A program made the position numbers and the translations under genes. From Henriciella sp. (GTDB lineage Bacteria; Pseudomonadota; Alphaproteobacteria; Caulobacterales; Hyphomonadaceae): a stretch of 48,406 bases of DNA. Under the pieces are notes generated by a model that had not been told where the DNA came from, searched no databases, and saw only the letters and a program-made list of their open reading frames with translations. Below are positions 1 through 48,406 of the stretch, piece after piece. Location: positions 1 through 48,406 of the forward strand of contig JABSQB010000021.1 of the NCBI GenBank assembly GCA_013214545.1, written 5' to 3'. The stretch's first letter is position 1; the number at the start of each line of letters is the position of its first letter.

Positions 1-2
1 GC

Positions 3-224
3 ATCTCCTCGATCTGCTCGAAAATCAGTGAATCAGAATTCGGTCGTTTTGACTCGGAGTTTTTCAACAGTATCGGGCGTTTTAAGTCGTTGGCCTCAAA
101 CAACTCTGCTTGGTTTTACGGATTCCTCCTAGGGGCAATTTATGCTATTCATGAGTTCGACGCGATGAAGAGCGTCGAACCTGACTGGCCCACAAAATTG
201 TGGACCAAACGCAGACCAAGCTGA
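3..224 (+). CDS. C-terminal fragment of an unknown protein, cut by the left edge
   Basis: Reading from base 3, an uninterrupted frame runs to a TGA at 222-224 and gives 73 residues with no start codon needed inside the window. The other two forward frames stop early (at 29-31 and near base 130). The residues look protein-like: an aromatic, hydrophobic stretch (WFYGFLLGAIYAIHEF) followed by a basic C-terminus ending KRRPS. I recognise no family. The next 250 bases (225-474) are A+T-richer and hold no supported gene. The call rests only on reading-frame openness and residue composition, so it could still be a chance frame. Confidence 0.45.
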   Translation: MSSICSKISESEFGRFDSEFFNSIGRFKSLASNNSAWFYGFLLGAIYAIHEFDAMKSVEPDWPTKLWTKRRPS

Positions 225-474
225 GGACCAAGAATCGATTTTCATTCGCACAAGTGATTGAAATTAAAGGATAAAAAATATAGAATGTGGCACGTCACTC
301 GCGCCAGCCTCATTGGCCTAAGGTGCTGAAAAATAAGCGTAAAATGATTTTCTCCTATTGGGCTGTCAGTTTCGACGCATCTTTGGTGGCTCGAACCAAG
401 CTTTGAAATCGTAGCCGATACACAGCACCCGCGATATAGGGGGCAAAACTTTTTATCGAAGGATGGTGCTACGA

Positions 475-1197
475 ATGATTGAACTGAGCCCAGTGCGCAA
501 TGATGAGCCTGCGCTGGTTAGCGCACCCATGATCGCCGCTGCGGGGAAGGTTCTAAACTACCTCATCGATAACAGAGCAATAGGCTTGACCAAGGGCAAA
601 GCCTTTCGGCGAAAGTTTGTCCATTGGGCTGCAGCCGAGTTCGACTGGCCCGGTATGAGGGCGGAAGAGCTCTTCAAGGTCAACAAAGTTCTGAACGAAA
701 ATGATTTTCCGCCGCTTGAAGCGCTTCACTTCGTACTTTTGCAACTGAAACTCATACGGCATTACAAGCTTGAATGTCGTTTGACCAAGAAGGGTAGGGA
801 GCTAGCACATCGCCCAGGTCACCTGTTCAACCTTATCGCCCCGTTTTACCTTTTTGAAATCGACCATGCAGCGTCATCGCGTATACCGGAGCCGCTCCTT
901 GGAAACTGGCATGTGGTTCTTGGTGTGCTGAACATTGAAGGGACATGCGGTGTAACTAGCGGGCAATTGAGAGAAATTCTGTATGGTTCACACGATTCTG
1001 ACGATACCTACGACCTGGTCCCTGGGATGCTCTGGGGGCAGGTCCTAAGACCGTTAAGCTGGCTTGGTCTTTTGGAAGAGGTCAACAAGGATGAGCGTCA
1101 GTTGCTTTCGGAGGGTACATACAAGACGACAGAGCTATGGCATTTTGCATTCAAGTTTGCGCGCGATCATATGTTGCTGCCAACGACGTTACATTGA
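475..1197 (+). CDS. hypothetical protein, possibly winged-helix-like
   Basis: This 240-residue protein has no family I can name with confidence. An upstream in-frame ATG at 463 overlaps the GAAGGA Shine-Dalgarno sequence (458-463), so the ATG at 475, 11 bases after it, is the better start. Residues around 80-125 (leucine-rich helix, RLTKKGRELAHRPGHLF) resemble the LTxxGRxLxxDPxxLxxHL segment found in the C-terminal part of some plasmid pRiA4b ORF-3-type proteins, which I recall as winged-helix-like. The second half (LRPLSWLGLLEE) could be a repeat of the same fold. No signal peptide or membrane segment is visible. It stands alone, with gaps of 250 and 417 bases around it, and its base composition is lower in GC than the genes to the right, which fits acquired or remnant DNA. 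Confidence 0.6.
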   Translation: MIELSPVRNDEPALVSAPMIAAAGKVLNYLIDNRAIGLTKGKAFRRKFVHWAAAEFDWPGMRAEELFKVNKVLNENDFPPLEALHFVLLQLKLIRHYKLECRLTKKGRELAHRPGHLFNLIAPFYLFEIDHAASSRIPEPLLGNWHVVLGVLNIEGTCGVTSGQLREILYGSHDSDDTYDLVPGMLWGQVLRPLSWLGLLEEVNKDERQLLSEGTYKTTELWHFAFKFARDHMLLPTTLH

Positions 1198-1614
1198 GTG
1201 TTAGATCGTCGGTCAGAACATTATTGGAATACGAATGTTGGATTAGGCTGGACGCGTTCATCGGAATCTTGTCAACTGCAACGAGATTTATTCTGAGGAT
1301 AATTCAGTCACCCTACGAATTAACTTTGTCGGTTTTTCTGACGGTAAAAAGTATCCACAGAATTTTTAAACCGTTGATTTGTAATTGATATTTAAGATTG
1401 TTCATCATCGAGTGGGAATAGGGCGCGGAAGCATCGATCAGCTTAGCTGCACCGACGCAGGCCGGACCAATGAGCGCGAATTCCCGATGCGCGCGTTAAA
1501 AAAATCCCTAACAAATTATGCCGCTTAGGCGCGAAATCTTGATTTTTCTACCAAGGGCTGTGTTTACCATAATCTGATACTGAGATCGTTACTTCGCAAT
1601 TCTCAGGGACGATT
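1198..1614. other. non-coding gap with no supported gene
   Basis: This 417-base gap lies between the orphan protein and the c-di-GMP gene. An open frame across 1137-1388 overlaps the upstream gene, has no ribosome-binding site and reads as low-complexity sequence, so I do not support it. The stretch is A+T-rich around 1300-1400 and contains a single DnaA-box-like 9-mer. I see no repeat or terminator. The promoter for the downstream gene is presumably near 1540-1600, but no good -35/-10 pair stands out. Confidence 0.5.
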
Positions 1615-3480
1615 TTGGCAATCTTATCCGCATCTCAACTGGAAAAGGAATTTCGCGCGGCGCAAACCGTGGCGAGACGCTTGGAAGGTGATTTGTACAC
1701 CCGCGTGGGCGCGAGCGTTCTGACGGCTGGAATGATTACCTGGAGCGGTATGGTCACGGTCGCTTTGATCTGGATGGCCTGCATATTCGTCAATGAAATC
1801 ATCGAACCCAGCGTTGTGCGACAATTGCTGAGAAACAATGAAGCCTCCAAGAAGCGGCTTGCGCTTTACACCCTCCACATCACCAGCGGATCCGCGATCT
1901 GGGCCGGCGCAGGTGTCGCGCTTTGGGTGACAGGCGATCCGGCGATTATGACGCTCGGCGCTGTACTCTTGCTCGGCACTTTGATGCACGTGACGCTGAT
2001 CTACGCCGTCAGCAAGATTTTGGTGGTGTCCGTATCATCGCCATTGATCATTGCCATGGGCATCATGGCGCTTTTGGTGGTCGCTGATGATGGTATTGCG
2101 ACGCGCGATAAGACGATTGTGATCTTTTCCGTTCTGATCTTGCTCGCGTATTTGGTGATGTTGCTGCTGACTAATATGGAAACGCAGGACGAGATGGCCA
2201 AGCTCTCGGAAGACAATGCGCGCCTGGCGAGAGAGGACACACTGACCAAGCTCGCCAATCGGCGTCATTTCGTCGAGAAGATCAAAATCACTCAGGCCCG
2301 CGATGAAGCCTTCGCAATTGCCTTCATCGATCTCGATCGTTTCAAGCCGCTGAACGATGAGCATGGCCATGCCATTGGTGATGAAGTGCTCAAAGCCATC
2401 GCAAATCGATTGAAAGCCTCGCAAGCGATCGACTTTGCGGCACGCCTGGGCGGCGACGAGTTTGGGGCTTTGATTACGGCGCCTGCGAAACTCGACAACC
2501 TTGGCGAGGCCCTGAATGAGCTGTCAGAAGGGCTCGTCATTCCGATAGCGGCCAGCATCGGGCCGGTCTCGTTGGGCGCCTCCATCGGATGCGCCTGCGC
2601 TGACGAGTCCTTATCCGATCACTCCAAACTGATGCATGCCGCAGATATTGCGATGATCCGCGCCAAATCCGAGGGAGGCGGCGTCGCGACCTTCGATGCT
2701 TCGATCGACGCCGGGATGCTGGAATTCGCGGAAGTTGAAAGCGCCTTCCGGGCCGCCGTTATTTCTGGTCAGATCAAAGCCGCGCTGCAACCGATCAAGT
2801 GCGTTCGCAGCCAAGCGATCAAGAAGTATGAGCTTCTGGCGCGGTGGGAGCGTAATGATGGGGGGCGCGCGCTGACGCCGGATGAGTTCATTCCAATGGC
2901 TGAGCGGCTTGGACTGCTGAACCAGGTTTTGTGGAGCACTCTGGATCAGGCGCTGCCCGAAATTCGCGGGACGGAGCTGACCCTCGCGATCAATATTTCG
3001 CCGTCTCAGCTTTTGTCAGCGCAATTTTTCGCGAAGCTGAACTCGATCCTGCGCACACACATCGTGCCAGCGAGTCAGATTGAACTCGAAATCACTGAGC
3101 AAATCGCCGTGCGCAATGACAAGGAAAATCTCGCTCATTTGGAAAGAGCCAGCGAGTCTGGGTTCTCGATTGTCCTGGATGATTTTGGCACCGGCTACTC
3201 GTCGATTTCGCTGCTTGATCAGCTGCCCTTGGATAAGGTCAAGCTCGACCATTCATTTATCCGCAGCGCCATGGAGACCGATCATGGCCGCAAGCTTTTA
3301 TCGGCTATTGTCGGACTGCTGAAACGTATGGATCTTCGTTGTTGCATTGAAGGGATCGAGACTGCCGAAACCGAAGCGTTCGTGACCTCTTTGGGATGCG
3401 AGGAAGTTCAAGGCTATCTGATCGGGCGGCCTGAGATCATTCGATCAAAGTGCGAGTGGAGCACGCTCATCGCCGTGTAA
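1615..3480 (+). CDS. membrane-bound GGDEF-EAL cyclic-di-GMP protein
   Basis: A 621-residue protein with five or six predicted membrane helices in residues about 25-185, a short helical linker, a GGDEF domain (about 200-365) and an EAL domain (about 380-615). The GGDEF motif is intact at residues 279-283. The inhibitory RxxD site in front of it reads QAID, so product inhibition through a canonical I-site is unlikely. The EAL signature is ELL at 406-408, but the other phosphodiesterase landmarks are present: NIS, LEITE, DDFGTGYSS (522-530), a following Lys, EGIET and QGY. Both synthesis and breakdown of c-di-GMP are therefore possible, acting at the inner membrane. Translation starts at TTG 1615, with AGGGA five bases upstream. 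The membrane module has no periplasmic sensor domain that I recognise. It appears to be a single-gene unit. Confidence 0.93.
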   Translation: MAILSASQLEKEFRAAQTVARRLEGDLYTRVGASVLTAGMITWSGMVTVALIWMACIFVNEIIEPSVVRQLLRNNEASKKRLALYTLHITSGSAIWAGAGVALWVTGDPAIMTLGAVLLLGTLMHVTLIYAVSKILVVSVSSPLIIAMGIMALLVVADDGIATRDKTIVIFSVLILLAYLVMLLLTNMETQDEMAKLSEDNARLAREDTLTKLANRRHFVEKIKITQARDEAFAIAFIDLDRFKPLNDEHGHAIGDEVLKAIANRLKASQAIDFAARLGGDEFGALITAPAKLDNLGEALNELSEGLVIPIAASIGPVSLGASIGCACADESLSDHSKLMHAADIAMIRAKSEGGGVATFDASIDAGMLEFAEVESAFRAAVISGQIKAALQPIKCVRSQAIKKYELLARWERNDGGRALTPDEFIPMAERLGLLNQVLWSTLDQALPEIRGTELTLAINISPSQLLSAQFFAKLNSILRTHIVPASQIELEITEQIAVRNDKENLAHLERASESGFSIVLDDFGTGYSSISLLDQLPLDKVKLDHSFIRSAMETDHGRKLLSAIVGLLKRMDLRCCIEGIETAETEAFVTSLGCEEVQGYLIGRPEIIRSKCEWSTLIAV

Positions 3481-3602
3481 TTGACGGACTCCGTCCGGCG
3501 ACGCTCCTCAAGCACGGAAATCCGCAGGTCCGGATTTGACCATTTTGGCAGGCGGCCCCATTGTTCGCGGGCAGATCAGTCAACCGTCGAAAGTAACCCG
3601 AA

Positions 3603-4526
3603 ATGCTCTCAGCGCTGCGTGCCTGGATTGATCGATTGCCGTTCGGTCATTCTCTCATTTTGCCAGTTTGGGATGCTATCTATCGACTATCGCAACCTGA
3701 TGTGAGGATCATCACAGGCGGAATTGCGTTCTACGCTTTGTTTTCGATTTTCCCTCTGATCTATCTGACGACGACGCTGGTCTTCGTTCTGTTGCCACCA
3801 GAAGTTTCCGGGCAACTGGCCGACGCCATCAATCGGATCATGGCCTCTAATGTTGTTCCGCTCGACGCCAGCGACATGAACGAAGTCGCGGCGCTCGCGC
3901 CAAAGAATATTACGTTGTCGGTCGGCGGCGCGTTGGTGCTTGTCGTGTGGGCGGCAATGGCAGGCACAAAAGCGATGATTAGCGGTATTCGAATGATCGC
4001 GGTGTCGACGCGCCCGTCGGGCGTGCTGCGATATCAAGGCATTGCGCTGGTCCTGGCGACCAGCCTGATCTTGCTCGTCTGGACGCTTGGCGCATTTCAG
4101 ATCGTTTTGACGATTGTACGCAACCAGGATGGTGGACTAGCGACTGAGTTTGCCGCCGAGATTGCGTCGATTGCTGGTACGATCTGGCTGACTAAATGGG
4201 TCGCGGTGTTTGCGGTATTCTACCTGATCCTGGCGGTCTCTCTGAATGGCCGCGTCTCCAAGGGCTGGCCGATGATTGGCGGCGCCGCCAGCAGCGCGAT
4301 TGCCTGGCTGACTGTGACCTACCTGTTCCAACTCTACTTGAAGTACTCAGTTCTAGGCACGCTTTACGGCGCGTTGGCTTCGGTGATCGTTGGCTTCATC
4401 TGGCTCGCCATGTCGGTCAATACATTGCTGCTGGGCGCCGCTCTGGCCACCCAGTGGGATGCCGCTGCACGCCTGAAACATGGGCCGTTGCGCTTCTCTG
4501 ACGATCAGGACGCCAAGAAAACCTGA
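3603..4526 (+). CDS. YihY/BrkB family inner-membrane protein
   Basis: A 307-residue polytopic protein with about six hydrophobic segments. The family signature is visible: the N-terminal helix with GGIAFYALFSIFPL, a central VWAAMAGTKAMISGIR segment, and the C-terminal GTLYGALASVIVGFIWLAMS stretch followed by a short polar tail. Members were once misannotated as ribonuclease BN or virulence factor BrkB. They are inner-membrane proteins of uncertain, possibly transport, function. The gene begins 122 bases after the c-di-GMP gene, with only a weak ribosome-binding site (GAAAG), and ends 13 bases before the convergent GH5 gene. Nothing in the neighbourhood points to a specific substrate. Confidence 0.9.
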   Translation: MLSALRAWIDRLPFGHSLILPVWDAIYRLSQPDVRIITGGIAFYALFSIFPLIYLTTTLVFVLLPPEVSGQLADAINRIMASNVVPLDASDMNEVAALAPKNITLSVGGALVLVVWAAMAGTKAMISGIRMIAVSTRPSGVLRYQGIALVLATSLILLVWTLGAFQIVLTIVRNQDGGLATEFAAEIASIAGTIWLTKWVAVFAVFYLILAVSLNGRVSKGWPMIGGAASSAIAWLTVTYLFQLYLKYSVLGTLYGALASVIVGFIWLAMSVNTLLLGAALATQWDAAARLKHGPLRFSDDQDAKKT

Positions 4527-4539
4527 GGCGCTCTCTGGA

Positions 4540-5595
4540 TTACTCTTCCGGCAGCGACTCTGTCCCCCAGCCCCGCATGATATCGCGAACAAAGAGACCG
4601 GATTCCGATAGATGGTCTTCCGTCCAGCCACCATCGGCTGGGGCGCCTTTAACAAACATTGCTGCGCCTTCGGTGGCGTCGCTGACGGCCCAATTCATGT
4701 GAGAAATTGAATTGTCCTGAAGCAGTTTGAGCCAGGCTAGCGTCGAGGTGCGATCAACCTCGCCATCGCCATCATAATTCACCGTGCCCCATTCGGTCGC
4801 CATTAAGGGCAGGCCTTTGTCGATCGCGTACTGCGCTTTCGCTCTTAACGCATCCTTATGACTGCCGGCATAGAAATGAACCGCATAGACGAGGTTGTCG
4901 TAACCAATAATCGGATCATCCGCGGCCTTGTCGACGTCCTGATCCCAGCTTTGTGTGCCGACCACGATCAGGTTGTCGGGGTCAATCTCTCGAATAGCTT
5001 GTATCACGGTTTCAGAATACGGTTTTACGACGCTCGCCCAGTCGGTTGTGTCGAGCGGCTCATTATAGATCTCGTAGATCAAATTTGGCGTATCGCCGTA
5101 GCGCGTCGCGAGCTTCTGGAAAAAGCCGACGGCTTCTTCGACATTTTCTTCGGCGCGGTGAGAGTGCCAATCGACCACCACATACAGACCATTCTCAATT
5201 GCCGCGTCGACAATTGTGTAAGCGCGCGCTTCGTTGGCTTTGGGGTCGGTCAGGTAACTGCCTTCTCGCTCCGCCGCGAGCGCCGCGCGGACAATTTTCG
5301 CGTTCCAATCCTCTGCAAAAAAGCGCACGGCCTCGGCATTGTAGAACCGCTCCTGCCCCCAGCCTGTCGTGCTCCAGAAAAAGCTGGGGCCAGCGAAAGA
5401 AACCGGTGCGCCAGATTCATCGACAATGTGGACGCCGGAGACAGAAAGCGCGCCGTGCTCCTCAACCGGGGTGACCTGAGATGAGCGGGCAGGAGTAGGG
5501 GATGGTTCAGGCTGCGCGCTCAAGCTGGTGCAGGCCGTCGAAGCGAGCGCGAAAGCGGCGCTCAGGGTGTGGAAGATAGGCGCGGTAAAACTCAT
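4540..5595 (-). CDS. glycoside hydrolase family 5 endoglucanase-like lipoprotein
   Basis: A 351-residue secreted glycosidase. The N-terminus has a hydrophobic stretch ending STAC (Cys22), an imperfect lipobox, followed by a Pro/Ser/Thr linker to about residue 45. The rest is a GH5 barrel close to subfamily 2 cellulases: WHS after beta-strand 4 (residues 143-145), the acid/base Glu179 in IYEIYNEP, HFYAGSH (240-245), and the nucleophile Glu268 in MATEWGT. The family hydrolyses beta-1,4-glucans or related beta-glucosides by a retaining mechanism. The start is supported by AGGAG six bases upstream. The promoter region is shared with the divergent oxidoreductase operon and carries a LacI-type dyad at 5630-5645, so sugar-dependent repression is likely. 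No carbohydrate-binding module is visible. The exact substrate cannot be read from the sequence. Confidence 0.9.
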   Translation of the reverse strand: MSFTAPIFHTLSAAFALASTACTSLSAQPEPSPTPARSSQVTPVEEHGALSVSGVHIVDESGAPVSFAGPSFFWSTTGWGQERFYNAEAVRFFAEDWNAKIVRAALAAEREGSYLTDPKANEARAYTIVDAAIENGLYVVVDWHSHRAEENVEEAVGFFQKLATRYGDTPNLIYEIYNEPLDTTDWASVVKPYSETVIQAIREIDPDNLIVVGTQSWDQDVDKAADDPIIGYDNLVYAVHFYAGSHKDALRAKAQYAIDKGLPLMATEWGTVNYDGDGEVDRTSTLAWLKLLQDNSISHMNWAVSDATEGAAMFVKGAPADGGWTEDHLSESGLFVRDIMRGWGTESLPEE

Positions 5596-5629
5596 GTCGG
5601 TCTCCTACTTTGGACACAGAGAAGCGTAA

Positions 5630-5645
5630 TTGACAACGATGTCAA
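5630..5645. promoter_or_regulatory. LacI-family operator upstream of the GH5 gene
   Basis: TTGACAACGATGTCAA is a 16-base dyad with one mismatched pair and a central CG step, typical of LacI-family operators. It lies 35 bases upstream of the GH5 start codon. Its left arm is identical to those at 5811, 15554 and 23693. The likely binder is the LacI protein encoded at 22631-23662 (inference). Confidence 0.65.
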
Positions 5646-5778
5646 TACCAATCTCCCTTTTTGTGATCCCGTTTTCTCGAACATGATCTTAATCGCCCGG
5701 CTTGGATTTGCACAGGCAGTGAGCTCGCAAGCGCGCGCCGCCAAAGTAATCCATTTGGCGCTGATCATCGACTGTGTG

Positions 5779-5805
5779 TTGACAGATAGGCTGGGCCTCT
5801 AGTAT
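5779..5805 (+). promoter_or_regulatory. probable sigma-70 promoter of the oxidoreductase operon
   Basis: A perfect -35 hexamer TTGACA (5779-5784) is followed after 15 bases by TAGTAT (5800-5805), a four-of-six match to TATAAT. The spacing is slightly short. Transcription would start near 5812, inside the LacI-type dyad at 5811-5826, which is a classical repression arrangement. Confidence 0.45.
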
Positions 5806-5810
5806 CGAAA

Positions 5811-5826
5811 TTGACAACGTTGTCTG
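5811..5826. promoter_or_regulatory. LacI-family operator at the oxidoreductase operon start
   Basis: TTGACAACGTTGTCTG contains the perfect 12-base palindrome GACAACGTTGTC (5813-5824). It sits 23 bases before the first start codon of the operon and just downstream of a probable -10 box. It is the best-conserved copy of the motif in the window. Confidence 0.7.
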
Positions 5827-5848
5827 ATTTGGATTCAAGGAGCGCCAC

Positions 5849-6973
5849 TTGCTGAACGAACATCTCCGTATGGGAATGGTGGGAGGCGGCCAAGGCGCGT
5901 TCATCGGAGACGTGCACCGTCTGGCGGCCCGATTGGATGGCAAGATCTCTCTAGTGTCCGGCGTCTTCTCGCGCGATCCTGAGAATAGCCGAGCCACCGG
6001 CCAGATGCTGGGACTCAGCCCATCCCGTTGCTATGCGACTTATGAAGACATGATGCACGGTGAGGCGGCGCTGCCTGCTGATGAACGCATGAATTTTGTC
6101 TCGATCGTTACACCAAATCACATGCACCTCCCGGTTGCCAAAGCGGCTTTGGAAGCCGGGTTCCACGTTCTATCCGACAAGCCAGCCACGCTCGATCTGG
6201 CAGAAGCGCGGGCGCTGCGGGATTTGGTTCGTCAAACGGGTCTGACCTACGGCCTGACCCATACTTATCTTGGATACCCATTGGTCGAGACGGCGCGTTC
6301 AATCATTGCTGAAGGTGGCATCGGAAAGGTGCGCAAAGTCTTCGTCGAGTACATCCAGGGGTGGCTTTCGCAGCCCGTTGACAACAAACAAGCCGACTGG
6401 CGCACCGATCCTGCGCGTTCAGGGCCTTCCGGCTGCATGGGGGATATCGGCACGCACGCCCACAATCTGGCAGAGTTCGTTACCGGAAATGTGATGACGC
6501 ATGTGGCGGCCGACCTGTCAGTCTTTGTCGATGGGCGCCGGCTCGATGATGACGGCTCGGCGCTGTTTCGTATGCAGGGCGGGGTCAAAGGTGTACTCAG
6601 CGCATCGCAAATCTGCGTCGGAAAAGAGAATAGCCTCAGCATCCGCGTCTATGGCGAAACGGGTGGTCTGGAATGGGACCAAGAAGAACCGAATACGTTG
6701 ATCCGGACTTATTTGGACCGCCCGACTGAAATCCTTCGGGCGGGGCAGGGATATTTGCCAGCCAGCGCGCAAACCGGATTCAGGACACCGCCTGGACACC
6801 CTGAAGGCTACATCGAAGCGTTCGCAAACGTGTACCTCGATTTTGCCAGGGCTCTGAATGAGGGCCGCGCATCCACCACCGGCGTTGAGGCTGCCGTCCG
6901 CGGCATGGCCTTCGTCGAGGCGCTCGTTGAGAGCAGCAAGAACAATGCAGCATGGACGGAGATTGGCTCATGA
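5849..6973 (+). CDS. Gfo/Idh/MocA family NAD(P)-dependent oxidoreductase
   Basis: A 374-residue cytosolic oxidoreductase. Residues 1-135 form a Rossmann fold starting MGMVGGGQGAFIG. The conserved lysine motif reads SDKP (usually EKP) near residue 112, and the C-terminal domain carries GDIGTHAHN with the expected catalytic His. The family oxidises or reduces sugar hydroxyl or keto groups. The start is TTG 5849, with AAGGAG six bases upstream; no ATG fits as well. It is the first gene of a six-gene operon and overlaps the next gene by four bases (ATGA). With the sugar isomerase-like and GMC/LacC neighbours it probably handles a keto-sugar, for example reducing a 3-keto product. That role is inferred, not visible in the sequence. 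Confidence 0.9.
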   Translation: MLNEHLRMGMVGGGQGAFIGDVHRLAARLDGKISLVSGVFSRDPENSRATGQMLGLSPSRCYATYEDMMHGEAALPADERMNFVSIVTPNHMHLPVAKAALEAGFHVLSDKPATLDLAEARALRDLVRQTGLTYGLTHTYLGYPLVETARSIIAEGGIGKVRKVFVEYIQGWLSQPVDNKQADWRTDPARSGPSGCMGDIGTHAHNLAEFVTGNVMTHVAADLSVFVDGRRLDDDGSALFRMQGGVKGVLSASQICVGKENSLSIRVYGETGGLEWDQEEPNTLIRTYLDRPTEILRAGQGYLPASAQTGFRTPPGHPEGYIEAFANVYLDFARALNEGRASTTGVEAAVRGMAFVEALVESSKNNAAWTEIGS

Positions 6974-8025
6974 AAACGATGAAAGGGCCTGCCATTTTCC
7001 TCGCCCAGTTCATGGGCGATGCACCGTTCGATACAATGGAGAATGCCTGCCGCTGGATGGCGAGCGCAGGCTATAAGGGCGTCCAGGTGCCGTCTGACAA
7101 TCCGGCCTGTATCGACCTTAAACTGGCGGCCGAGAGCAAAACTTATTGCGACGATTTCAAAGGCAAATGCCGTGAATGGGGCGTGGAGATCACGGAGCTC
7201 TCCACCCACATTCAGGGGCAGCTCGTGGCGGTGCATCCTGCCTATGACACAGCATTCGACGCGTTTGCGCCGACAGAGCTGCACGGCAATCCCAGGGCGC
7301 GGCAGGAATGGGCTGTCGAGCAGGTGAAGTTGGCCGCCAAGGCTTCGCAAAATCTCGGGCTCGATCGATCTGTTTCATTTCCCGGCGCACTGGTCTGGCC
7401 ATTCATGTATCCTTGGCCGCAGCGCCCCGCGGGACTGGTTGAAGGAGGGTTCAAGGAACTCGCAAAACGCTGGCGCCCAATCCTCGATTATTATGACGAG
7501 TGCGGCGTGGACATCTGTTATGAGATACACCCCGGTGAAGACCTGCATGACGGCGTGACGTTCGAACGCTTTCTCGACGAAGTTGATGGCCACGCCCGAT
7601 GCAACATCCTCTATGATCCGAGCCACTTCATACTTCAGCAGCTCGATTATCTCGCTTTCATCGATCACTACCATGATCGCATCCGCATGTTCCATGTGAA
7701 GGATGCCGAGTTCCGTCCAAACGGGAAGAGCGGCGTCTATGGCGGTTACCAGGGCTGGGTTGAACGCCCGGGTCGGTTCCGCTCGCTAGGTGACGGTCAG
7801 ATCGATTTCGGCGCGATCTTCAGCAAACTTGCCGGCTACGACTTCGATGGCTGGGCCGTGGTGGAGTGGGAATGCGCGCTCAAACACCCGGAAGATGGTG
7901 CCCGCGAAGGCGCAAAATTCGTCTCCGATCACATCATCCGCGTCACAGATAAAGCGTTCGATGACTTCGCTGGTGGTGAGGTCAGCACCGAGACGAACAG
8001 GAGAATGCTCGGCCTAGAAAAGTGA
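6970..8025 (+). CDS. sugar phosphate isomerase/epimerase-like TIM barrel, cytosolic
   Basis: A 351-residue AP endonuclease-2-type TIM barrel. Metal-ligand motifs appear in order: CYEIHPGED (Glu, His), YDPSHF (Asp, His), MFHVKDAEF (His, Asp) and VVEWE (Glu) near the C-terminus, so a divalent metal site is probably intact. The start used here is the ATG at 6970, whose ATGA overlaps the upstream stop; an in-frame ATG at 6952 lies inside the preceding gene and has no better ribosome-binding site. There is no signal peptide, unlike the related protein at 11820. Family members isomerise or epimerise sugars, and some relatives cleave 3-keto-glycosides by beta-elimination. Pairing with a Gfo/Idh/MocA enzyme is common in inositol and keto-sugar pathways. 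Confidence 0.9.
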   Translation: MKTMKGPAIFLAQFMGDAPFDTMENACRWMASAGYKGVQVPSDNPACIDLKLAAESKTYCDDFKGKCREWGVEITELSTHIQGQLVAVHPAYDTAFDAFAPTELHGNPRARQEWAVEQVKLAAKASQNLGLDRSVSFPGALVWPFMYPWPQRPAGLVEGGFKELAKRWRPILDYYDECGVDICYEIHPGEDLHDGVTFERFLDEVDGHARCNILYDPSHFILQQLDYLAFIDHYHDRIRMFHVKDAEFRPNGKSGVYGGYQGWVERPGRFRSLGDGQIDFGAIFSKLAGYDFDGWAVVEWECALKHPEDGAREGAKFVSDHIIRVTDKAFDDFAGGEVSTETNRRMLGLEK

Positions 8026-8069
8026 AACTGCGCGGCCGGGAAAAGAGACAACGCGGCGAGGGAGGAACC

Positions 8070-9494
8070 ATGACCGCAATCACAGCAGAAGGGCAAATCA
8101 GGCCCGGTATAAATCGAAACCGGTTGTTCTGGTTGAGCTGTCTGTCCTTGATCGTGACGGCAATGACCTTTGCCATTCGCGCCGGCATCTTAACCCAGCT
8201 ATCTGATGAGTTCGCGCTCAGCGATACCGAGCTCGGTTGGGTGAACTCCATGGCTTTTCTAGGGTTCCCGCTGGCCATGGTGGTCTTTGGCTTCCTCTAC
8301 AACAAGCTTGGCCCGCGCTTGATCATGATCCTGGCCTTTGCCGGACACTTGTTGGGGCTGGTGCTCACAATCACCGCAGGGGGATTTCTGGGGCTTCTGA
8401 TCTCAACCTTCTTCATCGGATTCGCCAATGGATCGGTTGAGGCTGCCTGTAATCCGCTGGTTGCTGATCTCTATAAGGATGACAAGACCAAGTGGCTCAA
8501 CCGTTTCCACGTCTGGTTCCCGGGCGGGATCGTCATCGGCGCCGTGGTCTCATACTTCATGACCAATGCCGGAATTGGCTGGCAGTCGCAGATTGCGGTT
8601 ATGCTGATCCCGACCGCAATCTATGGCTATATGGTCTTCACGACCCGGTTCCCGGACATTCCTGCGATTGAGAAGATCGTCGATCTCGACGCACGGGGAC
8701 TGTTTCTGATGGCGGCGATCTTTGGTCTGCTTGTTTTGATTGGGACACCAAACGACATTGTCGCTGGCCTGCCTGGAACCTTCATTCTTCCGCTCTTGCT
8801 CGTATTGGGACTGACCTTCCTGCTGATGCTGTTTCGTGCGGGGCGGGCGCGTGATGCGGTTTTACTACTGGTCCTGATGGGCCTGATGAGCGTCACCGCG
8901 ACCTCCGAGCTTGGGACGCAGCAATGGGTCGATCGCATCCTTGGCGCACAGCTTGGCGGTGTTCCCGGACAGGCCATGATTGTCTTGGGGATGGTGACTG
9001 GGATTATGGCGATTGGGCGCTATTTCGCCGGACCGCTCATTCACGCGCTGAATCCTGTTGGCGTGCTGCTCATGAGCGCTGTTTTGACGACGCTCGGCCT
9101 ATTCATGATGACCTCAGCGTCTGGGGCGATGGTGTATGTCTCGGCGATCGTTTTCGCGGTTGGGGTCTGTTATTTCTGGCCAACCATGATTGGGGTGACG
9201 GCGCAGTATATCCCGCGCTCGGGTGCGCTCGGTATGAGTCTGGTTGGCGCCGCCGGCATGTTCGCGCTGACCATCTGGAATCCGATCATAGGCAGCTGGA
9301 TCGATGGCGCGCGCGCCGAGGCGCAGGCCTCTGGCCTAAGCGGCGACGCGGTTGAGGTGGCGGCCGGTCAAGGCGCGCTGTCGCAATTGGTGTTGTTCCC
9401 AGCGGTGTTGATTGCGGCGTTTCTGATCCTGTTTCTGGCTAGGGGCTGGATGCAGCGCACGGCAGGTGCCGATCTCAAGCCTGCGAAGATCTAG
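8070..9494 (+). CDS. MFS transporter, FHS/fucose-permease-like
   Basis: A 474-residue protein with about 12 membrane helices. The first half resembles FucP-like carriers: a GFLYNKLGPR loop between helices 2 and 3, and FANGSVEAACNPLVADLY before a FHVWFPGG motif. A longer frame begins at 8022, but the ATG at 8070 has GGAGGA directly upstream and leaves a normal short N-terminus, so it is preferred. It lies between the cytosolic isomerase-like enzyme and the exported GMC/LacC pair, which suggests that it moves the oxidised or released sugar across the inner membrane. Substrate identity cannot be read from the sequence. Confidence 0.88.
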   Translation: MTAITAEGQIRPGINRNRLFWLSCLSLIVTAMTFAIRAGILTQLSDEFALSDTELGWVNSMAFLGFPLAMVVFGFLYNKLGPRLIMILAFAGHLLGLVLTITAGGFLGLLISTFFIGFANGSVEAACNPLVADLYKDDKTKWLNRFHVWFPGGIVIGAVVSYFMTNAGIGWQSQIAVMLIPTAIYGYMVFTTRFPDIPAIEKIVDLDARGLFLMAAIFGLLVLIGTPNDIVAGLPGTFILPLLLVLGLTFLLMLFRAGRARDAVLLLVLMGLMSVTATSELGTQQWVDRILGAQLGGVPGQAMIVLGMVTGIMAIGRYFAGPLIHALNPVGVLLMSAVLTTLGLFMMTSASGAMVYVSAIVFAVGVCYFWPTMIGVTAQYIPRSGALGMSLVGAAGMFALTIWNPIIGSWIDGARAEAQASGLSGDAVEVAAGQGALSQLVLFPAVLIAAFLILFLARGWMQRTAGADLKPAKI

Positions 9495-9506
9495 GAGGCA
9501 ATGACG

Positions 9507-10082
9507 ATGCGCGACTTCAAACTGCACAGACGACAAGTGTTTCAAGGCCTGATTGCCTTGTCGGCGGTTGGCGGCATCGCCGCTTGCAGCGAGCAAACGA
9601 ATTCATCATCAGACGCCACTGCGGACTCCGCCATCTCGAGCGGTCTATTTGATGCCGCCGACATGGCGCTGATCGCGGCACTAAGTGAGACGCTGATCCC
9701 GCGAACCGACACAGCAGGCGCAATCGATGCGGAGGTCCCCGACACTTTGCAAGCGCTGGCGACGGACTGGGGAGATGAAGGATTTCAGTCTTATTGGCTG
9801 ACGGGGCTCGCCAATCTCAGAACAGTATTGAACGAACGCGCGGGCGCTAGATTCGAAACGCTCGAGCATTCGCAACGAGGCGAGGTGTTGTCGGCCTATG
9901 ATCGCGCCGTGTTCGACGGCGACATCGAAGATGGTTTCTACCGCGATTTCAAAAACACCGTGATCCAGGCGTTCTACATGTCGGAACCCGGAGCCACAGA
10001 AGCGCTGGCCTATGAGCCAGTGCCCGGTGAGTGGATCGGATGTGTTCCGCTTTCTGATTATCCAAAAAACTGGGCGACATAG
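9507..10082 (+). CDS. gluconate 2-dehydrogenase subunit 3-like, LacC-type small subunit
   Basis: A 191-residue exported protein. The N-terminus has a twin-arginine motif (HRRQVFQ, Arg8-Arg9), a hydrophobic stretch and a good lipobox IAAC with Cys27, so it is probably a Tat-exported lipoprotein. The rest matches the gluconate 2-dehydrogenase subunit 3 family: DMALIAALSETLIPRTDTAGA, and a C-terminal PGATEALAYEPVPGEWIGC segment. Such subunits chaperone or co-export a GMC flavoprotein that lacks its own signal, here the gene two bases downstream. AGGAGG at 9493-9498 is too close to the ATG at 9501 and correctly spaced for the ATG at 9507, so the latter is chosen. The pair resembles lacC-lacA of Caulobacter lactose oxidation; no cytochrome c partner gene (lacB) is present here. 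Confidence 0.88.
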   Translation: MRDFKLHRRQVFQGLIALSAVGGIAACSEQTNSSSDATADSAISSGLFDAADMALIAALSETLIPRTDTAGAIDAEVPDTLQALATDWGDEGFQSYWLTGLANLRTVLNERAGARFETLEHSQRGEVLSAYDRAVFDGDIEDGFYRDFKNTVIQAFYMSEPGATEALAYEPVPGEWIGCVPLSDYPKNWAT

Positions 10083-10084
10083 AT

Positions 10085-11785
10085 ATGGCAGAGTTTGATG
10101 TAATTGTTGTTGGGTCAGGCATGTCTGGCGGCTGGGTTGCCAAGGAGATGTGCGAGCAGGGCTTCAAGGTCGCTGTTATCGAACGGGGTCGATCCATCTC
10201 TCCAACGGAAGACTATTCGGACTTCATCAATCCATGGGATGTCGAGCATCTCAATCGGAAGACGGCCCAAGACCTCGAAGACTATCGCATCCAGTCAGAG
10301 GTCTATGCCTTTCAATCCTACACCCGTCAGTTCTGGGTCAAAGATACCGAGCACCCTTATGAAACCGCTGAAGGAACAGACTTTCGATGGCTGCGGGGAT
10401 ATCATGAGGGCGGTAAGTCCATCATGTGGGCACGGCAAAGCTACCGTCTGTCCGAGATCGATTTTCGCGCCAATAAAACCGACGGCCATGGCGTCGACTG
10501 GCCGGTTCGCTATGACGACCTCAGCCCATGGTATGACTATGTCGAACGTTTCGCCGGGATCTCGGGATCTGTGGAGGGGCTCGAGATTTTGCCGGATGGC
10601 ATCTATCAGCCGCCGCATGATCTGACCTGCGCGGAACTCGACTTCAGAGACAGGATCGAAGCAGAGTTTCCCGGGCGACGCGTCATACCCGGTCGTGCCG
10701 CCAATCTGACAGAGCCGACTCAAGAGCAGATGGATCTCGGTAGAGGAAAATGCCAGGCGCGCAATCATTGTTTCCAGGGCTGTTCCTTCGGGGCCTATTT
10801 CAGCTCTAACTCGGCGACGCTGCCCGCCGCTCGCCGCACGGGAAACCTGACTTTCATTTCCGATCGCGCAGTCCACAAAGTCATTATCGAAGAGGCGACG
10901 GGCAAGGCTGCGGGTGTCGAAACCGTCGATACCAAGACAGGTGAGCGCAGCCGCGTGACGGCGCGGGTCGTTTTCCTGAACGCGGGAACCATTCCGAGCA
11001 CAATGATCATGTTGAACTCGGCCAGCGAACAAGCGCCGAACGGGCTGGGGAACAGCTCAGGTCAACTTGGCCGAAACCTGATGGATCATCATTCCGGGGC
11101 CCGAGGGTCAGCGATCCTGCCAGGCCATCTCGACAAGCATACGTTTGGCCGTCGTCCGAACGGCTTCTACATCCCGCGCTTCCGAAATCACACGGAAGAA
11201 GCTGAAGGCTTTGTTCGCGGTTACGGCTATCAAGGCGGCGCAATGCGCACGAGCTGGTGGTCGGCTATGGACAAGAAAGGCATCGGCGACGAATTGAAGT
11301 TTGACGCCCGCACCCCGGGGCCTTGGCGCATTAGCGTCGTCGCGTTCGGCGAAGTGCTTCCGAATGAGCGCAATCAAATCCGTTTGCATCCGAATAAGAC
11401 CGATAAATGGGGCTTTCCAATCCCCATACTCGATGCGGCCTGGGGCGAGAACGAGCGCAATATGGTGCGCCAGGCGACCCGTGATACGAGAGCCATGCTG
11501 GAGGCAGCTGGCGGGATTGATATCCAGACCGAAGACCCGGAGACGGTCGAGCCTGCGCCTCCCGGAATTGGTATCCATGAGATGGGGACTGCTCGCATGG
11601 GACGTGACCCTTCAACCTCTTTCCTGAACAAATGGAACCAGTCCTGGGACATTCCCAATCTCTTCATCACTGACGGGTCATTCATGAGTTCGGGCGGCTG
11701 TCAGAACCCGTCACTGACATACATGGCCTTCTCAGCGCGAGCCGCGAACCACGCGGCTGAGCTGATGAAAGACGGCACGATTTGA
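10085..11785 (+). CDS. GMC-type FAD sugar dehydrogenase, glucoside 3-dehydrogenase (LacA)-like
   Basis: A 566-residue flavoprotein. The FAD site GSGMSGG lies at residues 10-16. GMC C-terminal signatures are HEMGTARMG and QNPSLTYMAFSARAANHA, which supply the usual His/Asn catalytic pair. A cysteine cluster C223-x5-C229-x3-C233 fits the iron-sulfur ligands known in Rhizobium-type glucoside 3-dehydrogenases, so electrons may pass from FAD through a cluster to a cytochrome. No signal peptide is present; export would be by hitchhiking on the Tat signal of the upstream LacC-like subunit. Expected reaction: oxidation of the C3 hydroxyl of a glucoside to a 3-keto sugar in the periplasm. The start ATG lies two bases after the previous stop with a weak ribosome-binding site, suggesting translational coupling. 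Confidence 0.9.
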   Translation: MAEFDVIVVGSGMSGGWVAKEMCEQGFKVAVIERGRSISPTEDYSDFINPWDVEHLNRKTAQDLEDYRIQSEVYAFQSYTRQFWVKDTEHPYETAEGTDFRWLRGYHEGGKSIMWARQSYRLSEIDFRANKTDGHGVDWPVRYDDLSPWYDYVERFAGISGSVEGLEILPDGIYQPPHDLTCAELDFRDRIEAEFPGRRVIPGRAANLTEPTQEQMDLGRGKCQARNHCFQGCSFGAYFSSNSATLPAARRTGNLTFISDRAVHKVIIEEATGKAAGVETVDTKTGERSRVTARVVFLNAGTIPSTMIMLNSASEQAPNGLGNSSGQLGRNLMDHHSGARGSAILPGHLDKHTFGRRPNGFYIPRFRNHTEEAEGFVRGYGYQGGAMRTSWWSAMDKKGIGDELKFDARTPGPWRISVVAFGEVLPNERNQIRLHPNKTDKWGFPIPILDAAWGENERNMVRQATRDTRAMLEAAGGIDIQTEDPETVEPAPPGIGIHEMGTARMGRDPSTSFLNKWNQSWDIPNLFITDGSFMSSGGCQNPSLTYMAFSARAANHAAELMKDGTI

Positions 11786-11819
11786 CCCCGATACAAACCA
11801 TCAATGGAGCGGCAAACAT

Positions 11820-12710
11820 ATGAGACTCGACCGTAGGCAATTCATCGGCGCATCAGGCGCGGCCATGTTGCTGGCCGGATGCCAGCAATCGACGACACCG
11901 AAGGCGAGTGATCGGATCGATCGGATCGGCATTCAAACCTATACTTTGCGCGAAGCTCTGGCACAGGACTTTGTCGGCACGTTCGAGATGATCAAGGATG
12001 TTGGCTATGATTATGTCGAGCTTAATCGCCGCGATTTTTCAGAGCGGTCGCCAGCCGAATTGAAGCAAATCCTGAACGATCTCGGACTGCCATCTCCGAT
12101 CACGCATGTTGACTATGACAGCTTGGCCGATCGTGCTTCGGAGGTTGGTGATATCGCTGGGGAATTGGGGTGCGAGCATGTTATCCTGCCCTGGATTACC
12201 GACGAGCAGAGAAATCTGGACGCCTACAAGTCACACGCGGCAATGCTCAATCGCGCCGCAGAAACTCTCAAAGCCTACGGGGTTCAGGTCGGTTACCACA
12301 ATCACCAGTTTGAGTTCTTCGATCTGGGCGGCGGTGAAACTGGTATGGGCATCTTGCTAAATGAAACAGATCCGGATCTGGTTGCGTTTGAGCTGGATCT
12401 GTTTTGGGTGGCACTCACTGGCACTGATATAGTCGACCTGTTCACGAAAAATCCTGGACGGTTCAAATACTGCCACGTGAAAGATCTGGCGGGCGATGCC
12501 TCGGCCTATCGAGACAGCGTCGACTTCCCAACCATCGTGTCCAAATTCATGAAAAATGTCGGCGAAGGTGAGCTGCCGTTCGAGTCCTACTTCGTCGCGC
12601 GCGAAACCGCTGGGTTTCAGTACTTTGTGGCGGAGCATGATAACCCGCCGCAACCGTTCCGAGAGTCGATCGCGACAAGCTATGAAACCATGCGGGCGAT
12701 GCGTTTCTAA
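11820..12710 (+). CDS. exported sugar isomerase/epimerase-like lipoprotein
   Basis: A 296-residue AP endonuclease-2-type barrel with a Tat signal (DRRQFIG, residues 4-10) and a perfect lipobox LAGC (Cys21). Metal-ligand motifs are intact: GYHNHQFEF, FELDLFW, YCHVKDL and FVAEHDN. The sequence resembles the ThuE/IolE-like exported isomerase group often found with LacA/LacC oxidoreductases. Periplasmic location beside a glucoside 3-oxidising complex suggests that it acts on the 3-keto glycoside, either by isomerisation or by beta-elimination of the aglycone as reported for related keto-glycoside enzymes. This role is an inference from context. It is the last gene of the operon and is followed by a strong terminator. 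Confidence 0.88.
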   Translation: MRLDRRQFIGASGAAMLLAGCQQSTTPKASDRIDRIGIQTYTLREALAQDFVGTFEMIKDVGYDYVELNRRDFSERSPAELKQILNDLGLPSPITHVDYDSLADRASEVGDIAGELGCEHVILPWITDEQRNLDAYKSHAAMLNRAAETLKAYGVQVGYHNHQFEFFDLGGGETGMGILLNETDPDLVAFELDLFWVALTGTDIVDLFTKNPGRFKYCHVKDLAGDASAYRDSVDFPTIVSKFMKNVGEGELPFESYFVARETAGFQYFVAEHDNPPQPFRESIATSYETMRAMRF

Positions 12711-12719
12711 CCGCACAAG

Positions 12720-12751
12720 AAAAAGGGGAGGCGCGATGCCTCTCCTTTTTT
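12720..12751. terminator. bidirectional intrinsic terminator
   Basis: AAAAAGGGGAGGC pairs with GCCTCTCCTTTTT around the loop GCGAT; the single non-Watson-Crick pair is G-U. A-runs and T-runs flank it on both sides. It lies between the convergent isomerase operon (ends 12710) and the GH3 gene (ends 12771), so it can serve both. Confidence 0.88.
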
Positions 12752-12770
12752 AGATTTAATGCGCCGACGC

Positions 12771-15422
12771 TCAGTCTCCGCAGTCAGCGACAGCGTTCAG
12801 ATCCGCTGTAATCCTTACATCGGATAATCCAATCGAAACGCCTTGTTTCGCTTGCGCTGTGAGCGCGCTTTCAATCTCCGTCATACGTACGCCCAGATCG
12901 GCGAAGCAGCTGAGGGTCAGCCTTACTTCCTGCCACTCTTCGCTAAGCGTCACCGGGAGTTGCGCAGAGCATGGACGATCGGGATCGCAGTTCATACCGA
13001 ACTGTACCGTCGCCGGTCGATCGAAGCTCTTCGCCTGGAAGGTCAGCTCCATATCGCCATTGCTCTCCCGGCTGAAATCATGCTCGTACCCTGCCGCGAT
13101 AGCGAAGATTGTTGCGTCGGATTTAAAGCTCACTCGAAGCGAGTCTTCTTGAGCTGCGAAATCAGTGGCGGTGATTGAAAGCGTATCGGAATCGATCGGC
13201 AGGGTGCCGAGTGGCGATCCATTCTCGGTCAGCATCCAAGGCGACGTCACTTCGCCCTTCGAAAAGAACACGCCGCGTTTGGTTTGATTCGAGAGATCCA
13301 GACCGGACTCTTCCGATAGCTGTGCCACATTGCCGTCGTCGCCATAGGACAGCCCGTAACCGAGCGCGAACAGGGGGTCATAGGCTGCGTGATGCGCGTT
13401 CAGCTTCACTTGCGTCGCCAGCTTCGGCCAGGAATAGGACAGGCGACCGGTAAAATCGAAGCCTGGGTCGGTCTGAAACAAAAGGTCTGCAATGCCGCCC
13501 CCTTCGCTGCCGGGAAGCCAGGCAGCGATGAAGGCGTCTGACGCGTTGAGTTCTGGATTGGTCCATAGTGGCCGCCCCGAAAGGAAGACCGAGACGACCG
13601 GAACACCCTTTGACTTGTAATCATTCAAGATCAGCGGATCGAAAGCGTTGGGGGTGAAGTCGACATGTTCGGTATCCCCCTGAAACTCAGCATATGGATC
13701 TTCGCCATAAACAGCGATCACGACATCAGCTGGTTCGCCTGACTGACCTTCTGGGTCGAAGATCACTGTGCCGCCATTCGCCTCAACGACGGTTTGGATC
13801 CCGGACAGAATCGATTCTCCGTTTGGGAACTCACTGTTTGGGAAACCGCCGCCTTGCCAGGACAGAGTCCAACCGCCTGCGGCTTTCGAAATGCTGTCTG
13901 CGCCATCGCCGATCACCAGTACGGTTTGACCCGCGCTCAATGGCAGGAGATTGTTCTCGTTCTTGAGCAGGACCAGTGACTCGCGCACCGCTTGCCGGGC
14001 GACAGCGCGGTGCGCGTCAGAGCCGAGCATATCAGTGTCACCAGCATAGGGACGCGCGCTCGGCCTGGCTTTTTCAAAGACACCGGATGCCAACTTCACG
14101 CGGAGAATCCGGCGAACAGCATCATCCAGACGTTCAGCTGGAATGCGCCCTGATTTGGCGTGCTCGAGTGTGCTGTAATAAAGCCCCTGCCAACTGTCTG
14201 GCGCCATGTACATGTCCAAGCCAGCGTTCAGAGATTCTGGACAGTCGGTGGCAGTACAGCCCGGGATCAATGCGTGGCCGTTCCAATCGCCGACGATGAA
14301 TCCTTTGAAGTTCATTCGGTCTTTCAGCATGTCGGTCAGAAGTTCTTTCTGGCCATGCATGCGCTGACCCTGCCAGGCTGAGAAACTGGCCATCACAGTT
14401 TGTGCACCCGCTGCAACCGCAGTGACATAGCCGGCGCCATGGATATCGCGCAGCTCGGCCTCGCTTATTTGTGCATCGCCCTGATCAACACCATCCAAGG
14501 TTCCACCATCGCCTAGAAAGTGTTTCGCGCTCGGGATCACGCGGCCTGGTCCCATGAAGTCATCGTCGCCGACGCGGCCTTGTAATCCGTAGACGATTCG
14601 ATCGCCGTAAGAGGCAACGATGGATGGATCTTCGGAAAAGCCTTCATAAGTCCGCCCCCATCGATCATTCTGGGGCACCGCCAAAGTCGGTGCAAAGGTC
14701 CAGTCATGGCCGGACACGCTGAGCTCCAATGCGGTGATCCGAGCGATCTGTTCAATTAGGTCGGGATTGTTGGCAGCACCCAGTCCAATATTGTGGGGGA
14801 AGACAATTGCGCCGCGCAAATTTGCGTGGCCGTGTACGGCGTCGATTCCCCAAATGATTGGAACCGCGATCTCGACGCCTTCGGAGTCGATGGACGCTTC
14901 AAAATAGGCATCCGCGGCTTCCAGCCACGTATCGGCGTCCGCATAGGGCATGGGGCCTGGCGCGGAATTGCCGCCGCTGAGAACCGAACCGAGGCGATAG
15001 GTCTTGACCTGCTCTGGTGTTACCGAACCACTGTCCGCCTGAATAACCTGACCAACTTTTTGCTCCAGCGTCAGCTTGGACATGATCTCATCTATCCGAG
15101 CCTCTATGAAAGGATCGAGCGGCGGGGTCGTGACGGCGGGCCAGAGTTCAGGACGAATTAGTGGCTCTTGAGTCGACATAGTGTCGCCCGAGACTGGGGG
15201 CGTGATTGTCTGAGATTGCTCTGCAACAACGTCAACTGGATTCGATTCAAATGGCTCAGGTGTTGAGATGCAGGATACTAGAGTGACACTCAGGAGCGCG
15301 GCTACGGCCGTCGCTGTAGAGGGGCGGAAGAACCGTACGCTTGAATTCGACGAGATTTGAGCGCGATCGGCGCCCAAACTTTTCTTCGAAAAATAATCAC
15401 CCGGATGAAAAATAGTTCTCAT
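12771..15422 (-). CDS. glycoside hydrolase family 3 exo-beta-glucosidase lipoprotein (ExoP-like)
   Basis: An 883-residue secreted enzyme. A longer frame starts at 15560, but the ATG at 15422 has AGGAGGAA upstream and is chosen. The N-terminus has about 35 polar residues, a hydrophobic stretch and a lipobox LVSC (Cys51). The GH3 N-terminal barrel (about 95-440) shows GIDAVHGHANL, RWGRTYEGFSEDP, KHFLGDGGT and the nucleophile Asp379 in GFIVGDWNG. The alpha/beta sandwich follows (about 480-690), and a C-terminal beta domain of about 150 residues resembles the ExoP-type carbohydrate-binding tail. Such enzymes release glucose from beta-1,3/1,4-glucan oligosaccharides. It is divergent from the long TonB receptor, sharing a 218-base control region, and acts naturally downstream of the GH5 enzyme. 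Confidence 0.93.
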   Translation of the reverse strand: MRTIFHPGDYFSKKSLGADRAQISSNSSVRFFRPSTATAVAALLSVTLVSCISTPEPFESNPVDVVAEQSQTITPPVSGDTMSTQEPLIRPELWPAVTTPPLDPFIEARIDEIMSKLTLEQKVGQVIQADSGSVTPEQVKTYRLGSVLSGGNSAPGPMPYADADTWLEAADAYFEASIDSEGVEIAVPIIWGIDAVHGHANLRGAIVFPHNIGLGAANNPDLIEQIARITALELSVSGHDWTFAPTLAVPQNDRWGRTYEGFSEDPSIVASYGDRIVYGLQGRVGDDDFMGPGRVIPSAKHFLGDGGTLDGVDQGDAQISEAELRDIHGAGYVTAVAAGAQTVMASFSAWQGQRMHGQKELLTDMLKDRMNFKGFIVGDWNGHALIPGCTATDCPESLNAGLDMYMAPDSWQGLYYSTLEHAKSGRIPAERLDDAVRRILRVKLASGVFEKARPSARPYAGDTDMLGSDAHRAVARQAVRESLVLLKNENNLLPLSAGQTVLVIGDGADSISKAAGGWTLSWQGGGFPNSEFPNGESILSGIQTVVEANGGTVIFDPEGQSGEPADVVIAVYGEDPYAEFQGDTEHVDFTPNAFDPLILNDYKSKGVPVVSVFLSGRPLWTNPELNASDAFIAAWLPGSEGGGIADLLFQTDPGFDFTGRLSYSWPKLATQVKLNAHHAAYDPLFALGYGLSYGDDGNVAQLSEESGLDLSNQTKRGVFFSKGEVTSPWMLTENGSPLGTLPIDSDTLSITATDFAAQEDSLRVSFKSDATIFAIAAGYEHDFSRESNGDMELTFQAKSFDRPATVQFGMNCDPDRPCSAQLPVTLSEEWQEVRLTLSCFADLGVRMTEIESALTAQAKQGVSIGLSDVRITADLNAVADCGD

Positions 15423-15498
15423 TTTGTAACGCTTCCTCCTCTGATCGACCGCCATGAAAGCAATCAAAAACACTGTTTTTAAATAACTAAAACTGTTC

Positions 15499-15520
15499 AG
15501 CGTGTCCAAGCGAACACGCT
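15499..15520. repeat. inverted repeat in the GH3 leader
   Basis: AGCGTGT and ACACGCT form perfect seven-base arms around an eight-base spacer. The repeat lies 77-98 bases upstream of the GH3 start codon, between that gene and the divergent TonB receptor. It could be an operator or an mRNA hairpin. It does not match the LacI-type dyad. Confidence 0.4.
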
Positions 15521-15553
15521 TTCTGTGCATTTTCATAAACATAAAAAATGGAA

Positions 15554-15589
15554 TTGACAACGTAAGACAATTCTGAAATGTCTAGGCTC
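15554..15589 (+). promoter_or_regulatory. control element before the long TonB receptor: LacI half-site plus promoter-like box
   Basis: TTGACAACGTAAGACAA (15554-15570) carries the same left arm as the dyads at 5630 and 5811. CTAGGCTC follows at 15582-15589. The same layout (TTGACAACGT-x-AG-x-CAA, then CTA-purine-G) recurs at 23693-23724, and CTAGGCTC recurs at 30447-30454 before another TonB receptor. The element may combine an operator half with an alphaproteobacterial promoter. Confidence 0.45.
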
Positions 15590-15640
15590 ACAATATCGAA
15601 TTTGGTGCGCTAAAGTGCCAATGCTTAGGGAGGTAATTCG

Positions 15641-18600
15641 GTGTCCAAAGTCTATTCACGGGATCGGTCCGTTGGGAATTCAGGCCGCAGTTTGATGCGC
15701 GGTGCATCACTGCTTGCGCTGTCGGTTGCGACCTTGTCTGGCGTCGCGCTTGGACAGGAGGCGGACGCGCCAGAGGATGAGGAAGCGCGTCAGGACACAG
15801 TCGTTGTCAAAGGCATTCGTGGCGCGTTGAAATCGGCGCAAGATCTGAAGCAGGATGCAGACGTTTTTGTTGATGCGATCACCGCAACCGACATTGGTGC
15901 GCTCCCGGACCGCTCCGTATCCGAGGCTTTGCAGCGTGTGCCAGGCGTCGTGGTTGAACGCTTCGCTGGACCGAACGACCCTGACCACTTTGCGGTTGAA
16001 GGGAGCGGCGTCATCGTTCGCGGTCTGCCTTTCGTGCGGTCTGAGCTGAACGGACGTGACGTATTCGCAGCGAACTCTTCTGGTGTTCTCGGGTTTGAGG
16101 ATGTGTCGCCGGAATTGCTTGGTTCAGTTCAGGTGTTCAAGAACCAGTCAGCCGACATGATCGAGGGCGGCATTGCCGGCTCGGTTAATCTGGTCACCCG
16201 GAAGCCATTCGACAGCTCTGGCCGTCAGCTCGCGTTCTCGGTTGAGGGAACGTATTCTGACTTCATCGAAGAGACCACGCCGTCTTATTCTGGCCTTTGG
16301 TCCGACCAGTGGGAAACCAGCTCCGGTCGTTTTGGCTTGCTGGCGAGCTTTGCCCACTCGGAGCTGAAATCGCGGGCAGACACGCCTCAGGCAGCAGACT
16401 TCCGCGAGTTCACGGACATCATCCCTGGTCAAAGCGTGTACATTCCCGCTGGTGGCGGCATCCGAACGCAAGAATTTGACCGCGAGCGCGATGCCATCGC
16501 CTTTGCCGGACAATGGGAGAGCCTCGACGGAACCATGATGGCGACGGCGCAATTCCTGCAGTCGGACGCAGATCTGGTCTGGGGTGAACGCGTTCTGGAA
16601 TCTTCCATCGACGACAATCCTGCGATCCAGGCACTGGCCGGAACAGAGTTTGAGTTTGGTGCGGACGGCGTTCTCACCACCGGCGTTGTTTCTGAAGTCG
16701 CAGGTTGGCGCGGCAACAATAACACACTGCCGCTGAACGGTGTGCGCCAACTCGCACTGGCACGTGAGCGTGCAGAGAATGACAAGACGTCTGACTTTGG
16801 CATCAATTTCAAATGGACTCCAAATGATCGCTGGGCGTTGAACTTTGATGTCCAGAAGGTCGACTCCGAGACCACCGTGCGTGACGTGACCGTTCATGGC
16901 GCATTCTACGCTGATCTCGGATTTGGGTTCGGTGACGAGACAGTCGGGATCGCGTACTTTGTGCCCACCGGAGAAGCCGACAACTATTTCCAGGATCCGA
17001 ACGAGTATTACTGGCGCTCGATCATGGACCACGCGCAGGACAGCGGAGCAGAGTCGCTCGCATTCCAGGGCGACGCCGAATATGATTTTGGCGGCGATGG
17101 CTTCCTGAAATCGGTTCGCTTCGGTGCACGTTATGCGGATCGCGATTCAGATCTGCGTTACTCTGACTTTAACTGGGGGAATGTCTCCGAAATCTGGACC
17201 GGCGCTGATGATCTTCTGACTCTGGAAGAAGCGAATGCTCAGTCTCCAGGCCTGTTCCAGCCGTTCGACTTTAACAACTATCTGCGGGGCACATCGCCAA
17301 TTTCGGGCGTGCCAATCTACAGTGGTCCGCTCGCTGAAGACTATGCCGGCTTTGAGGCAACGGTTCAGCCAATTCTGGCGGCGCAAGGCTCATTCGCCTC
17401 AACGCTCGGTCAACGCGGCGGCGTGGTCGACGGCGGCCTGTATCTCCCAGGTGAAATCGTCGACATCAATCAGGAGACGACCGCGATTTACGGGCGCGCT
17501 GATTTTGAGTTCGTCGATTTTCTTGCGCCAGGCTTCGTGCTCGATGGTAATGTCGGTGTGCGCTATGTCGAAACTGACGTTACGACGATGGGGCAGACAA
17601 CGATCCAGTCGACGACAGGCACGTTTGGTGTTGCTGATCTGGACGGCACCTGCGCGGCGGTTGTTCTAGGTGGACCTTCGCCGGACTTCTGTTCGCTCTC
17701 AACGGCGGAGCTACAGAACTTTGAGACCTTCTTCGGGACCAGCGATACCACGCTCGATCAGAATTTCTCGAACTCTTATGAGCATTTCCTCCCAAGCTTG
17801 AACCTGCGCCTTGATATCGGCGAGGGACGTCAGTTCCGCTTTGGTGTTTCGCAAGCTCTGGTCAGACCACAAGCCTTCGATCTGCGATCCAGCGGAACGA
17901 TTGACGAGGCTGAGGGCACACCAGGCACATTTGGTGGGATCGAGATTGTTTCGGGTAACCCGTTCCTCGAACCGATTACCGCGACGCAGTTCGACCTGTC
18001 ATACGAATGGTACTTTGCGGACACCGGATCGCTTACGCTGTCTTACTTCTGCAAGGATCTGGAAGATTATTGGATCGGAAGTGCCGGCAACCCTGGTGAT
18101 GATGTCGTCGCAGGCGGTGTCGCGGGTGTGGAAACCTTCACGAACAATGGCACGACAATCGATGTTAGCCGCCGATCTATCGTGAATGCTGGTGAAAGCG
18201 CATCGCTCAATGGCTTCGAGATTGCGTATCAGCAATTCTACGACATGCTCCCGGCTCCTTTCGACGGGTTCGGGGTGCAGGCCAACTACACTTACATCGA
18301 TGCGCAAGGGATCGGTGATCTCGATAATACCGGACAAGGCCGCTTTGCCCGAGATGCGACGGCGTTCGAACGTGTGTCAGAGCATCAATACAATCTGGTC
18401 GGTCTGTACGAAAAAGGTCCTTACCAAGCCCGGCTTGCGTGGAACTGGCGAGATGAATTCCTGCTGACCAAGCGGGACGTGATCTTCCCGTTCGCCTCGA
18501 TCTACCAAGAGCCGACAGGACAGCTCGATGCATCGTTCTTCTACGACATCAATGAGAACTTCAAAATTGGTGTGCAGGGCGTGAACCTACTCAATGATAT

Positions 18601-18703
18601 CACGGAAACGACCCAGACTATCAATGATGCTGGGCTCCGCGCGCCGCGATCCTTCAACGAGAATGATCGAAGATACTCGTTGATCTTGAGAGGCAACTTC
18701 TAG
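15641..18703 (+). CDS. TonB-dependent receptor, long Caulobacter/Xanthomonas type
   Basis: A 1020-residue outer-membrane receptor. A signal peptide ends near ALGQ (residue 39), and a TonB-box-like stretch DTVVVKGIRGAL lies at about 52-63. The plug (about 75-200) has the class features IGALPDRSVSEALQRVPGV and the segment MIEGGIAGSVNLVTRKP, and a beta-barrel fills the rest, ending RRYSLILRGNF with the terminal Phe. The length and the long plug match the subgroup used for carbohydrate uptake in Caulobacterales and Xanthomonadales. Translation starts at GTG 15641, with AGGGAGGT six to seven bases upstream. It is divergent from the GH3 gene and followed by a terminator, which together suggest uptake of beta-glucan-derived oligosaccharides. 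Confidence 0.95.
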   Translation: MSKVYSRDRSVGNSGRSLMRGASLLALSVATLSGVALGQEADAPEDEEARQDTVVVKGIRGALKSAQDLKQDADVFVDAITATDIGALPDRSVSEALQRVPGVVVERFAGPNDPDHFAVEGSGVIVRGLPFVRSELNGRDVFAANSSGVLGFEDVSPELLGSVQVFKNQSADMIEGGIAGSVNLVTRKPFDSSGRQLAFSVEGTYSDFIEETTPSYSGLWSDQWETSSGRFGLLASFAHSELKSRADTPQAADFREFTDIIPGQSVYIPAGGGIRTQEFDRERDAIAFAGQWESLDGTMMATAQFLQSDADLVWGERVLESSIDDNPAIQALAGTEFEFGADGVLTTGVVSEVAGWRGNNNTLPLNGVRQLALARERAENDKTSDFGINFKWTPNDRWALNFDVQKVDSETTVRDVTVHGAFYADLGFGFGDETVGIAYFVPTGEADNYFQDPNEYYWRSIMDHAQDSGAESLAFQGDAEYDFGGDGFLKSVRFGARYADRDSDLRYSDFNWGNVSEIWTGADDLLTLEEANAQSPGLFQPFDFNNYLRGTSPISGVPIYSGPLAEDYAGFEATVQPILAAQGSFASTLGQRGGVVDGGLYLPGEIVDINQETTAIYGRADFEFVDFLAPGFVLDGNVGVRYVETDVTTMGQTTIQSTTGTFGVADLDGTCAAVVLGGPSPDFCSLSTAELQNFETFFGTSDTTLDQNFSNSYEHFLPSLNLRLDIGEGRQFRFGVSQALVRPQAFDLRSSGTIDEAEGTPGTFGGIEIVSGNPFLEPITATQFDLSYEWYFADTGSLTLSYFCKDLEDYWIGSAGNPGDDVVAGGVAGVETFTNNGTTIDVSRRSIVNAGESASLNGFEIAYQQFYDMLPAPFDGFGVQANYTYIDAQGIGDLDNTGQGRFARDATAFERVSEHQYNLVGLYEKGPYQARLAWNWRDEFLLTKRDVIFPFASIYQEPTGQLDASFFYDINENFKIGVQGVNLLNDITETTQTINDAGLRAPRSFNENDRRYSLILRGNF

Positions 18704-18762
18704 ACCACTTCCTCCGGTCTAACTCGATCTCCCTACGTCCCCCCAGAGGAGATCGTCCATCG

Positions 18763-18797
18763 AGGCCGGGCAGAGCTCTCTGTCCGGCCTTTGTTTT
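18763..18797 (+). terminator. intrinsic terminator after the long TonB receptor
   Basis: AGGCCGGGCAG pairs with CTGTCCGGCCT (11 pairs, one G-U) around a six-base loop and is followed by TTTGTTTT. It separates the receptor from the lactonase unit. It also shows that a frame starting at TTG 18791 begins inside the terminator, so the lactonase start is further down. Confidence 0.85.
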
Positions 18798-18803
18798 CCC
18801 CGG

Positions 18804-18819
18804 AACGCAAAATTGCGTT
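18804..18819. promoter_or_regulatory. perfect 7+7 inverted repeat before the lactonase gene
   Basis: AACGCAA-AA-TTGCGTT is a perfect 16-base dyad, 44 bases upstream of the lactonase start and just after the receptor terminator. Its size suits a dimeric repressor, for example of the LacI or GntR type. It differs from the TTGACAAC dyads, so a second regulator is possible. Confidence 0.45.
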
Positions 18820-18862
18820 GCAGCGTCTGAAGCGGAGGCTGCACTCATTTGGAGGCTTTCGC

Positions 18863-19885
18863 ATGTTATCCAGGCGATCTTTGCTGGCAACAATCGGAGC
18901 CACACCCTTGGTGGCGTGCGCTTCAAATCTGACGCTCGATAACGGCTCCGACGCCTCTGTTGTCGAGATCATGGCGCCCGGGATGAGTGATGTGATCGAC
19001 CCGAACAGTCGCTTCGATGTGCTCGGGACCGGATATCAATGGAGTGAGGGGCCGGCCTGGGACCGCGCGCGGGGAATTCTTTACTTCACCGATGTCCCTC
19101 AAAACAAAGCGTATCAATGGAGCGAGGGGCAGGGCGTTCAATTGTTCATGGACCCTTCCGGCGCTTCACGCACAGAAGGCTTTCGAGAGCCGGGCGCTAA
19201 TGGCCTTTGGTATTCATCCGATGGCTCCCTGTTGATTTGCAATCATGGTCACCGCGCGATCGAGTGCATGAATTTAGACTCGCGAGAGGTTTCGGTTCTG
19301 GCGCAGGATTTCGCTGGCAAACGGTTCAACAGTCCCAACGATATTGTGCAAGCCCGAGATGGTACGCTGTTCTTCACAGATCCGCCCTATGGGCTGGCCG
19401 GACTGGATGCTTCGCCCCTGAAGCAGCAAGATGCGAACGGAGTTTATCGTCTGGATCCAGACGGCACCGTCACTCGCCTCATCTCCGATATGACGTTCCC
19501 AAATGGAATCGCGCTGTCGCCTGACGAGCAGACCCTCTATGTCAGTCAGTCTGATCCAGATGCCCCGGTCGTACGTGCGCTCGGTCTTGATTCGAGCCAT
19601 GGAATAACGTCTGACCGGATACTGTTTGATGCAGCCCCGTTCATGTCTGACTTGATGCCTGGCTTGCCGGACGGGATGGCCGTAAGCGCGAACGGCGCGC
19701 TCTTTGTCACGGGTCCTGGCGGTGTCTTTGTTCTCGCATCCGACGGCCAGCCGCTCGGTCGTATCCTGACCGGCCGCGCGACGGCGAATTGTACCTTTGG
19801 AGAAGCGGGCCGCAGTTTGTTCATCACTGCCGGTGACCGCCTATTACGGATTCGAACAAAAGTGCAGGGCGTACAGTGGAGCTGA
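18863..19885 (+). CDS. SMP-30/gluconolactonase-type lactonase lipoprotein
   Basis: A 340-residue exported lactonase. The start is ATG 18863, with GGAGG seven bases upstream; earlier in-frame codons lie in the terminator. The signal ends with a good lipobox LVAC (Cys19) preceded by Arg4-Arg5. The six-bladed propeller shows the metal and catalytic landmarks EGPAW, NSPNDIV, FFTDPPYGL, FPNGIALSP and LPDGMAV. The family opens sugar lactones such as glucono-1,5-lactone. It overlaps by 10 bases a gluconate permease gene, which fits conversion of an exported lactone to an aldonate followed by uptake. The lactone could come from the periplasmic GMC oxidase or from oxidised oligosaccharide ends. Confidence 0.92.
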   Translation: MLSRRSLLATIGATPLVACASNLTLDNGSDASVVEIMAPGMSDVIDPNSRFDVLGTGYQWSEGPAWDRARGILYFTDVPQNKAYQWSEGQGVQLFMDPSGASRTEGFREPGANGLWYSSDGSLLICNHGHRAIECMNLDSREVSVLAQDFAGKRFNSPNDIVQARDGTLFFTDPPYGLAGLDASPLKQQDANGVYRLDPDGTVTRLISDMTFPNGIALSPDEQTLYVSQSDPDAPVVRALGLDSSHGITSDRILFDAAPFMSDLMPGLPDGMAVSANGALFVTGPGGVFVLASDGQPLGRILTGRATANCTFGEAGRSLFITAGDRLLRIRTKVQGVQWS

Positions 19886-21221
19886 TACTCGACAACCGCC
19901 CGCTGATCGCGACGCTGGCGGGTATCGTCGCCCTTTTGGTCTTGATCCTGCGCGCGAAAATGCACGCATTCGCCGCCTTGCTATTGGTCGCCATCTTGAG
20001 CGCCTTAGCAGCCGGAATGGCGCCGGAACTTGCGTTCAAGACGGTGCAATCGGGGATGGGGGGCACGCTCGGCTTCATCGCTCCTGTTATCGGGCTGGGC
20101 GCCCTATTCGGAGCCATTCTGGAAGCAAGCGGCGCGGTTCAGGCACTGGCGAAGAAAGTCGCATCTTTCAAGTCCGTTGGAAAGCAAAGATGGGCGATGG
20201 GTGGTCTAGGCTTGGTTGCGGCGACTCCAGTCTTTTTTGACGTCGCGCTCATCATTCTGATGCCGTTTATCGCCGCGCTCTCGTCGCGCACGGGCCGTGT
20301 CGCCATGGTGTTTGGATTGCCCTTGTGTGCAGGTCTCGCCGTGGGGCATGCCTTCGTGCCGCCGACGCCTGGACCGATCGCGATCGCCGAATTGATCGGC
20401 GCTGACCTTGGATGGGTGATCTTGTTCGGCGCGATCACGGGATTGATATCCATGGCTGTGGCAGGTCCCGTTCTGTCCTGGTGGCTCGAGCGCAACGGCA
20501 AGATGCCGGGAGTTGTCGAAGTACCGCCGCAGACTTTGGACGCTCCTACTCCGAGCATTTCGTTCGAACTGGCGGGCGCGCTCATCGCCTTGCCCCTGAT
20601 TTTGATCCTCGCAGGAACGCTGGGAGGCTTGGTCCTCCCGAGCGGGTTTTGGAAGGATCTCGTCCAAGTCTGCGGACATCCGTTCTCCGCATTGCTGATC
20701 GCGAGTGGTGTGACACTACTTTTGCTTGCGCCGAAGGATGATGAGTCGAAGGCGCGCATGCGTGAAGCGATCACGCGCGCATTCGAACCGACCGGAATCG
20801 TCATTCTCGTGACGGGTGCTGGGGGGCGTTCAAGCAGGTTCTCGTTGATACGGGCGCCGGGGCTCAACTCGCAGAAGGCGTTTTGTCAGTCGGATTGACG
20901 CCAATTCTTGTCGGTTTCGTACTCGCCTTGCTGGTTAGGCTGGCTCAAGGCAGCGCCACTGTGGCGATGATCACTGCGGCGGGTCTTGCTGCACCAATTG
21001 TCGCTGTTGGTGCGTTGTCGGCACCGGAACTCGGACTCGTTACAGTCGCGATTGCCGCGGGTGCGAGTGGGTTCTCACACGTCAATGATTCCGGGTTTTG
21101 GTTGGTCAGTCGTCTGTTCAAGATCAATGAAGCTGAGACACTGCGGACATGGACCGTTTCAACGGGCCTGATTGCAGTGACGGGGCTGATATCAGCGTTG
21201 CTCTTGTCTGTTCTGGTATGA
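19876..21221 (+). pseudogene. GntP-family gluconate permease with a one-base frameshift
   Basis: Two frames together make one GntP-type carrier of about 448 residues, the usual family length. The first, from GTG 19876, covers about 315 residues of family sequence with about ten hydrophobic segments and PVFFDVALIILMPF and AFVPPTPGPIA motifs. At the G-run 20821-20826 the frame shifts: ...VTGAGG continues in the other frame as AFKQVLVDTGAGAQ and runs through GSATVAMITAAG and HVNDSGFW to a TGA at 21219-21221. Adding one G (seven instead of six) restores the whole protein. The GTG start overlaps the lactonase stop by 10 bases. The break is either a real inactivating or phase-variable deletion or a homopolymer sequencing error. 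The untouched downstream half argues for a recent event or an error. Confidence 0.9.
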
Positions 21222-21263
21222 GGCTGGCATGTTGAGCCGATACCCGGTTGGGAGCGGAGCAGT

Positions 21264-22634
21264 ATGACCAAGCTGAGGACCTTAGCGGGCTATGGGGTCG
21301 GAGATTTCGGCCTCAATATCTACTGGAACACGCTCTCAATCTGGCTCGTCTTTTGGTACACGACAATTGTCGGGATCGAGCCAGGCGTCGCCGGAACGAT
21401 TTTCTTCATCGGCATGATCTGGGACGCGATTTCAGATCCGGTCGTCGCCTCTGTTGCCGAGCGCGTGCGCACGCGGCACGGAACATATCGTCCGTTCCTA
21501 TTGTATGGTAGCTTTGGACTTGCCGCTTGTTTCGTATTGCTTTTTTGGGTCCCTCCATTCGAAGGCGCGACGCTGTTGGTCACGTTGATTGCGATCAATA
21601 TCCTGTTCAGAACCTCCTACACGCTGGTCGCTATTCCTTATGCCGCGCTGTCTGCTCGCATCACCTACAATAGCGTTGAGCGAACCGAGTTTACCGGGTT
21701 TCGAATGTTCGCGGCTTTTGCCGGGTTGCTCGTCGTATCAAGCCAGTTTCCGCCATTGATCCGCTATTTCAGCGAAGGCGCTGAGCACTCTGCGCGAGGC
21801 TTTCAGTATACCGCTTTGGTGGGCGGAGCACTGGCCACGGTCGCTCTTATCGCGTGCTTTTTGGGAACGCGTGAAAAGCCGCTCCCCACGCGCACCGTTC
21901 GGGCAAAGCTGTCCCCTCGCGAGGTGCTACGCCTATTGCGCGAGAATCGCGCGCTGTTGTTCTTGCTCTTGATCATCGTCCTGCAGTCTGGCGCGAGCGC
22001 CTGCATGAACATCTCGATGATCTTCTTTATTGTCAGCAATCAACCAGCTTTTGCGTCTAAAGAAGTTGTGCTCACGGCATTTGCGGTTGCGACGATGGCA
22101 GGCATTCCGCTCTGGACGCTTTTCATTCGGCGGTTTGGAAAGAAGCAAGCGTGGATCACCTCTTCGATTCTTATAACGGTTTCAGGGCTACACATGTTGC
22201 TGGCCGGGCCATTTCTGATTCAGGGCGTGCCGCTGCAGATTGTTGGGTTCGGCTTGTGTATGGGGGCGTTTGCGGTGCTGCTTTGGTCGTTCATTCCAGA
22301 CACCGTTGAGTTTGGGCAAAACGCCTCCGGAAAACGCTCCGAAGGGGTGGTGTTCGGATCGGTTTTGGTGGTTCAAAAGATCTCTGGCGGTTTTATGGGC
22401 TTTGTCGTCGGGCAGGTCCTCGGCTTTATCGGATATGACAAAGATGCCACTGCGCAGGCGGCTGAAGTCGGGCAAGGGCTCGTAGTGTTTCTCGCAATAT
22501 GTCCGGCTTTTTTGCTGTTCCTCAGTATAATTCCCATAATTTTGTTACCTTTAGACAGACGAATCCATGCTGATATCGTTGACAGTCTGTCCGATGAAAA
22601 TCATGAAAGTAGCAGAGGGGAGGGCCTGACTTGA
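21264..22634 (+). CDS. GPH-family (MelB-like) sugar:cation symporter
   Basis: A 456-residue carrier with about 12 membrane helices. The GPH signature is clear: GYGVGDFGLNIYW at the N-terminus, IWDAISDPVV (the DAxxDP cation-site motif of MelB relatives), RTRHGTYRPFLL in the loop after helix 3, and a C-terminal SVLVVQKISGGFMGF helix. Members import glycosides, pentosides or hexuronides with H+ or Na+. It lies 42 bases after the gluconate permease and overlaps the LacI regulator by four bases (TTGA), so regulator and carrier are probably co-transcribed and respond to the carried sugar. Confidence 0.92.
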   Translation: MTKLRTLAGYGVGDFGLNIYWNTLSIWLVFWYTTIVGIEPGVAGTIFFIGMIWDAISDPVVASVAERVRTRHGTYRPFLLYGSFGLAACFVLLFWVPPFEGATLLVTLIAINILFRTSYTLVAIPYAALSARITYNSVERTEFTGFRMFAAFAGLLVVSSQFPPLIRYFSEGAEHSARGFQYTALVGGALATVALIACFLGTREKPLPTRTVRAKLSPREVLRLLRENRALLFLLLIIVLQSGASACMNISMIFFIVSNQPAFASKEVVLTAFAVATMAGIPLWTLFIRRFGKKQAWITSSILITVSGLHMLLAGPFLIQGVPLQIVGFGLCMGAFAVLLWSFIPDTVEFGQNASGKRSEGVVFGSVLVVQKISGGFMGFVVGQVLGFIGYDKDATAQAAEVGQGLVVFLAICPAFLLFLSIIPIILLPLDRRIHADIVDSLSDENHESSRGEGLT

Positions 22635-23662
22635 CGAAAATGATCGATGTCGCGCGTCATGCTGGCGTGTCTCTGAAAACGGTTTCACGGGTTCTGAATA
22701 ATGAGCCGCACGTGCAGACATCTCTGCGCGAGAAAGTGCGCGAAGCCGTGCGGGAGCTTGGCTATGTGCCCAGCGCATCGGCGCGGAGCCTGCGGTCCAA
22801 TCGAACCTATTCGATCCACTTGTTCAGCCACTCGTTGAGAAGCAACTTTGTGAATTCCATTCAGTTTGGCGCGCTCCAGACTTGTCAGGAGGCTGGCTAC
22901 CGGATGGTCGTGACGATGCTGGATCAGGCGAAGGTCTCGGATAAGAAAAAGTTGCGCAAGTGGTTTCAGAACCTTGTCGATAATGGTCGCCCTGATGGCG
23001 TCATCCTCGTGCCGCCAATGTCGAACGATTTCCAGATCAGTGAAGTCATGTCCGAGTTCAATCTGCCTGTCGCCCGGATCGGTCCAAACAAAATCGAAGA
23101 CGGCGGCGTCACTGTGACCATTGATGATCGGGCCGCCGCACGCGAAGCGACCCAGCATTTGCTTGATCTGGGACACACGAAGATTGCATTCGTACGAGGT
23201 AAGGAAGATCAAGACGCAACACATGAGCGGTACAAAGGCTTTTGCGAAGCGCTTGCCGATGCTGGTATCGAATTGGACGACGATCTCGTGAAACCCGGTC
23301 TGTTTGATTTCCAGACCGGGCTTGTCGCTGGGAACGAATTGCTGGCTTTGCCAAAAAAGAAACGCCCGACCGCAGTCTTTGCTGCGAACGATGATATGGC
23401 AGCCGGTGTGCTCGTAGCAGCGCACAAATCCGGCATTCAGGTGCCGAGCGAATTGTCTATTGTTGGCTTCGATGATTCTGAAATTGCCGAGACCATGTGG
23501 CCCGAGTTGACGACGGTTAGACAGCCCCTGCAACAATTTGGTAGCGTTGCGATGGAGATGATGATTGCCAATTCGGGTAAGAAGACCGGCGATGCGGGAG
23601 AGACAAAGACGTTGCCTTACATCATGATGGTACGTCAATCGACGGGCCCTGCACCGAGCTGA
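22631..23662 (+). CDS. LacI-family transcriptional regulator
   Basis: A 343-residue repressor-type regulator. The helix-turn-helix is at residues 4-24 (MIDVARHAGVSLKTVSRVLNN). The hinge helix SARSLRS includes Leu54, the residue that in LacI relatives wedges into the central CG step of the operator. A periplasmic-binding-protein-like sugar domain follows (about 60-335). The start is TTG 22631, preceded by GGGGAGGG six bases upstream; the ATG at 22640 is less well spaced. It is the only LacI-type gene in the window and the natural candidate for the TTGACAAC dyads at 5630, 5811, 15554 and 23693. The last begins 31 bases after its own stop codon. Confidence 0.94.
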   Translation: MTKMIDVARHAGVSLKTVSRVLNNEPHVQTSLREKVREAVRELGYVPSASARSLRSNRTYSIHLFSHSLRSNFVNSIQFGALQTCQEAGYRMVVTMLDQAKVSDKKKLRKWFQNLVDNGRPDGVILVPPMSNDFQISEVMSEFNLPVARIGPNKIEDGGVTVTIDDRAAAREATQHLLDLGHTKIAFVRGKEDQDATHERYKGFCEALADAGIELDDDLVKPGLFDFQTGLVAGNELLALPKKKRPTAVFAANDDMAAGVLVAAHKSGIQVPSELSIVGFDDSEIAETMWPELTTVRQPLQQFGSVAMEMMIANSGKKTGDAGETKTLPYIMMVRQSTGPAPS

Positions 23663-23692
23663 TTAAACTCGATTATTCAATCGGCTGACGCA

Positions 23693-23724
23693 TTGACAAC
23701 GTGAGCCAATATGAGAGTCTAAGG
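23693..23724 (+). promoter_or_regulatory. control element before the halogenase operon: LacI half-site plus promoter-like box
   Basis: TTGACAACGTGAGCCAA (23693-23709) differs from the 15554 element at only two of 17 positions. CTAAGG follows at 23719. TTGACA itself is a consensus -35 hexamer, so repressor binding would block polymerase. It lies 85 bases upstream of the first halogenase start. Confidence 0.5.
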
Positions 23725-23777
23725 ACGTAACTTTAACGGCCAGCAGGGGACGTAAGCGAGCGGCTTGCGCGATACTA

Positions 23778-25292
23778 TTGAGTGAGCAGAAGCCATCCTT
23801 GAATGTTGTCATTGTCGGCGGTGGTACCGCGGGGTGGATGACAGCGGCCGGGCTTGCGAGTCTGTTAGCGGATACCGGGCTCAACATCACCTTGGTTGAA
23901 AGCGAAGCGATCGGCACTGTGGGCGTCGGCGAAGCAACCTTGCCGCATTTGCGTTTCTTCAATCAAACGATCGGGATCGATGAGTATGATTTCATGGCGG
24001 CCACTCGGGCGACCGTGAAACTTGGCATTGAGTTTGTCGATTGGGCCCGCAAAGGCGATCGCTATATTCACCCATTCGGCGACTATGGCATTCCGAACGA
24101 CGGGATCGGTTTTCATCAATTCTGGCGCCGGTTCGCTGAAATGCTTGGTCCGATCTCGAATTTCTCGTTGCCGGTTGTTGCAGCGGAGCTTGGACGGTTC
24201 GAGCCTCCAAGCAGCGACGAGCGTTCGGCTCTGTCCACGTTTCGATTTGCCTACCAATTCGATGCCACGCGTTATGCGCCTTATTTGCGTCGCCATGCGG
24301 AGGCCCGCGGTGTCACGCGGATTGAAGGACGCGTCGTCGATGTGGCCCTCGATGAGCAAGGCGATATCGATCGCCTTTCATTGGAGGATGGGCGTGAGAT
24401 TGAGGGAGACCTGTTTGTAGACTGCAGCGGGTTCTTCGGCTTGCTGATCGAGAAGGCGCTGAAAACCGGCTATGATCAGTGGACGGATTGGCTTCCTTGT
24501 GACCGGGCTGTGGCGGCGCCTTGCGAGCATGCTGAGCCGCTTTTGCCTTACACGCGTGCGACGGCGCGTGAAGCGGGATGGCAATGGCGTATTCCGTTGC
24601 AGCACCGCACGGGTAACGGCTATGTTTATGCGAGCCAGTTCATCAGCGATCAGGACGCCGAAGATGCACTTGTTCAATCATTGGAAGGCCCACTTCTAGC
24701 AGAGCCAAAGATCCTGCGCTTCGTCACTGGAAAGCGAAAGAAGCTGTGGAACCGAAACTGTGTCGCGATCGGTCTCTCTGGTGGCTTCCTCGAGCCATTG
24801 GAGTCGACCAGTATTTATCTCATCCAGCAGGGCATCACTTACCTGATCGAACTGTTTCCGAACCTCGCGGACGTAGATACGCTTCGCTCCGAGTATAATC
24901 GCATGATGGATCTCGAGTTTGAACGCATCCGCGATTTTCTGATCCTGCACTATCACGCCACTGAACGCTCAGACGCGCCGCTGTGGGAGATGATGCGGGC
25001 GCTTGATGTGCCGGATAGCCTAAAAGAGAAAATGGCCTTGTTTCGCGCGCGCGGGCAGGTCCAGACATATGATCATGGATTGTTTTTGGAACCCAGCTGG
25101 CTTGCGGTCTATCTAGGCCAGCGCGTGATCCCAGAGCATTACGATCCGCGGGTGAACGAGCATCCAGAGCGGGAGTTGCTGTCCCAGCTCACTGGAATGA
25201 AGCAGCACATTCGCCAGTCCGCGGAAAAAATGGCGACGCACCAAACTTGGATCGATGCGCATTGTCCGGCTCCGATGGAGGCTTTGGTATGA
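23778..25292 (+). CDS. PrnA-type flavin-dependent halogenase, copy 1
   Basis: A 504-residue flavoprotein. The FAD motif GGGTAGWM (residues 14-21), the family-defining W268-x-W270-x-I-P273 motif, Lys81 in the position of the essential lysine of PrnA (TVKLGIEF) and Glu342 in EPLEST are all present, so halogenase chemistry is possible: reduced flavin plus O2 plus halide giving HOCl or HOBr passed to the lysine. Tryptophan is the classical substrate, but receptor-linked copies are unassigned. The only in-frame start between the upstream stop (23712-23714) and the flavin motif is TTG 23778, and its ribosome-binding site is poor. No flavin reductase gene is seen in the window. It is the first gene of a run with overlapping starts and stops. 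Confidence 0.93.
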   Translation: MSEQKPSLNVVIVGGGTAGWMTAAGLASLLADTGLNITLVESEAIGTVGVGEATLPHLRFFNQTIGIDEYDFMAATRATVKLGIEFVDWARKGDRYIHPFGDYGIPNDGIGFHQFWRRFAEMLGPISNFSLPVVAAELGRFEPPSSDERSALSTFRFAYQFDATRYAPYLRRHAEARGVTRIEGRVVDVALDEQGDIDRLSLEDGREIEGDLFVDCSGFFGLLIEKALKTGYDQWTDWLPCDRAVAAPCEHAEPLLPYTRATAREAGWQWRIPLQHRTGNGYVYASQFISDQDAEDALVQSLEGPLLAEPKILRFVTGKRKKLWNRNCVAIGLSGGFLEPLESTSIYLIQQGITYLIELFPNLADVDTLRSEYNRMMDLEFERIRDFLILHYHATERSDAPLWEMMRALDVPDSLKEKMALFRARGQVQTYDHGLFLEPSWLAVYLGQRVIPEHYDPRVNEHPERELLSQLTGMKQHIRQSAEKMATHQTWIDAHCPAPMEALV

Positions 25293-26236
25293 TGCGTGAT
25301 GCTGGTCCGATCACAATCATTGGGGCGCCTGCAGAGGCGTGGTTCGCCGCTTGTTTGCTAGCGCGCTTTGCGCCCGTTCCGGCAGAGATTATCCGAGTGA
25401 ACGTTCGGGGAAACGAAAACGCTGAAAATGAGACGCTGATCGCCCGCCCCCAAATGCGCCGGGTGCATTCGAGTCTCGGGCTCGATCTGGCGAAAGCGGG
25501 CGCACGCCTTGTGTGCGACTGGCCAGCCGGGCAAGGTCGTAGCATTTCTTTCGGCGCAATCGGAGCGCCCTATAAAGGCGTCAGTTTCGTTTCTATTTGG
25601 CAGCGCGCGAAAGCGCTGAAAATCGAAGCTGGATCTCTGCTCGATTACGCGGTGCCTGCTCAAGGCTTTGCGATATCGCGCTCAGACTATGCGGATGCGT
25701 TAAGATCGATCGCCTTGCAGGTCGGCGTCCGAGAAACCGATCGTCCGGAAGGAACACAAGTCTGCGTTTCTCGCGACGTGGGAGGAAATGCAGATACGCG
25801 GAAGCTCGGAGCTGCGGCGCTCCCCATTAGTTTGACTTCAGCGCTTACGCTTTTGGCGCTCGAAAGAAGCGTTCGCGCTTGGATCGATTGCTGGCCTTGG
25901 ACTTCAGATGATGTCTCAGTTTGCGCGGCCGAGTTTGAACGTCGACTGGAATTGATCACCTCGCCGCTCGAAGACATGCAATCCTTGCTATTGGAAGGAC
26001 CGCAAGGCGTCAGCGAAGGCTCGCTCGCGCAGCATCGTATTGCGCTATGGCGCCAATTGGGACGGATTGCGCCAATCGATCATGATCTGTTTGAGCCGCA
26101 GGAATGGATCGCCGCGTTAATGCTATCCGGCGTCACACCGGAGGGAGGTGAACGCTTGGCCCAAAGCCTGACGGTGGAGGAAATCAAAGCGCACCTTGAT
26201 GCCGTTCGCGCGCGGGAGATTGCCCATGCCGAATGA
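25289..26236 (+). CDS. shrunken halogenase-like protein, probable pseudoenzyme
   Basis: A 315-residue protein starting at ATG 25289, whose ATGA overlaps the copy 1 stop. An in-frame start at 25247 would lie inside copy 1. Traces of the halogenase fold are visible: an N-terminal strand and turn ITIIGAPAEAWFAACLLA (the glycine motif is degraded to GAPAEAW), SDYADALR matching the FDATRYAAYLR segment, and FEPQEWIAALMLSGVTPEG matching the LFxxxSWLAVxLGQxxxPxxYDP segment near the halogenase C-terminus. The WxWxIP motif, the catalytic lysine region and the EPLEST segment are absent, and about 190 residues are missing overall. It is unlikely to be catalytic and might be a partner or regulatory subunit of the neighbouring halogenases. 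Its overlapping junctions with both neighbours argue that it is translated. Confidence 0.75.
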   Translation: MMRDAGPITIIGAPAEAWFAACLLARFAPVPAEIIRVNVRGNENAENETLIARPQMRRVHSSLGLDLAKAGARLVCDWPAGQGRSISFGAIGAPYKGVSFVSIWQRAKALKIEAGSLLDYAVPAQGFAISRSDYADALRSIALQVGVRETDRPEGTQVCVSRDVGGNADTRKLGAAALPISLTSALTLLALERSVRAWIDCWPWTSDDVSVCAAEFERRLELITSPLEDMQSLLLEGPQGVSEGSLAQHRIALWRQLGRIAPIDHDLFEPQEWIAALMLSGVTPEGGERLAQSLTVEEIKAHLDAVRAREIAHAE

Positions 26237-27755
26237 TCCGATCAGGAAGGTTGTCATCGTTGGCGGCGGCACAGCGGGCTGGATGACCGCCGCCGCTTTG
26301 TCGCGTTATCTGCCGAAGACCACAACCAGCATCACGCTCGTTGAAAGCGAAGCGATCGGGACGGTTGGAGTCGGCGAAGCCACGATTCCGCAAATCGCTG
26401 ATTTCAATCGAATGCTTGGTATCGATGAGAATGAGTTCGTCCGAGAGACAGCGGGGACTTTCAAGCTCGGGATCGAGTTTGCCGATTGGGGGCGCGTCGG
26501 TGATCGCTACTTTCATCCGTTCGGATCTTATGGATTTGATCTTGAGGGCACTGATTTCCATCATTTCTGGCTGCGCTTGTCGCAGATGCAGGACACACCT
26601 GGGCTCGATGCGTATTCGCTGAATGCCTCTGCCGCCTATGCTGGGAAGTTCATCCGTCCTGATGGTGACCCTAGATCGATCTTAAGCCGCTTGGGGTATG
26701 CCTTCCATTTCGACGCCACGCGTTATGCCGCTTACTTACGGAAATACTCGGAAAAACGCAGCGTGCGCCGAGTCGAAGGCAAAGTGACGAGGGTCGAGCA
26801 ACGCGGCGACGACGGTTACATCGAAGCTGTAGTGCTTGAAGACGGTTCACGCCTCGATGGCGATCTGTTCGTCGATTGTACGGGATTCAAAGCCCTGCTG
26901 ATGGGCGAGACACTTGGCGTCGGATACCGTGACTGGAGCGACCTGTTGCCGATGGATCGGGCGGTTGCCTTGCCAACAAAAAGCGAAGAGCCGCCTAAAC
27001 CCTATACGATCGCGACCGCCCGCGAAGCTGGTTGGACATGGCGTATTCCGCTGCAACACCGCGTTGGAAACGGGCACGTCTATTCCAGTCGGTTTATGGA
27101 CGCCGATCGAGCGACTGAAATTCTGTTAGACAATGTGGATGGTGAGCCCATTGGAGAGCCGCGGCACCTTCGTTTTGTGACGGGTCGACGAGAACAGTTC
27201 TGGAAAGCCAATTGCGTCGCCATAGGACTGTCGGCTGGCTTCCTGGAGCCTTTGGAATCGACTTCAATTCATCTCATTCAGACAGGCGTGGCAAAGCTGT
27301 TGGCGCTGTTTCCGAACCGCAGTTTCAATGCCGTGGAGCGCGATGAGTATAATCGGCTCCTGGCGACGAGTTATCAGCATACGCGTGATTTCATTCTGCT
27401 TCATTATGTGGCGACGGAGCGAACCGACTCGCCGTTCTGGCAGTATGTCCGTGAGATCGAGATCCCGGAAACGCTGCAGCACAAGATGGTCCTACTGGAG
27501 AGCAGCGGCAGTTTCTTCCGCTATGAGGATGAGTTGTTTTCAGTCGTCAGCTGGCTGGCTGTTATGCACGGTCAAAGACGCGGACCGACTGGGTACAATA
27601 CGGTGGCCGATGGTTTGAGCGAGGACAATCTGACGAAAAGCCTGGCCAATATGCGCGGGCTGATCAGCAAAACGGTCGATGCGATGCCGACCCATCAACA
27701 ATTCATCGATCGCTTTTGCGGCATCAAATCAACAATGCCTGAGGAGGTCGCATGA
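26226..27755 (+). CDS. PrnA-type flavin-dependent halogenase, copy 2
   Basis: A 509-residue enzyme starting at ATG 26226 (GGGAGA six to seven bases upstream), which overlaps the preceding stop by 11 bases; an in-frame ATG at 26196 would extend further into that gene. It has GGGTAGWM at residues 13-20, Lys80 in TFKLGIEF, WTWRIP for the WxWxIP motif and FLEPLESTSIHLIQ, all expected for an active halogenase. The C-terminal part ends with SWLAVMHGQRRGPTGYNTVAD and a helical tail. It is more similar to copies 1 and 3 than to the copy at 35085. The next gene starts within its stop codon (ATGA). Confidence 0.93.
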   Translation: MPNDPIRKVVIVGGGTAGWMTAAALSRYLPKTTTSITLVESEAIGTVGVGEATIPQIADFNRMLGIDENEFVRETAGTFKLGIEFADWGRVGDRYFHPFGSYGFDLEGTDFHHFWLRLSQMQDTPGLDAYSLNASAAYAGKFIRPDGDPRSILSRLGYAFHFDATRYAAYLRKYSEKRSVRRVEGKVTRVEQRGDDGYIEAVVLEDGSRLDGDLFVDCTGFKALLMGETLGVGYRDWSDLLPMDRAVALPTKSEEPPKPYTIATAREAGWTWRIPLQHRVGNGHVYSSRFMDADRATEILLDNVDGEPIGEPRHLRFVTGRREQFWKANCVAIGLSAGFLEPLESTSIHLIQTGVAKLLALFPNRSFNAVERDEYNRLLATSYQHTRDFILLHYVATERTDSPFWQYVREIEIPETLQHKMVLLESSGSFFRYEDELFSVVSWLAVMHGQRRGPTGYNTVADGLSEDNLTKSLANMRGLISKTVDAMPTHQQFIDRFCGIKSTMPEEVA

Positions 27756-29257
27756 GCCATCCCGATGCGATCCAGAAAATTGTCATCCTTGGCGGCGGTA
27801 CAGCAGGCTGGATGACGGCTGCGACGCTTGCCCATTTGTTGGATGCAAACCGCGTCTCGGTGACGCTGATCGAAAGCGAGCAAATCGGCACCGTCGGGGT
27901 CGGCGAAGCGACCATCCCGCCGATCCTGTTGTTCAATCAAATGCTCGGGATTGATGAGAAGGCGTTCATTCGAGAAACCAAGGCAACCTTCAAGCTTGGC
28001 ATCGAGTTTGTGAACTGGGGCGGTCTAGGCGAAGCGTACATTCATCCGTTTGGCGACTTCGCGACGGACATCGAAACACTGCCGATGCATCATCATTGGC
28101 TGCGTGCCAAGGCCGCTGGATATGATCGCAACCTGTTTGATTTCTCGCTTATGGTTCAGGCCTGCCGACGCGGTAGATTTGTCCATCCGGTGACTAACAA
28201 TCCGCGCTCTGTTTTGGCTGGGGTGCATTACGCTTACCAATTCGATGCCAGCCTTTATGCGGCTTATCTGCGAAGTTACGCCGAGCAGCGTGGCGTCAAG
28301 CGTGTCGAAGGGCGGGTGGCAAGCGTCGATCAGAACAGTGAGACAGGTTTTGTTGAGAGCCTGAAGCTGGAAGACGGTCAAAGTGTAGACGGTGAGTTCT
28401 TTATCGATTGCTCCGGATTTCGCGGAATACTGATCGAGCAGACACTGAATTGCGGGTATCAAGATTGGTCGCATTGGTTGCCCGTGGATCGGGCCGTCGC
28501 CGTGCCGTGTGAAAAGGCCGGACCCGCATTGCCTTACACTCGCTCAACCGCTCATGGGGCAGGGTGGCAGTGGCGCATTCCGCTACAGCATCGCACCGGA
28601 AACGGTCACGTCTATTGTAGTGAGTTCATCAGCGATGATGAAGCGCACGCGACCTTGCTTGAGGGCCTCGATGGCAAGCCCGTGGCCGAACCCAATTTCC
28701 TGCGGTTCAAGACCGGTCATCGGCGCAAGTTTTTCGACAAGAACGTACTGGCGCTCGGCCTCTCAGCAGGGTTCATGGAGCCGCTTGAATCGACGTCCAT
28801 TCATTTGATCCAGACGGGAATAGCGCGCCTCATGGCTCTGTTCCCGGACAAAAGGTTCACCCAGGTTGATACAGACGCGTACAACCAGCGCACCCTGTTT
28901 GAGTATGAGCGCGTGCGTGATTTTTTAATCTTGCACTATGTTGCGACCAATCGCGATGACACACCGTTCTGGCGGCACTGTCAGTCACTGCCAGTGCCGG
29001 ACACGTTGCAGCAAAAGATTGATCAGTATCGTTCAGCAGGAAGGATCTTTAGGGAGAGCAATGAGCTCTTCACTGAATCCAGCTGGCTCGCCGTGATGCA
29101 TGGGCAAGGAATTGAAGCGGACGCCTGGAACCCCATTGCTGATCGTTTTGATGGCTCCGCAATGATCGAACGTCTCGACGGGATGGCAGATATCATCGCT
29201 CGCGCTACGGAGGCGATGCCGGAGCACGAAGCCTACATCCAAGAGATGATCGCATAA
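27752..29257 (+). CDS. PrnA-type flavin-dependent halogenase, copy 3
   Basis: A 501-residue enzyme, with its start overlapping the copy 2 stop by four bases. It has GGGTAGWM at about residues 14-21, Lys81 in TFKLGIEF, WQWRIP for the WxWxIP motif and FMEPLESTSIHLIQ. All expected flavin and catalytic motifs are intact. Three paralogues in tandem suggest either stepwise modification of one substrate or parallel handling of several. Like the other copies it has no signal peptide, so it acts in the cytosol, and the receptor-imported or carrier-imported compound would have to reach the cytosol. The AraC regulator follows after 53 bases. Confidence 0.93.
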   Translation: MSHPDAIQKIVILGGGTAGWMTAATLAHLLDANRVSVTLIESEQIGTVGVGEATIPPILLFNQMLGIDEKAFIRETKATFKLGIEFVNWGGLGEAYIHPFGDFATDIETLPMHHHWLRAKAAGYDRNLFDFSLMVQACRRGRFVHPVTNNPRSVLAGVHYAYQFDASLYAAYLRSYAEQRGVKRVEGRVASVDQNSETGFVESLKLEDGQSVDGEFFIDCSGFRGILIEQTLNCGYQDWSHWLPVDRAVAVPCEKAGPALPYTRSTAHGAGWQWRIPLQHRTGNGHVYCSEFISDDEAHATLLEGLDGKPVAEPNFLRFKTGHRRKFFDKNVLALGLSAGFMEPLESTSIHLIQTGIARLMALFPDKRFTQVDTDAYNQRTLFEYERVRDFLILHYVATNRDDTPFWRHCQSLPVPDTLQQKIDQYRSAGRIFRESNELFTESSWLAVMHGQGIEADAWNPIADRFDGSAMIERLDGMADIIARATEAMPEHEAYIQEMIA

Positions 29258-29310
29258 GCCTTTTTGCTAGGTTGATTTGAAAATAAAACTGGCCGAGCTA
29301 TGAACGGGTC

Positions 29311-30390
29311 ATGTCACTTTCGGGATCTAAGTCTGATCATTCGAGTGCGCGGGTGAAGCTGGATCAGCTACATCCAATCCTGGAATCTGCTGCCGGGAAC
29401 GGTGTCGATGTTGATCAGATTCTGAGAGATATCGGTGTGAGCGGTGGCCTGACCGGCGTAAGGCCAGGTGATGAGATTGAACTGATCGACTATTACCGGA
29501 TCCAACGCCGGATCGGGCGCATTCTGGATGACTTTACATCGAACCTGTCAGAACGGCGTCTGACTTATCGAACCGGTAGCTTTCTGGTGTCGACCATTCA
29601 GGAAGCGAGAACGCTGCACGCCGCGGTGCAAAGCACCTGCGATCACTACAACATGCTTCACGGCGACGAGTATAATACGTATTTCGTTCGAGATGGTTTG
29701 TTGCATCTGAGGATTGACGACGCGACGTTTCCGTATCGATTTCGGGACGACGAGAATTTGAGGCTCCTTGTTGGCGACTGTCTGACGATAAAGGCCCATT
29801 GCACACTCGACAGCCTGACAAACGGGCAAGCCATCAAAGCGCTCCGCTATGTGCGACTGAAACGAAAAAGAAACGTCGAGGACAATCCGCAAAACGCCTA
29901 TTGGAACGTCCCGGTGAAGTACGGCGCGGCGGCCTATGAGCTCGTCTACGATTTTGACGAAGCCTGCGTCACCATTCCGCGCCCTGCCGATGCTGATCTC
30001 AGCGCCGATGGGATCCTGACCCGTGTGATCTCTTACTTGAAAGCGCGTTCTGATCAGATCGATGAGCGCAGCTATCATGCGCGCGTGTTTGACCTCATGC
30101 TGAGTGCCAATGTCAGCCAGTCGTCCATTGCCAAGGAGTTGGGCGTGAGCGTTGCAACCTTGCGCCGACGATTGTCAGAAGAAGGCTACACGTTCAGAGA
30201 TTTGCGAACGCAGATGACGTTGGAAAAAGCAGACCGGCTGCTGGGTCGCGGGCAGTCAATTTCGCAAGTTTCAGAGGCACTGAATTACTCTGACATCCGC
30301 TCATTCATCCGCGCCTACAAGAAGCAAAAAGGCCAGACACCTTCCGCTTTTGTCAGAGCACAAAGAGCCCTTGAAGAAGATACTGCTTGA
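29311..30390 (+). CDS. AraC-family regulator with N-terminal arabinose-binding-like domain
   Basis: A 359-residue regulator. Residues about 15-230 match the large ligand-sensing domain found in OruR/ArgR-like AraC proteins (VDVDQILRDIGV and HGDEYNTYF regions). The C-terminal double helix-turn-helix (about 250-350) reads SIAKELGVSVATLRRRLSEEGYTFRDLRTQMTLEKA, then SQVSEALNYSDIRSFIRAYKKQKGQTPSAFV. It lies 53 bases after the third halogenase, with a weak ribosome-binding site and no terminator between, so it may be co-transcribed. It is 96 bases before a TonB receptor gene, which is the most likely target besides the halogenase run. Confidence 0.92.
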   Translation: MSLSGSKSDHSSARVKLDQLHPILESAAGNGVDVDQILRDIGVSGGLTGVRPGDEIELIDYYRIQRRIGRILDDFTSNLSERRLTYRTGSFLVSTIQEARTLHAAVQSTCDHYNMLHGDEYNTYFVRDGLLHLRIDDATFPYRFRDDENLRLLVGDCLTIKAHCTLDSLTNGQAIKALRYVRLKRKRNVEDNPQNAYWNVPVKYGAAAYELVYDFDEACVTIPRPADADLSADGILTRVISYLKARSDQIDERSYHARVFDLMLSANVSQSSIAKELGVSVATLRRRLSEEGYTFRDLRTQMTLEKADRLLGRGQSISQVSEALNYSDIRSFIRAYKKQKGQTPSAFVRAQRALEEDTA

Positions 30391-30419
30391 GCGAAAGTGT
30401 TCAAAACGATTGATTTAAT

Positions 30420-30454
30420 CTGTCGTAGTGAGCCGAGTTCATTCGCCTAGGCTC
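30420..30454 (+). promoter_or_regulatory. promoter-like element before the second TonB receptor
   Basis: GTGAGCC at 30428-30434 is followed after 12 bases by CTAGGCTC (30447-30454), about 32 bases before the receptor start. GTGAGCC recurs before the halogenase run (23702-23708), and CTAGGCTC recurs before the long TonB receptor (15582-15589). It lacks the TTGACAAC arm, so the shared part may be the promoter rather than the operator. Confidence 0.35.
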
Positions 30455-30486
30455 CTCCCAAAATAAAAATCCAATGGGAGGATATT

Positions 30487-32778
30487 ATGAAATCCGTACT
30501 ATTCACGACATCTCGACTTTGCCTGGCATCCGCGATGGCGGCCGGGCTCGGCGCTGTGCCCAGCCTCGCTCAAGACGCCGACGAAGAACCGGAAGCCCGC
30601 CGTCTTGGCGCGGTAACCGTGACCGCGCAACGCAGAGAGGAAAACCTCCTGGACGTGCCGCTATCGGTGTCTGCCTTTAGTGCCGAGCAGCTGGAAGCCA
30701 CCGGCGCGGTCGACATCACGAGCATCCAACGCTCAACCCCGAACGCGACCATCGAGGTTGCGCGTGGGTCGAACTCTACGCTCATTGCATTTATCCGCGG
30801 CGTCGGTCAGCAGGATCCGCTCTGGGGATTTGAGCCAGGCGTTGGCCTTTACGTCGACGACATCTATGTTGCGCGCCCACAAGGCGCGATTCTGGATATC
30901 TTCGACATTGAAAGGATCGAGGTGCTGCGCGGTCCGCAAGGCACGCTGTATGGCCGCAACACAATTGGTGGCGCGATCAAATATGTCACGAAGAAGCTTG
31001 GTGACGAGCCGGATCTGAAAGCCAAGGTCAATGTCGGCTCCTTCAGCCAGCTCGACGCCATCGTCTCCGGATCTGTGCCGCTGAGCGATACGTTCGCAGT
31101 GGGTGGTGCGATCGCGAAATATGATCGCGATGGATATGGCAGCAATCTGAACACAGGCGCAGAGCATTACGATAAAGACGTGCTCGCCTATCGGCTGAGC
31201 GCGGAATGGCAGCCCTCAAGCGACCTGTTTTTCAGGCTCGCCTATGACCGCTCAGAAGATGACTCAAATGCCAAGCATGGTCACCGCCTCTTGCCGAGCG
31301 CTGATGGGACTATTCCGGTGACCGGCAATGTCTTTGACACACGTGCCGGCATTGGTGACGCAAACTCGGTTGAAACAGAGGGCTACTCGCTGACAGGTGA
31401 GTGGACGGTCAATTCCAACGTTACCCTGAAATCGATCACCGCTTACCGCGAAGGCTCGACGGTCACACCGATTGACTTTGATGCGCTGCCACAGGCCGAC
31501 TTTGATGTCCCAGCAACGTATCAGGACGATCAGTTCAGCCAGGAATTCCAGCTCGTTTATACTGGTGACAAATTGTCTGGTGTGGCCGGGATCTATTATC
31601 TCGATGGCAATGCCAGCGGTAATTTTGATGTCATCTTGAGTGGTCTTGGACTGACCGTCTATCAGGCGGGTGATCAGAAAAAAGAGAACTTCTCGATTTA
31701 TGGTGACTTCACTTATGATTTCACGGATGAGTGGAGCCTGTCTCTCGGTGGGCGATTTACTCAAGATGAAACAACAGCCGACGTTTTGCGCGAGGTCTGG
31801 CTAGGTGCCGGGTCAGGGTCTTTCGATCCGAGCAATACGACCTCTGTCTTCTTTGCGACGCAAACGGATTTCCGGGGGCTGACGCGCGACGATGAAGAGT
31901 TCACGCCTCGCGTTTCACTGTCCTACCAGCCGACCGATGATCTGAATTTTTATGCGACCTACGCGCAGGGCTTCAAAGCTGGTGGTTTCGACCCTCGCGC
32001 GCGGGCGGACCTTGACCCGACCGGTCTGTCTGAACAAGGTTTCGGACCAGAGTTTGTCGACAGTTATGAGCTCGGCTTAAAAGGTTCCTTCTTCGATGAC
32101 ACGCTGGTGCTGAACACCGCGGTATTCTTCGCCGAGTATTCCGACCAGCAGATCACCGTTCAGAGCGGCGCTGATTCCGACAATGACGGTATAAACGACA
32201 CGTTCGTCTCTTCTGTCTTCAATGCTGGTAAGTCCGAATATACCGGTCTTGAGATCGAAGGCGCGTGGTACATTTCTGATGAATTCACCCTGCTCGGCAA
32301 TCTTGGTTTTATCGATGCGGAGATCACGGAAATCATCTCGGCCGATATGAATATTGCGGATCAGTTCGTGACGCAGAATACACCTGAGATGCAGGGACGC
32401 CTGGCGCTAAACTACACCAATGAGCTTGGCGTCGATAAGGGCGAGATCTCGATCACGGGTGCGCTGTCCTATCGGGATGAGTACAATCTGTTCAACGTTG
32501 AAAACTCAGGGTTTGCGGCAGGCGCGAACCCACTCTTCCCAGCGGGTGGACCGCCGCTCGATCCGGACTCCTACACGCTTGCGGATCTAAGCATTGTGTG
32601 GACGTCGCCGTCGGAGAAATACACGCTCGGACTGCACGGCCGGAATCTCACGGACGAAGAATACCGTGTGGCGGCTTACAACTTTGTGACCCCAAGCCAG
32701 TTGGGCGTCGACAGTGCCTACTCGGCCTTCTATGGCGCGCCGACGACTATCACAGCCTCATTGTCGGTCGATTTCTGA
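30487..32778 (+). CDS. TonB-dependent receptor, 763 residues
   Basis: An outer-membrane receptor with a signal peptide ending near SLAQ (residue 29) and a TonB-box/plug entry LGAVTVTAQRREENL. The plug contains IRGVGQQDPLWGFEPGVGLYVDDIYVARPQGAILDIFDIERIEVLRGPQ-type motifs, including RGPQGTLYGRNTIGGAI. The 22-strand barrel follows, ending ITASLSVDF with a terminal Phe. It belongs to the large sphingomonad/caulobacter receptor group with VxVTAQRR boxes, whose members take up siderophores, sugars, aromatics or steroids; the substrate is not evident. The start is supported by GGGAGG about six bases upstream. The gene is flanked by a promoter-like element and a terminator, so it is probably a single-gene unit next to an AraC regulator. 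Confidence 0.94.
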   Translation: MKSVLFTTSRLCLASAMAAGLGAVPSLAQDADEEPEARRLGAVTVTAQRREENLLDVPLSVSAFSAEQLEATGAVDITSIQRSTPNATIEVARGSNSTLIAFIRGVGQQDPLWGFEPGVGLYVDDIYVARPQGAILDIFDIERIEVLRGPQGTLYGRNTIGGAIKYVTKKLGDEPDLKAKVNVGSFSQLDAIVSGSVPLSDTFAVGGAIAKYDRDGYGSNLNTGAEHYDKDVLAYRLSAEWQPSSDLFFRLAYDRSEDDSNAKHGHRLLPSADGTIPVTGNVFDTRAGIGDANSVETEGYSLTGEWTVNSNVTLKSITAYREGSTVTPIDFDALPQADFDVPATYQDDQFSQEFQLVYTGDKLSGVAGIYYLDGNASGNFDVILSGLGLTVYQAGDQKKENFSIYGDFTYDFTDEWSLSLGGRFTQDETTADVLREVWLGAGSGSFDPSNTTSVFFATQTDFRGLTRDDEEFTPRVSLSYQPTDDLNFYATYAQGFKAGGFDPRARADLDPTGLSEQGFGPEFVDSYELGLKGSFFDDTLVLNTAVFFAEYSDQQITVQSGADSDNDGINDTFVSSVFNAGKSEYTGLEIEGAWYISDEFTLLGNLGFIDAEITEIISADMNIADQFVTQNTPEMQGRLALNYTNELGVDKGEISITGALSYRDEYNLFNVENSGFAAGANPLFPAGGPPLDPDSYTLADLSIVWTSPSEKYTLGLHGRNLTDEEYRVAAYNFVTPSQLGVDSAYSAFYGAPTTITASLSVDF

Positions 32779-32794
32779 TCGACTGAGACGCGGG

Positions 32795-32838
32795 CAGCCA
32801 GCTCGATTTTCCTCCCACGAGCTGGCTGTTCCTTTCTG
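32795..32838 (+). terminator. intrinsic terminator after the second TonB receptor
   Basis: CAGCCAGCTCG and CGAGCTGGCTG form a perfect 11-base-pair stem around a 12-base loop. The tail is TTCCTTTCTG, pyrimidine-rich rather than a pure T-run. It lies 17 bases after the receptor stop. Confidence 0.75.
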
Positions 32839-32878
32839 TGACAGAAACTGAATTCCACTCATTTTCGATCGGGTCATC

Positions 32879-34186
32879 ATGAACTCCACTTCGCCTTCAG
32901 CATCAGCGCAACTCAGTGCGCCTTCCGCGAACCAGTCGCGGACCTATGTGCTGATCATTCTGACTTTGGTTTATACATTCAATCACATTGATCGGCAGAT
33001 CCTCGTCATCCTGCTGGAACCCATCAAAGCAGATCTCGGCTTAAGCGATGGACAACTCGGTCTCTTGTCGGGCCTCGCTTTTGCCGCCTTCTATGCCACG
33101 CTGGGCATACCGATTGCCATGTGGGCCGATCGCGGTGACCGGCGATCAATCATTGCACTGGCGCTGACCATCTGGTCCGGCATGACGGCGCTCTCTGGTT
33201 TTGCACAGAACTTCTGGCATCTGCTGCTGGCGCGCATGGGTGTCGGTATAGGCGAGGAGGGTGGTACGCCGCCTGCCACATCCATGATATCCGATCTTTA
33301 CGCGCCGCACGAGCGTGCGACCGCCCTCGGAATTTACACCACAGGTATTGGACTTGGGATTCTGGCTGGCTTCATCATGGGCGGCTATGTTTACGAAGCC
33401 TGGGGCTGGCGCGTCGCATTTTTTGTCGCTGGAGTGCCGGGGCTGATCCTGGCCGCAATCGTCAGGTTCACCTTGAAAGAACCGGTGCGCGGCGCCGTGG
33501 AACAGCGACAGGATGACGGCCAAGCCCCGACTTTGATCGAGACAATGAAGTTCATCGGCGGGCAGTCCTCGTTCCATTGGCTCTTGCTTGGTTGCAGCTT
33601 GATTTGTGTCTCCGCGAATGGGTTTCTCGTGTTCACGTCCAGCCATTTGCAACGCACTTATGAAGTGGGACCGGCCGATGTCGCCGCGCCATTGGGGCTG
33701 CTGATTGGCGGAGTCGGCGGCGTGGGCGCGATCGTATTGGGACTGATCTGCGATCGGCTATCGCGGAAAAATCTGATCTGGCGGCCTTTGATCATTGCCG
33801 TGTGCGCTGCCATTGCGTTGCCTTTTGCCTGGTTCTTCCTTCAAGCCGAAACGATCATGGCCGCTTATGCCTGGAACATCGCGCCAAGTTTTATCGGCTT
33901 GGTGTATGCCAGCGTCGCTTACACGGCGTCTCAGGAATTGGTGGGTTTGCGGATGCGCGCCTTCGCGGCGGCATTCATGCTATTGTGCCTGACGCTCATC
34001 GGTATTGGCGGGGGGCCGACCATCGTTGGGGTGCTGAGTGACTGGATGGCCGAAGCTGGTCACGCGACGCCGCTCAAGGCAGCCCTGGAGATCATGTTGA
34101 TCTTGAACGCGATCAGCATTGCCGCGCTCATTCTATCGGCGCGGACCTATACCCGGGACGCGAAGCGCGCGGCGTCGATGTCATAG
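32879..34186 (+). CDS. MFS transporter, spinster-like
   Basis: A 435-residue carrier with about 12 membrane helices. The N-terminal half has FNHIDRQILVILLEPIKADLGLSDGQLGLLSGLAFA and the motif-A loop IAMWADRGDRRSI, followed by RMGVGIGEEGGTPPATSMISDLY, all typical of the spinster-like group of bacterial MFS proteins. These often accompany TonB receptors for aromatic or steroid-like compounds. It is two bases upstream of an alpha/beta hydrolase gene, so the pair is probably an uptake-and-hydrolysis unit. The ribosome-binding site in front of the ATG is weak. Confidence 0.92.
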   Translation: MNSTSPSASAQLSAPSANQSRTYVLIILTLVYTFNHIDRQILVILLEPIKADLGLSDGQLGLLSGLAFAAFYATLGIPIAMWADRGDRRSIIALALTIWSGMTALSGFAQNFWHLLLARMGVGIGEEGGTPPATSMISDLYAPHERATALGIYTTGIGLGILAGFIMGGYVYEAWGWRVAFFVAGVPGLILAAIVRFTLKEPVRGAVEQRQDDGQAPTLIETMKFIGGQSSFHWLLLGCSLICVSANGFLVFTSSHLQRTYEVGPADVAAPLGLLIGGVGGVGAIVLGLICDRLSRKNLIWRPLIIAVCAAIALPFAWFFLQAETIMAAYAWNIAPSFIGLVYASVAYTASQELVGLRMRAFAAAFMLLCLTLIGIGGGPTIVGVLSDWMAEAGHATPLKAALEIMLILNAISIAALILSARTYTRDAKRAASMS

Positions 34187-34188
34187 AG

Positions 34189-35094
34189 ATGGCGGATATC
34201 TTCTATGACTCCACCGATGGGCTGAAACTCTATGCCCGCGATTATGGCAGTACTGATGCGCCGCTCACAGTCTTGTGCATGCATGGACTAACGCGCAACC
34301 ATAAGGATTTCGAGCCGATGATCGCCCGTCTCGGCGATCAGTATCGATACATCAGCGTCGACGTTCGCGGGCGCGGTCGATCTGATCGCGTGAGCGACTC
34401 CAGTCTGTATAATCCGATGCAGTATGCGCACGATATGGTTGCGCTTCTTGATCATCTCGCGCTGGACCAAGTGGTACTGATCGGGACGTCCATGGGCGGC
34501 CTCATGTCCATGCTGCTGATGGAAATGATTCCGGACAGGGTTTTGGGTGTCTTGCTCAATGATATCGGCCCGGTGCCAAACCAAGCGGGTCTAATCCGTA
34601 TCTCAGAGTATGCCACGAAGACGCCAATCTATGCTGACTGGCAGGCGGCCGCCGACGCAATCGCTAAGACGCAAAGCGTTGCCTACCAGGACTACACTTT
34701 CTCCGATTGGGAAGCCTTTGCGCGGCGGACTTGTCGGCGACAGGATGACGGCACCATCGTTCCCGACTTTGACCCCGGCATCATGGATGCGTTCTCGATC
34801 GAGTCGCCGAGCAGGATCATAAAGTTCAATATGTGGCGACTGTTCGGAAAACTGAAACGCTGTCCCTTGCTCATCCTGCGCGGCGAGTCCTCAGATATTC
34901 TCACGCACAAGATGGCAGAGCGTATGCGACGACGACATTGCGGCAGCAGATTAGTCAGTATACCGCGGCGCGGGCATGCGCCCATGCTTGATGAGCCGGA
35001 GGCAATTGCCGCAATTGGTCGTTTCCTGGATCAAATCAGCTCAAGTGAATCCGAGCGATCACGCCAAAGCGCATCCAACGGCGTTCAATTGTAG
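34189..35094 (+). CDS. alpha/beta hydrolase
   Basis: A 301-residue cytosolic serine hydrolase. The oxyanion/entry motif MHGLTRNHKDFEP is at residues 31-43. Nucleophile Ser101 lies in GTSMGG. A later strand, LLILRGESSDIL, supplies the acid Asp, and RRGHAPMLDEP supplies the His, so the triad is complete. The fold resembles esterases and C-C bond hydrolases; substrate unknown. The start lies two bases after the MFS stop. Its 3' end overlaps the convergent halogenase gene by 10 bases. Together with the MFS carrier and nearby receptors it may hydrolyse an imported ester or lactone. Confidence 0.9.
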   Translation: MADIFYDSTDGLKLYARDYGSTDAPLTVLCMHGLTRNHKDFEPMIARLGDQYRYISVDVRGRGRSDRVSDSSLYNPMQYAHDMVALLDHLALDQVVLIGTSMGGLMSMLLMEMIPDRVLGVLLNDIGPVPNQAGLIRISEYATKTPIYADWQAAADAIAKTQSVAYQDYTFSDWEAFARRTCRRQDDGTIVPDFDPGIMDAFSIESPSRIIKFNMWRLFGKLKRCPLLILRGESSDILTHKMAERMRRRHCGSRLVSIPRRGHAPMLDEPEAIAAIGRFLDQISSSESERSRQSASNGVQL

Positions 35095-36683
35095 TTCGGC
35101 ATTTGCAGAATTTGTTTCAACCAAACGTCGTGCGGCGGGAGTTTCGCGGGCGCCGCTTGAAGTCGTCCAGCGACCCTGGGGTGCACTTGTGTGCGATGAC
35201 GTGAAGCGCCTAAGCGTTCGGCCATCTGGTCGCCCATAAAATCCATCCCGAACAAAATTGCCTCATAGCTGCTGGCTGGGAAAACATTGCCCGTATCTAT
35301 GGGTTGCCGGACATCGCTGAACCCTTCCGGACGGGCGGCTCCAGAAGCCGGTGTGGTTGGGAAATGCTGGTCTTCAAAATCGGTATCCGTCGGTCCTTTG
35401 TGCCGCCAGAATTCAAGTTTCGCCTTCAACCGGTCGGTGACGCGCTCGCTGCGCTGTACCTCACGCCAGAATGCACTGTCGTCCCGTTTGGTCAGGCAAT
35501 AGTGCAGGTTGATGAAATCAAGGATCTCGTGGAAGCGATTGTAAATGATGCGATTATACCGGTAGGCAAGCTGAGACATGTCGTCCGTCATCGGGAAATA
35601 CTCCCTCAGCATCACAGCGGCGAGATCGCTCAAATAAAGCCCCGTAGACTCCAGAGGTTCAATGAAGCCAGCTGACAATCCAATGGCTACGCAATTGCCG
35701 ACCCAGGCCCGCTCACGATAGCCGACTTTGAATTTCACCAGCCGCGTATCCAGACCCTCGGAATGCGCGCCCTCATATGAACGCAGCTCTTTTTCGGCTT
35801 CGTCGGTGCTAACAAAATCGCTGGCATGAACGTACCCGACCGCTCGCCGGTTTTGTAAGCCAATGTCCCAGATCCAACCGCTCGATAGCGCCGTTGACGT
35901 CGTGTAGGGTTTTACGTGACCGGGGTAATGATGCTCGTACGGGATCTTCATGGTGAGCGCCTGATCGCACATCAGCCACTGAGAGACATCGACAAAGCCA
36001 ACCCCCATCGCTTTTTCGATCAGCAGCGCGGCGAAGCCCGTGCAATCAATGTACAAATCCGCTTCCAACACTTGGCCCGATCGGCATTTTACCGACTGTA
36101 TGTTGCCGGTTTCACCGACGACCACGTCGTCAACATGGTCCAGGAGATGCGATACGCCTCTGGCCGTGCTGATTTTCTGCAGGAAGTGCGCGAACTTGAT
36201 CGCATCCATGTGGAAGGCGAATTTTAGCGGGCTGCCAAAATCCCAGCGCCCCATCATCACGGGGGCGAGATTCATGTCACACAGTTTCGGCTGGATCGAG
36301 ACTGTTTCCATGAAGGGGATTGAGCGATCGCTCGAAAACCAGTCCGCCCCGGTATTGTCGATTGGCGCATCTCTGAATCGTTGAAAAGAGTGGTGGTAAC
36401 CCTCGCCCTCATTCTTTAGCCAGTTGGTGAACTTGATCGACTGTTTGAACGTTGCGTCGGTTGCCTTCATGAATTCAACCAAATCAATGCCGACCACACT
36501 CAGAATGTGGTGAATGCTTGGGATCGTCGCTTCCCCGACACCGACCGTCGGTACGTCTGGCGACTCCACCAAGCAAATATCGGCGACTTTTCGACCGTTT
36601 CGATTTAAAGCAGCGTTTAGGTAGGCCGCAGTAATCCAGCCCGACGACCCGCCGCCGACAATCAAGACCTTTCTAGGATTCAT
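35085..36683 (-). CDS. divergent PrnA-type flavin-dependent halogenase, copy 4
   Basis: A 532-residue flavoprotein, longer than copies 1-3. The FAD motif is GGGSSGWI (residues 10-17). Lys80 sits in TFKQSIKFTNW and FIEPLESTGLYL is present. The WxWxIP signature reads WIWDIG, so Pro is replaced by Gly. The segment QSIKFTNW and the EST-Gly turn resemble the tryptophan halogenase-like proteins commonly found beside TonB receptors. The altered motif leaves halogenation uncertain: in halogenases the tryptophans keep substrate away from the flavin. The gene lies downstream of a TonB receptor on the same strand but after that gene's terminator. A weak CRP-like dyad is 30 bases upstream. A GGGAG ribosome-binding site precedes the ATG. 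Confidence 0.92.
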   Translation of the reverse strand: MNPRKVLIVGGGSSGWITAAYLNAALNRNGRKVADICLVESPDVPTVGVGEATIPSIHHILSVVGIDLVEFMKATDATFKQSIKFTNWLKNEGEGYHHSFQRFRDAPIDNTGADWFSSDRSIPFMETVSIQPKLCDMNLAPVMMGRWDFGSPLKFAFHMDAIKFAHFLQKISTARGVSHLLDHVDDVVVGETGNIQSVKCRSGQVLEADLYIDCTGFAALLIEKAMGVGFVDVSQWLMCDQALTMKIPYEHHYPGHVKPYTTSTALSSGWIWDIGLQNRRAVGYVHASDFVSTDEAEKELRSYEGAHSEGLDTRLVKFKVGYRERAWVGNCVAIGLSAGFIEPLESTGLYLSDLAAVMLREYFPMTDDMSQLAYRYNRIIYNRFHEILDFINLHYCLTKRDDSAFWREVQRSERVTDRLKAKLEFWRHKGPTDTDFEDQHFPTTPASGAARPEGFSDVRQPIDTGNVFPASSYEAILFGMDFMGDQMAERLGASRHRTQVHPRVAGRLQAAPAKLPPHDVWLKQILQMPNYN

Positions 36684-36712
36684 CTAAAACGCTCCCGCAG
36701 ACAATTTCTCGT

Positions 36713-36728
36713 AGCCAAGAGCGCTGCA
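36713..36728. promoter_or_regulatory. weak CRP-spaced dyad before halogenase copy 4
   Basis: AGCCA-AGAGCG-CTGCA is a poor relative of the TGCCA-N6-TGGCA dyads at 39290 and 39992 (four of five and three of five arm matches). Its position, 30 bases upstream of the start codon, suits a regulator site, but chance similarity is quite possible. Confidence 0.2.
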
Positions 36729-36814
36729 AAAGCAAAGGAGGGAGCGGCTATTTGCCCGGAGTGAGCCTTAGCGCCGGCGCCATTCAAGCGTCCAGATTAC
36801 TTCTAAGCCTGGTG

Positions 36815-36843
36815 AAAAAGTGGCCGGCGACGAACGCCGGCCA
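36815..36843 (-). terminator. intrinsic terminator of the third TonB receptor
   Basis: Read on the minus strand, TGGCCGGCG and CGCCGGCCA form a perfect nine-pair stem with a five-base loop, followed after one C by TTTTT. It lies 48 bases beyond the receptor stop codon and before halogenase copy 4. Confidence 0.88.
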
Positions 36844-36890
36844 GTTTGGAGGAGAGGCGGTCATGACGCCTTACCCATTCGCCTAAATGG

Positions 36891-39242
36891 TCAGAACGAT
36901 TTCTTGAGCTCTACACCATAGGTCCGCGGCGCCCCGACGACGCAACGCTGAGGCGTCTGCAAGTTCGCCGTGGCGTTCAACGATCCGCCAAATGGCTGGC
37001 TGAACTTGGACGTACAATACCCTTCTTCTGTGAGGTTCTTGCCCCAGAGAGTCAGGCGCCAAGAATTGTCTGGTGCAGCTAAGCCTACACGCGCATTGAG
37101 GAGCGAGTAGGCTTCTTGAATGGTTTGCGGGTTATTGTTCGTGTTGGCTCCGACATTCTGCTCGCCGATGTACTGCATCTCGGCGCGCAGGAAATAATCC
37201 ATATCTTGGAATCCCAAACTGTCAGACCAATCGGCGACGAGGGAACCCTGAACATCGGGTGAGAAATGTGCCTCTCCACCTGTCAGGTCCTGAACCGGTC
37301 CGCCCGGAAGCGGCGAAGCGTTCTCGTAGTCGAGGAATTCAGAGTCCAGGAACGAGAGCCCACCATTGATGGTCAGCTGATCCAGTGGAGCCCAGATCAC
37401 GTCAGCTTCGATCCCTTGTTGGCGAAGCTCACCAACATTTCGTGTGATAAAGGAAATTCCGTCAAACGCGCGATCCTGAAAGCCCTCCAGGTCCATGCGG
37501 TAGGCAGTGACGTTTGCCTGCAGCGTGTTGTCGAAGAATTGGCTTTTGATGCCGATTTCGAAATTGTCGGATGTTTCCGCCTCGAAGATGCGCTGGTCCG
37601 GGGTCAGGGCCGGGAACGTCCCCTGTGTATTGAAACCGCCACCTTTGTACCCTGTCGAATATGTTCCGAAGACCATGACGTCGTCGACCGGGAACCAGCT
37701 GGCATTTGCAAAATAGGTGAACTGGTCATCGCTCAGCGTCGTTTTCGGAAGCGTTTCAGCCGAACGAATAGAAAGCGCCGTTACGAATGGATTGTTGATC
37801 GTGCTAGTAAACTCGCCGTCTTTCTCCTCATCTGTCCAACGCAGCCCCAAGGTGAAAGCCCACTGTTCGCTTGGGCGATATGTACCTTGTCCAAACACGG
37901 CATAGCTTTGCAGGTCTTGGGAGAACGCCACTTCAGAGGCCCCCTCTTGCTGACCTGCGGCGCAAGCTTGCGCTGCACCGATGCCAGCCAGGCCAGCGAC
38001 GACCGGATTACAGAATTGCGCCCCGAGATCTGAATTGTCGAGAATGTCGTAGCTCTCATCATAGTAGAACCCGCCCACGACGTATTCGAACGCGCCGCCG
38101 CTCGGTGACAGGAGCTGGAGCTCCTGGCTGAACGTGTTGTTTTCGAAGTCTTGGCTGCGCGGGAAGAGCTGCGCTGGAAACCTCAGCGAACTGCCAAAGT
38201 TGCTCGCTTCCCAGTCTCGGAACGATGTAATCGAACGCAGCACGTGACCTGATGCAAAATCATAGTCTGCGTGTAGAGCAGCACCCCATTGAGAATCGTC
38301 AGAGAAATCTCGATGGTCCTGAAAAACCTCGTGATCAAATGGGTCGGCGGACGCAGCTAGCAAGCCGTCACGCGCCGTAGCGCCGAAAAGCGCTCCAAGG
38401 GTTGCGCCGAATGCCGGGGTCGGAATTGTGTCTGCTAAAAGCTCAACGGTTTGTCCGCCAAAGTTGATCTCGGAATAATCGGCGGCGAGCTTTACAGTGA
38501 GCTGGTCATTAACATTGAACAAGACTTTGCCGCGAAGGATCAGATCATCTCGTGCGCCAAACTCCTGGCCATCCAGAAGGTTGGTACCATAGCCGCCACG
38601 TTCCGAGTATTGCGCGGCAAGCCGGACAGCGACGTTATCTGAGACCACCCCGTTGAAGACGGCACTGCCATTATAGGAATCGAAATTTCCGGCGCCGACG
38701 GAAAGGTCTGCACTGTTGCCGCTGAGCGATGGATCTTTCGTGCGAATGTTGAGCGCGCCCGCAGCAGTGTTGCGCCCGAACAGCGTGCCTTGTGGTCCGC
38801 GCAGGACTTCTACGGTTTCGACATCGAGGAGGTTACCGAGAATTGAGCCGGGACGTGGATAATACACTTCGTCTATGAACACACCGACTGATGGTTCAAT
38901 GCCGGCATTTCCGACCGACCCAACACCGCGGATCTGGATTCGCGCATTGGTCAACTGACTCGAGCTCGGCAGCAGGAAATTGGGAGAGTAAAGCGCGATA
39001 TCCTGCAGCGTTTGAGCGCCGGACTCCTCCAGGAACTCACCTGAGTAGGCCGAGATGGAGATTGGAACATCTTGTACGTCTTGTACCCGTTTCTGCGCTG
39101 TCACCGTAACGGTGCCGAGGCGCTTGTCGGCTTCCTCGGCACCGTCGGACGCGTTAGGGCTGACCTGTGCAAGAGATACCGGCGCTAAGATGGCAATCGC
39201 CGCGATGAGGCCTGTCGAATTGAGCGTTTTTTTGTAGGTCAT
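36891..39242 (-). CDS. TonB-dependent receptor, 783 residues
   Basis: An outer-membrane receptor. The start is ATG 39242, with GGAGGA five bases upstream and a clean signal peptide (MTYKKTLNSTGLIAAIAIL... ending SLAQ); an upstream in-frame start at 39284 would place the operator region inside the gene. LGTVTVTAQKR forms the TonB-box region. The plug shows IQIRGVGSVGNAGIEPSVGVFIDEVYYPRPGS-type sequence and VLRGPQGTLFGRNTAAGALNI. The barrel ends YGVELKKSF with a terminal Phe. It is divergent from a Crp/Fnr regulator across 74 bases that hold two dyads, so that regulator is the probable controller. Substrate unknown. Confidence 0.94.
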   Translation of the reverse strand: MTYKKTLNSTGLIAAIAILAPVSLAQVSPNASDGAEEADKRLGTVTVTAQKRVQDVQDVPISISAYSGEFLEESGAQTLQDIALYSPNFLLPSSSQLTNARIQIRGVGSVGNAGIEPSVGVFIDEVYYPRPGSILGNLLDVETVEVLRGPQGTLFGRNTAAGALNIRTKDPSLSGNSADLSVGAGNFDSYNGSAVFNGVVSDNVAVRLAAQYSERGGYGTNLLDGQEFGARDDLILRGKVLFNVNDQLTVKLAADYSEINFGGQTVELLADTIPTPAFGATLGALFGATARDGLLAASADPFDHEVFQDHRDFSDDSQWGAALHADYDFASGHVLRSITSFRDWEASNFGSSLRFPAQLFPRSQDFENNTFSQELQLLSPSGGAFEYVVGGFYYDESYDILDNSDLGAQFCNPVVAGLAGIGAAQACAAGQQEGASEVAFSQDLQSYAVFGQGTYRPSEQWAFTLGLRWTDEEKDGEFTSTINNPFVTALSIRSAETLPKTTLSDDQFTYFANASWFPVDDVMVFGTYSTGYKGGGFNTQGTFPALTPDQRIFEAETSDNFEIGIKSQFFDNTLQANVTAYRMDLEGFQDRAFDGISFITRNVGELRQQGIEADVIWAPLDQLTINGGLSFLDSEFLDYENASPLPGGPVQDLTGGEAHFSPDVQGSLVADWSDSLGFQDMDYFLRAEMQYIGEQNVGANTNNNPQTIQEAYSLLNARVGLAAPDNSWRLTLWGKNLTEEGYCTSKFSQPFGGSLNATANLQTPQRCVVGAPRTYGVELKKSF

Positions 39243-39260
39243 TGTCTTCCTCCGAATTCC

Positions 39261-39271
39261 GCGATAATCGC
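39261..39271. promoter_or_regulatory. 11-base palindrome in the receptor leader
   Basis: GCGAT-A-ATCGC is a perfect palindrome 19 bases upstream of the third TonB receptor start codon, close to its ribosome-binding site. It could be a second operator or a small leader hairpin. It is short enough to be chance. Confidence 0.25.
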
Positions 39272-39289
39272 AAGGAAGAAGCAAAATTC

Positions 39290-39305
39290 TGCAAACTAGT
39301 TGGCA
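39290..39305. promoter_or_regulatory. CRP-spaced operator between the third TonB receptor and the Crp/Fnr gene
   Basis: TGCAA-ACTAGT-TGGCA is a 16-base dyad with one mismatched arm pair and a six-base spacer, the geometry of CRP sites (TGTGA-N6-TCACA). Read on the other strand it matches the 39992 dyad at 13 of 16 positions. It ends 11 bases before the Crp/Fnr start codon, so autoregulation is likely. Confidence 0.55.
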
Positions 39306-39316
39306 ATTGACGAAAC

Positions 39317-39976
39317 ATGACCAAAGCAGAACCGAGGGGCAGGCTTGAACATAGCCCCAGCATGTCGCCGGAGATTATTGAAGTCTTGCGGTCGCATGGA
39401 ACGCGAAGAACGCTCGCAAAAAATCAGCTATTTGTGTCGATCGGCGATGACTTTGAAAACCTTCTGATCGTCGAGGAAGGGAGCATTTCGTTTTCCATCA
39501 TGGACCGGCACGGAAACCGAGCGGTCTATGGATATCTCGGTCCTGACTCGACGTGGGGGCTAAATGCGGCGCTCACGGGAAAGAAGGCGACATTCTTTCT
39601 CGAAGCAACTGAGCGAAGCGTGGTGACCTATGTAAGCCGCAATACACTCTGGTCGCTGATCGATAATGATCCCGACATTCGTCGGGGTATCATTTTCACC
39701 ATGGGAGAGGCGATCACACGGTTCGTCGCCTTGGGACATAGCGAGCGAACTTTGCCGCTTCGAAAGCGCTTGGCGAAGTTTCTGGTGGAGAGCGCAAACC
39801 TCAATGGCACCATTGAACTGTCGCAAGCTGAACTTGCAAGAAATCTCGGTGTCTCCCGCTACGCGCTGGGGATGCGTCTGCAGGAACTGAAGCGACAGTA
39901 TTTGATCGAGATTGAGTATCGCCGGGTGCGGATACGCGACGTTGACGGCCTGCAGAGCGTAATCAATCGGCCGTAG
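39317..39976 (+). CDS. Crp/Fnr-family transcriptional regulator
   Basis: A 219-residue regulator. Residues about 20-135 form a cyclic-nucleotide-binding-type beta-roll (LFVSIGDDFENLLIVEEGSISFSIMDRHG). A dimerisation helix follows (about 125-150), then a C-terminal winged helix-turn-helix, LSQAELARNLGVSRYALGMRLQELKRQYLIEIEYRRVRI. There are no cysteine ligands for an FNR-type cluster, and the cAMP-contact RxS-type motif is not evident, so the effector is unknown. CRP-spaced dyads occur on both sides of the gene, before the divergent TonB receptor and before the SnoaL-like gene; these are the probable targets. Confidence 0.9.
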   Translation: MTKAEPRGRLEHSPSMSPEIIEVLRSHGTRRTLAKNQLFVSIGDDFENLLIVEEGSISFSIMDRHGNRAVYGYLGPDSTWGLNAALTGKKATFFLEATERSVVTYVSRNTLWSLIDNDPDIRRGIIFTMGEAITRFVALGHSERTLPLRKRLAKFLVESANLNGTIELSQAELARNLGVSRYALGMRLQELKRQYLIEIEYRRVRIRDVDGLQSVINRP

Positions 39977-39991
39977 AAATGTGCACGATTT

Positions 39992-40007
39992 TGCCAAGTA
40001 GATGGCA
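39992..40007. promoter_or_regulatory. CRP-spaced operator before the SnoaL-like gene
   Basis: TGCCA-AGTAGA-TGGCA has perfect five-base inverted arms and a six-base spacer, as in CRP sites. It lies 47 bases upstream of the GTG start at 40055 and 15 bases after the Crp/Fnr stop codon. It is the best copy of this dyad. Confidence 0.6.
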
Positions 40008-40054
40008 GTTGGATTATTCGCGACGTGCATGCATAGCGTTAGGAGGATCGCGCC

Positions 40055-40546
40055 GTGAAGAGATTGATTCTATGTGTTGTTTTCCCGGTTTTGGCGCTCA
40101 TGCAGGCCTGCACGATGACTGAAGACTTACACCTGACCGATCGCGCTGAGATCTCACAGCAAGTGTCGCGATACGCGCAGCTTTGGGATCGTAAGGACGC
40201 TGACACGTTTGCAACATTGTTCGCGGAAGACGGTGTTATGGAATGGCGCTTCGCGGGGACTCCGGACGATCGACCGGTTGTTGCGGGATGGGCAGAGATT
40301 CAGCGTTATGCGAAACATGCGTTTGAAACCCGATTGGCTGGCAAACAGTCGCGGCATCACTTCACCGGTCTGGTCTTTGAAGACCTATCGGGAACAGACG
40401 CTGTGACGGAACACAACCTGCTCGTCACCCACACAATTGCAACTGAAAGGCCGTCCCTGGTGTCGTCCGGTGTCTATCGCATCACCTGGCGTAAAACCGA
40501 AGAAGGATGGCTGATTTCTCACCGCACGTTGTTTGTGGATCGCTGA
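40055..40546 (+). CDS. SnoaL/NTF2-like secreted protein, probable lipoprotein
   Basis: A 163-residue protein starting at GTG 40055, with AGGAGG eight bases upstream. The N-terminus (MKRLILCVVFPVLALMQAC) is a short signal with an imperfect lipobox at Cys19. The rest is an NTF2-like cone of the SnoaL_4 type: ISQQVSRYAQLWDRKDADTFATLFAEDGVMEW, a central RHHFTGLVFEDL strand, and VYRITWRKTEEGWLISHRTLFVD at the end. Such domains include dehydratases, isomerases and non-enzymatic binding proteins; the Asp and His pattern is compatible with catalysis but not diagnostic. It is likely controlled by the Crp/Fnr gene through the dyad at 39992. Confidence 0.82.
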   Translation: MKRLILCVVFPVLALMQACTMTEDLHLTDRAEISQQVSRYAQLWDRKDADTFATLFAEDGVMEWRFAGTPDDRPVVAGWAEIQRYAKHAFETRLAGKQSRHHFTGLVFEDLSGTDAVTEHNLLVTHTIATERPSLVSSGVYRITWRKTEEGWLISHRTLFVDR

Positions 40547-40587
40547 GCGCCGCTCAAGCGTGAACGTGGGCGTTTTCGGCGGTACCA

Positions 40588-42045
40588 TCAGAACGCAGCT
40601 TGTGCACCGATCAGGATGAGGTCCGTTTTGGCGTCCCGTTCGGACCAGGTGCTGCCATCTGGGAAATTGCCGCCAGTCAGGAAATTGAGCGGGACGAAGC
40701 CGTCGACATGGACGTATTCTCCGAACAGATTGACCGCGTCGGTGAGATCTTTTGATAGCCCAGCGACCCATTGATCTTGACGCTCCCATGGCGCGCCATC
40801 CGGGCCGGCTTTGAACCGGCTGAATTCCAACGACGTGAACACATCATGGCTGAGCTGGTAGCGCCCGCCGAGTGCCCATGACTGGGTTGTGTCCGCCGCA
40901 AACTGACTGAGTGGATTGGTTGGATCAGGAACTTGCGTTCCTGGCCAGACGTCGGTCGTTTCCGCAAACTCCCCGATGAGGGTGAAGTCTCCAGCTGAAA
41001 TGGTTGAGTAAACTGCGTAGGCCGGATTGTTATCTTCACAGGGATTGAAGTGGAAAACCGGATATGGCTGGCAATAGGCGCTGCCATGCTGGTAGCTTGC
41101 GCCGACCATCACCGACCCATCCGCAAACGCGCTGGTATAATTGGCATCGACGGCGAAATTGTTCAGACGTGATGGCACGCTCGTGTCTTGAACGGGGGCA
41201 TTGTGTGCCCGGAACTGAGCGCCGCCCTGAATCGCCATCCCCCGAATATGCAAACCGTCCTTATAGTATCCAAGCTTGGCGCCGTATGCGAGGCCCGCGA
41301 ATGCGTGCCACACGGTCGAATTCGTAAACGGGCTGACCGTATCATTCAGTCCGAACGGCGCATCCATTTTGCCGACAGAGGCATAAATCGGAGACGCGTC
41401 CAGATCGCCCCACAGCAGATAGGCGCGGCGAACCTGCGTCTGATTGCGGTTCAAATCGGTGATCGTGCCGCTGCCGAAGCTTTGTTCCGGATTGTATAGG
41501 ATTTCGATGTATCCAGTCAGATTGTCCGTGAACTTGGCCGTAGTTTGCAGCTGTGCGGAGTGGATGACGGCTTCCGAAACATCCTTGCCGATCTGATTTG
41601 CAAGCGTCGGATGTCGCATCAGGTAACCGAACTTGTCCTCGCGATTGCTGCGTTGATAATCAGCGATCGCTGTAACGGCGCCGCCAATCGTCACTGGATG
41701 ATCCAGACTACCGTCCTGACGTGCCTGCAATTGCAATAACTGCTTCGTGTTCACATCCTCCGCATGATCCAGAATGGCGTAGCTATAAGCGGCATTCGTG
41801 CCGATGGCCGCTCGCGAGCTGGGGGACGCAGGCTCAGGCGCAGGTGCCGTTTCGAGCCGTGCGACAGACTCGCTCTGAGCCTCCAAAAGCCGCTGAACCA
41901 TATCCATGAGTTCCTGGTTCTGAGTCTCTAGAGCTTCGATGCGCGCTTCGAGATCGGCGATACTTTCGTCGTCAGCAAACGCGGGCGCGGAGGAAAGTTG
42001 AACGAGTGCCATCGCGGAAACGGACAGCAGAATTTTCTTGGTCAT
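40588..42045 (-). CDS. LbtU-like outer-membrane porin
   Basis: A 485-residue outer-membrane protein. A longer frame starts at 42096, but the ATG at 42045 gives a standard signal peptide (MTKKILLSVSAMALVQLSSAPAFA) behind a GGGAGA-type ribosome-binding site. After the signal comes a short coiled coil (ESIADLEARIEALETQNQEL), a Pro/Ala linker and a beta-barrel with alternating aromatic strands ending in LIGAQAAF. The architecture, including KMDAPFGLND and HAFAGLAYGAKLGYY motifs, resembles the LbtU siderophore-porin group. It is convergent with the SnoaL-like gene, 41 bases apart, and lies downstream of the FAH-family gene. Its substrate cannot be read from the sequence. Confidence 0.82.
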   Translation of the reverse strand: MTKKILLSVSAMALVQLSSAPAFADDESIADLEARIEALETQNQELMDMVQRLLEAQSESVARLETAPAPEPASPSSRAAIGTNAAYSYAILDHAEDVNTKQLLQLQARQDGSLDHPVTIGGAVTAIADYQRSNREDKFGYLMRHPTLANQIGKDVSEAVIHSAQLQTTAKFTDNLTGYIEILYNPEQSFGSGTITDLNRNQTQVRRAYLLWGDLDASPIYASVGKMDAPFGLNDTVSPFTNSTVWHAFAGLAYGAKLGYYKDGLHIRGMAIQGGAQFRAHNAPVQDTSVPSRLNNFAVDANYTSAFADGSVMVGASYQHGSAYCQPYPVFHFNPCEDNNPAYAVYSTISAGDFTLIGEFAETTDVWPGTQVPDPTNPLSQFAADTTQSWALGGRYQLSHDVFTSLEFSRFKAGPDGAPWERQDQWVAGLSKDLTDAVNLFGEYVHVDGFVPLNFLTGGNFPDGSTWSERDAKTDLILIGAQAAF

Positions 42046-42107
42046 TCGCTCTTTCTCCCATTCGAGCATTTCGGATTGAGCCGAACGATAGAGCAACGCG
42101 AATGGCT

Positions 42108-42125
42108 CAAGCGTTCACGCGCTTG
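42108..42125. promoter_or_regulatory. inverted repeat upstream of the porin gene
   Basis: CAAGCG-TTCACG-CGCTTG has perfect six-base arms and a six-base spacer, 62 bases upstream of the porin start codon. It could be an operator or a hairpin between the FAH-family gene and the porin. No second full copy was seen in the window. Confidence 0.35.
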
Positions 42126-42197
42126 TGGTCAGGCATGATCGAGACTCCAACTGCCAGATCCGACAGGTCGGTGCCGTCTGACTGACGCGAGCAGAAT

Positions 42198-43208
42198 TCA
42201 AGTCTTCAGAACGGTTTGCTCAATCGCGCCGAATATGGATTGACCGTCTGCATCCTTCATTTCGATACGAACTGTATCGCCAACTTTCATGAAGGAGGTT
42301 GCAGGCCGGCCACTCGCAATGGTTTCAATCATCCGAACTTCAGCAATACAGGAATAGCCAAGCCCGCCTTGGCTGACCGGTTTGCCTGGGCCGCCATCCT
42401 CGCCCTTGTTCGAAATCGTGCCGGAACCGATAATGGTTCCTGCGACCAGGGGACGGGTCTTTGCGGCGTGCGCAACCAAGCGGGCCATGCTGAACGTGGC
42501 GTCGACTCCAGCATTGGCTCTGCCAAACGGCGCGTCATTATAGTCAACGATGAGCGGCAAATGGATGAGATTATCGCGCCAGGCCTCGCCGAGCGCATCC
42601 GGGGTGACCGCAACAGGGGAAAAGGCGCAAGGCGGCTTGGATTGAAAGAAGCCAAACCCTTTCGCAAGCTCGGGAGGAATAAGCCCGCGCAAGGAGACAT
42701 CATTGCAGAGCAGGACGAGCTTGATATGGCCCGCCGCTTCAGACTCCGAGACGCCTGCAGGCACATCATCTGTGATCACACAGACTTCGGCTTCCATATC
42801 GCAGCCCCATGCCGGATCACCGAGCGGGATGCCGTCACGTGGCGCCAGCGTCGTACCGCTCACGCCCTGGTACATCAGCGGATCCGTATAGAAACTTTCC
42901 GGGACTTCCGCGCCGCGGGCCTGGCGGACCAGCTCGACATGATTGATGTAAGCCGAGCCGTCTGCCCATTGCAGGGGGCGGGGGATAGGGCTTGCACAAT
43001 CTTTCTCCGAAAACGCCTGACCGGAAATTTCTCCCGCCGACAGCTTATGGCTGAGCGCCTTGAGCTGCGGCTCGGCCGCGCTCCAATTTTCCAATGCCGC
43101 CTGAAGGGTAGGGGCGATGGTTGCGGCATCGGCATAAGTCGACAAATCATCGGACACGACAACCAGCCGACCATCTCTCGTTTCATTCTTTAGGGTCGCA
43201 AGCTTCAT
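42198..43208 (-). CDS. fumarylacetoacetate hydrolase (FAH) family protein
   Basis: A 336-residue cytosolic protein of the FAH fold. Metal-site signatures are DMEAEVCVITDD, with its acidic ligands, and LLCNDVSLR. GTIIGSGTISNKGEDGGPGKP and IETIASGRP complete the family pattern. The length and the FQSKPPCAFSPVAVTPDALG segment match the bacterial 330-residue class that cleaves acyl-pyruvate or beta-diketone intermediates at the end of aromatic ring degradation. GGAGA lies about eight bases before the ATG. It is the last gene of the leftward sulfatase operon, 34 bases after the VOC gene, suggesting that the pair opens and cleaves a ring or processes a diketone. The true substrate is unknown. Confidence 0.9.
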   Translation of the reverse strand: MKLATLKNETRDGRLVVVSDDLSTYADAATIAPTLQAALENWSAAEPQLKALSHKLSAGEISGQAFSEKDCASPIPRPLQWADGSAYINHVELVRQARGAEVPESFYTDPLMYQGVSGTTLAPRDGIPLGDPAWGCDMEAEVCVITDDVPAGVSESEAAGHIKLVLLCNDVSLRGLIPPELAKGFGFFQSKPPCAFSPVAVTPDALGEAWRDNLIHLPLIVDYNDAPFGRANAGVDATFSMARLVAHAAKTRPLVAGTIIGSGTISNKGEDGGPGKPVSQGGLGYSCIAEVRMIETIASGRPATSFMKVGDTVRIEMKDADGQSIFGAIEQTVLKT

Positions 43209-43242
43209 AGCCTATTTCTCCGCTGCGGCTGGTGCTGTCTGA

Positions 43243-43800
43243 TTAGTCGACGCCATGTTCGGCGCGGGCGATCTCATGCAGCCATGCGGCATGCTGCGGC
43301 GCTTTCTTTGTGCGCGACCATTCTTCAAGCATAGGCTCTGCGACGCGCGCGAGTTCTTCATACTGATCTGCCGTTCCGATATCGGCCGCCAGTTCGACGC
43401 GGTGCCCGTTTGGGTCGAAGAAATAGATGGATTGGAAAATGCCATGATGCGTCGGCCCAAGAATATCCAGGCCCATGCCCTCAAGATGCTCTTTCGCTGA
43501 GGTCAACTCTTCGACGCTGCTGACGCGAAAGGCGAGGTGCTGCACCCATTCTGGTGTATTGCGATCTCGATCCATATCGGGTTGCTCGGGCAGTTCAAAG
43601 AAAGCCAGGACGTTATTGTTCCGGGCATCGAGGAAGACGTGCATGTAAGGGTCATACGCGCCGGTCGAGGGGACATGGTTCTCGGCGAAGGCGGTCGTGA
43701 ACGCCATGCCGAGGGCGTCGCGATAAAACTCCACGGTTTCCTTGGCATCTTTACAGCGATAGGCGGTGTGATGGATGCCGGCCAAATTTGGACGTGTCAT
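43243..43800 (-). CDS. VOC-superfamily metalloenzyme (glyoxalase/extradiol dioxygenase type)
   Basis: A 185-residue vicinal-oxygen-chelate protein. It has two beta-alpha-beta-beta-beta units with metal ligands in the usual places: His in GIHHTAYRC (residues 8-16), His in EWVQHLAFRV and Glu in PNGHRVELA. YRDALGMAF and IYFFDPNG are family hallmarks. A C-terminal tail of about 45 residues extends beyond the VOC core. AGGAGG sits seven bases before the ATG. Next to an FAH-family gene, a ring-cleaving or isomerising role on an aromatic or diketone intermediate is plausible, but VOC proteins are too diverse to fix a reaction from sequence alone. Confidence 0.88.
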   Translation of the reverse strand: MTRPNLAGIHHTAYRCKDAKETVEFYRDALGMAFTTAFAENHVPSTGAYDPYMHVFLDARNNNVLAFFELPEQPDMDRDRNTPEWVQHLAFRVSSVEELTSAKEHLEGMGLDILGPTHHGIFQSIYFFDPNGHRVELAADIGTADQYEELARVAEPMLEEWSRTKKAPQHAAWLHEIARAEHGVD

Positions 43801-43844
43801 GATGTTTCCTCCTGGTTGTGAGGGTTTGGATTGGGTCCCCGGAT

Positions 43845-45479
43845 CTATTCTGCGGGTGCAGCGAATTCAGACGCCGCCTCCTGGTCTGCGAACATGGACC
43901 TTTCCTTCGCCGCTGAGGCGCTGCGGTCGGTGACGGAAACGAAGACGGCAAAGACTATCGTAACGCTCATCGAAAACAGCGTAGGGTGCGCGTAGGGATA
44001 GATCGGCGACGCATTGCCAAACACGTCGACCCAGATCGGTTTCGACAGGATGACCAGACCGATGGCGGTCAACAATCCAAGCGCGCCGCCGACGATGGCG
44101 CCTCTTGTGGTCAAGCCGTTCCAGAACAGTGAGAGGGAAAGCAGGACGAAGTTTACAGACGCGGCAACCGCCAGCGATAGCGTAGCCATGTAGGCAACGT
44201 TTTGTTTCTCGAAAAGCAGGCCTAAGCCAATTGCGATCAGACCCACGACGAGCGTCGAAATGCGGGAAATCTGAACTTCGGTTTTCTCATTGCCTTCACC
44301 GTTCGCGATGACAGATGCGTAGAGGTCATGTGAGAAGACTGATGCGGCCGAGAGCGTCAGTCCCGCGACAACCGCGAGAATAGTCGCAAACGTCACAGCG
44401 GAAACCACACCGAGCAGAAGCTCTCCGCCAAGCAGATTGGACAGGTGCAATGCGGTCATGTTTGCGCCGCCGATCAGCGCGCCGTCTTCGTCGAAGAACC
44501 CGCCATTGGCGAAAAGCAGCGAGATTGCCCCGAGGCCAATCAGAAACACAACAATCTGGAAGTAGCCGATGAAGATCGAGGCGTAGGCAACAGACGCGCG
44601 GGCGGCGCGGCCGTTCGGAACCGTGAAGAACCGCATCAGGATATGTGGCAAACCTGCCGGTCCAAACAGGAAGGCGAGGCCGAGTGAAATCGCTGAGATT
44701 GGATCTTTGATCAGATTGCCGGCGTTTAGAATGCCTTCGCCGCGCGGAGATTGCTCCACAGCGCCAGAAAGCATGGCGCCGAACGAGAAGCCGAACTGGT
44801 TGAGTGTCAGGATCAGGAGCAGCGTGCCGCCAAATAGCAGGATCACAGCTTTGATGATCTGGATCCATGACGTTGCGAGCATGCCGCCAAGGCCGACATA
44901 AATCGTCATCAGCAGCCCGACCAACACAACGGCATATTCGTAAGGCAGCCCGAACAGGATCTGGATCAGAGCGCCAGCACCGAGCATTTGCGCGATCATG
45001 TAAAGGAAGACGATCGTGAGCCCGCTAAAGCTCAGCAGGATACGAACCGGCGTACTTTGCAGCCGGTAGGCAATGACATCGACATAAGTGTACTTGCCGA
45101 GGTTTCGTACCCGGTCGGCGAGGACAAACATGATGATCGGCCAGCTGATTGCGGCCCCGACGGCATAGACGATCCCGTCCACGCCGAAGATGAAGACCAG
45201 GCCTGACATGCCAAGAAAGGTGGCTGCTGACATCCAGTCCCCGGCAATGGCGAGGCCGTTCTGAAAGCCGGTGAGCCCTGATCCTGCAGCATAAAACTCC
45301 TGCGCGCTACTGGTCCGTTTCGCTGCCAGATAGGTGATAAAAAGCGAGAAGAGTACGAACCCGACAAAGATTGAGATGGCTAGAAACTGTGGCTCGCTGC
45401 CATCACCCGATTGCGCATGAGCAGCACCGACGGCGCTGAGCAGGAACAGAACGGCGAGGAGCGATTTCGATCTAAGCAT
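43845..45479 (-). CDS. ActP-like sodium:solute (monocarboxylate) symporter
   Basis: A 544-residue carrier with a cleavable signal (ends AAHAQ) and about 13 membrane helices. Sodium/solute symporter motifs include GLAIAGDWMSAATFLGMSGLVF, RVRNLGKYTYVDVIAYRL and GLPHILMRFFTV; the last is typical of acetate/glycolate-type ActP carriers. Two ATGs are possible; the one at 45479 has GGAG six bases upstream and starts directly at the signal peptide, so it is preferred over 45491. It overlaps the end of the DUF485 gene by eight bases, the same yjcH-actP pairing as in E. coli. Its place in a sulfatase/VOC/FAH operon suggests uptake of an organic acid other than acetate. Confidence 0.92.
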   Translation of the reverse strand: MLRSKSLLAVLFLLSAVGAAHAQSGDGSEPQFLAISIFVGFVLFSLFITYLAAKRTSSAQEFYAAGSGLTGFQNGLAIAGDWMSAATFLGMSGLVFIFGVDGIVYAVGAAISWPIIMFVLADRVRNLGKYTYVDVIAYRLQSTPVRILLSFSGLTIVFLYMIAQMLGAGALIQILFGLPYEYAVVLVGLLMTIYVGLGGMLATSWIQIIKAVILLFGGTLLLILTLNQFGFSFGAMLSGAVEQSPRGEGILNAGNLIKDPISAISLGLAFLFGPAGLPHILMRFFTVPNGRAARASVAYASIFIGYFQIVVFLIGLGAISLLFANGGFFDEDGALIGGANMTALHLSNLLGGELLLGVVSAVTFATILAVVAGLTLSAASVFSHDLYASVIANGEGNEKTEVQISRISTLVVGLIAIGLGLLFEKQNVAYMATLSLAVAASVNFVLLSLSLFWNGLTTRGAIVGGALGLLTAIGLVILSKPIWVDVFGNASPIYPYAHPTLFSMSVTIVFAVFVSVTDRSASAAKERSMFADQEAASEFAAPAE

Positions 45480-45717
45480 GCTCGTCTCCATCCAAGCTCA
45501 ATTCCTGCTGGAAACGATTGGCCCAGACGCCGTACAGAGTGACAGCGACACAGCTGCCAATGATCAGCACGAAGCCGGTCAGAATGATCAGGGTGCCGCT
45601 GGCCGCATCCGGTGCCATCGCGATCACACATAGAAAAGCCAGAAACAGGAGCGTCGTGATGGCGCTCAGCGAGAAGACAATCGCGCGCTTCTTTTGAATG
45701 TATTCAGTTCTTGTCAT
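45472..45717 (-). CDS. DUF485 membrane protein, symporter partner (YjcH-like)
   Basis: An 81-residue protein with two membrane helices (about 15-38 and 45-68) and a short charged C-terminus, matching the DUF485/YjcH family found directly upstream of ActP symporters. A longer frame beginning at 45789 would run into the sulfatase gene; the ATG at 45717 has GGAAGA five bases upstream and gives the family length. It begins 22 bases after the sulfatase stop and overlaps the symporter gene by eight bases. The function is presumed to be accessory to the symporter. Confidence 0.9.
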   Translation of the reverse strand: MTRTEYIQKKRAIVFSLSAITTLLFLAFLCVIAMAPDAASGTLIILTGFVLIIGSCVAVTLYGVWANRFQQELSLDGDEHA

Positions 45718-45739
45718 CGGTGTCTTCCATCCTTGCGTT

Positions 45740-47437
45740 TCAGCCTGTCCAGATTGAGCTCTCGCCCGGGAGGTAGGAGCCATCATCAACGCCGACTTCG
45801 CGGGTGATGATCGCGTTCAGCTTGGCGTTCATTTCCATAATGATGTCGCGGTATTCCAGCGGACGCGCGGCCAGATTGATCACCTCATCCGGGTCATTGA
45901 GCGTGTCGATGAGCTCGACATCATTTCTTGCGATCAACTCGTACCAGTCGGTGGGTTGATGATGATCGGCCGGGGAGAACCAGCGGCAAAACTTGTAGCG
46001 TCCGTCAAAGACGCCGCGACCAAATCCGCGAATCTCAAACTGCGCATCATCGTCGGGCCAGCGGCGTTCCAGTCGCTCTCCAATTGGCAATCCAGAATCG
46101 ATGATGCGTTCGGCAAAGATCCGGGGATTGGTGTGCGTCAGCGAGTTGAACTGGATCAGGATCTCGCGGTCATCGAACGCGCTCGTGCTCGCCTGCGATC
46201 CTTCGACAACGCTCCGCAAAGACGTGCCCTTCAACGCCGGATAAGCGCTTTGTATATCGTCGGTCTGGACCCCTGCGAGGTTGAGGATGGTCGGCGCGAG
46301 GTCGAGTGAGCTGCACACGGCATCGCTTTGACCGCGGTGATCAGTGCGAGGGTCTTTAATGACAAGGGGAACATTCAAGTTCTCCTTGTACATGAACGGC
46401 CCTTTGTTTCTTTGCCGGTGGGCGCCGGCCATCTCCCCGTGATCAGATGTGAGGATGACGATGGTATTGTCGGCGAGACCAAGCCGCTCGAGCGAGTTGA
46501 ACACGCGCTCCAGGTTTTGCTCGCTATCGCGCAGGCAGTTCAGATAGAAGTTCTGCACCAGGCGATAGGCCATTTCATGCTCAGGCATGAAGCCATAGAA
46601 GACGTCATTGATCTTCTTGTACGCGGTTTGGGCGTAGGGCCATTCCGAAGGCTCCGCATAGAAACTGTTTGGAAGATCCAGCGCCAGGTTTTCGAGAAAC
46701 GGCGCGCGCGGCGGGGCGTCGACCATGTTGCTGACATAACCCGGGCGCAATCGGGTCGACCGCTGCTCGCCAGTGGCGTCAAACCACATGACATCATGTG
46801 GATGGATGAAGTTGATGGTCAGAAACCAGGGCTGATCTGAGCTGTCTTGGGCCTGGCGTTCCAGATACTCCACGGCGCTTGCCGCGATATCAGTGTCGAT
46901 GGCGGCGGCTTCATTTGCCCGCCCGAACGTATCCGGCGTTTCCTGCCACTCATCATAGCCCACATATGTGAGCGCATCGAGTTGGCCTTTGCCCTTCAGG
47001 TGGGACAAGTCGCTGAGATGCCATTTGCCTTTCAGCGCAGTCTTGTACCCAAACGCTTTCAACATGCCGGGTATGGTCGGCGTTTCGGCGGCGGACAGTT
47101 CGCGCGAACCAGCATGACCGGGGTTGGCGATGACGCCCGTGAATTGCGTGTGCTGACCCGTCCAGATGATGGCCCGCGATGGTGCGCAGGGCACCGAGTT
47201 CACGTGATAATTGGTGAAGTTCATCGCCGCATCCGCGAACTTGCGGCGCACCGGCATGTCAAAGCCATCCGGCAATGTGTGCCAGGCGCGCTCCTGATCC
47301 ATCACGATCAGAACGATGTTCGGCTTTTTCGTGGTTTCGTCACCGAGCGAGAGGGCAGGCGCCTTTTGCGAACAAGCGCTTGCGAGCAGTCCACTCCCCA
47401 TGCCGGCGAGAAAGCGACGACGGTTACGGTTCACCAT
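45740..47437 (-). CDS. exported type I sulfatase
   Basis: A 565-residue sulfatase. The N-terminus has a twin-arginine-like NRRRFLAG motif and a lipobox-like SAC (Cys22), so it is probably exported by Tat and lipid-anchored. The sulfatase core has IVLIVMDQ (the usual Asp pair is Asp47-Gln48), C84-A-P-S-R88, in which Cys84 would be converted to formylglycine, KGKWHLSD and the metal-site ILTSDHGEMAGAH. An anaerobic or aerobic formylglycine-generating enzyme must be supplied from elsewhere; none is visible. It lies 69 bases after the TonB receptor and 22 bases before DUF485, in one leftward operon. Expected role: desulfation of an imported sulfate ester. The ribosome-binding site before the ATG is weak. 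Confidence 0.93.
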   Translation of the reverse strand: MVNRNRRRFLAGMGSGLLASACSQKAPALSLGDETTKKPNIVLIVMDQERAWHTLPDGFDMPVRRKFADAAMNFTNYHVNSVPCAPSRAIIWTGQHTQFTGVIANPGHAGSRELSAAETPTIPGMLKAFGYKTALKGKWHLSDLSHLKGKGQLDALTYVGYDEWQETPDTFGRANEAAAIDTDIAASAVEYLERQAQDSSDQPWFLTINFIHPHDVMWFDATGEQRSTRLRPGYVSNMVDAPPRAPFLENLALDLPNSFYAEPSEWPYAQTAYKKINDVFYGFMPEHEMAYRLVQNFYLNCLRDSEQNLERVFNSLERLGLADNTIVILTSDHGEMAGAHRQRNKGPFMYKENLNVPLVIKDPRTDHRGQSDAVCSSLDLAPTILNLAGVQTDDIQSAYPALKGTSLRSVVEGSQASTSAFDDREILIQFNSLTHTNPRIFAERIIDSGLPIGERLERRWPDDDAQFEIRGFGRGVFDGRYKFCRWFSPADHHQPTDWYELIARNDVELIDTLNDPDEVINLAARPLEYRDIIMEMNAKLNAIITREVGVDDGSYLPGESSIWTG

Positions 47438-47465
47438 GATGATCTCAAAACGTTCGAGGTGAAGC

Positions 47466-47493
47466 GGCCTGATCAGGCGAACCTGATCAGGCC
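47466..47493 (-). terminator. strong hairpin between the TonB receptor and the sulfatase
   Basis: GGCCTGATCAGG and CCTGATCAGGCC form a perfect 12-pair stem around a four-base loop, 14 bases after the receptor stop. No T-run follows, so it is not a standard intrinsic terminator. It may protect the receptor mRNA end or act as a partial terminator that lowers sulfatase expression relative to the receptor. Confidence 0.5.
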
Positions 47494-47506
47494 AGCCAGA
47501 GGGGAC

Positions 47507-48406
47507 TTAGAAGTCGAACCCGACTTCCAACGCGACAGTGCGCGGCGCTGCGACGCCGTACATGTGCTCGGTTCCCAGGAAGGCCTGACCACCAAAAGCG
47601 AAATCCTGATAGATCTCGTTTGTGATGTTCTTGCCGACCAGGGATACATCAATGCCTGAAGCTTGATGCGTGAGACCGATATTGGCGTTTAGCGTCGTGA
47701 CGCTATCCACCTTGTTGGCAGGATTGCTGACAGCATTCAGATAATGCGAAGACTTGTGATTGAGGTTGATGCTGCCGCGAGACAGGTAGCCTTCAATCAG
47801 TGTGTCAGTTTCATAGGTCAGCGTCGCGCTGCTGGTAAATGATGGCGCACTTGTAATGTTGCCGCCGGTGTCAGCATTCTCACCATCGAGGAAACCCCAG
47901 GCGGTCGCCAGGGACCATTCATGGTTGAGATTGTGGAACGTATCGATTTCCGCGCCAAGTATTTCGACATCGAATGAGCTGATGACGATTTCACCATTGG
48001 TCAGTGCCGCGTTCTGGAAATCCGTGACGTCCAAATAGAAAGCAGTCGCATTGATGAAGCCGTTCGATTGCTCCCATTTGAAGCCCGTCTCGTAGGTGTT
48101 GATGTCTTCTTGTGCGATGAACAGGCTTGGTTGCGCCTGGAACAGAGCATTAGTCTGAACATTCGCGCCGTCGACAAGACCTGGCGCTTTGGAACCGCGA
48201 GAGTATCCACCAAACAGAAGCAGATTGTCCGTGACATCAAATTCCAGAGTTGCGGAGCCGCTGGCGAAATCGGTCTCGACGGTCTCAACCACGTTCGCAA
48301 ATGCGAGGTCGGGTTCTTGCTGCCCGTGAACGATGACATCCGCGTCCTTGGTTTCGTCGGTAAAGCGAAGGCCGCCGACAATACGTGCGCGATCGGTCAG
48401 TGAATA
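47507..48406 (-). CDS. TonB-dependent receptor, C-terminal part, cut by the right edge
   Basis: The frame is open from the right edge to the stop at 47507, giving 299 residues. It begins YSLTDRARIVGGLRFTDETKDADVIV, a characteristic mid-barrel segment, continues through LLFGGYSRGSKAPGLVDGANVQ and ends ALEVGFDF with the terminal Phe of outer-membrane barrels. A GTG at 48290-48292 is an internal codon, not a start. The N-terminus, signal and plug lie outside the window. It heads the leftward sulfatase operon and is the likely outer-membrane gate for the sulfated substrate. Confidence 0.93.
   Translation of the reverse strand, partial: YSLTDRARIVGGLRFTDETKDADVIVHGQQEPDLAFANVVETVETDFASGSATLEFDVTDNLLLFGGYSRGSKAPGLVDGANVQTNALFQAQPSLFIAQEDINTYETGFKWEQSNGFINATAFYLDVTDFQNAALTNGEIVISSFDVEILGAEIDTFHNLNHEWSLATAWGFLDGENADTGGNITSAPSFTSSATLTYETDTLIEGYLSRGSINLNHKSSHYLNAVSNPANKVDSVTTLNANIGLTHQASGIDVSLVGKNITNEIYQDFAFGGQAFLGTEHMYGVAAPRTVALEVGFDF

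Follow-up and report, generated by a model that had tools for sequence, protein, structure and literature searches.

In a 48,406-nucleotide stretch of Henriciella sp. DNA, the whole of which is here called the window, four overlapping genes on one strand encode three putative flavin-dependent halogenases (FDH_A, FDH_B and FDH_C) and, embedded among them, a shrunken paralogue (psi) that appears to be catalytically dead. The A-psi-B-C arrangement, its apparently dead member maintained by selection, is found again and again in aquatic and soil bacteria next to one type of nutrient-uptake gene, which suggests a halogenase unit of several proteins that has so far gone unrecognised. The explanation preferred here, tentatively and short of probable, is that psi would be a non-catalytic partner of FDH_A and that the cassette would halogenate a bulky aromatic substrate tied to the K-type clade of TonB-dependent receptors.

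Table 1. Genes of the halogenase cassette and its surroundings in the window.
Feature	Position	Strand	Evidence and remarks
GH3 glycoside hydrolase	12771-15560	-	PF00933, PF01915, PF18559
K-type TonB-dependent receptor, 1020 aa	15641-18703	+	TIGR01782 628.5 bits; likely signal peptide (N-terminus, by eye)
SMP-30/gluconolactonase-like protein	18791-19885	+	PF08450
MFS_2 sugar transporter	21264-22634	+	PF13347 282 bits
LacI-family regulator	22631-23662	+	Pfam LacI and Peripla_BP_3
FDH_A	23778-25292	+	TTG start; PF04820 (Trp_halogenase) 621.8 bits
psi, 315 aa	25289-26236	+	ATG start; PF04820 34.7 bits; shrunken halogenase paralogue, predicted catalytically dead
FDH_B	26226-27755	+	ATG start; PF04820 630.1 bits; all motifs
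FDH_C	27752-29257	+	PF04820 651.3 bits; all motifs
FDH_D	35085-36683	-	further halogenase

The halogenase cassette and its shrunken member

The start-to-stop overlaps that had suggested coupled translation in the first-pass annotation were recovered, with 4 bases shared by FDH_A and psi, 11 by psi and FDH_B and 4 by FDH_B and FDH_C. The same annotation had described three intact PrnA-type genes with a shrunken relative; the intact trio and the shrunken psi held, and the PrnA assignment gave way to a BrvH/Xcc4156-like one. PF04820 matched FDH_A, FDH_B and FDH_C over their full length (622-651 bits, profile positions 1-456 or 1-457 of 458), and all three contain the GGGTAG (GxGxxG) motif, the catalytic Lys, WxWxIP and the catalytic Glu in an EPLESTS loop. 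GGGTAG, K81, WxWRIP and E342 of FDH_A were invariant across 15 aligned family sequences. With FDH_C as query, the solved structures 9LUQ (557 bits), 6FRL (BrvH, 485 bits) and 6Y1W (Xcc4156, 485 bits) were closer than PrnA (281 bits) or RebH (270-273 bits), and a PrnA-type free-tryptophan halogenase was rejected on this sequence comparison. Judged by these scores and motifs, the three enzymes are probably BrvH/Xcc4156-like flavin-dependent halogenases, not PrnA-like ones. A further halogenase gene, FDH_D, absent from the first-pass annotation, adjoins another TonB receptor.

Psi scored above the 21-bit cut-off of PF04820, and the window copy has lost GGGTAG, the catalytic Lys, WxWxIP and the EPLESTS loop along with over a third of its length. 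Counterparts of K81 and E342 occurred together in 0/35 psi sequences (K aligned in 4 and E in 3, the K81 position of the window psi being an alignment placement beside a deletion), WxW..P was kept in none of the 35 and GxGxxG in seven, in agreement with the earlier suggestion of a non-catalytic member. An AlphaFold model of psi (pLDDT 83.6, pTM 0.83) gave Xcc4156, BrvH and 9LUQ as best Foldseek matches, with an E value of 1.8e-12, a TM score of 0.74 by query length and an rmsd of 9.1 over a gapped alignment for 6Y1W, so that psi is predicted to keep a halogenase-like fold without the catalytic motifs.

The dN/dS values of psi lay between 0.10 and 0.41 in 13 of 14 pairs, the remaining pair being saturated (pN/pS 0.30), which suggests a fast-evolving protein under purifying selection. 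Phylogenetic analysis placed psi on one branch (support 100) and the A-class enzymes on another (97), with matching subgroups; a single origin of psi is less than certain because its branches are long. In two loci (L110 and L111) the A-class gene is followed by a less decayed gene, and the loss of catalysis therefore appears graded. In a profile search of the host genome, five halogenases exceeded 430 bits and one further row was weak (E 9.5e-4). Psi did not appear in any row of that search, and a plasmid search with psi as query gave no match.

Recurrence of the cassette beside one receptor clade

A survey of gene order, proposed in the first-pass annotation as a check on a conserved four-gene unit, found the complete A-psi-B-C cassette in 13 family loci, window counted, so that the order is not unique to one genome. 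Since the order recurs in many genomes, the arrangement is more than chance. Of 80 named loci, 44 had the A gene immediately 5' of psi. Psi following an active gene was seen in Caulobacter, Sphingomonas, Erythrobacter, Maricaulis and Asticcacaulis and as far afield as Gammaproteobacteria. Spacing from A to psi was between -4 and +20 in 58/60 junctions, 32 of these being 4-base overlaps, and each of the best 30 psi loci of the order search had an active-looking halogenase beside psi. Psi followed 58/62 A-class genes versus 3/143 others, L099 being an exception in this count solely because overlapping ORFs disturb its order. Four loci (L060, L076, L078 and L132) had A-psi without B or C. By sequence, psi is a protein of halogenase-family origin that has lost catalysis, has been maintained by selection and stands right behind A-class enzymes.

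The link of halogenases to TonB receptors, previously noted in general terms, could be narrowed to one receptor clade: a homologue of the window receptor (modelled at pLDDT 80.9) was present in 49/54 module loci, at a median distance of 184 bp. The five loci without a homologue were L055, whose genome has one on another contig, L079, and L060, L078 and L132, which belong to the A-psi loci without B or C; in the fourth of these, L076, the homologue is 7.4 kb away. K-type receptors occurred in 18 of 105 family genomes, including all 16 in which the cassette was seen, whole or cut. Elsewhere in the order, 60 K-type receptors were hand-picked from a longer set (20 each of low, middle and higher score), and 55 of them had a halogenase within 6.5 kb; of the other five, two were near contig ends and three had full flanks. 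Psi was in view at 22/60, many of the receptors having a halogenase without psi. The full cassette usually accompanies one TIGR01782 receptor clade. In distance comparisons uncorrected for species kinship, the receptor correlated with A at 0.62 (29 loci), B at 0.76 (27 loci) and C at 0.70 (20 loci), and weakly with psi (mirror correlation 0.26).

The sugar-uptake setting that had been proposed for the cassette, with a LacI gene just upstream, was also supported, TonB receptor, MFS_2, LacI and GH3 genes all lying around it (Table 1). By gene content (receptor, transporter, regulator and glycoside hydrolase), the locus has the make-up of a TonB-linked carbohydrate utilisation (CUT) locus. The LacI-type half-site of the first-pass annotation was not confirmed; a search for a LacI operator in 23640-23800 gave no compact palindrome, the sole inverted repeat reported being an 82% pair 90 nt apart. 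LacI homologues occurred in 21/54 module loci.

Readings of the cassette

The preferred reading would take A-psi-B-C to be an old cassette that has mostly been passed on whole. Psi and FDH_A would be co-produced and associate with each other; psi might then substitute for a protomer of the dimer that halogenases normally form, or hold the substrate. FDH_B and FDH_C would then halogenate other positions. By analogy with BrvH and Xcc4156, bromide would be preferred and free tryptophan left unused, and an open active site could accept a bulky indole or other aromatic compound, possibly a peptide. This substrate would belong with whatever the K-type receptor handles.

A possible but rather doubtful alternative gives the imported-compound proposal of the first-pass annotation a specific form: an aromatic glycoside or an indole compound would enter through the receptor and a sugar transporter and be halogenated in the cytoplasm by the three enzymes and psi. 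It would account for the presence of LacI, MFS_2, GH3 and SMP-30 genes around the cassette, for the receptor usually found nearby and for an FDH_A that lacks a signal peptide, its GGGTAG motif already being at residues 14-19. LacI distances correlated with those of A (0.55), B (0.60) and C (0.70) over 13-15 loci, which fits a sensed, imported compound; since LacI tracks the enzymes with roughly the strength seen for the receptor, the receptor is not the sole co-travelling gene. However, no inner-membrane transporter is consistently found next to the cassette (a protein with at least 8 membrane segments, by a simple hydropathy count, in 16/43 loci with enough flank), the sugar-cleaving genes vary between loci (GH3, GH5, GH9, GH10 and GH43), and GH3 distances do not track those of the enzymes (-0.01 with A, 13 loci).

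It is unlikely that the halogenases modify the receptor's own tryptophans before export, with psi as an adaptor recognising the unfolded receptor. The tight link to one receptor clade is consistent with this idea, and a peptide or larger substrate is raised in the available excerpts of the BrvH and Xcc4156 papers; furthermore, among linked receptors W512 was present in 44/44 and W519 in 95%, and both in 0/20 unlinked ones. Yet these tryptophans persist in the three full-flank K-type receptors without a nearby halogenase (W512 3/3, W519 2/3), the motif is often absent from receptors beside lone or paired halogenases (for example L097, L103, L112, L113, L131 and L139), loop tryptophans would equally fit sugar binding, and enzymes and receptor are in different compartments. 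An overall Trp enrichment of linked receptors was rejected: a first comparison, in which 20 unlinked controls (U) as well as the linked set (M) were hand-picked among the matches listed and control flanks were unchecked, gave p 3e-6 (M vs U), and the difference was lost with a fairer control sample, so that it was due to the choice of controls. In that less selected sample of 40 receptors (among the matches listed for ten halogenase-rich genomes, one G032 row left out), non-K linked receptors had 1.10% Trp versus 1.03% in unlinked ones (p 0.43), all linked versus unlinked gave p 0.10, and linked receptors were longer (median 1047 vs 931 aa, p 4e-6). More improbable still is the bolder version in which the cassette would be a protein-tailoring machine, psi binding the nascent receptor in the cytoplasm and offering the conserved tryptophans of its YNWGxxSExW loop to FDH_A, FDH_B and FDH_C before the brominated outer-membrane transporter is exported.

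That the active members act in the cell as flavin monooxygenases on an aromatic substrate is very improbable: matches to QhpG, LodB and GoxB were weak and all far below cut-offs, whereas WxWxIP, Lys and Glu are intact, and the excerpts on the related BrvH and Xcc4156 describe in vitro halogenation of indoles with bromide preferred or exclusive. Hardly credible is a psi that is a decaying, functionless relic, which the loss of motifs and length might suggest, given its open frame in the same position in many genera, dN/dS well below 1 and confident predicted fold.

Comparison with known halogenase systems

KtzQ and KtzR are tandem tryptophan halogenases acting sequentially on one scaffold, and in this resemble the multiple halogenases of the cassette; they differ in belonging to an antibiotic cluster and in having no known dead partner. 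MibH, as far as the excerpts of its description go, is a peptide halogenase with an open site that acts on tryptophan within a peptide, but it belongs to a lanthipeptide pathway and shares 26% identity with Xcc4156. The titles and abstract openings among the literature matches listed named neither a dead halogenase partner nor a halogenase-TonB system, and a dead member maintained in halogenase operons of Alpha- and Gammaproteobacteria was not met there; the words "halogenase" and "tryptophan" are absent from a text search of the main text of Blanvillain et al. (PMC1790865).

The nearest solved sequence to FDH_C is 9LUQ, a tryptophan halogenase of Pseudoalteromonas sp. L11. Xcc4156 of Xanthomonas campestris shares the family and an open substrate site with the FDHs and is the nearest solved fold to psi; unlike psi it has the catalytic residues, and a dead partner is not described in the excerpts of its paper. 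BrvH, the indole halogenase of Brevundimonas BAL3, shares with the FDHs the family, all motifs and Thr-Ser at the halide site, and a second halogenase gene lies upstream of it, whereas a dead partner and four-gene cassette are not described in the corresponding excerpts. The excerpts of both structure papers leave the native substrates unknown, and past single-enzyme assays with weak activity may have been missing a partner. Relatives of BrvH and Xcc4156 are common, and the putative dead partner and the recurrent receptor offer two handles on their native substrate.

Conservation of the A-psi-B-C gene order

The A-psi-B-C cassette, comprising three active-looking flavin-dependent halogenase genes and a shrunken, catalytically dead paralogue of 315 aa (psi) between the first two, is a real, conserved unit. 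The four overlapping halogenase-family genes described in the first-pass annotation were recovered in the window, with overlaps of 4, 11 and 4 bases at the A/psi, psi/B and B/C junctions, and are probably coupled. The PrnA-type label had to be revised, as the closest solved structures to FDH_C were 9LUQ, BrvH (6FRL) and Xcc4156 (6Y1W) at 485–557 bits, with PrnA far lower at 281. A halogenase search of the window's genome returned FDH_A, FDH_B, FDH_C, the more distant FDH_D, one gene on another contig and one weak row, and the only psi that the genus search gave for this genome is the window copy.

Features of the cassette and its surroundings in the window
Feature	Coordinates	Strand	Remarks
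TonB-dependent receptor	15641-18703	+	TIGR01782 family
GntP permease	19876-20898		340 aa; match ends at profile position 313/440
FDH_A	23778-25292	+	PF04820 end to end, 622-651 bits (range for A, B, C)
psi	25289-26236	+	PF04820 34.7 bits, best over N-terminal part
FDH_B	26226-27755	+	PF04820 end to end, 622-651 bits (range for A, B, C)
FDH_C	27752-29257	+	PF04820 end to end, 622-651 bits (range for A, B, C)
alpha/beta hydrolase	34189-35094	+	flanks FDH_D
FDH_D	35085-36683	-	432 bits
second TonB receptor	36891-39284	-	FDH_D directly downstream

The conserved order anticipated for the four genes was borne out. Among 105 genomes of the window's family searched for PF04820, from which 20 regions of 19 genomes were fetched, the complete cassette occurred in at least 13 loci (the window, L044 and L046-L056) and was cut by contig ends in at least three genomes (L045, L057/L058, L059), while L060 carried A-psi only and L061-L063 a single halogenase each; these counts are lower bounds because only part of the family's halogenase loci was fetched. 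Scanning genome contigs with an FDH_A-orthologue alignment gave 582 relatives, and psi lay immediately 3' of an active gene in 44 of the 80 best named loci; the genera represented are Erythrobacter, Sphingorhabdus, Sphingomonas, Caulobacter, Asticcacaulis, Maricaulis, Oceanicaulis and Parvularcula; psi-bearing loci among these 80 were also found in Gammaproteobacteria, e.g. Cellvibrio and Aliiglaciecola. A psi profile matched 224 of 398 genomes of the order, many through ordinary halogenases, and a degenerate gene adjoined an active-looking one in all 30 of the best loci, the only ones fetched. Two genomes were identical in DNA (100%) to Maricaulis and to Asticcacaulis taihuensis, which identifies the order as Caulobacterales.

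The psi paralogue and its association with FDH_A

Judged from its sequence, psi is a pseudoenzyme that has been maintained. A tree built from 137 proteins grouped psi (n=35) in one branch (support 100) and FDH_A (n=35) in another (97), with psi subgroups mirroring those of FDH_A and with neither FDH_B nor FDH_C forming a single branch; the psi branches are long, so that a single psi origin is not beyond doubt. The non-catalytic nature proposed earlier for this member was supported, as none of the 35 sequences retained both catalytic residues K81 and E342 or the WxW..P motif, and GxGxxG was kept in seven. W324 and W441 were conserved in 97% of psi having a residue at those positions. The dN/dS ratio was 0.10–0.41 in 13 of 14 psi pairs (the 14th was saturated, with a pN/pS of 0.30) and exceeded that of the neighbouring FDH_A in every pair, using pN/pS where saturated, if only just in L095/L092 (0.20 vs 0.19). 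Xcc4156, BrvH and 9LUQ were the first structural matches to the predicted structure of the window copy of psi (pLDDT 83.6, pTM 0.83).

By gene order, psi belongs to FDH_A. When halogenase genes were classed by profiles, which some of the classed sequences had also trained, psi followed 58 of 62 A-class genes (exceptions: two genes in L110, one in L111 and, as an ORF artefact, one in L099) and 3 of 143 other active genes (L096, L125 and the L099 artefact). A-to-psi junctions showed a 4-base overlap in 32/60 cases and fell within -4 to +20 in 58/60, the corresponding values for psi-to-B being 28/53 and 40/53. In L110 and L111, the gene behind FDH_A had similar scores for psi and for an active enzyme, and may be an intermediate. 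Both loci (5635-13312 and 8445-16124, respectively) contain a run of five halogenase-like genes, the third of which has changed catalytic positions (GGAKWWPGATN / GGAKWWPEATN) and is perhaps a psi in early decay. In Cellvibrio mixtus (L125, 6986-14503), two psi-like genes are interleaved with three active-looking halogenases.

The TonB-dependent receptor and other neighbours

The neighbour that recurs beside the cassette is the TonB receptor. Of 54 cassette loci, 49 had a homologue of the window's receptor, itself 5 kb upstream, in their vicinity, at a median distance of 184 bp, and all seven tested matched TIGR01782. The 44 complete halogenase-linked receptors formed one clade, termed K-type, separate from 20 unlinked receptors. 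The clade profile matched 18 of the 105 family genomes, namely all 16 in which the cassette was seen, complete or truncated, together with G009 and G025, in both of which a halogenase adjoins the receptor; G004, with A-psi only, had no clade receptor by this profile. Across the order it matched 109 of 398 genomes, and among 60 clade-receptor loci fetched outside the family a halogenase lay within 6.5 kb in 55 and psi was in view in 22. Comparing pairwise distances with those of FDH_A, FDH_B and FDH_C gave correlations of 0.62, 0.76 and 0.70 for the receptor and 0.55, 0.60 and 0.70 for LacI, the latter from fewer loci; FDH_A distances did not track those of GH3 (-0.01, 13 loci). Further neighbours included GH10, GH9, GH43, GH5 and a carbohydrate kinase.

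Other arrangements were also observed. The fifth halogenase of the window's genome (L003, contig G000:C103) lies next to a second K-type receptor (4787-8122), in divergent orientation. L097, L131 and L139 carry opposite-strand halogenase pairs with facing 3' ends, adjoining receptors without the K-type motif. The L102 receptor clusters with Sphingomonas receptors, and its record title, Arthrobacter sp. TPD3018, may be a misassignment. The window's GntP permease looks shortened, since L044 has a 450-aa ORF at the same place (3318-4670).

Candidate substrates and relation to known halogenases

That the receptor itself is the halogenase substrate is possible but not favoured. W512 was present in 44/44 linked receptors and W519 in 95%, and both in 0/20 unlinked ones; in the receptor model they map to the end of strand 489-514 and to the loop of about 90 residues after it, a loop that its length makes probably extracellular. 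However, a general Trp enrichment of linked receptors, seen at first against hand-picked controls, was gone in a fairer sample, and the three clade receptors that had complete flanks and lacked a halogenase in their vicinity kept W512 (3/3) and W519 (2/3), both of which count against this reading. The genome of one of these three (L217, G125) was absent from the psi-profile matches among the 398 searched. Among receptors L273-L312, those with a halogenase within 6.5 kb (n=21) were longer than those without (n=19; median 1047 vs 931 aa, p 4e-6). Halogenation in the cytoplasm of a ligand taken up from outside is a plausible reading, weakened by the finding of an inner-membrane transporter in only 16 of 43 loci having enough flank.

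In the open-licence literature searched, no description was found of a dead halogenase partner or of a halogenase link to this receptor; the words “TonB” and “operon” are absent from the text of a halogenase classification (PMC8269204), as is “halogenase” from the main text of PMC1790865. A metagenome study (PMC10919026) describes halogenase genes as prominent in Caulobacterales, and BrvH (PMC5945002) and Xcc4156 (PMC7336383) are reported to accept indoles but not free tryptophan, to prefer or exclusively use bromide, and to have an open site, their authors leaving the native substrates unassigned and proposing larger or peptide ones. Set beside these systems, the cassette combines known enzymes with a new conserved non-catalytic partner and a defined receptor link.
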